A DNA stretch of 23,876 nucleotides. Origin: a virus. The stretch is from positions 1 through 23,876 of the IMG/VR virus record IMGVR_UViG_3300006030_000106; one strand, written 5' to 3'. The notes below the pieces were generated by a model. The model searched no databases. It had not been told where the DNA came from and was given only the letters and a program-made list of their open reading frames with translations. Every line of letters begins with the position of its first letter. Within the stretch, counting starts at the first letter, position 1. Shown one piece after another: positions 1 to 23,876 of this stretch. The position numbers and the translations under genes were made by a program.

Positions 1-43
1 TGCCTCTGTGCGCTTGGTTGAAATTGGGAGTTTGATTTTTGCC

Positions 44-505
44 ATGGGAAAAGGACGCAAACCAACACCAAAAGCTATCCTCAAAATCCGTGGTTCCCGT
101 ATCCGCGGGCCGCACGCTCGCGGCATCGACGCCCCGCCCGGCGTGCCACCGGCTCCGGCGTGGCTGGCCGATGTCGCCCGCGAAGAGTGGGATCGAATCG
201 TGCCGATGCTGGAAGCCAGCAAGGTGATGAGCCCGCGGCATCAACAAACGCTCGCCGCCTACTGCGACTCGTTTGCCGACATGGTCCAGGCCGATGCCGA
301 ACTCAAGGCAAACGGCACGACCATCATGGACGACAAAGGTAGAGTGAGTAATCACCCGGCTTGGCTGCGAAAGCGAGACGCACGGAATCAGATGTTGAAG
401 TTCGCAGCGGAGTTTGGGCTGACGGCATCTGCACTGGCGAGGGTTTCCGCCGTTGACGAAAAGAGCCCGGAAGACGAAGCGGCAGACGCCATCCTGTTCG
501 GGTGA
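44..505 (+). CDS. terS: Terminase small subunit, P27 family
   Basis: Small subunit of the DNA-packaging terminase, expected to recognise concatemeric phage DNA and hand it to TerL. The 153-residue product starts with a basic Gly/Lys/Arg segment (MGKGRKPTPKAILKIRGSR), as is usual for P27-type small subunits. A Pro-rich stretch (PPGVPPAPAWL) and a helical region with the A.EEWDRIVPML pattern follow, and the protein ends with an acidic tail. The same frame is open back to a GTG at position 8. I chose the ATG at 44 because the family N-terminus begins there and GGGAG lies upstream at 26-30. Its 3' end overlaps the possible start of terL, and terL and portal follow directly, which supports the call. 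The family assignment rests on recalled sequence pattern and context, not a database search. Confidence 0.85.
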   Translation: MGKGRKPTPKAILKIRGSRIRGPHARGIDAPPGVPPAPAWLADVAREEWDRIVPMLEASKVMSPRHQQTLAAYCDSFADMVQADAELKANGTTIMDDKGRVSNHPAWLRKRDARNQMLKFAAEFGLTASALARVSAVDEKSPEDEAADAILFG

Positions 506-2015
506 TTGCCGATGCGCGTCGTGTCGTGCGGTGCGATTCTTTGAGAAGCTGTTCACGCACGCAAAAGGCGAGCTAGGCGGCAAGCCTTTTGCGCTTCAGC
601 CCTGGCAACGCGACTACGTGCGGGCGCTGTTCGCGGAGAAAGACGGCAAGCGAACCGTGCGAACATCGCTGCTCGCCCTCCCTCGGAAAAATGGCAAGTC
701 GAGCCTGTGCGCCGGCATTGCCCTACGCCTCTTGCTCGAGGATGAGCCCGGCGTCGAGGTCTACTCGTGCGCCGCGTCTCGCGACCAAGCTCGCCTTGTT
801 TTCGATATGGCGAGGATTGCAGTCGAGCAGTCGCCAGTGCTGTCGAAACACTTGAAAGTATACCGAAACGCGATTGTGCGGGAGGAGACGCACGGCACCT
901 ACAAGGCACTGTCTGCCGAGGCTGGGATTCAGCACGGGCTTTCGGCGCACGGCGTCATCTTCGACGAGTTGCATGTCAGCGACCGCGAGATGTGGGAGGT
1001 GATGCTGTCGAGCCAGGGGGCAAGGCGGCAGCCGCTCACGGTGGCATTGACCACGGCTGGCTATGACCGCAAGAGCGTCTGCTGGGAGGTGTGGAAATAC
1101 GCGGAGCAGGTGGCAGCGGGGGCGGTCAAGGATGAAACTTTCCTGCCTGCCATCTACGCGGCTCCGATTGATGCCGATTGGAAGGACGAACGTACATGGG
1201 CGATTGCCAACCCTAATCTGGGCGTGTCGGTAAATCTCGATTTTCTGCGGAGCGAGTGTGCCCGAGCCGTAGAGATGCCGACATATGAAAACGCGTTCCG
1301 GCAGTTGTATTTGAACCAGTGGACCGAGCAAGACACTAGGTGGCTGCGGATGGATCACTGGGCTCGGGGCGGGCAGCCATGCCCGGTGACGCTCAATGGT
1401 CGCGAGTGCTGGGCGGGCCTTGATCTCGCGACCACGTTTGACACGACCGCATTTGTGCTGCTGTTTCCGCTTGAGGGTGGAAAGTATTGGGTGGAGCCTC
1501 ACTTCTGGATTCCAGAGGAGAACATGCGGGATCGGGTGCGGCGGGACAAGGTGGCTTATGACGTTTGGGCTCGCCAAGGCCATCTGCACCTGACACCGGG
1601 GAACGTCACCGACTTCGACCAAGTTCGTTCGGACATCAACGAACTCGCCAAGAAATACAACATCCGCCAGATCGGGGTGGATCGCTGGAATGCCACGCAG
1701 CTTGTGAATCAACTGAGCGGAGACGGGCTTCAGCTTTTAGGCTATGGGCAGGGCTACGGCTCAATGTCAGGGCCGAGCCTCGTTCTTGAGTCGCTTGTCG
1801 TCTCGGAAAAGCTGTTGCACGGCGGGCATCCGGTGCTCGCGTGGCAGGCCGGGAACGTGGCGATTCAGAAGGACCACAACGGCAACATCAAGCCCAGCAA
1901 GGCAAAGAGTAACGAACGCATTGACGGCATCGTGGCCCTCGTCATGGCTCTCGGCGTTCACGCGTCGCAAGAGGTGAAAGGGCCGGCAATGGAGCCTTCC
2001 ATCCTCATCCTATGA
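453..2015 (+). CDS. terL: Terminase large subunit (ATPase-nuclease)
   Basis: Motor and nuclease of DNA packaging. With a TTG start at 453 the product is 520 residues. The Walker A-like segment LPRKNGKSS lies near residues 76-84 and the Walker B segment VIFDE near 168-172, with acidic D171/E172. The C-terminal RNase H-like nuclease shows the expected acidic positions in GLDLA, GVDRW and the late RIDGIVALV segment. Length and order fit a full-length TerL. The start is uncertain. TTG 453 overlaps terS by 53 bases and adds a Lys/Arg-rich stretch and a Cys cluster (CSGDCRCASC). GTG 531 would avoid the overlap and begin at VRFFEKLF, close to where many relatives start, but it has no visible Shine-Dalgarno. 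The stop overlaps the portal start (ATGA). Confidence 0.93.
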   Translation: MTKRARKTKRQTPSCSGDCRCASCRAVRFFEKLFTHAKGELGGKPFALQPWQRDYVRALFAEKDGKRTVRTSLLALPRKNGKSSLCAGIALRLLLEDEPGVEVYSCAASRDQARLVFDMARIAVEQSPVLSKHLKVYRNAIVREETHGTYKALSAEAGIQHGLSAHGVIFDELHVSDREMWEVMLSSQGARRQPLTVALTTAGYDRKSVCWEVWKYAEQVAAGAVKDETFLPAIYAAPIDADWKDERTWAIANPNLGVSVNLDFLRSECARAVEMPTYENAFRQLYLNQWTEQDTRWLRMDHWARGGQPCPVTLNGRECWAGLDLATTFDTTAFVLLFPLEGGKYWVEPHFWIPEENMRDRVRRDKVAYDVWARQGHLHLTPGNVTDFDQVRSDINELAKKYNIRQIGVDRWNATQLVNQLSGDGLQLLGYGQGYGSMSGPSLVLESLVVSEKLLHGGHPVLAWQAGNVAIQKDHNGNIKPSKAKSNERIDGIVALVMALGVHASQEVKGPAMEPSILIL

Positions 2016-3826
2016 TCGCACCAGCAAACCGCATCCTCTGGCTTCCTGAAGGCGACGCCCGCAGTTGGGACTACGAATCTGGCGGCTGGGCATCTGGCGG
2101 TCGCAACCCGTCAGGCGTGCGGATTGATCCAGAGTCGGCCTTGCGTGCAACGGTCGTGCTCGCCTGTGTGCGGGTGCTTTCGGCATCGGTCGCCGGGTTG
2201 CCGCTGCATCTGTACCGGCGGATGGCCGGCGGCGGGAAAGAGCTTGCTCGCGACAACCCGCTCTACCGCGTGCTGCACGACACGCCGAACTCCTGGCAGA
2301 CCAGCTACGAGTGGCGAGAGACTTTGATGCTCCACCTACTCACGCACGGCAACGCATACTGCGAGATTCGTGGGGCAGGGGAGTTGCGGCAGTTGATTCC
2401 GCTTCATCCCTCGCGGATGCGAGTCGAGCGGCTGGAGAACGGACGGCTGCGGTACACGTACCGCGAAACTGGCGGCTCATCGACCGTCTATTCGCAGGAC
2501 GCCATCATGCACCTGCGGTGGCTTTCTGACGACGGCGTGAACGGGATGGTGCCGGTGGACATTGCTGGCGATGCCATCGGGCTGGCTCGCGCCTTGGAGA
2601 TTCACGGGGCGGCGTTCTTCGGCAATGGAGCCCGGCCTGGGCTTGTGCTTACGACCGATCAGATGCTTTCGCCCGAGGCTGCCGAGAACACGCGAAACCA
2701 GTGGGAGCGTGCCCATCGCGGCCCAGATCGAAGTCATCGCGTGGCGGTGCTTCAAGGCGGGCTGAAGATCGACGCCTATGGCGGGAACAATCAGGAAAGC
2801 CAATTTCTCGAGGCGCGGCGATTTCAGGTCGAGGAGATTTGCGGGCGGATCTACGGCGTGCCGCCTCACCTCATTGGCGACCTCTCGCGTTCTTCGTTCA
2901 GCAATATCGAGCAGCAGTCGCTCGACTACGTGCAGAATGGACTGATGCCGTGGTTGCGTCGGTTTGAGTCTGCCATTACCCGCGACCTCTTGACCGACGA
3001 CGAGACGTTCGCTGAGTTCGACGTTCGCGGTGCTCTGCGGGCCGACGCTGCGGGGCGCTCGGCGTTTTACAACACGATGGCTCAGTTGGGCGTCTTCAGC
3101 GTCAACGAGATTCGCGGGTTCGAGAATCTGAACCCCGTCGATGGCGGCGACATTCGCGTGGTGCCGCTGAACATGCAGACGCTTGAGCAGGCGAACGCAG
3201 CGGCTCAGTTGGCGATGGCTCCCGCGGCCGAGCCCGTGGCTGAGGAGATTGTGGTCGACGAGCCGGCGACCCCGGCGGATGCCCCAACTGTGCTCGGTGT
3301 CCTTGACCAATACCGTCAAGGCGTCATCACCATTGAGGCAGCGAAGGCGTTGCTCCAGGCGGCATTCCCGCAGACGCCCGAGGTGATGGTTGACACCATT
3401 CTCGCTGGCGTGGTGGTGCCAGAGCCAGAGCCAGAGCCCGAGCCGGTGCTGCCCGAGTCCCTCGTTGCCTCCCTGCCGGCCAGCCGAGCGATGACGATCT
3501 CGGTGGACTTCGACCGCACGTTCGCGGCTGACCCCGCTCTGTGGGGCGAGTTCGCCCGCAAGGCGGTAGCAGACGGCAACAGCGTGGTGATGGTCTCCCG
3601 TCGCCCCGAGGAAGACCGCGACGAAGTGACGCAGACGCTAGGCGAGTACGCGGAGGCGTTCTCCCAGGTGCTGCTGGTCGGCGGCGAGACGCTCAAGGAT
3701 GACGCGGCAAAGGCGGCCGGCATTGACGTTGACGTGTGGGTGGACGATTCGCCGCAGACGGTGAAGCCGCCGAAACCTTGCGAAGATTGTGCCGACAAGC
3801 CGAAATCGCGGAGTCGGAAAAAGTGA
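2012..3826 (+). CDS. HK97-type portal protein with C-terminal HAD-phosphatase-like domain
   Basis: Residues 1 to about 395 read as an HK97-family portal, the dodecameric ring through which DNA enters and leaves the head. Seen are the N-terminal VVLACVRVLSASVAGLPLHLY segment, the LLTHGNAYCEI core, FQVEEICGRIYGVPPHLIG and the late VNEIRGFENLNPVDGGD. Relatives usually stop near 400-450 residues; this one has 604. A helical segment (about 425-465) and an acidic Pro/Glu linker (about 469-480) lead into a HAD-like domain at about 494-581. That domain has motif I DFDRT (D499, D501), motif II VMVSRR (S529), a motif III Lys candidate (K562 or K567) and motif IV VDDSP (D578, D579). The tail has a CEDC pair and basic residues. 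The gene starts inside the terL stop and ends in a GTGA overlap with the kinase gene. The portal call is firm. The HAD call rests on all four motifs in order, and its activity is inferred. Confidence 0.88.
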   Translation: MIAPANRILWLPEGDARSWDYESGGWASGGRNPSGVRIDPESALRATVVLACVRVLSASVAGLPLHLYRRMAGGGKELARDNPLYRVLHDTPNSWQTSYEWRETLMLHLLTHGNAYCEIRGAGELRQLIPLHPSRMRVERLENGRLRYTYRETGGSSTVYSQDAIMHLRWLSDDGVNGMVPVDIAGDAIGLARALEIHGAAFFGNGARPGLVLTTDQMLSPEAAENTRNQWERAHRGPDRSHRVAVLQGGLKIDAYGGNNQESQFLEARRFQVEEICGRIYGVPPHLIGDLSRSSFSNIEQQSLDYVQNGLMPWLRRFESAITRDLLTDDETFAEFDVRGALRADAAGRSAFYNTMAQLGVFSVNEIRGFENLNPVDGGDIRVVPLNMQTLEQANAAAQLAMAPAAEPVAEEIVVDEPATPADAPTVLGVLDQYRQGVITIEAAKALLQAAFPQTPEVMVDTILAGVVVPEPEPEPEPVLPESLVASLPASRAMTISVDFDRTFAADPALWGEFARKAVADGNSVVMVSRRPEEDRDEVTQTLGEYAEAFSQVLLVGGETLKDDAAKAAGIDVDVWVDDSPQTVKPPKPCEDCADKPKSRSRKK

Positions 3827-4956
3827 TCGCCGTCTTCCGCCCATCGCGAGTCGGTGACGCCGACGCCGTGCTGCGGTGCGTTCGGATTCTGCGGGCAGTG
3901 CAGGCAGGCATTGAGCGGCGAGACTGCGGAACCGGTGCCGGCGGGTTCAAGCCAGGAAACAAGTGTGCGGGCGGCGGCGGAGGGAGTGATTCAAGCGGCA
4001 GCGGCGACTCAAGTGCTGGTGCCGGCAGCGACTCGGTGGATTCCGGCGGCGGCGGTGCAGATGGGCCGGCACATGTGAAGGGGAGTAAGGCTCACGACGA
4101 GAGAGAGTCGCACAGGAAGACTAGGCGTGTTGAGGACTACCCGGAGGTTCGGCAGAGCGAAGACCACACCTCCGTGCGGCACACTGTTTCGGAGCCGCGC
4201 TACGACAGCAACGGACAATACATGCCTCCCGACAAGCCTTCCGACTGGACTCCAGAGCGGCAGGCGATGCACCGCGAGATCATCGCCGACGCGACCGCTG
4301 GCGTTCCACGATCAGAACAGCCAACGCTCTACATGATGGGCGGCGGGCCGGCGGCCGGAAAAAGCAGCATCATCAAAAGCGGAGACGTGAAGCATCCTGA
4401 CAAGCACGTCCTGTCAAATCCTGACGACCTAAAGGAGGATCTGCCGGAGTATCGTGCTGGATTGGCGGCCGGAGATCATCGTGCGGCTAGGGTCGCTCAC
4501 GAGGAGTCTTCATACCTGAACAAGCAGGTCATGAATGCCGCTGCCAGAAACGGGCAAGACGTTGTGTGGGATGGCACTGGCGACAACAGCATTGACAAGC
4601 TAGATCAGCAAGTTCGCGTGCTCAAGGATCGCGGCTACAAAGTGCAGGCCGACTACGTGACCTGCGACACGGAACTTGCGGTAGAAAGATCTAACGCCAG
4701 GGCCGCCAAGACCGGCAGGGCAGTGCCACCGGACGCCATCCGCGAAACGCACGCTCGCGTATCTGAAATCTGGCCCGAGGCCGTGAGCCGCGGACTGTTT
4801 GACCGCAGCGACCTCTACGACACCAATAGCGGCGGCAAGCCCGTGCTCATTGCCCGGGCGCGTGGCACAACCCTCGAGGTACTCGACAAGGCCGCCTACA
4901 AGCGCTTTCTGGATAAAGCCAAGCGCGGCAAGAGATCTATCCGCAAGGCCCGCTAG
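3823..4956 (+). CDS. Zeta-toxin-like P-loop kinase with Gly-rich linker
   Basis: The 377-residue product starts at GTG 3823, which overlaps the portal stop (GTGA) with GGAG nine bases upstream; the frame is open back to 3736. The N-terminus carries the motif CGTGAGGFKPGNKC (residues 35-48) and then a Gly/Ser/Asp-rich flexible stretch. The kinase domain begins near residue 165: Walker A GGGPAAGKSS (K180), the possible catalytic acid in NPDDL (D201/D202), HEESS (226-230), WDGTGDN (D250) and the ERSNARAAKTGR segment with R289, R293 and R299. This is the order seen in zeta/PezT toxins, which phosphorylate UDP-N-acetylglucosamine. The actual substrate is unknown. No epsilon antitoxin was recognised next to it. 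Its place after portal, where MuF-type head proteins or cargo often sit, suggests a head-associated or virion-carried enzyme; that part is inference. Confidence 0.82.
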   Translation: MIAVFRPSRVGDADAVLRCVRILRAVQAGIERRDCGTGAGGFKPGNKCAGGGGGSDSSGSGDSSAGAGSDSVDSGGGGADGPAHVKGSKAHDERESHRKTRRVEDYPEVRQSEDHTSVRHTVSEPRYDSNGQYMPPDKPSDWTPERQAMHREIIADATAGVPRSEQPTLYMMGGGPAAGKSSIIKSGDVKHPDKHVLSNPDDLKEDLPEYRAGLAAGDHRAARVAHEESSYLNKQVMNAAARNGQDVVWDGTGDNSIDKLDQQVRVLKDRGYKVQADYVTCDTELAVERSNARAAKTGRAVPPDAIRETHARVSEIWPEAVSRGLFDRSDLYDTNSGGKPVLIARARGTTLEVLDKAAYKRFLDKAKRGKRSIRKAR

Positions 4957-5120
4957 TTAAGAAGCATGTCGGGAGACTGCCCGTTGGCGATCATCTCCGC
5001 GACCTGTTTCTTGACCTTCTCAAAGTAGGCTTTTGCCTCATCGCCTTTGATGCTGGGCGTGTCTTTGCCCATGATTGCATCGCCTAAGAGCTGATTCAGC
5101 GCATCGCCATCGAGTGCCAT
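4953..5120 (-). CDS. Small acidic-helical protein of unknown function
   Basis: A 55-residue product starting at ATG 5120 with a strong Shine-Dalgarno (AGGAG, seven bases upstream). The same frame is open to 5147, but that start has no such site. The sequence is probably all-helical (ALNQLLGDAIMG, then EAKAYFEKVKKQVAEMIANG) with no Cys and no membrane segment. I do not recognise the family. It is the last gene of the inverted cassette. Its stop codon overlaps the stop codon of the zeta-like kinase tail to tail (4953-4956), so transcripts from the two strands must run into each other here. An antitoxin role against the kinase is conceivable from position alone and is not supported by any sequence likeness to epsilon that I can see. 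Confidence 0.72.
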   Translation of the reverse strand: MALDGDALNQLLGDAIMGKDTPSIKGDEAKAYFEKVKKQVAEMIANGQSPDMLLN

Positions 5121-5176
5121 GATACGTCTCCTGTGATTCCGCATCATACCACCGCTGAATCTAGAACGCCCTCCGC

Positions 5177-5449
5177 TCAGAGCAGCATCTCGCCGGTCAC
5201 GACGTATTGCTCGGCCAGCTTTTCCATCGCGCGGATCGTGACCACGTACTCATGCCATCCGGCCTTGTGCTGGGCTGCAGGCGTCAGTGCGTCAGCGGTA
5301 AGCGTGCCGGTGTGAGTGATGCCGCGACCCTTCAAGACGAGCGGCGTCTCGATGTAGTAGTGATTCCCGTAGTGGCCCAGGTGGGCCTCAATCTGCGAAT
5401 CCTCGCGCCGCTTCTCGCCCATCTCCGGGTGGAAAAAGTGCATCCCCAT
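5177..5449 (-). CDS. Unrecognised 90-residue protein in inverted cassette
   Basis: The product is 90 residues. It starts at ATG 5449 behind an almost perfect Shine-Dalgarno (AAAGGAGGTG); a second in-frame ATG at 5443 is also possible. The N-terminus is His-rich (MHFFHPEMG, then HLGHYGNHYY). The middle reads VLKGRGITHTGTLT and the C-terminal half has a conserved-looking HKAGWHEYVVT segment followed by a helix. The pattern looks like a small mixed alpha/beta protein without a signal peptide or membrane segment. I do not recognise a named family. It lies between the 55-residue gene and the DUF3560 gene, on the same strand and with the same style of ribosome binding site, so it is probably co-transcribed with them. 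Confidence 0.75.
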   Translation of the reverse strand: MGMHFFHPEMGEKRREDSQIEAHLGHYGNHYYIETPLVLKGRGITHTGTLTADALTPAAQHKAGWHEYVVTIRAMEKLAEQYVVTGEMLL

Positions 5450-5480
5450 GTGTCACCTCCTTTTGCCTCACCGAACCACA

Positions 5481-5503
5481 CCGGGCGGCCCTGTGCCACC
5501 CGG
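5481..5503 (-). other. Intergenic GC-rich hairpin inside inverted cassette
   Basis: CCGGGCGG (5481-5488) pairs with CCACCCGG (5496-5503) around a seven-base loop. This is eight pairs with one G-T wobble. It lies between the DUF3560 stop and the ribosome binding site of the 90-residue gene. There is no T-run after it on either strand, so it is not a clear terminator. It may stabilise or punctuate the cassette mRNA. Confidence 0.4.
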
Positions 5504-5510
5504 CGACCCG

Positions 5511-6257
5511 TCACCCCACTGCTGCGGGCAGTTGCGCCCGATAGCCAATCCAGCCACCGCCCGACCACCGGAACCCCGCGGCCTTGAGATCATTCAGAAC
5601 CTCGCGTGCCGGCTTCTCGGCAAAGGTCACTCGGACAAACTCGCCGCCCTCGATCAGAACCCCCCCCGCTGCCTCCTGGGCCGCCTCTGACCGCTGCGCC
5701 GTCTGCTCAACGAGGGCGAGCCGCTTCCGGTCTGCAGCGATCTGCTGCCGCAGGTTCGACAGGGCGTAGGGCGGGTACGGATGAGGCTCCCAGGAGTATT
5801 GCGGGACGTAGTTTCGAATCCGCTCTGCCTCTGCCTCGCTGAGCCCGTCAGGCATGACGCCGGTCTTCTGGAACTTGGCATGCGCCTTGTTGACCACTTT
5901 CATCCGCTCAACGATTCGCTCCCGATCGGCCATCCGCCTCTTGAGCTGCTCGGCGGCATCGGCGTCATCGGTGAAGATCGTCCGGTTGAGCGCCCGCTCA
6001 ATGTTGGCGGCCTTCCGGCTGTGCTCGTCGGCCATCTTGGCCGACTCCACCCCGGCGTTCATGTTTGCCACGATTCGAGCGGCGTCACGTCGGTGCCTGC
6101 GCTCGGAGTGGTGGCCGACAAGAATCGGCTGCCCGAACGGGATTCCGTCGGCGACCGTCTTGGCGGTCTGAAACGCCGCGCCCGCCTTGGCGGCCCGCTT
6201 CGCGGCCCACTCATGCCGCAACTCCGCTCGCCGCTCCATCCTTTCCCGCATGGTCAT
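5511..6257 (-). CDS. DUF3560 domain protein
   Basis: The product is 248 residues. The N-terminal half is strongly basic and helical and contains the hallmark GQPILVGHHSERRHRRD at about residues 42-58, which I recognise from DUF3560 proteins of plasmids and phages. A long helical region follows. The end (about 208-238) is a small domain, VRVTFAEKPAREVLNDLKAAGF followed by RWSGGGWIGY, which also occurs at the C-terminus of relatives. The molecular role of DUF3560 is unknown; relatives often sit in plasmid or phage early regions with anti-restriction or DNA-metabolism genes. The start is ATG 6257 with GGAAGGTG upstream; ATG 6251 is an alternative. It is the largest gene of the minus-strand cassette. 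Confidence 0.82.
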   Translation of the reverse strand: MTMRERMERRAELRHEWAAKRAAKAGAAFQTAKTVADGIPFGQPILVGHHSERRHRRDAARIVANMNAGVESAKMADEHSRKAANIERALNRTIFTDDADAAEQLKRRMADRERIVERMKVVNKAHAKFQKTGVMPDGLSEAEAERIRNYVPQYSWEPHPYPPYALSNLRQQIAADRKRLALVEQTAQRSEAAQEAAGGVLIEGGEFVRVTFAEKPAREVLNDLKAAGFRWSGGGWIGYRAQLPAAVG

Positions 6258-6266
6258 GGTTCACCT

Positions 6267-6721
6267 TCCTTTCGTTGTTGGGAAATCACAGAATCACTTG
6301 CCGCCGGCCATACCGGGCGGCCCCGGCGGGCACCTCCCAGTTGGCTTCGGCGTATCCAGGCAGCCTTCCGACCGCAGCGTTCTTGATCCACCGCAGATAC
6401 TTCTCTGCGTCGCTGCCATCCCACTGGTCCCAATCGCAGCACTGGTACTCAAGGCATTGGGCGGCCTTGAGGATCTCGACAAGCTCGAGGTCAAGCCTGC
6501 CAACCTTTTCGGCCGCCTCCTCAGCCGGGTCGCCGTAGCGATCGGTCAGGGCGTTCAGGTTGGCCTGCTTCAACACTTGGAACAACTTGCCATGCTGCGG
6601 GAACCCGGCCCCTCGGCACTTATCCGCGAAGCAGCAGATCGCGGTGATGTGGTCGTCACTGACAAGGAAAGCGCTCATCTTCCACCGTCCTTTCTTGTTT
6701 GAGAATCAGCCACTTGCCGCC
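6267..6721. repeat. Imperfect direct repeats flanking the 130-residue gene
   Basis: The spacer at 6267-6305 and the spacer at 6688-6721 share the blocks TCCTTTC, AGAATCA and CACTTGCCGCC in the same order, with small insertions between them. The 11-base block is identical in both. They bracket the gene at 6286-6678 and include the ribosome binding site of the gene on one side and the 3' end of the gene on the other. They could be recombination junctions that allow gene exchange in the cassette, or duplicated leader DNA. Confidence 0.5.
6286..6678 (-). CDS. Conserved phage/plasmid protein of unknown function, 130 residues
   Basis: The product starts MSAFLVSDDHITAICCFAD. It has a middle part with ALTDRYGDPAEE and the pattern ILKAAQCLEYQCCDWDQWD in the second half. 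This N-terminal block plus the later Cys-containing helix ending in YQC resembles a widespread uncharacterised family in phages and mobile elements; I cannot give a name or function. There are five Cys, two as CC pairs, so metal binding is possible but no classical zinc motif is present. The start is ATG 6678 with AAAGGACGG upstream. Related spacer DNA flanks the gene on both sides, which hints that it moves as a unit. Confidence 0.78.
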   Translation of the reverse strand: MSAFLVSDDHITAICCFADKCRGAGFPQHGKLFQVLKQANLNALTDRYGDPAEEAAEKVGRLDLELVEILKAAQCLEYQCCDWDQWDGSDAEKYLRWIKNAAVGRLPGYAEANWEVPAGAARYGRRQVIL

Positions 6722-6936
6722 ATCACTGCCATCATCTTCGCGTTCGGACCCCAGTAGTGACCGATCAGTTCCCCGGTGTATGCCTTGATGGCGGTCCACG
6801 GAAACTGCTCGGTCTTGGTGTTGGCGTACTTGTAAATGACGCCAACCACAACATCTCCACGCTTCACGAGGTACTCGTTCGGGACGTTTCGCCCGGTCGC
6901 CTTCTTGTAAAGCTCAACGGTCACTGCCTTGGACAT
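6706..6936 (-). CDS. Unrecognised 76-residue protein
   Basis: The product starts at ATG 6936 behind AAAGGAGAG. It is a small, moderately basic protein: an N-terminal strand-helix (AVTVELYKKATGR), a DVVVGVIYKY strand and a segment FPWTAIKAYTGELIGHYW. It has no Cys, no signal peptide and no membrane span. I do not recognise it. It sits four bases from the next minus-strand gene at 6940-7185 and shares the cassette's strong ribosome-binding style, so it is very likely expressed with its neighbours. Confidence 0.72.
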   Translation of the reverse strand: MSKAVTVELYKKATGRNVPNEYLVKRGDVVVGVIYKYANTKTEQFPWTAIKAYTGELIGHYWGPNAKMMAVMAASG

Positions 6937-6939
6937 CGC

Positions 6940-7185
6940 TCACTCTCCTTTCTGGGCGGCTGCAGCCGCGACAACCTTCTCGTACTCAAGCTCCCACGCC
7001 GCAGGCTGGGGGACCATTTGATTGGCCTCCCCGCCATACTGGGCCGCGTACTCCTTGGCCCGCTTCTCGGTGATCCCGAACATCCGCTGGCTCATGTGCT
7101 GGCCGACCCACTGCCAGTTCTGGGGCTCTGGGCCAGCCATCGCCGCAGCCAACTCGCGGAAGTGATTCAGAACAGCTTCGTTCAT
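6940..7185 (-). CDS. Unrecognised 81-residue helical protein
   Basis: The product starts at ATG 7185 with AAAGGAGG upstream. The sequence is mostly helical: MNEAVLNHFRELAAAMAG, then WQWVGQHMSQRMFGITEKRA and a C-terminal WELEYEKVVAAAAAQKGE. The segment around MFGITEKRAKEYAAQYGG looks like a small helix-turn-helix-like or UBA-like fold but has no motif I can name. It is one base from the downstream end of the first cassette gene and four bases from the following one, which indicates one operon. Confidence 0.72.
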   Translation of the reverse strand: MNEAVLNHFRELAAAMAGPEPQNWQWVGQHMSQRMFGITEKRAKEYAAQYGGEANQMVPQPAAWELEYEKVVAAAAAQKGE

Positions 7186-7186
7186 C

Positions 7187-7393
7187 TCAAGCCTCCTTTC
7201 GCACGTAACCGTATTTCGGACTACTCACAGAAATCGCGTCACGCTTCTCGCCGTGAACCACGATCGGCGAATCCAGCTTCACGAACACCGAATCGTTTCC
7301 CTTTTGCCAGCCGTGCCAGTACCAGACGCCCTGAACGACGCCCGAGAACTCAGCCCCGAAATACTTCCCGCGAACTCGATCACCCTTTTCCAT
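7187..7393 (-). CDS. Small SH3-like beta-rich protein, first gene after the cassette promoter
   Basis: A 68-residue product, predicted to be mostly beta strands: EKGDRVRGKYFGAEFSGVVQG, then DSVFVKLDSPIVV and KRDAISVS. The pattern of a GDRVRG strand, a GVV turn and a later VKLD strand resembles small SH3/KOW-like barrels found in plasmid and phage proteins, but the function is unknown. The frame is open to 7423. I chose ATG 7393 because it has a near-perfect AAAGGAGG at the right distance. About 37 bases separate this start from the predicted transcription start of the promoter at 7437-7465, so it should be the first gene translated. Confidence 0.74.
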   Translation of the reverse strand: MEKGDRVRGKYFGAEFSGVVQGVWYWHGWQKGNDSVFVKLDSPIVVHGEKRDAISVSSPKYGYVRKEA

Positions 7394-7436
7394 CACCAGC
7401 CTCCTTTCCTCTCGATCACTCATCCCTCACACCACC

Positions 7437-7465
7437 AATATATCCAATCGGCAATACCAAAGCAA
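7437..7465 (-). promoter_or_regulatory. Sigma70-like promoter of the inverted cassette
   Basis: Read on the minus strand, TTGCTT (7460-7465) and TATATT (7437-7442) are separated by 17 bases. Each matches the -35 and -10 consensus well, and the region is AT-rich compared with its surroundings. Transcription would begin near 7430, about 37 bases ahead of the first well-supported start codon at 7393. The exact host consensus is unknown. Confidence 0.6.
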
Positions 7466-7503
7466 GAGGGTGAGACAGAAAAAATCGCCCCTAAAAACGG
7501 CCT

Positions 7504-7530
7504 AGTTTCCAGTATTTCCGACTGGACACT
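7504..7530. promoter_or_regulatory. Imperfect inverted repeat, candidate operator
   Basis: AGTTTCCAGT (7504-7513) and ACTGGACACT (7521-7530) are inverted copies with nine of ten positions matching, around a seven-base spacer. The inner six-base arms (TCCAGT/ACTGGA) are perfect. The repeat lies between the HTH gene and the cassette promoter, roughly 75-100 bases upstream of the predicted transcription start. The dyad spacing suits a dimeric DNA-binding protein, for which the adjacent HTH protein is the obvious candidate. A weak stem-loop at the end of the HTH transcript is the alternative. Confidence 0.45.
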
Positions 7531-7548
7531 TAGTACCGTGAGAAACGG

Positions 7549-7746
7549 CTATTCGCGGGGCCTTCCGGCCGTGGGGTGCCGGCTGAACCGCTCGGCATCT
7601 GCCCGGCGAATGAACCACTGATTTTCGATTCTGAAGGCCCGCACTTTGCCTGTAGAGGCCAGTTGCCTCATCCAGAGCCTGGACACATCTGCCAGCTTTG
7701 CGGCCGTCCCAACGCTCACGTACTCGTCTGGGTTGATTTTGGGCAT
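7549..7746 (-). CDS. Excisionase/MerR-like helix-turn-helix protein
   Basis: A 65-residue product starting at ATG 7746 (MPKINPDEYVSVGTAAKLAD); the frame is open to a GTG at 7776. The pattern VSVGTAAKLADVSRLWMRQL, then GKVRAFRIENQWFIRRADAERF, is the winged HTH of the Xis/AlpA/MerR-like group. In that group an N-terminal helix pair reads DNA and an aromatic W.I...D..RF wing follows. Such small proteins act as excisionases or as transcription regulators. No integrase is in the window, so control of the cassette promoter just downstream is my preferred reading, as inference. No convincing Shine-Dalgarno precedes either start. The gene is divergent from the protease gene; only about 56 bases separate their starts. 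Confidence 0.75.
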   Translation of the reverse strand: MPKINPDEYVSVGTAAKLADVSRLWMRQLASTGKVRAFRIENQWFIRRADAERFSRHPTAGRPRE

Positions 7747-7802
7747 GGCTGCGAAGTCTATGGAACTGCAAGCCACGGGGCAACCATCGGTAGCCTGACT
7801 TT

Positions 7803-8822
7803 ATGGCTAAGTATGACCACATCGACTTCAGCCCGCCCGCCGGCGTCCGCGAGGAGGCGGCGAAAGGACTTGCATGGCGAGACGAACACGGCCGCGGAGG
7901 CACGGCTGTCGGCGTGGCTCGCGCCCGCGACCTCTCGAACGGAACGAACATCTCGCCCGACACGGCGAAGCGGATGGCGAGCTACTTCGCCCGACACGAA
8001 GTGGACAAGCAAGGCGAAGGCTGGAGCCCAGGACAAGACGGGTTCCCGAGTGCGGGCCGGATCGCGTGGGCTCTCTGGGGCGGCGACCCCGGCCAAGCGT
8101 GGGCGAGCAAACTGACCAAGCAGATCGAAGCAGCAGACGAGGAGGCGAGGAGCATCATGGGCAACATTGAACGCCGGTCCCTAGCGATCGACACGGTTGA
8201 GTCAGCGGTTCCGCTGCTGGCCGTCGAGTCGCGGTGTGAAGAGGGCGAGACCTGCGAGCGCGAGTGGATCGTCGGCTATGCGGCGAAGTTCGGCGTCAAC
8301 TCGCTCGTGCTCGGGGACTTTGTGGAGCGGATTGACCCCGGTGCGTTCGGCATCGTCAGCGAGCGGCGTGGCCGGCGGCAGCCGCTCGAGACAAGGGCTT
8401 TGTGGAACCACGACGCCAATTTCCCACTGGCCCGTTTTCCCGGCACGCTGAAGATGAGCGTCGACGAGGTTGGGCTCCGCTACGAGTTTCCGGTGCCCGA
8501 CACGACCTACGGGCGGGACATCGCCAGCAACATCCGCGCGGGCATCGTCAAGGGCTCGTCGTTCTCGTTCACTGTGCCGAGCGGCGGCGACTCGTGGAGC
8601 GTGGAGGACGGGCGAAGCATTCGCACGATTCAACGCATTGACTCGCTTCTCGATGTTGGCCCGGTGACGTTCCCCGCGTATCCCGATGCCGATGTGAAGG
8701 TTGCACAGCGGAGCTACCAGCACTTTCGGAACGGGCAGCAGCGGCACCGCAAGGCTGCCGCACACATGGCGACGCGGGCCGCGTTTTACCGCGATTTCCT
8801 GGGGAAGTATGGCAGCAAGTAG
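7803..8822 (+). CDS. HK97-family prohead protease with extra N-terminal domain
   Basis: The product is 339 residues. The C-terminal part (about 120-300) is the capsid maturation protease. It shows WIVGYAAKFG, FVERIDPGAF, the catalytic His in ALWNHD (H203), the serine in VKGSSFSF (S253 by alignment with the usual GMSFGF) and the closing DVGPVTFPAYPD. HK97-type proteases are usually about 200-230 residues. Here a separate domain of about 110 residues precedes it, with ARDLSNGTNISPDTAKRMAS, YFARHEVDKQ and SAGRIAWALWGGDPGQAWA. I have seen this RHE...GRIAW..WGGD pattern in other phage proteins but know no function. ATG 8157 (M119), with GGAGGCGAGGAG just before it, could allow the protease domain to be made alone. 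The start at 7803 has a weak ribosome binding site. Confidence 0.9.
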   Translation: MAKYDHIDFSPPAGVREEAAKGLAWRDEHGRGGTAVGVARARDLSNGTNISPDTAKRMASYFARHEVDKQGEGWSPGQDGFPSAGRIAWALWGGDPGQAWASKLTKQIEAADEEARSIMGNIERRSLAIDTVESAVPLLAVESRCEEGETCEREWIVGYAAKFGVNSLVLGDFVERIDPGAFGIVSERRGRRQPLETRALWNHDANFPLARFPGTLKMSVDEVGLRYEFPVPDTTYGRDIASNIRAGIVKGSSFSFTVPSGGDSWSVEDGRSIRTIQRIDSLLDVGPVTFPAYPDADVKVAQRSYQHFRNGQQRHRKAAAHMATRAAFYRDFLGKYGSK

Positions 8823-8997
8823 CGGCGACTCCTGCACAAAGTGCCGCAAGGGTCGCCTTGCGGTCGCCTCAAGTCAGCGCAGTGGCGAGTATCAGACTCG
8901 CTACTTGCGATGCAATCGGTGCGGCAACACCGACAAGCAGATCGTGCACGGCGGTGAGATTCGCCGCACGAAGTCTTTTACTGCCGCCGCATCGTAA
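8809..8997 (+). CDS. Small zinc-ribbon protein
   Basis: A 62-residue product overlapping the protease stop by 14 bases, with ATG 8809 preceded by GGGGA. It contains SCTKCRKG near the N-terminus and RYLRCNRCGNTDK about 26 residues later. This CxxC...CxxC arrangement is that of a zinc ribbon, where four Cys hold one zinc. The rest is short and basic. Similar tiny zinc ribbons are known from phage late regions, but the role is not. It may bind nucleic acid or assist capsid assembly; nothing in the sequence decides this. Confidence 0.72.
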   Translation: MAASSGDSCTKCRKGRLAVASSQRSGEYQTRYLRCNRCGNTDKQIVHGGEIRRTKSFTAAAS

Positions 8998-8998
8998 C

Positions 8999-9062
8999 TG
9001 CGGGGTTTTGAGACTGGCTCCATAGGTTCGGGATAGGCGGCGATTGGTCGCCACACCCCGCA
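8999..9062 (+). promoter_or_regulatory. Structured leader of the major capsid gene
   Basis: TGCGGGGT (8999-9006) is perfectly complementary to ACCCCGCA (9055-9062). Inside this closing stem, GGCGA (9039-9043) pairs with TCGCC (9048-9052) around a TTGG loop. The outer stem ends one base before the AGGAG ribosome binding site (9064-9068). An RNA fold here could protect the transcript or tune initiation on the most abundant virion protein. Confidence 0.45.
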
Positions 9063-9076
9063 CAGGAGCTTCCCTC

Positions 9077-10441
9077 GTGGACAAGATCAAGGCACTGCTC
9101 GAAGAACTGGCCGCCGTCGTTGCTGAGATGGAAGCGATGACCGAAGACGCCCCCGAGGGCGAGGCCCCTGCCGAGCCGATGACCGAAGAGCAAGAGGCGT
9201 CGCTCCGGTCCCTTGAAGCTAAGGCCGACAAGCTCCGCGAGCGGATCGAGTTCCTGTCTCGCGTTCAGTCCAAGGAGCTTGAGCTCCGCGCCGTGCTGGA
9301 GCGTGGTGCTCCTGCCCGCAAGGTCGAGACAAAGACCGAGACCCCCGAGGAGGCTCCCGCCGTGGAAAGCCGCGCGAAGATTTTTCCGGTTCAGAATCAC
9401 CGCCCCCTCAAGGCGTTTCGCTCTGCCGAGTCGGCGTACCGCGCCGGCATGTCGGTTCGTGCCACGCTTTTTGGTGACGCCGAGGCTCGCCGGTGGTGCG
9501 AAGATCACGGCGTTGAAACCCGCGCCCAGTCCGGCGGGATCAATTCGCTCGGCGGTGCGCTGACGAATCCCGAGCTGTCTGGCGAGATCGTCCGACTCGT
9601 TGAGGAGTATGGGGCGTACCAAGCCAACGCTCGCGTTGTGACGATGAACAGCGACACGCTGCTCATCGCTCGTCGAACGGGCGGGCTCTCGGCTCGTGCC
9701 ATCGGCGAGAACGCCGCCCCGCTGACCAGCGACGCGACGTTTGACAACGTGCAGCTGGTCGCCAAGCTCTGGGGCGTCGACAACCGCGTGCCTGTCTCGC
9801 TCGTCGAAGACTCGGTCATCGACCTTGCTGATGCAATGGCAGTCGAGGTGGCGCAAGCCTTCGCAGAAACGTATGACCGCGTCGGCTTTGTCGGAACCGG
9901 GGCTGGCACCGACCACGGGATCGTGGGCGTGGCGACGGCGATTGTTGATGGCACCCACAGTGCCAGCGTGGTGACGGCTGCCAGCGGAAATACCACCTTC
10001 GACTCGCTCGACCTGCTCGACTTCACGAACGTGGTCGCGAAGCTCCCGTTGTATGCTCGCAATCGAAATGCGAAGTGGTACGTGAGCCCGGCGGGCTACG
10101 GCTCCTCCATGCTGCGGCTGATGATGGCGGCTTCCGGTAACAACCGGGCCGACGTTGCTGCCGGTGCGAACTTGCAGTTCCTCGGCTTCGATGTGGTGCT
10201 TGTGCATCCGCTTGAGTCGGCTCTTACTAGCACGACTGGCAAAGTGGCCTGCCTGTTCGGCGACCTCTCGCAGGCCGCCACGATGGGCATCCGCCGCGAA
10301 GTTAGCATCAAGACCGACGCCAGCCGGTTCATTGAGTACGACCAGCTTTTGACTTTTGCGACGGCCCGCATGGCTTCGGTTGCTCACGACCTGGGCTCCA
10401 CGACCGCTGCTGGCCCGATGGTGGCTCTCAAGTTCGCCTGA
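9077..10441 (+). CDS. Major capsid protein, HK97 fold
   Basis: The product is 454 residues from GTG 9077, chosen because AGGAG stands eight bases upstream; the frame also contains a TTG at 9044. The first 110 or so residues are helical and acidic (KIKALLEELAAVVAEMEAM, then EASLRSLEAKADKLRERIEF). This matches the scaffold-like delta domain that the prohead protease removes. The capsid part follows with SGGINSLGGALTNPELSGEI, LLIARRTGGLSARAIGEN, VDNRVPVSLVEDS, the GTGAGTDHGIVG loop and the late VLVHPLESA and ATMGIRREV strands. These are the usual landmarks of HK97-type capsid proteins with the expected length. It follows the protease and precedes the probable decoration gene. Confidence 0.93.
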   Translation: MDKIKALLEELAAVVAEMEAMTEDAPEGEAPAEPMTEEQEASLRSLEAKADKLRERIEFLSRVQSKELELRAVLERGAPARKVETKTETPEEAPAVESRAKIFPVQNHRPLKAFRSAESAYRAGMSVRATLFGDAEARRWCEDHGVETRAQSGGINSLGGALTNPELSGEIVRLVEEYGAYQANARVVTMNSDTLLIARRTGGLSARAIGENAAPLTSDATFDNVQLVAKLWGVDNRVPVSLVEDSVIDLADAMAVEVAQAFAETYDRVGFVGTGAGTDHGIVGVATAIVDGTHSASVVTAASGNTTFDSLDLLDFTNVVAKLPLYARNRNAKWYVSPAGYGSSMLRLMMAASGNNRADVAAGANLQFLGFDVVLVHPLESALTSTTGKVACLFGDLSQAATMGIRREVSIKTDASRFIEYDQLLTFATARMASVAHDLGSTTAAGPMVALKFA

Positions 10442-10470
10442 ACCTTCCCTTTGACTTAGGAGACTGACCC

Positions 10471-10899
10471 TTGAACTTTCTCGAAGCCACCAAAACCGTT
10501 GTTGGCACCACTGTCACATCGGCAGCCGGCACGGCGACTTTGACCATTGATACCCTTGGCTACAGCTACGCGTCGATTGACGTTGTTGTCGCGGTGAGCG
10601 CCACGCCGGCCAATACCGCTGCGAGCATCCTCAACGTGTTGACGCTTTCGCAGGGCGACACCACCACGGCTGGTTCTAGCGTCTACACCGTGGCGGCTCC
10701 CGCCGCGAGCGTGGCCGTGACGGCTCAGCCTTCGGTTGTGCGGCTGGATGTCGACTGCCGCGGCAAGAGCCGTTACCTCAAGATCGACGCCACGCCGGCG
10801 ACCAGCCTTGCCACGACCATCCTGGCGCGGCTTGGAAGGGGCGAGGTCGGCCCCGAGTCGGCTTCTGCTAAGGGCGTCTTGTCGAAGTATTCTGGCTGA
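10471..10899 (+). CDS. Probable capsid decoration or other abundant virion protein
   Basis: A 142-residue product from TTG 10471 with AGGAG eight bases upstream. The sequence is Ala/Thr/Val-rich and beta-strand-like: TTVTSAAGTATLTIDTLGY, then SIDVVVAVSATPA and a C-terminal RYLKIDATPATSLATTILARL. I do not recognise a family. Its place directly after the major capsid gene, its small size and the strong intrinsic terminator right after it fit a head decoration or cement protein made in amounts similar to the capsid protein. This role is inference from context. Confidence 0.7.
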   Translation: MNFLEATKTVVGTTVTSAAGTATLTIDTLGYSYASIDVVVAVSATPANTAASILNVLTLSQGDTTTAGSSVYTVAAPAASVAVTAQPSVVRLDVDCRGKSRYLKIDATPATSLATTILARLGRGEVGPESASAKGVLSKYSG

Positions 10900-10926
10900 T
10901 GTTCTTGACAGCCCAGCGACAGTATG

Positions 10927-10967
10927 TGGCGGATGCGGAACTTTCCCGCATCCGCCATTTACTTTTG
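10927..10967 (+). terminator. Intrinsic terminator after the capsid genes
   Basis: TGGCGGATGCGG (10927-10938) is perfectly complementary to CCGCATCCGCCA (10946-10957), giving a 12-base-pair stem with a seven-base loop. TTTACTTTT follows at 10958-10966. It lies 27 bases after the stop of the decoration candidate and just ahead of the glycosyltransferase start at 10978. It probably lowers transcription of the downstream genes compared with the capsid gene. Confidence 0.85.
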
Positions 10968-10977
10968 CGAGGGCTTC

Positions 10978-11712
10978 ATGATCGTCAAGGTGGGATCGAC
11001 CGACGTTGATGTCCGTATTGAGTGCGTGATGAGCGGGCCGCGCTTCGGTCCCCTTGCGAATGTCTTCGGCTGGGCTCAGGCGCTCATGCCGCTCGGCATC
11101 CGCCCTACGCTGGGGCAGGGAGCCCTCTGGGGGCAAGTGCTTCAGCGGTGCATTGAGCAGTTCGTGGACTCAACCGAGTTCATTTTGTGCACCGACATGG
11201 ATTCTTTCTGGGATCGCAAAACCGTCGAGGAGTTGGTGTCGATAGCGTTGGCGCTTCAGTGTGACGCCCTGGCACCGATGCAAGTCAAACGGGAGGACGG
11301 TCGCCCGATGTTTACGCTGCCCGGCACGCTCGACAAGCCGCCAGACGGTGGGTCAACGGAGCTGCCGATGTCGTGGTTTGCGGAGCCTGTGCAGGAGGTG
11401 GACTCGGCCCACTTCGGCTGCACGCTCATCTCAACCAAGGCGTTGAAGCGAACGCCGAAACCCTGGTTTCAAGACCAGCCTAACGCAGCCGGCGAGTACG
11501 GCGACGGACGAATTGACGCCGACATTCACTTCTGGCGGCAATTCAGGGCCGCAGGGAATCGCCTCTACATCACGCCTCGCGTCTGTATCGGGCATGGCGA
11601 GTGGGTGGCGGTCTGGCCCGGCAAAGACCTTCAGAAACCCGTGTTTCAGTACACAGGCGACTACAACGCCAATGGTAAACCCAAAACTGCGTGGAGTGTG
11701 CCGCCATCGTGA
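10978..11712 (+). CDS. Glycosyltransferase-like protein (GT-A fold)
   Basis: A 244-residue product starting at ATG 10978, the first good start after the terminator, with GAGGG just upstream; the frame is open further back through the terminator stem. FILCTDMDSFWD (residues 68-79) carries the D73/D75 metal-binding DxD of GT-A enzymes. Later come DSAHFGCTLIS (142-152), PWF (162-164), GRIDADIHFWRQFRAAGN (177-194) and the His in CIGHGEW (H206). The order fits family-2-like glycosyltransferases: nucleotide-sugar site, substrate loop, acidic xED-like base (D180 or D182) and metal-binding His. It has no membrane segment. The sugar and acceptor are unknown. It overlaps the next gene (GTGA). A glycosyltransferase inside the head module suggests modification of virion proteins; DNA or host-surface modification are alternatives. 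Confidence 0.78.
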   Translation: MIVKVGSTDVDVRIECVMSGPRFGPLANVFGWAQALMPLGIRPTLGQGALWGQVLQRCIEQFVDSTEFILCTDMDSFWDRKTVEELVSIALALQCDALAPMQVKREDGRPMFTLPGTLDKPPDGGSTELPMSWFAEPVQEVDSAHFGCTLISTKALKRTPKPWFQDQPNAAGEYGDGRIDADIHFWRQFRAAGNRLYITPRVCIGHGEWVAVWPGKDLQKPVFQYTGDYNANGKPKTAWSVPPS

Positions 11713-11948
11713 AAATAAAACTGAGGAAGAACTACTCGACCTATCGCGTCGGCGCGGTAATCGACTGTGAGGACGAGACGGCCAAGCGGCTCATTCGTGA
11801 CGGCATCGCCGAACGCGACGGGCAGCTTGACCTCATCGAGACGGCGAGCGTCGAGCCGGCAGGCGAGCGAGCCGACCTGACACCGAGGAAGCGAGGGCGA
11901 CCGCGTGCGGTATCGAAGTCTGAAGACGCTGACGCAGCCGGCGGCTGA
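11709..11948 (+). CDS. Small head-module protein with AT-hook-like tail
   Basis: A 79-residue product from GTG 11709, inside the stop of the previous gene, so translation is probably coupled. The N-terminal part (VKIKLRKNYSTYRVGAVIDC, then ETAKRLIRDGIAE) is a small beta-rich domain often seen near HK97-type head genes, where a strand, a YR.G.VID turn and an A..LI..G.AE helix recur. I know no function for it. The C-terminus is disordered and basic and contains KRGRPRA, an AT-hook-like RGRP core, followed by an acidic end. The 3' end overlaps the start of the connector gene. Confidence 0.75.
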   Translation: MKIKLRKNYSTYRVGAVIDCEDETAKRLIRDGIAERDGQLDLIETASVEPAGERADLTPRKRGRPRAVSKSEDADAAGG

Positions 11949-12501
11949 GCCTGTGTCACTCTCAGAGGCGAAGCAGCATTGCCGCGTCGATACTGACAGC
12001 GACGATGCCTACATCGGCTCCCTGATTGCAGCGGCGAGGGAGTGGTGCGAGGCATACTGCGACGAGACGTTCGTGCATACGCGGTACAAGATGACGCTCG
12101 ACTCGTTTCCCACCGAGATCGAGCTTCCCCGCCCGCCAATGGCGACTGCCGGCACAGCGACCGCGGTGGTCGTGACCTACACGCTTGAAAACCAGACGAC
12201 GGCGGTGCTTTCGACGAGCGAGTACCGGGTGGACCGCGACGCGACGCCCGGCGTCTTGCGGACGAACTACAACGGCTCCTGGCCCTCGCATCTGCTCGAC
12301 TACAACGCGGTGACGGTCACGTGGTGGGGTGGCCGCGACGGTGACGCGTCGAGCCTGCCGCAGCGGTTCAAGTCGGCGGTGCTCTGGCTTGTGGGGTACT
12401 GGTATGAACGCCGCATGGCGGCGGAATCCGTCAACCTCAGCGAGATACCTTTTGGCGTCAAGAGCCTGCTCGATAGTGCGAAGTGGGGTGCCTACCGATG
12501 A
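11905..12501 (+). CDS. Head-tail connector protein, gp6-like
   Basis: A 198-residue product from GTG 11905, with GCGAGGG upstream. It shows the usual features of the gp6/YqbG-type adaptor that docks under the portal. The N-terminus has a helix-forming VSLSEAKQHCRVDTDSDDAY and then IGSLIAAAREWCEAYCDETF. A middle beta part follows with IELPRPPMA, and a C-terminal helix contains LPQRFKSAVLWLVGYWYERR. The length is typical. Four Cys are present, none in a metal-site pattern. The stop overlaps the next start (ATGA). Order relative to capsid, closure and completion genes supports the call. Confidence 0.86.
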   Translation: MRYRSLKTLTQPAAEPVSLSEAKQHCRVDTDSDDAYIGSLIAAAREWCEAYCDETFVHTRYKMTLDSFPTEIELPRPPMATAGTATAVVVTYTLENQTTAVLSTSEYRVDRDATPGVLRTNYNGSWPSHLLDYNAVTVTWWGGRDGDASSLPQRFKSAVLWLVGYWYERRMAAESVNLSEIPFGVKSLLDSAKWGAYR

Positions 12502-12926
12502 GCATCAAAGGAAAGTTTGCCGTCGATGTGCAGTTCACAGACTCGACTACTGATGGGAACGTCAAGTCGCTCAAGACGATCGCGCTACAGCACGCGACGG
12601 AGTATGACTTTGGCAAAATTGCCATCATCACCGGCACCTGCGGAACGGCTGTCATCAACGTCGACTGCAACTCGCCGGGCTATCGCGACGCCGCTGGCGA
12701 CCTCGTGACGTTTTCAAGCATCAGCCGCGTGGCGTTCTCGGCAGGCGGCAGCGAGCTCGTGCGGTGTGCAAGCGATCAGTTTGACACGGTCGGCTATGCC
12801 ATGACGCTGTACTCGCGTGCCGGCCAAGTAGCCGTGTCCGAGTGCATCGAAGACAACGAGTTTGAGATCGGCGTCGCCGCGACTGCCGGAACCGCGTCCT
12901 ACACTCTGGTGCTCTACGGCTCATGA
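12498..12926 (+). CDS. Unrecognised beta-rich head-module protein
   Basis: A 142-residue product from ATG 12498, which overlaps the connector stop (ATGA); the frame is open to 12483. The sequence is predicted to be mostly strands: KFAVDVQFTDSTTDGNVKSL, then KIAIITGTCGTAVINVDCNS, SRVAFSAGGSELVRCASDQF and a final ASYTLVLYGS. The size and beta-rich character resemble the decoration candidate after the capsid gene, though I see no clear sequence identity. Four Cys are present. It sits between the connector and closure genes, an uncommon place for an extra gene, so it is probably a virion protein of unknown role. Confidence 0.72.
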   Translation: MSIKGKFAVDVQFTDSTTDGNVKSLKTIALQHATEYDFGKIAIITGTCGTAVINVDCNSPGYRDAAGDLVTFSSISRVAFSAGGSELVRCASDQFDTVGYAMTLYSRAGQVAVSECIEDNEFEIGVAATAGTASYTLVLYGS

Positions 12927-13243
12927 TTGACCCAGGACGCCTGCGCGAGCGGATCACGATTCAGCAGGCGACCGAGACGCGGAACGCCATTGGCGAGTCT
13001 ACGCAAACGTGGGCGACCTTTTCCCAGCGATGGGCCAGCGTCGACGGCATTAGTGCTCGCGAGTTTCTGACCAGCGGCCAGCAGCAGACGGAAATCACGC
13101 ACCGAGTGCGTATGCGATACCTCGCCGGCCTCAACTCCACGATGCGTGTGCTCTGGCGTGGCCGGGTGCTCGAGATCGCCTCGTGCCTGGAGCACGCAAA
13201 CCGCAGCGAGCATGAACTGCTCTGTACGGAGAGGGTGGATTGA
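12923..13243 (+). CDS. Head closure protein (phage head-tail joining family)
   Basis: A 106-residue product from ATG 12923 (ATGA overlap). The sequence has the pattern of the SPP1 gp16 / HK97-type joining family. The N-terminus MIDPGRLRERITIQQATETR is followed by a WATFSQRWASVDGISAREFL segment, THRVRMRYLAGL, and a final RVLEIASCLEHANRSEHELL strand pair. These proteins form the ring that closes the connector and keeps DNA in the head until injection. Length and place are typical. The stop TGA overlaps the next ATG by one base. Confidence 0.88.
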   Translation: MIDPGRLRERITIQQATETRNAIGESTQTWATFSQRWASVDGISAREFLTSGQQQTEITHRVRMRYLAGLNSTMRVLWRGRVLEIASCLEHANRSEHELLCTERVD

Positions 13244-14022
13244 TGTCGTTCATCAAAATCACCATCGACCAGCAAGAACTCCGAAGCATGGAAAAAGCGC
13301 TGGGCGATTTGTTTCCCAAGGCGGACCAAGCCCGCGTACTTGGAGCAATCATGCGAAAGGCCGTGAAGCCGGCACTCGACAAGCTCCGAGAAGTCACTCC
13401 AGTCGGGCCGACCGGAAACCTTTTGCGGGCCGCGAAATCAAAAGTTGTCACCTATGCCAGAGACGGCGTGGCCGTGGGGTTGATTGGCTACCAGCGTGCA
13501 GGCCGCGAGTCGTCGTCGAGCGCCGCAGGCGGCAGCGTCCGCGTTGGGCCGGATCGAGCCTTCCATCAGTGGTGGTTGGAAAACGGCACCCAGCAGCGCG
13601 TCGTCGCCACGTTCTCCAATAAACCTTACGCAAGGCGGGGGCATCTCCGTCGCATCCCAGGCAAGCCCGCGGTGGAGGTGCGGCCTCACGTTGTCAGTGG
13701 GCAAAACGCCTATATCGCGTCGAGCTTCAATCGGCTCGGCCCATTCAAGATGCAGCCGACGCAGCGAGTACCACGCGGCGGCGAAGGGCAGCGAGTCCAG
13801 ACTGACCCAGCTTACCCGCGAGCCTTTTTCAAGAAGTCGAAAAACCCGATCACTATTCCGCCTGTTTCGCCTGGAGGCGTCGGCGGTCGCCCGCCCGTGG
13901 AGACGGCTTTCCGAGAGTCGCAGCAAGCGGTTGCCGAGATTCTTCAACGCGAACTGCGGCTGACGCTGGAGCAGGCAATTCAGACCATTTCGCGTTCTTC
14001 GCAGGGGACGGCTTTCCCATGA
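13243..14022 (+). CDS. HK97 gp10-like tail completion protein
   Basis: A 259-residue product from ATG 13243, with GGAGAGGGTGG upstream; a TTG three bases earlier is possible. The N-terminal half is gp10-like: a helix with MEKALGDLFPKADQARVLGA, then AVKPALDKLREVTPVGPTGNL and a VVTYARDGVAVGLIGY strand pair. Relatives are usually 130-170 residues. This one is about 100 longer, with a central insertion rich in Gly, Pro, Arg and Ser (about residues 110-225) before the C-terminal helix (FRESQQAVAEILQRELRLTL). The fold is inferred from pattern and order. The insertion may reach outside the neck ring. The stop overlaps the next start (ATGA). Confidence 0.8.
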   Translation: MSFIKITIDQQELRSMEKALGDLFPKADQARVLGAIMRKAVKPALDKLREVTPVGPTGNLLRAAKSKVVTYARDGVAVGLIGYQRAGRESSSSAAGGSVRVGPDRAFHQWWLENGTQQRVVATFSNKPYARRGHLRRIPGKPAVEVRPHVVSGQNAYIASSFNRLGPFKMQPTQRVPRGGEGQRVQTDPAYPRAFFKKSKNPITIPPVSPGGVGGRPPVETAFRESQQAVAEILQRELRLTLEQAIQTISRSSQGTAFP

Positions 14023-14435
14023 CAAAAATCCCTGAGCAGTTGGTGATCGACCAGCTTGAAAACGACCCCGATGTCGCGACGCTTCTCGGCGACCGCATTT
14101 TTCCCGTCATTGCCCCGGCATCCGCCGCCCTTCCCTTTGCCACGTGGCGGCGTCAGGGAGTGACCCGCGAGAGCACGCTTTCCGGCCCGCTGGGAATGCC
14201 CGTTGTGTCCCTGGCGCTCGACATCTACGCAGAGTCATATGCGGCAGTAAGACACATCGCCGACCGCGTCCGGGCGGTTCTGGATGGTTTTCGCGGTGGT
14301 TATGGAAACTACATACACGTGAGCATCGTTTCCATTCAAGGCGAGTCTGACGGGTTTGTTCAGCTTGCGGGCGGCGACCTTCCGCCTGTGTATTCGGTCA
14401 CGCAAACGTACAGCATTTTGTGGCAATCTGAGTAA
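14019..14435 (+). CDS. Tail terminator/completion protein, DUF3168-like
   Basis: A 138-residue product from ATG 14019 (ATGA overlap). The sequence LENDPDVATLLGDRIFPVIA, LPFATWRRQGVTRE, a VVSLALDIYAESYAAVRHIA strand-helix and a C-terminal SVTQTYSILWQ fit the DUF3168/gpU-like proteins. These cap the end of the tail tube and dock it to the head. The length is usual. It stands just before the tail tube candidates, as expected. The assignment rests on pattern and gene order. Confidence 0.83.
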   Translation: MTKIPEQLVIDQLENDPDVATLLGDRIFPVIAPASAALPFATWRRQGVTRESTLSGPLGMPVVSLALDIYAESYAAVRHIADRVRAVLDGFRGGYGNYIHVSIVSIQGESDGFVQLAGGDLPPVYSVTQTYSILWQSE

Positions 14436-14450
14436 TAAGGAGAACGCCTC

Positions 14451-14885
14451 GTGTCTTTCGCAACCCCGCATGATACGGCAGTCAGCAACCCAGGGACGAT
14501 CCTTACGCTTGGCATGGGCGGCGCGACCTCCACGTATGTCGTCACCAATATCGCCATTGCCTTTTCAAATCCGAATGCGGCTGACAACACTATCGACATT
14601 GCGCACCTCGGCCAGACGCTGGGCGAGGTAGCTGCCACGATGGATCGCCCGCTTGTTGTTCCGGCAACCGGCGGCGAGGCCGCGACGGGCCGTCAAGTCA
14701 CGTTCGACTACATCGGCAAGGTTCTCATCAACGACGCGGCCACGGGCACCTACAAGATCACTGTGGCGAACATCACCCTGCTGGGCGGCACCACGGCGAG
14801 CTACCACACCGTTTCGAGCTCGTCTCTCACGCTGGCAACCAACGACGCTATTCGCGGGCAGGCTGTCCTCACGATCGCTCGTTGA
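14451..14885 (+). CDS. Putative major tail tube protein
   Basis: A 144-residue product from GTG 14451, with AAGGAG eight bases upstream, a site suited to high expression. The sequence is beta-rich: GTILTLGMGGATSTYVVTNI, NTIDIAHLGQTLGEV, RQVTFDYIGKVLIND, GTYKITVANITLLGG and a final RGQAVLTIAR strand. The IDIAHLG segment and the alternation of Thr/Val strands resemble siphovirus tail tube proteins, which stack as hexameric rings around the tape measure. It lies between the tail terminator and a second tube-like protein. I would rank it as the likelier main tube subunit. Confidence 0.62.
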   Translation: MSFATPHDTAVSNPGTILTLGMGGATSTYVVTNIAIAFSNPNAADNTIDIAHLGQTLGEVAATMDRPLVVPATGGEAATGRQVTFDYIGKVLINDAATGTYKITVANITLLGGTTASYHTVSSSSLTLATNDAIRGQAVLTIAR

Positions 14886-14903
14886 TTATGACGGGGGACC
14901 GTA

Positions 14904-15278
14904 ATGCCTCACGTCACTGCTGGAGTAACCGCCACCTGGGATAGCACTGCGCTTGGTGAGATCACCGAGCTCAAGTGGATACAGGGAAACGGTCTTCCGC
15001 AGTCTCGCGGGTCGACGGCAGCGGGCACCACGCCCTGGTCGATGGACTGCGGCACGATTGAGGTGTCTTGCCTGAGCGGGTCTGCCATTAGCTCTGTTGG
15101 GCAGTGGGGGCGTAAGGCCACGATTGCCATCGGCGGAACTGCTCGCGATTCGATCAATACGTCTCTGGTCGTGTCGGTCAATTTCACAACCAAGGCAATT
15201 TTCCAGACGCTTGACATCGGTGCCAAAGTGAATGACGTGTGGCGATACAAAGGCACCTTCAAGATTGTTCAGGAGTGA
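14904..15278 (+). CDS. Second tail-tube-like protein
   Basis: A 124-residue product from ATG 14904 behind GGGGG. The pattern VTAGVTATWDSTALGEITEL, then DCGTIEVSCLSGSAISSVGQ, RKATIAIGGTARDSI and a final WRYKGTFKIVQE is typical of tube-fold proteins. The early GEITEL strand and the closing YKGTFKI strand are the clearest parts. It could be the main tube protein itself, with the preceding gene a companion, or it could form a minor ring at one end. Its stop is three bases from the chaperone gene's start. The role is inferred from fold-like pattern and position. Confidence 0.58.
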   Translation: MPHVTAGVTATWDSTALGEITELKWIQGNGLPQSRGSTAAGTTPWSMDCGTIEVSCLSGSAISSVGQWGRKATIAIGGTARDSINTSLVVSVNFTTKAIFQTLDIGAKVNDVWRYKGTFKIVQE

Positions 15279-15281
15279 AAA

Positions 15282-15623
15282 ATGGATCTGACTGCTGACC
15301 AGATTTTTGCGGCGAATGACATGAGCCTCGTACCCGTGGAGGTTCCAGAGTGGAGCGGCACCGTCTACGTGCGAGTGATGAGCGTGGGCGAAATGGAAGC
15401 GTATCAGCGTGAGTTCGCTGAGAAGCGCGAAAAGATGGAGAACTGGCGTTCGAAGTTGCTTGTGCGGTGCATCTGCGACAAGGACGGCAAGGCATTGTTT
15501 ACAAACGACCAAGTTGAAAAGCTCGGCACCAAGAGCGTGAAGGTGATGAGCCGGCTGTTCGATCTGGCGATGAAGCACAACGCCGTGACCGAGAAGGATG
15601 TGGAGGACTTGGCAAAAAACTGA
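15282..15623 (+). CDS. Tail assembly chaperone, short form (G-like)
   Basis: A 113-residue product from ATG 15282 with AGGAG six bases upstream. The start contains ADQIFAANDMSLVPVEVPEW and then SGTVYVRVMSVGEMEAYQRE, a pattern typical of tail assembly chaperones of the G type. A helical part with LLVRCICDKDGKALFTNDQV and MSRLFDLAMKHNAVTEKDVE follows. The gene ends in the codons GCA AAA AAC TGA, so its last bases form a slippery heptamer. Such chaperones coat the tape measure protein during tail assembly. They are made together with a longer frameshifted form, described separately. Confidence 0.86.
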   Translation: MDLTADQIFAANDMSLVPVEVPEWSGTVYVRVMSVGEMEAYQREFAEKREKMENWRSKLLVRCICDKDGKALFTNDQVEKLGTKSVKVMSRLFDLAMKHNAVTEKDVEDLAKN

Positions 15624-15931
15624 ACCTCCGGCCAGCGAGGCAATTCCTGTTTCGCTTGGCCGGGTATTTGAAGATGACGGTCGGGGAGCTCGAGCGTCGC
15701 ATGACGACGCGGGAGCTCGCGGAGTGGATGGCGTTCACGAGGTACTACCAAGCGATTCCTAATGAATGGCAGCAAACAGGACTCCTCGTGTCGTCCATCC
15801 TGGCTCCGTATTCGGGCAAAGGACAAGCGCCCAGCCCGTCAGACTTTGTGCCAATAGAGAAACCGCCACAGCACGCGAACCAAATCATCGACGTACTCCA
15901 ACAGTTGAAGCAAGAACTTGAAGGCGGCTGA
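15282..15931 (+). CDS. Tail assembly chaperone, long frameshifted form (G-T-like)
   Basis: This is the product of a -1 shift at 15614-15620. The first 112 residues are as in the short form. After the shift the frame continues as LNLRPARQFLFRLAGYLKMT to the stop at 15929-15931, giving about 216 residues in total. The T part is helical, with VGELERRMTTRELAEWMAFT, RYYQAIPNEWQQTGLLV and a late ANQIIDVLQQLKQELEGG. The segment with ERRMTTRELAEW resembles the T domain of G-T proteins, which contacts the tape measure and recruits tube subunits. The downstream frame has no good start of its own; its first candidate, TTG 15656, lies inside the predicted stem. This supports production by frameshift. The tape measure gene follows two bases later. 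Confidence 0.85.
15614..15663 (+). promoter_or_regulatory. Programmed -1 ribosomal frameshift signal
   Basis: The heptamer A AAA AAC stands at 15614-15620, in frame with the chaperone codons and directly before its TGA stop. After a seven-base spacer, CCGGCCAGCGA (15628-15638) pairs with TCGC (15652-15655) and TGGCCGG (15657-15663), giving 11 pairs, one bulged T and a 13-base loop. Slippery site, spacer and stem fit the canonical -1 frameshift element of phage G/G-T genes. Confidence 0.9.
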
Positions 15932-15933
15932 TC

Positions 15934-18900
15934 GTGGCAAACGTCCTATCGCTGGCGATGAAGATCAACGCGGACGCGTCGGGCTTCAAGCTCGATCCCG
16001 TCCAGCGTGCGCTCGTCGGCCTGGGGGACGCCGCCGACAAAGTCACGGCGCAGTTTGACAAGTTTGCCAGTGGATCAGATGCCGCAACTAGGGTTCAGGC
16101 CCAGTTTGCGGATCAACTTCAGACGCTGCAAAACGCTTTGCGTGACGGCGAGATCGGAGCGACGCAGTTCACAGTAGAGTTTGAAAAGCTAACGGCAGCG
16201 GCGGAAGCAGAAGCGAAGGCGTTTGAGCAAGCGGCAAAAATAACCGAAGCAAGCCGAAGCCCGCTCCAGAAGTACCAGCAGGTTGTTGGTGAACTGTCTG
16301 CGCAGCTCAAGGCCGGCAGGATTTCGCAAGAAACATATACCGCAGCAATGGCGAAGGCCAAGGAATCGCTCGACAAAGCGGCAGACTCAGCAGGGAAGAC
16401 CGATAAAAACGTCGCTTCTCTAAACGCGAACCTCAAGTTGCTGACGAACATTGAAATCGGAAGAGTTATTGTAGACGGCTTTCAGGCCATAAGCGGCGTG
16501 CTCCAAAGTGCGGTCGGGCAAGTGACATCGCTCGCCTCAAGTGTTACCCAATCACTGGATACTCTTAGCGATCTTTCGGCGCGCACGGGCATAAACGTCG
16601 AGGACTTCCAGGGCTTCTCGCTCGCGGCAAAGCTGGCCGGCGTTGACGCGGCTGCGTTTGGGACTGCCGTTCAGCGGCTCGGGGTTCAGATTTCCCAGGC
16701 GACGCCGGGCGAAGCGTTCGATAGAAGTCTTCAGTCTATTGGCTTGTCGGTAGCCCAGTTGCGCGCGTTGTCGCCTGAACAGCAATTCGCTGCCATCGGA
16801 GATGCTATCTCTCAACTGCCGACTGCGGCTGACAGGGCTGCGGCTGCCGTCGAGGTATTTGGCAAGCAAGGGGCCGCGCTTGCGCCGCTTTTCCGTGAGG
16901 GTGCTGCCGGCATTGACGAGTTGCGCGAGCGAGCCGAGCGGCTTGGCGTCATTGTTTCAGAGGAACAGGTTGCCAATATCTCAGCAATGAATGACGCGTT
17001 TGACCTTGTGAGCGCCACTTTGCAGGGAATCATAGGTCAAGTTATTGGCAATCTGGCTCCAGCCGTCACTGAGGTCACGGAACAGTTTTTGCGATTCGTC
17101 GAAGAATGGAGTGGAGCCGAAGGCGAGGGAGGGACAGGTATTGCCAATGCCATCAGCGACGTACTCCTAAAAGGGGCCGATGTGCTGGCCGGCGTGTTCG
17201 ATTATGCGGTCGAGCAGTTTGGCGGATTTTCTGACCGCCTTGGAGATGTGTCGGCAGCATTCAGTGCTATTGGCTCAGCGCTGGGGAGCGTAGGCAACAC
17301 CATAACCGTAGCAGTCGAAAGCCTGCGAGTGATATTCAACGTTTTTGAGTCAATAGGAAATGGAATCGCCATAGCTCTTGGGGCAGTGCTCGAAGGAATT
17401 GGATCGTGGGTTTCGAGCGACATGGAGGCGTTTGGGCGTGATCTTCAGCAGTCGGCCCGTGAGTCGTTAGAGCGAAACACAAAAGACATGGAGAGCGCAG
17501 CTACAAATGCTGCAAATGCAGTTGTTGAAGTTTTTGCGGGAGCGCCGCAAAGTGCCGCAGATGCCGGGCGCGGCTCTGCGAGAGAGTTTGTGCAAACCCT
17601 GTCTGCGGACATCAAAAACGCCAGACTTCCAGAGGTAAAGCTGGAGTCGAATACCGAGGAACTACGAGACAGGTTTGACGCGCTTTTCAACGGGCTGATT
17701 GACCACACAAGCGACGCGGCAAAAGCGATGGCCGAGTTTGAGCGGTCGATGGCTGCGGCTCATAAAGATGGCGAGCTAACAGCCGACGAGATCGCAAGGC
17801 TAGAAGGACTTCAGAAAGCGGTCAACGCTGCGATTGACGAAGAAAACCGCAAGCGGCGAGAGGCTGCCGTGGCCGCTAATTTGCAAATCGAAGCCGATCA
17901 AAAGCGAGTAGAAGCGTTGCTGAAAACAAGCGAAGACGCCAACAAGCTCCAAGACGACTTGGCTGCCGTGTATAGGGAAATAGCGCGAACGCAAGAACAA
18001 CTAGCCGCAGCCAGGGGCGCTAATAGCCGAGGCGAAGCCGATGCAGCCGCCGCGCGTCTTGCAGAGCTCGACCAAATCCAGGCAAAACTCGAAGACTTGC
18101 AGCAAGCTAACGAACAAGGGTTTGAGCAAGGATTCGACAAGGCTTTTCGTGATACGGCAAAAACGCTCGACGCTCTCATCGACAAAGTGTCGAAGTTCGG
18201 CAACGAGGGGGCAAAGGCGGCTTACCAGTTGCAGGAGGGCATTGCCAACGCGCAAGAGCGAGTCCGTGCGGGGATTCTCAGCCAGGATGCCTACCAAGCC
18301 GAAGTGGCTGCGGCACAGGCAACATTCAATCAGCGACTGGCGCACCTGGAAGAGATTGATCGCCGCGAGCGCGAGCAGCAGGCGCGGGCGTTTCAGGCCC
18401 GCGTCGAGGCGAACGACCGCCTCAACCAGTTCATGCAGTCGCAGATGACCGAGCAGCAGCGGGCCGAAGCCGCAGCGATTCAGCAAAACGCAGACCGAAG
18501 GCAACAAGCTGCGGAAAACATTCGTGCCATTGAAGAGCGCATCGCAGTTCAGCGCAAGTCAATCGAGGCGGCGCGTGAGCAAAACGACCTTCGTGCCGCA
18601 AAGGCGAGGCAGGAAGAATTGCGGCAGCTAGAAAAGCTGCAACGCACAGAGCAGAAAATCGCCGATGGCAAGGTGAAGGCAAACACGCAAATCAATCGGG
18701 CCGCGAACACGGCCCAGCAGGCCCAGCTTGCGCAGCAGCAAGTCATTGCAAACGCTGCTCGCAATCAGGCTCAAGCAACGCAAACAGCCGCCACCAACGC
18801 CGTCGATCAAGTCAATCAAGCGTTTGCCGCTGCCGCTGATCGTCAACGCAAACTGCTCAAAGATTTGAACACGCTTGGCTCTCGCACGGTAAGCGCTGCC

Positions 18901-19065
18901 GACGCACGCACGCAAGAAGGTGCCGCCCTGGTGCTGGGCTTGTTTGCGAACGCGCAAGACCCGCGGCTTATCGAGCAGCGGCTAGCGACCAAAATCCTGC
19001 GTCAGATTGCGACAGGAATCACGCAAAACCTGAGTCGGATCGGCATTCCCGCAACGCTGCTCTAG
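15934..19065 (+). CDS. Tape measure protein
   Basis: The product is 1043 residues from GTG 15934, the longest gene of the window, directly after the chaperones. It is predicted to be nearly all helical. The first 165 residues are coiled-coil-like (FDKFASGSDAATRVQAQFAD). A hydrophobic segment at about 168-205 includes IEIGRVIVDGFQAISGVL. A middle part includes DTLSDLSARTGINVEDFQGF and DRAAAAVEVFGKQGAALAPL, patterns frequent in tape measure proteins. A second hydrophobic block lies at about 440-492 (IFNVFESIGNGIAIALGAVL). From about residue 600 the protein is a long Gln/Ala/Glu/Arg-rich coiled coil. By the rule of about 0.15 nm per residue, the tail would be near 155 nm. No lysozyme or peptidase domain was recognised. 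Confidence 0.92.
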   Translation: MANVLSLAMKINADASGFKLDPVQRALVGLGDAADKVTAQFDKFASGSDAATRVQAQFADQLQTLQNALRDGEIGATQFTVEFEKLTAAAEAEAKAFEQAAKITEASRSPLQKYQQVVGELSAQLKAGRISQETYTAAMAKAKESLDKAADSAGKTDKNVASLNANLKLLTNIEIGRVIVDGFQAISGVLQSAVGQVTSLASSVTQSLDTLSDLSARTGINVEDFQGFSLAAKLAGVDAAAFGTAVQRLGVQISQATPGEAFDRSLQSIGLSVAQLRALSPEQQFAAIGDAISQLPTAADRAAAAVEVFGKQGAALAPLFREGAAGIDELRERAERLGVIVSEEQVANISAMNDAFDLVSATLQGIIGQVIGNLAPAVTEVTEQFLRFVEEWSGAEGEGGTGIANAISDVLLKGADVLAGVFDYAVEQFGGFSDRLGDVSAAFSAIGSALGSVGNTITVAVESLRVIFNVFESIGNGIAIALGAVLEGIGSWVSSDMEAFGRDLQQSARESLERNTKDMESAATNAANAVVEVFAGAPQSAADAGRGSAREFVQTLSADIKNARLPEVKLESNTEELRDRFDALFNGLIDHTSDAAKAMAEFERSMAAAHKDGELTADEIARLEGLQKAVNAAIDEENRKRREAAVAANLQIEADQKRVEALLKTSEDANKLQDDLAAVYREIARTQEQLAAARGANSRGEADAAAARLAELDQIQAKLEDLQQANEQGFEQGFDKAFRDTAKTLDALIDKVSKFGNEGAKAAYQLQEGIANAQERVRAGILSQDAYQAEVAAAQATFNQRLAHLEEIDRREREQQARAFQARVEANDRLNQFMQSQMTEQQRAEAAAIQQNADRRQQAAENIRAIEERIAVQRKSIEAAREQNDLRAAKARQEELRQLEKLQRTEQKIADGKVKANTQINRAANTAQQAQLAQQQVIANAARNQAQATQTAATNAVDQVNQAFAAAADRQRKLLKDLNTLGSRTVSAADARTQEGAALVLGLFANAQDPRLIEQRLATKILRQIATGITQNLSRIGIPATLL

Positions 19066-19073
19066 GGTGAGTC

Positions 19074-19973
19074 ATGGCCGTCGTATCTGTCAAAGAATTG
19101 TTTCGCAAAAATGTCTACGAGGTAGCCAAGCCGAGGCAGTTGACACGAGAGTTTGTCGTCGTCCTATCGGACGACTCAGTCTTCAGCCCATCGTCGGAGT
19201 CGGACGTATTCAACACAGGATTGATTCCCGACATCGGGCACCTGCACCCCACCTATGGCACCGTGCAGACCGGCATCTATAAGGTGCGAAAGATCACCTA
19301 CACGGAGGGGCACGACGGCTCGCCATATCACGTTCACGTTTCCGTCGAGTATGACGTTGTCCTTGCCAATGAGCTTCTGTCGCCGGATCAGCGTGCCGCG
19401 ACATGGGAGTTTGTGTCCGCGCCAGGTGAAGTGCCGGCGCTCTACTACTACGACGGCAGCGGCAACACCACCATGAGGCCGCTGACCAATTCGGCCTACG
19501 ACTATTTTTCGGGGCTGGTCACGCAGGAAGCGACCATCGTGGCGCGGGTTCAAAAGAACTTCTCCAGCCTGCCGACCGACTGGATTGGATCGCAGAATCA
19601 CGTGAACAACGCCGTGTATCTCGGTTGCAACGCCCACACGTGGAAGGTCAATAGCGTAGAAGTGCAGCAAACGGCAGAGCAAGGCTCGGCCCCGTACTGG
19701 CACGCGACGGCAGAACTGCATTTCCGGCAAAGCGGTCACAATTACCAACTACCCGACGTAGGCTTCAACTTTCTTAGCGGCGGACAAAAACGCCGCTGCA
19801 TGGTTTTTGATTTTGAGAATGGCGAGTGGATTCCGTCGCCCAATCCGGTTGGGCTCAACGGGTCAGGGGCTCAGACAGGCGGCGCTCCGTCGATTCTCAA
19901 TCGTCGCGTAAATCCCGAAATCAATTTTCAATCGTTGTTCGGAACGCCCCCGACAACTCCGCTCGGCGTGTAA
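19074..19973 (+). CDS. Unrecognised tail protein, possible distal tail or hub component
   Basis: A 299-residue product from ATG 19074 with AGGGTGAG upstream. The sequence is beta-rich with many aromatic residues. Landmarks are VKELFRKNVYEVAKPRQLTR, EFVVVLSDDSVFSPSSESDV, IPDIGHLHPTYGTVQTGIYK, VHVSVEYDVVLANELLSPDQ and, in the second half, WHATAELHFRQSGHNYQLPD. The last 45 residues are Gly/Pro/Asn-rich and probably extended. I do not recognise a family, and the usual distal tail protein (Dit) pattern is not evident. Its place right after the tape measure gene is where Dit or a tail-tip hub component normally lies, so a baseplate role is likely by context only. Confidence 0.72.
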   Translation: MAVVSVKELFRKNVYEVAKPRQLTREFVVVLSDDSVFSPSSESDVFNTGLIPDIGHLHPTYGTVQTGIYKVRKITYTEGHDGSPYHVHVSVEYDVVLANELLSPDQRAATWEFVSAPGEVPALYYYDGSGNTTMRPLTNSAYDYFSGLVTQEATIVARVQKNFSSLPTDWIGSQNHVNNAVYLGCNAHTWKVNSVEVQQTAEQGSAPYWHATAELHFRQSGHNYQLPDVGFNFLSGGQKRRCMVFDFENGEWIPSPNPVGLNGSGAQTGGAPSILNRRVNPEINFQSLFGTPPTTPLGV

Positions 19974-19976
19974 CCA

Positions 19977-20396
19977 ATGACAGCCCTGACGCAGTTTGAT
20001 GTTTTTTCGGCAGCGAGAATCGCCAAGGCTGTTCGGACTGTCGAAGACATGAGGCCGGCGGCAAAGCCGCTGACGTTCGAAAAACAAACGACAGAAACAG
20101 GCAAAGACCTTCGCCGCATTTCATGGTCTGGCAACTGGTACACCGGCCAGACCATCACTGTGACGATCCGAAACGGAACCGCGGCTGGCGCAACGCTCAC
20201 GGCACGCAACGAAATCATTGGTCTTGCGTCTGGATGGGGGTGGGCGGCTCGCAACGGCGGCGAGATGAAGCTGGTGTCGTTTGATATGGCAAAGCTACCA
20301 GGGCACAACACCGCTTCGACATTTCAGTTTTTCGTGCTTGAGCTTGGCATCGCCAAGTTTGTCGACTACACATCCTGCGAGTCTACCGCTGCATGA
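19977..20396 (+). CDS. Unrecognised small tail-tip protein
   Basis: A 139-residue product from ATG 19977, three bases after the previous stop, without a clear Shine-Dalgarno, so translation may be coupled. The N-terminal 50 residues are helical and polar (LTQFDVFSAARIAKAVRTVE). The rest is strand-rich with ISWSGNWYTGQTITVTIRNG, GATLTARNEIIGLASGWGWA and TFQFFVLELGIAKFVDY. I know no relatives. The stop overlaps the start of the long fibre gene (ATGA), so the two are likely made together. It may connect the fibre or adhesin to the tail tip. Confidence 0.7.
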   Translation: MTALTQFDVFSAARIAKAVRTVEDMRPAAKPLTFEKQTTETGKDLRRISWSGNWYTGQTITVTIRNGTAAGATLTARNEIIGLASGWGWAARNGGEMKLVSFDMAKLPGHNTASTFQFFVLELGIAKFVDYTSCESTAA

Positions 20397-23320
20397 GCGA
20401 CTTGAAGCCGGTTATGCGCGACGGAAAAGTCGTGATGAATGGCCGCAAGGCCGTCATGGCTTCGCGATGCCTTCCCGAAACTATAACGGTGACGCTCTCT
20501 GGCTTCGCGGACGCGTTCCCTGACCGCTCCGAAATCCCACTAACGATCTCGTCGTGTTTTGGCTCGGGAGCCGCCGGGCATGTATCAGCCCCGCCGCCAG
20601 ACGCAGCCGCCGGGGCGGTCTCTGACCCGATCATCACCGATGGCGGCTCTGGGTACGCCGTGCTTGGCCGCATCGAGCCGAACATAAAGCTCACCGTGGT
20701 CGGGCCTGGGTCTGGTGCTGAAGTGACGCCCGTGATTACCGAAGACGAAGATGCGTGCGGGCGGCCAGTGTGGGTCGTCAATTCAGTCACGATTGACAAC
20801 GCCGGGTCTGGTTACGACGACACGACCTACATCGACGTTCAGGTCGGCAATTTCCCCGAGTACAAAGCCACTGCTAGCAGCGTAACGGGAACTGGTGCGA
20901 GGCTGCGGGTTGCGTGGGTCGGTGGCACAAACTGGACTGTGGCTGGTGTCGAGATCATTGCGGCTGGCACGGGGTATACCGTCGGAGATACGTTCACCGT
21001 CGGCACTGGAGTCACGCTTACGGTCGCCACGGTTGGCGGTAGCGGTCAGATTCTTTCGCTCACGCACAACCAGACCGAGACGTATCCGGTGCTGGACTCG
21101 TTCGGATCGCCAGCCTTTACGGTGCAACTGCCTCGCTCCGAGCCGACGCTGGAGCTTGAGGACAACGGCAGCGGCGCGGTACTCACGGTGAACGTCGGCG
21201 TTCTGTCCGCAGTGCCGCCGCTTTCGTGGCAGATCACAAGCGTGACTGTAGTGAACGGCGGCAGCGATGATTACTACACCGATGGCGACTACATCCTAGT
21301 GGCCGAAGACCTTCTGAACGCAGGCGAAGGCACCGAGCAACTGGTTGTCAGAACGAATCGGTCGGAACCTGTCTACGAACTTTCCGGTGGAAACAACGAC
21401 GCCACGCTGACGCCGTCGTACACAGCAAACGGATACGGAGCCCCGAACGAGACGTGGTACATGGACTCGGTGGCGGTCGGGGCGGGCGGGACTGGCTACT
21501 CCGACGAAGAGTACCTGACGGTTTCGCCGTCAGACCCGTATCGCGACGTTGACCTTGATACGCCTTCGGTCAAAGTGCGCACTGTGCGGGACGAGCCTGC
21601 CGTTTTCCTCACCCCAGCGAGCGTTACCGGAAGCGGTGCTAGTATCTCGCTCACGATGACGCAAGGCACCGACTTTGAAGGCCGCGACTCATGGAGCGTC
21701 ACCGGCACTTCAATTGACTCCGCAGGCACCGGCTACACGGTTGGCGACACGTTTACGATTGACACCTCCAATGGCAATACGATTTCCTCTGGCACCGTTG
21801 AGGTCACAAGCGTCGACACGGGCGGCGAGATCCTGGCTGTTAGCATTACCGACGGTGGCGAATACTGGCTTGACACGGGAGTCGTTGACGAAGCCGTCGT
21901 CGACTGGCCCGGCGAGGGCTATCACGACGACGGCTCCATACACAGCATCCAAGTCGTCGACGGCGGGCAGTTCTGGGAGATCGGAATCACCGTCGATTCA
22001 GTTACCGTCGACGACGCAGGGGAGTCGTACACCGAAGATCCAGCAGAGCCGCCGCTCCTAGCTGATGTGACGGTTACGGTGAATGACACGAACGACCCGC
22101 CCGGGACCGGCGCGACACTAACAGTCAGCATCAATAGCGATGTCGAGAGCCCGCAGTTCGGGCAGATCACAGGGGCGACCGTAACTGCCGGTGGCTCGGG
22201 GTACAACGGAAACTTGTGGGTCAAGCGGTGCTGCGGTACATGGGACGGACGGTCCATTGTTCTGAAAAAAGGCCAGCGTTCGTGCGAGAACTCATTGGCG
22301 TCGTCGTGTGAGACGCCCGACGACCCAGACCTTTATTACCACGACAACGAACCGGCTTGCTGGATGTCACATCGGTTTTGCACAGGATCAACAGTAAGCC
22401 ACTCAAGGGGCGGCGTTCGCGTTGTATACCGAGGCCCTGACTCCGCGCCTATTGTGTACGCCGAGCAAGAGTTGAACTGCGGCGTAGCTGGTGACGACAG
22501 CGAGCCTTATTCATTCTGCAATGAGACTATGACATCTACCACTTTCGTTGCCGTTGATGAGCCGTTTGAGTTCACCGCCACTGCGCCAAGCGGGGCAACA
22601 GCTGTTGTGACTGAGGGTGGGACATACGACGATAACGCTCTTTATAACGGACCATGCTCATGCAATACGTGCTGTGGTAACGATGCAGCTGTTCCCGATG
22701 AAATCACTGTCTCTGTTACTGGAGCAACACCAACAACGCTATTTTCGTGGTCAAAAGATGCGATTGACCACGACTGGGACTACATTCTCACCGGCGTTCC
22801 AGATGGGGACTATGTTCTGTCACGAACGAGTTGCCGAACATACTCAGGCGAATTTACGGTTCCTCTGGCTGGTTTATTTGCGGGGGCATTCGATCCTGGC
22901 GAAGCGACTGAAAACCTAGATATTCTAATGTCTGTTTCTCTGGAAAGCTGCCGAGGCTTTGGTGGCGGACCTAAACAAATTACGCCGGTTTTGTCAGATG
23001 GCACTTTGTCGGACGCCGTGAAGTGCAATAAATGCAGCGGCTGCCGCGTCACTGCCTGGGCGCAGATATACCCAGATCACCCCCCAAACTCGACGTGGTC
23101 TCCCGTGCGCAGCGGCGCAACAGAACCATTGTTTTCGTATGACCCAGGCACAGATTGCGATTCAATATGCCAGCAGAACCTTTGCCCTGGCGGCAACCCG
23201 CTGTCGATTGATTTTTACGGCAAGGAAATCACAGTGACCGGGGAAGGCGCATTTGGAGAACCAGAGTACACAGTGCAGCCGTATTCGCACGTTTTCACTC
23301 TTGATGTAGGTGTGGCGTGA
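20393..23320 (+). CDS. Large repeat-containing, Cys-rich tail fibre or adhesin candidate
   Basis: The product is 975 residues from ATG 20393 (ATGA overlap). Residues about 80-605 hold nine copies of a beta-rich unit. Each centres on GG/AG followed by SGY or TGY (for example DGGSGYAV, NAGSGYDD, AAGTGYTVGD, SAGTGYTVGD, AGGSGYNG). The units are often paired with a strand pattern like GATLTV and a preceding W.I.SVTV strand. From residue 613 the protein changes character: 20 Cys between 613 and 931, including KRCCG, PCSCNTCCG, KCNKCSGC and DCDSICQQNLC, with only three before. No chaperone or lytic domain was recognised. Repeats of this kind occur in phage tail fibres and other receptor-binding or host-contact proteins. 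The Cys-rich end may be held by zinc or disulfides. The function is inferred. Confidence 0.75.
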   Translation: MSDLKPVMRDGKVVMNGRKAVMASRCLPETITVTLSGFADAFPDRSEIPLTISSCFGSGAAGHVSAPPPDAAAGAVSDPIITDGGSGYAVLGRIEPNIKLTVVGPGSGAEVTPVITEDEDACGRPVWVVNSVTIDNAGSGYDDTTYIDVQVGNFPEYKATASSVTGTGARLRVAWVGGTNWTVAGVEIIAAGTGYTVGDTFTVGTGVTLTVATVGGSGQILSLTHNQTETYPVLDSFGSPAFTVQLPRSEPTLELEDNGSGAVLTVNVGVLSAVPPLSWQITSVTVVNGGSDDYYTDGDYILVAEDLLNAGEGTEQLVVRTNRSEPVYELSGGNNDATLTPSYTANGYGAPNETWYMDSVAVGAGGTGYSDEEYLTVSPSDPYRDVDLDTPSVKVRTVRDEPAVFLTPASVTGSGASISLTMTQGTDFEGRDSWSVTGTSIDSAGTGYTVGDTFTIDTSNGNTISSGTVEVTSVDTGGEILAVSITDGGEYWLDTGVVDEAVVDWPGEGYHDDGSIHSIQVVDGGQFWEIGITVDSVTVDDAGESYTEDPAEPPLLADVTVTVNDTNDPPGTGATLTVSINSDVESPQFGQITGATVTAGGSGYNGNLWVKRCCGTWDGRSIVLKKGQRSCENSLASSCETPDDPDLYYHDNEPACWMSHRFCTGSTVSHSRGGVRVVYRGPDSAPIVYAEQELNCGVAGDDSEPYSFCNETMTSTTFVAVDEPFEFTATAPSGATAVVTEGGTYDDNALYNGPCSCNTCCGNDAAVPDEITVSVTGATPTTLFSWSKDAIDHDWDYILTGVPDGDYVLSRTSCRTYSGEFTVPLAGLFAGAFDPGEATENLDILMSVSLESCRGFGGGPKQITPVLSDGTLSDAVKCNKCSGCRVTAWAQIYPDHPPNSTWSPVRSGATEPLFSYDPGTDCDSICQQNLCPGGNPLSIDFYGKEITVTGEGAFGEPEYTVQPYSHVFTLDVGVA
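20630..22207 (+). repeat. Protein-level GxGY repeat region, nine degenerate units
   Basis: The units centre near residues 84-88, 137-141, 191-195, 289-294, 365-369, 444-448, 506-510, 542-546 and 600-604 of the fibre candidate. The conserved core is a short V/I-rich strand, then GG or AG, S/T, G, Y and often a GDxF/Y strand. The spacing varies from about 35 to 95 residues. The DNA is diverged, so these are old protein repeats and not recent tandem duplications. Confidence 0.7.
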
Positions 23321-23577
23321 GTGACTACTGCACCTACGATCCAAAGACCCTCACCTGCACAACATGCGGCCACGTTGCTCGCGTGCTGCCGACGTTCCGC
23401 AGGTGTAAGCCGCCGCCGAAGCCTGCGTCTCCCGGCCTCGGCGACATGGTGGCGGCAGGGCTTGCGTCGGTTGGTATCACAAAGGAGCTGGTGTCGCGCG
23501 TGCTCGGCAAGCCGTGCGGCTGCGACAAGCGGCAAGCCGCTCTCAACAAGCTGGGAAAGCGGCTCGGCATCGGCTGA
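23317..23577 (+). CDS. Small Cys-containing phage protein with CGC motif
   Basis: An 86-residue product from GTG 23317 that overlaps the fibre stop (GTGA). The N-terminal part has CTYDPKTLTCTTCGHVARVL, with a CxxC pair that could be half of a zinc site together with C30. The C-terminal part GLGDMVAAGLASVGITKELV, then GKPCGCDKRQAALNKLGKRL, resembles a short conserved segment seen in other phage tail-region proteins, where a GLGD..A helix is followed by a CGC or CGGC motif and a K/RQ..LN.L helix. I know no function for it. Placement after the fibre suggests a tail-tip or assembly role. Confidence 0.72.
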   Translation: MSDYCTYDPKTLTCTTCGHVARVLPTFRRCKPPPKPASPGLGDMVAAGLASVGITKELVSRVLGKPCGCDKRQAALNKLGKRLGIG

Positions 23578-23622
23578 TTTTTCGGCGTTGACGGATTTCC
23601 GTGGTTTTGTCCACTGGTGCCC

Positions 23623-23876
23623 ATGCCCCGCCTAAAGATTGCAAAACGGCTGCGAGTCCACATCCGCCGGCACTGGTGGCGGCTCGAGTACGTGGCGAAC
23701 CTGTACCCAGATCGGTGGGGCGATTGCGACTGGACGAAAAGGCGGGTGCGGATTCGCGACAAGGCGGCAGGCGTGGACAGGCTTGACACGATCATCCACG
23801 AGATGACGCACGCGAGGTTTCCCGATCTCTCGGAGGATGCAGTGACGGACTTCGCCAGCACGGTGGCGGCGGTGCT
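23623..23876 (+). CDS. HExxH putative metalloprotease-like protein, truncated by the window edge
   Basis: The frame is open from ATG 23623 to the end of the window, with 84 complete codons and no stop reached. The N-terminus is strongly basic (MPRLKIAKRLRVHIRRHWWR). The key feature is TIIHEMTHARFPDLSEDAVT near residues 60-80. It holds HEMTH, a zinc-binding HExxH motif, in a helix, followed by a D.SE segment as in small phage proteins of this type. In gluzincin-like enzymes a third ligand would lie further on; the sequence ends before this can be judged. No clear Shine-Dalgarno is seen upstream. It could be a true peptidase or a metal-binding structural protein. Confidence 0.66.
   Translation, partial: MPRLKIAKRLRVHIRRHWWRLEYVANLYPDRWGDCDWTKRRVRIRDKAAGVDRLDTIIHEMTHARFPDLSEDAVTDFASTVAAV

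Follow-up and report, generated by a model that had tools for sequence, protein, structure and literature searches.

The portal gene of the virus described here encodes an HK97-type portal body that carries a HAD phosphatase-like domain at its carboxy-terminus. The same fusion is present in at least 80 related contigs, and relatives of the domain are attached to other portals and to S78 prohead proteases. Taken together, these arrangements suggest that the domain may be loaded into the head as cargo.

Organisation of the window and of the portal protein

The window, by which we mean the whole stretch of DNA analysed, is a full IMG/VR virus record of 23,876 bases. Its genes are arranged in the order terminase small and large subunits, portal, a zeta-type open reading frame, an island of minus-strand genes, S78 protease, HK97-type capsid and tail genes. 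The portal gene (positions 2012–3826, plus strand) is an open frame of 604 amino acids, located between terminase and protease as for an HK97-type portal. The portal body (residues 48–372, positions 2153–3127) matches PF04860 (Phage_portal) with an E-value of 5.3e-106, and the reading frame also matches portal_HK97/TIGR01537. The initial annotation, in which this gene was read as an HK97-type portal with a carboxy-terminal HAD fusion, is borne out by the PF04860 match (E 5e-106), the HAD motifs and the recurrence of the fusion.

In the AlphaFold model of the tail, a disordered stretch is followed by a three-helix domain (residues 427–465, positions 3290–3406), which corresponds to the LNGAQ...AFP domain found in related portals. 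Next come a disordered Pro/Glu linker (residues 471–489, positions 3422–3478), in which the pLDDT is mostly below 50, and the HAD phosphatase-like module (residues 494–584, positions 3491–3763), which contains D499, D501, S529, R531, K562, D578 and D579. Just before the module is Arg492 (positions 3485–3487, in PASR|AM), a candidate prohead-protease cleavage site, and the protein ends in a basic tail, DKPKSRSRKK (positions 3794–3823). The span of 3480–3826 originally assigned to the HAD domain covers the module, and in addition takes in the linker arginine and the basic tail.

The next reading frame on the plus strand (positions 3823–4956), a cargo gene encoding a zeta-toxin-like kinase, most likely starts at GTG 3823, which overlaps the portal stop codon (GTGA). 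It is followed by small minus-strand genes (4953–7776), including one for a DUF3560 protein (5511–6257) and an HTH_17-like one (7549–7776). This block splits the late operon between the cargo gene and the protease gene; it is absent from two loci that are 97% identical to the window on both flanks (L072 and L075) and is partly common to two distant loci (L003 and L007). The S78 prohead protease, the proposed cutter at the arginine sites, is encoded at 7803–8822 (plus strand; PF04586, E 7e-37), and the HK97-type major capsid protein at 9044–10441 (plus strand), with VESR (residues 107–110) at the expected junction of scaffold and mature protein. Between the capsid and connector genes, an open reading frame of 262 amino acids (10924–11712) contains a DxD-like motif (TDMDSFW) and has similar sequences in many related loci. 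It gave no significant Pfam match and possibly encodes a glycosyltransferase-like protein.

Structure and family of the HAD domain

The AlphaFold2 model of the HAD domain, calculated from an alignment of 63 sequences, has a mean pLDDT of 90.8, and its structural elements follow each other in the HAD order. Motif I follows strand 1, S529 closes strand 2 (40–45 of the model), K562 begins a helix and the D578/D579 pair closes strand 4. The model therefore places motifs I to IV of the superfamily at their canonical positions in a predicted HAD Rossmannoid fold, as had been expected from the motifs, and D499, D501, S529, D578 and D579 are found where the initial annotation put them. For the lysine of motif III, residues 562 and 567 had both been considered; K562 is retained and K567 is not, K562 being invariant among the 63 relatives. 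Also invariant in these relatives, which are 24–84% identical, are D499, D501, T503, R531, W576, D578 and P581, while D579 is kept in at least 90%. Loss of the nucleophile D499 was thus not seen in close homologues. In an alignment with standalone phage relatives (21–33% identity), all these residues are kept, including D579, and the position of S529 is occupied by threonine.

The carboxy-terminal part of the portal (residues 485–604) matches PHROG families 4919 (E 3e-14) and 4256 (E 2e-13), both without annotated function; it matched no Pfam family and no NCBIfam HAD model. The HAD domain also gives a weak match to PHROG 415, polynucleotide kinase (E 0.027). None of the 63 relatives has a Pfam HAD match at an E-value of 0.01; a relative, L306, matches PF08282 (E 0.0014) just below the cut-off of that model. 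When the model was compared with solved structures using Foldseek, the matches were weak (best E 0.02), with Rossmann-like non-HAD proteins mixed in; HAD proteins near the top were the phosphoglycolate phosphatase core, the CopA P-domain, T4 PNKP and BT_0820. Against the viral structure library, small phage HAD proteins were found at E-values of 6e-7 to 4e-6 and, lower down, proteins annotated as XkdF or prohead protease at 9e-4 to 0.02. A sequence search of solved structures with the HAD domain alone returned irrelevant matches only, and a profile search gave two designed proteins first and then, weakly, the class B acid phosphatase AphA (E 0.06) and BT_0820 (E 0.69). Judged from these comparisons, the domain belongs to a family of small phage HAD proteins that is unnamed in Pfam and normally standalone.

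Recurrence and modularity of the fusion

A scan for the HAD domain found 106 relatives, from which 80 loci were kept. In these, the domain is 72–84% identical to that of the window and is carboxy-terminal on an HK97 portal wherever a portal part is present. The other portals with this domain, for which the initial annotation had proposed a search, retain the DFDRTF, SRR, K and VDDSP motifs in 81 of 81 portal-HAD sequences. The median dN/dS is 0.15 (2461 pairs), indicative of purifying selection. A frameshift, two genes wrongly joined or a chance event were considered and rejected, since the fusion is shared by independent contigs in which every motif is preserved and dN/dS is about 0.15.

The HAD domains show the same 72–84% identity whether the portal bodies are 49% or 99% identical. 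When L072 and L075 are compared with the window, the large terminase subunits are 100% identical and the portals about 99%, while the HAD domains are 77% identical. Over positions 1–3757 and 7803–15762, both loci share about 97% identity with the window; the 3' half of the HAD region differs, and the whole 4 kb after it is missing. Among the best 80 loci of a search with the portal body, 31 complete tails have the HAD domain, 31 do not and five tails are incomplete; these counts include near-duplicates and so are not estimates of prevalence. The exact insertion point of the domain is visible when L055 is compared with L117. No named phage with a related portal matches more than 80% of the full-length query. 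On the evidence of these comparisons, the HAD domain is an accessory, swappable cassette on portal tails. A TUDOR-like module (PF11160, E 6.5e-5, just below the cut-off, at residues 639–685 of L065) is present in many related tails, with or without the HAD domain.

Further scans found mostly standalone proteins, together with carboxy-terminal fusions to lambda-type portals (L267/L304, L306 and L307, with PF05136 confirmed) and to S78 proteases (L332–L382, among them L352 and L361, with PF04586 confirmed in three). Where a portal could be recognised in a protease-HAD locus (six loci), it lacks the domain, and each of the 12 protease-HAD loci checked contains a single HAD domain. L215, a locus of a Phycisphaerales MAG, has the HAD domain (part of which is masked) on a separate reading frame overlapping the end of the portal gene, and its portal carries a tag and an HExxH-like domain instead. 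In a tree, which is based on a short alignment and is weak in its deep branches, the HAD domains of HK97-type portals form one group (100/100) with those of proteases as neighbours (100/92), the lambda-portal ones being apart (95/78). The standalone relatives are encoded near genes for DNA polymerase, exonuclease, primase or nucleotide metabolism, and among the matches listed in a HAD-only search of named phages the proteins look standalone. In four of the protease-HAD loci (L333, L352, L360 and L380), the protease-HAD gene and the capsid gene are separated by genes for small membrane proteins and by one for a putative cysteine protease of papain-like type, recognised by eye.

An arginine at the module borders

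In a survey of 127 distinct portal tails, an arginine precedes the HAD domain in 95 of 95 cases (49 distinct junction sequences), the TUDOR-like module in 59 of 59 and a CGTG-type tag in eight of eight. The usual form of the junction is (E/A/S)-x-R-(A/S/N/D/T). In the upstream tail (13,360 residues), arginine makes up 1.06% and ExR is absent. The fused HAD domain starts at the methionine that opens the standalone enzyme, so the arginine belongs to the linker. At the capsid junction of scaffold and mature protein, ExR is present in 16 of 16 distinct variants, and the conserved VExR resembles the tail junctions; the HK97 capsid protein is likewise cut after a basic residue, at K103/S104 (PMC10275583). 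The protease-HAD proteins have an arginine on either side of the HAD domain, while the lambda-portal fusion of L307 has none nearby; an ExR-like capsid junction is present in one of the three protease-HAD phages looked at. A shared specificity of the prohead protease would be the simplest account of these junctions. The junction sequences are related to each other and thus are not independent observations, and the arginine may instead be a trace of shared ancestry or of recombination sites. The VESR sequence inside the protease itself was considered as evidence of cleavage and dropped, as it coincides with a strand that S78 proteases have in common.

The gene slot after the portal and basic tails

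The zeta-type kinase matches PHROG 16619, a family annotated as minor head protein, with an E-value of 2e-45 and gives a weak match to the XopAJ/AvrRxo1 zeta family model; only the zeta domain was found in it, with no match to MuF. It starts with a leader, VIAVFRP...IERR, and contains a tag, CGTGxGGFxPGNxC, both of which recur in other loci with different carboxy-terminal domains. The cargo proteins of L014 and L005 match ART-PolyVal above the cut-off, and those of L008 and L002 give weak ART matches; several others contain HExxH motifs. In L096, L173 and L215, cargo-type domains are fused to the portal itself. Compared with polyvalent proteins, which combine multiple unlike enzyme domains in a single injected chain, the window portal contains one enzyme domain; that of L173 adds a weak LPD1 match and an HExxH-like region. 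Sequence comparison shows that, in this group of uncultured phages, the portal tail and the gene position behind it form a polymorphic site for effectors. Basic tails occur on most related portals and on cargo proteins: at least four Lys or Arg are present in the last 12 residues of 36 of 38 distinct portal and 10 of 14 cargo carboxy-termini, and of none of the terminase and capsid ones. Putative HExxH zinc metallopeptidase-like domains, with weak or absent database matches, are located in the portal tail or next reading frame of L031, L166, L169, L173, L211 and L215.

Proposed role of the HAD domain and alternatives

Portal carboxy-termini generally face the capsid interior, as portal crowns. 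As a carboxy-terminal arm of the portal, up to 12 copies of the HAD domain would be placed inside the procapsid, while its relatives would enter on the prohead protease. Since the domain is optional on portals, and is also found on proteases and, in L215, on a separate reading frame, the common theme appears to be entry into the procapsid and not a position at the neck; whether riding on portal or protease, the domain would end up inside. The S78 protease would probably cut at the arginine just before the module, freeing a small phosphatase of roughly 12 kDa inside the head, which could then enter the host together with the phage DNA, with the portal channel as a candidate route. There it would act early, like its standalone relatives expressed from early or replication-region genes, its most likely action being to dephosphorylate nucleic-acid ends or nucleotides. 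A head-delivered early enzyme is the simplest joint reading because the relatives are otherwise standalone proteins near replication and nucleotide genes. We infer packaging in the head, cleavage, injection and substrate alike, and see about an even chance that the domain is a head-cargo enzyme, probably freed by the prohead protease and possibly injected; the same even chance covers, jointly with this, its being a capless HAD phosphatase with an intact predicted active site. A nucleotide or nucleic-acid phosphate as the substrate is proposed tentatively. For analogous portal and protease fusions, packaging and injection have been inferred in PMC9503650 and PMC5512222.

A wider reading, possible though somewhat doubtful, is that enzyme modules bordered by prohead-protease sites are interchangeable cartridges, which would be carried by portal or protease, freed at maturation and injected. 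The copy number of the carrier would be fixed at 12 portals or some tens of proteases, and so the carrier would set the enzyme dose of the virion per infection; the counts in HK97 Prohead 1 are 12 portals and about 60 proteases (PMC12749128).

The initial annotation had left the HAD domain on the portal ring, inside the head or at the neck, acting on packaged DNA ends. Such a ring-bound domain, acting in place at packaging or ejection by, for example, dephosphorylating DNA ends or nucleotides, would agree with the location on the portal, the conserved catalytic residues, the basic carboxy-terminal tail, the presence of T4 polynucleotide kinase/phosphatase in the Foldseek top ten and the weak PHROG polynucleotide kinase match. 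We consider it unlikely, given that half of the complete tails of close portals lack the domain, that relatives are on the protease, which is not a part of the ring, or on a separate reading frame, and that the arginine junctions suggest excision. It is rather more conceivable, though still on the doubtful side, that the arginine is a trace of module recombination and that the portal-HAD protein functions uncut, an explanation that overlaps with the ring-bound and non-enzymatic ones. Modules do recombine at their borders, as seen between the window and L072 and between L055 and L117, and the related tails are not independent; against this, the arginine is kept at unrelated modules (HAD, TUDOR-like and tag) and at the capsid junction alike, while the adjacent residues vary.

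A non-enzymatic structural or DNA-contacting module that merely kept the HAD fold would fit the module order and the basic tail, and neighbours such as the TUDOR-like module may be binding domains, but the invariance of D499, D501, K562 and D578, and near-invariance of D579, in relatives with as little as 24% identity would be difficult to understand if the domain had no catalytic role, and makes this quite improbable. We see still less reason to believe that the HAD domain undoes the product of the neighbouring zeta-type kinase and so protects the producing cell. Kinase and phosphatase genes are adjacent and overlap, in the same order also in L003 and L007, but most HAD portals are not followed by a zeta gene, and in the loci examined the protease-HAD and standalone forms have no link to one. 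A general partnership of the HAD domain specific to the zeta kinase was likewise rejected, zeta being absent after most HAD portals.

Returning to the head-cargo reading, it links a HAD family mostly labelled hypothetical in well-studied phages to delivery by the virion, and so points to a role in the first minutes of infection. It further makes a specific prediction of where an S78 prohead protease would cut, and proposes a rule for how HK97-type heads are loaded with enzymes.

Host and relation to known systems

Both matches among genome contigs are in Planctomycetota MAGs. A scan of 392 Planctomycetota genomes with the HAD profile gave no match beyond the MAG already known. The host is probably a member of the Planctomycetota, and only probably because binning of phage contigs into MAGs can err.

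Internal head proteins of phage T4 are processed by the T4 head protease, and T4 uses separate genes with targeting sequences for these proteins and for Alt, whereas here the portal itself is the carrier. The T4 Alt ADP-ribosyltransferase is loaded in the head and injected, as cited in PMC5512222. The same paper (Iyer et al. 2017) reports portal fusions of PBECR, 2H and InPase, and PMC9503650 (2022) reports that Nudix is fused to MuF, to the portal and to the head protease, the packaging logic being the same. As in these fusions, the enzyme is carried by a head protein, which would let it be packaged and probably injected. Compared with what is described there, the present case differs in that members of a single HAD family are attached to S78 proteases as well as to two types of portal, with a mosaic tail and conserved arginine borders. 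The words "haloacid" and "phosphatase" are absent from the PMC5512222 text. The initial annotation knew of no described portal-HAD fusion; neither this nor a protease-HAD fusion was found in the literature searched, most subscription papers lying outside that search. Because enzyme fusions to portal and head protease are already published, what is new is narrowed to HAD as the fused enzyme. The MuF polymorphic toxins (PMC5576092) are likewise polymorphic effector genes directly downstream of the portal gene, but in the window the cargo protein has the VIAVFRP... leader and CGTGxGGFxPGNxC tag, and a MuF domain was not found.

Motif II of T4 polynucleotide kinase/phosphatase reads Ser-x-Arg, as in the window HAD domain. 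The T4 enzyme (PDB entry 2ia5) also shares the HAD fold and the catalytic aspartate pair, with about 20% identity, a Foldseek E-value of 0.04 and a TM-score of 0.52 on the query; the window HAD polypeptide differs in having no kinase domain. The standalone phage HAD proteins (PHROG 4919 and 4256, of Vibrio CHOED, phiEco32-like, Escherichia 4MG and Pseudomonas phiK7A1 phages) belong to the same family by sequence and predicted structure, but are unfused and mostly encoded in early, replication or metabolism regions. Their labels in phiEco32-like, Escherichia 4MG-like and Pseudomonas syringae phages are inconsistent, ranging from hypothetical to carbohydrate binding, acid phosphatase and polynucleotide kinase.
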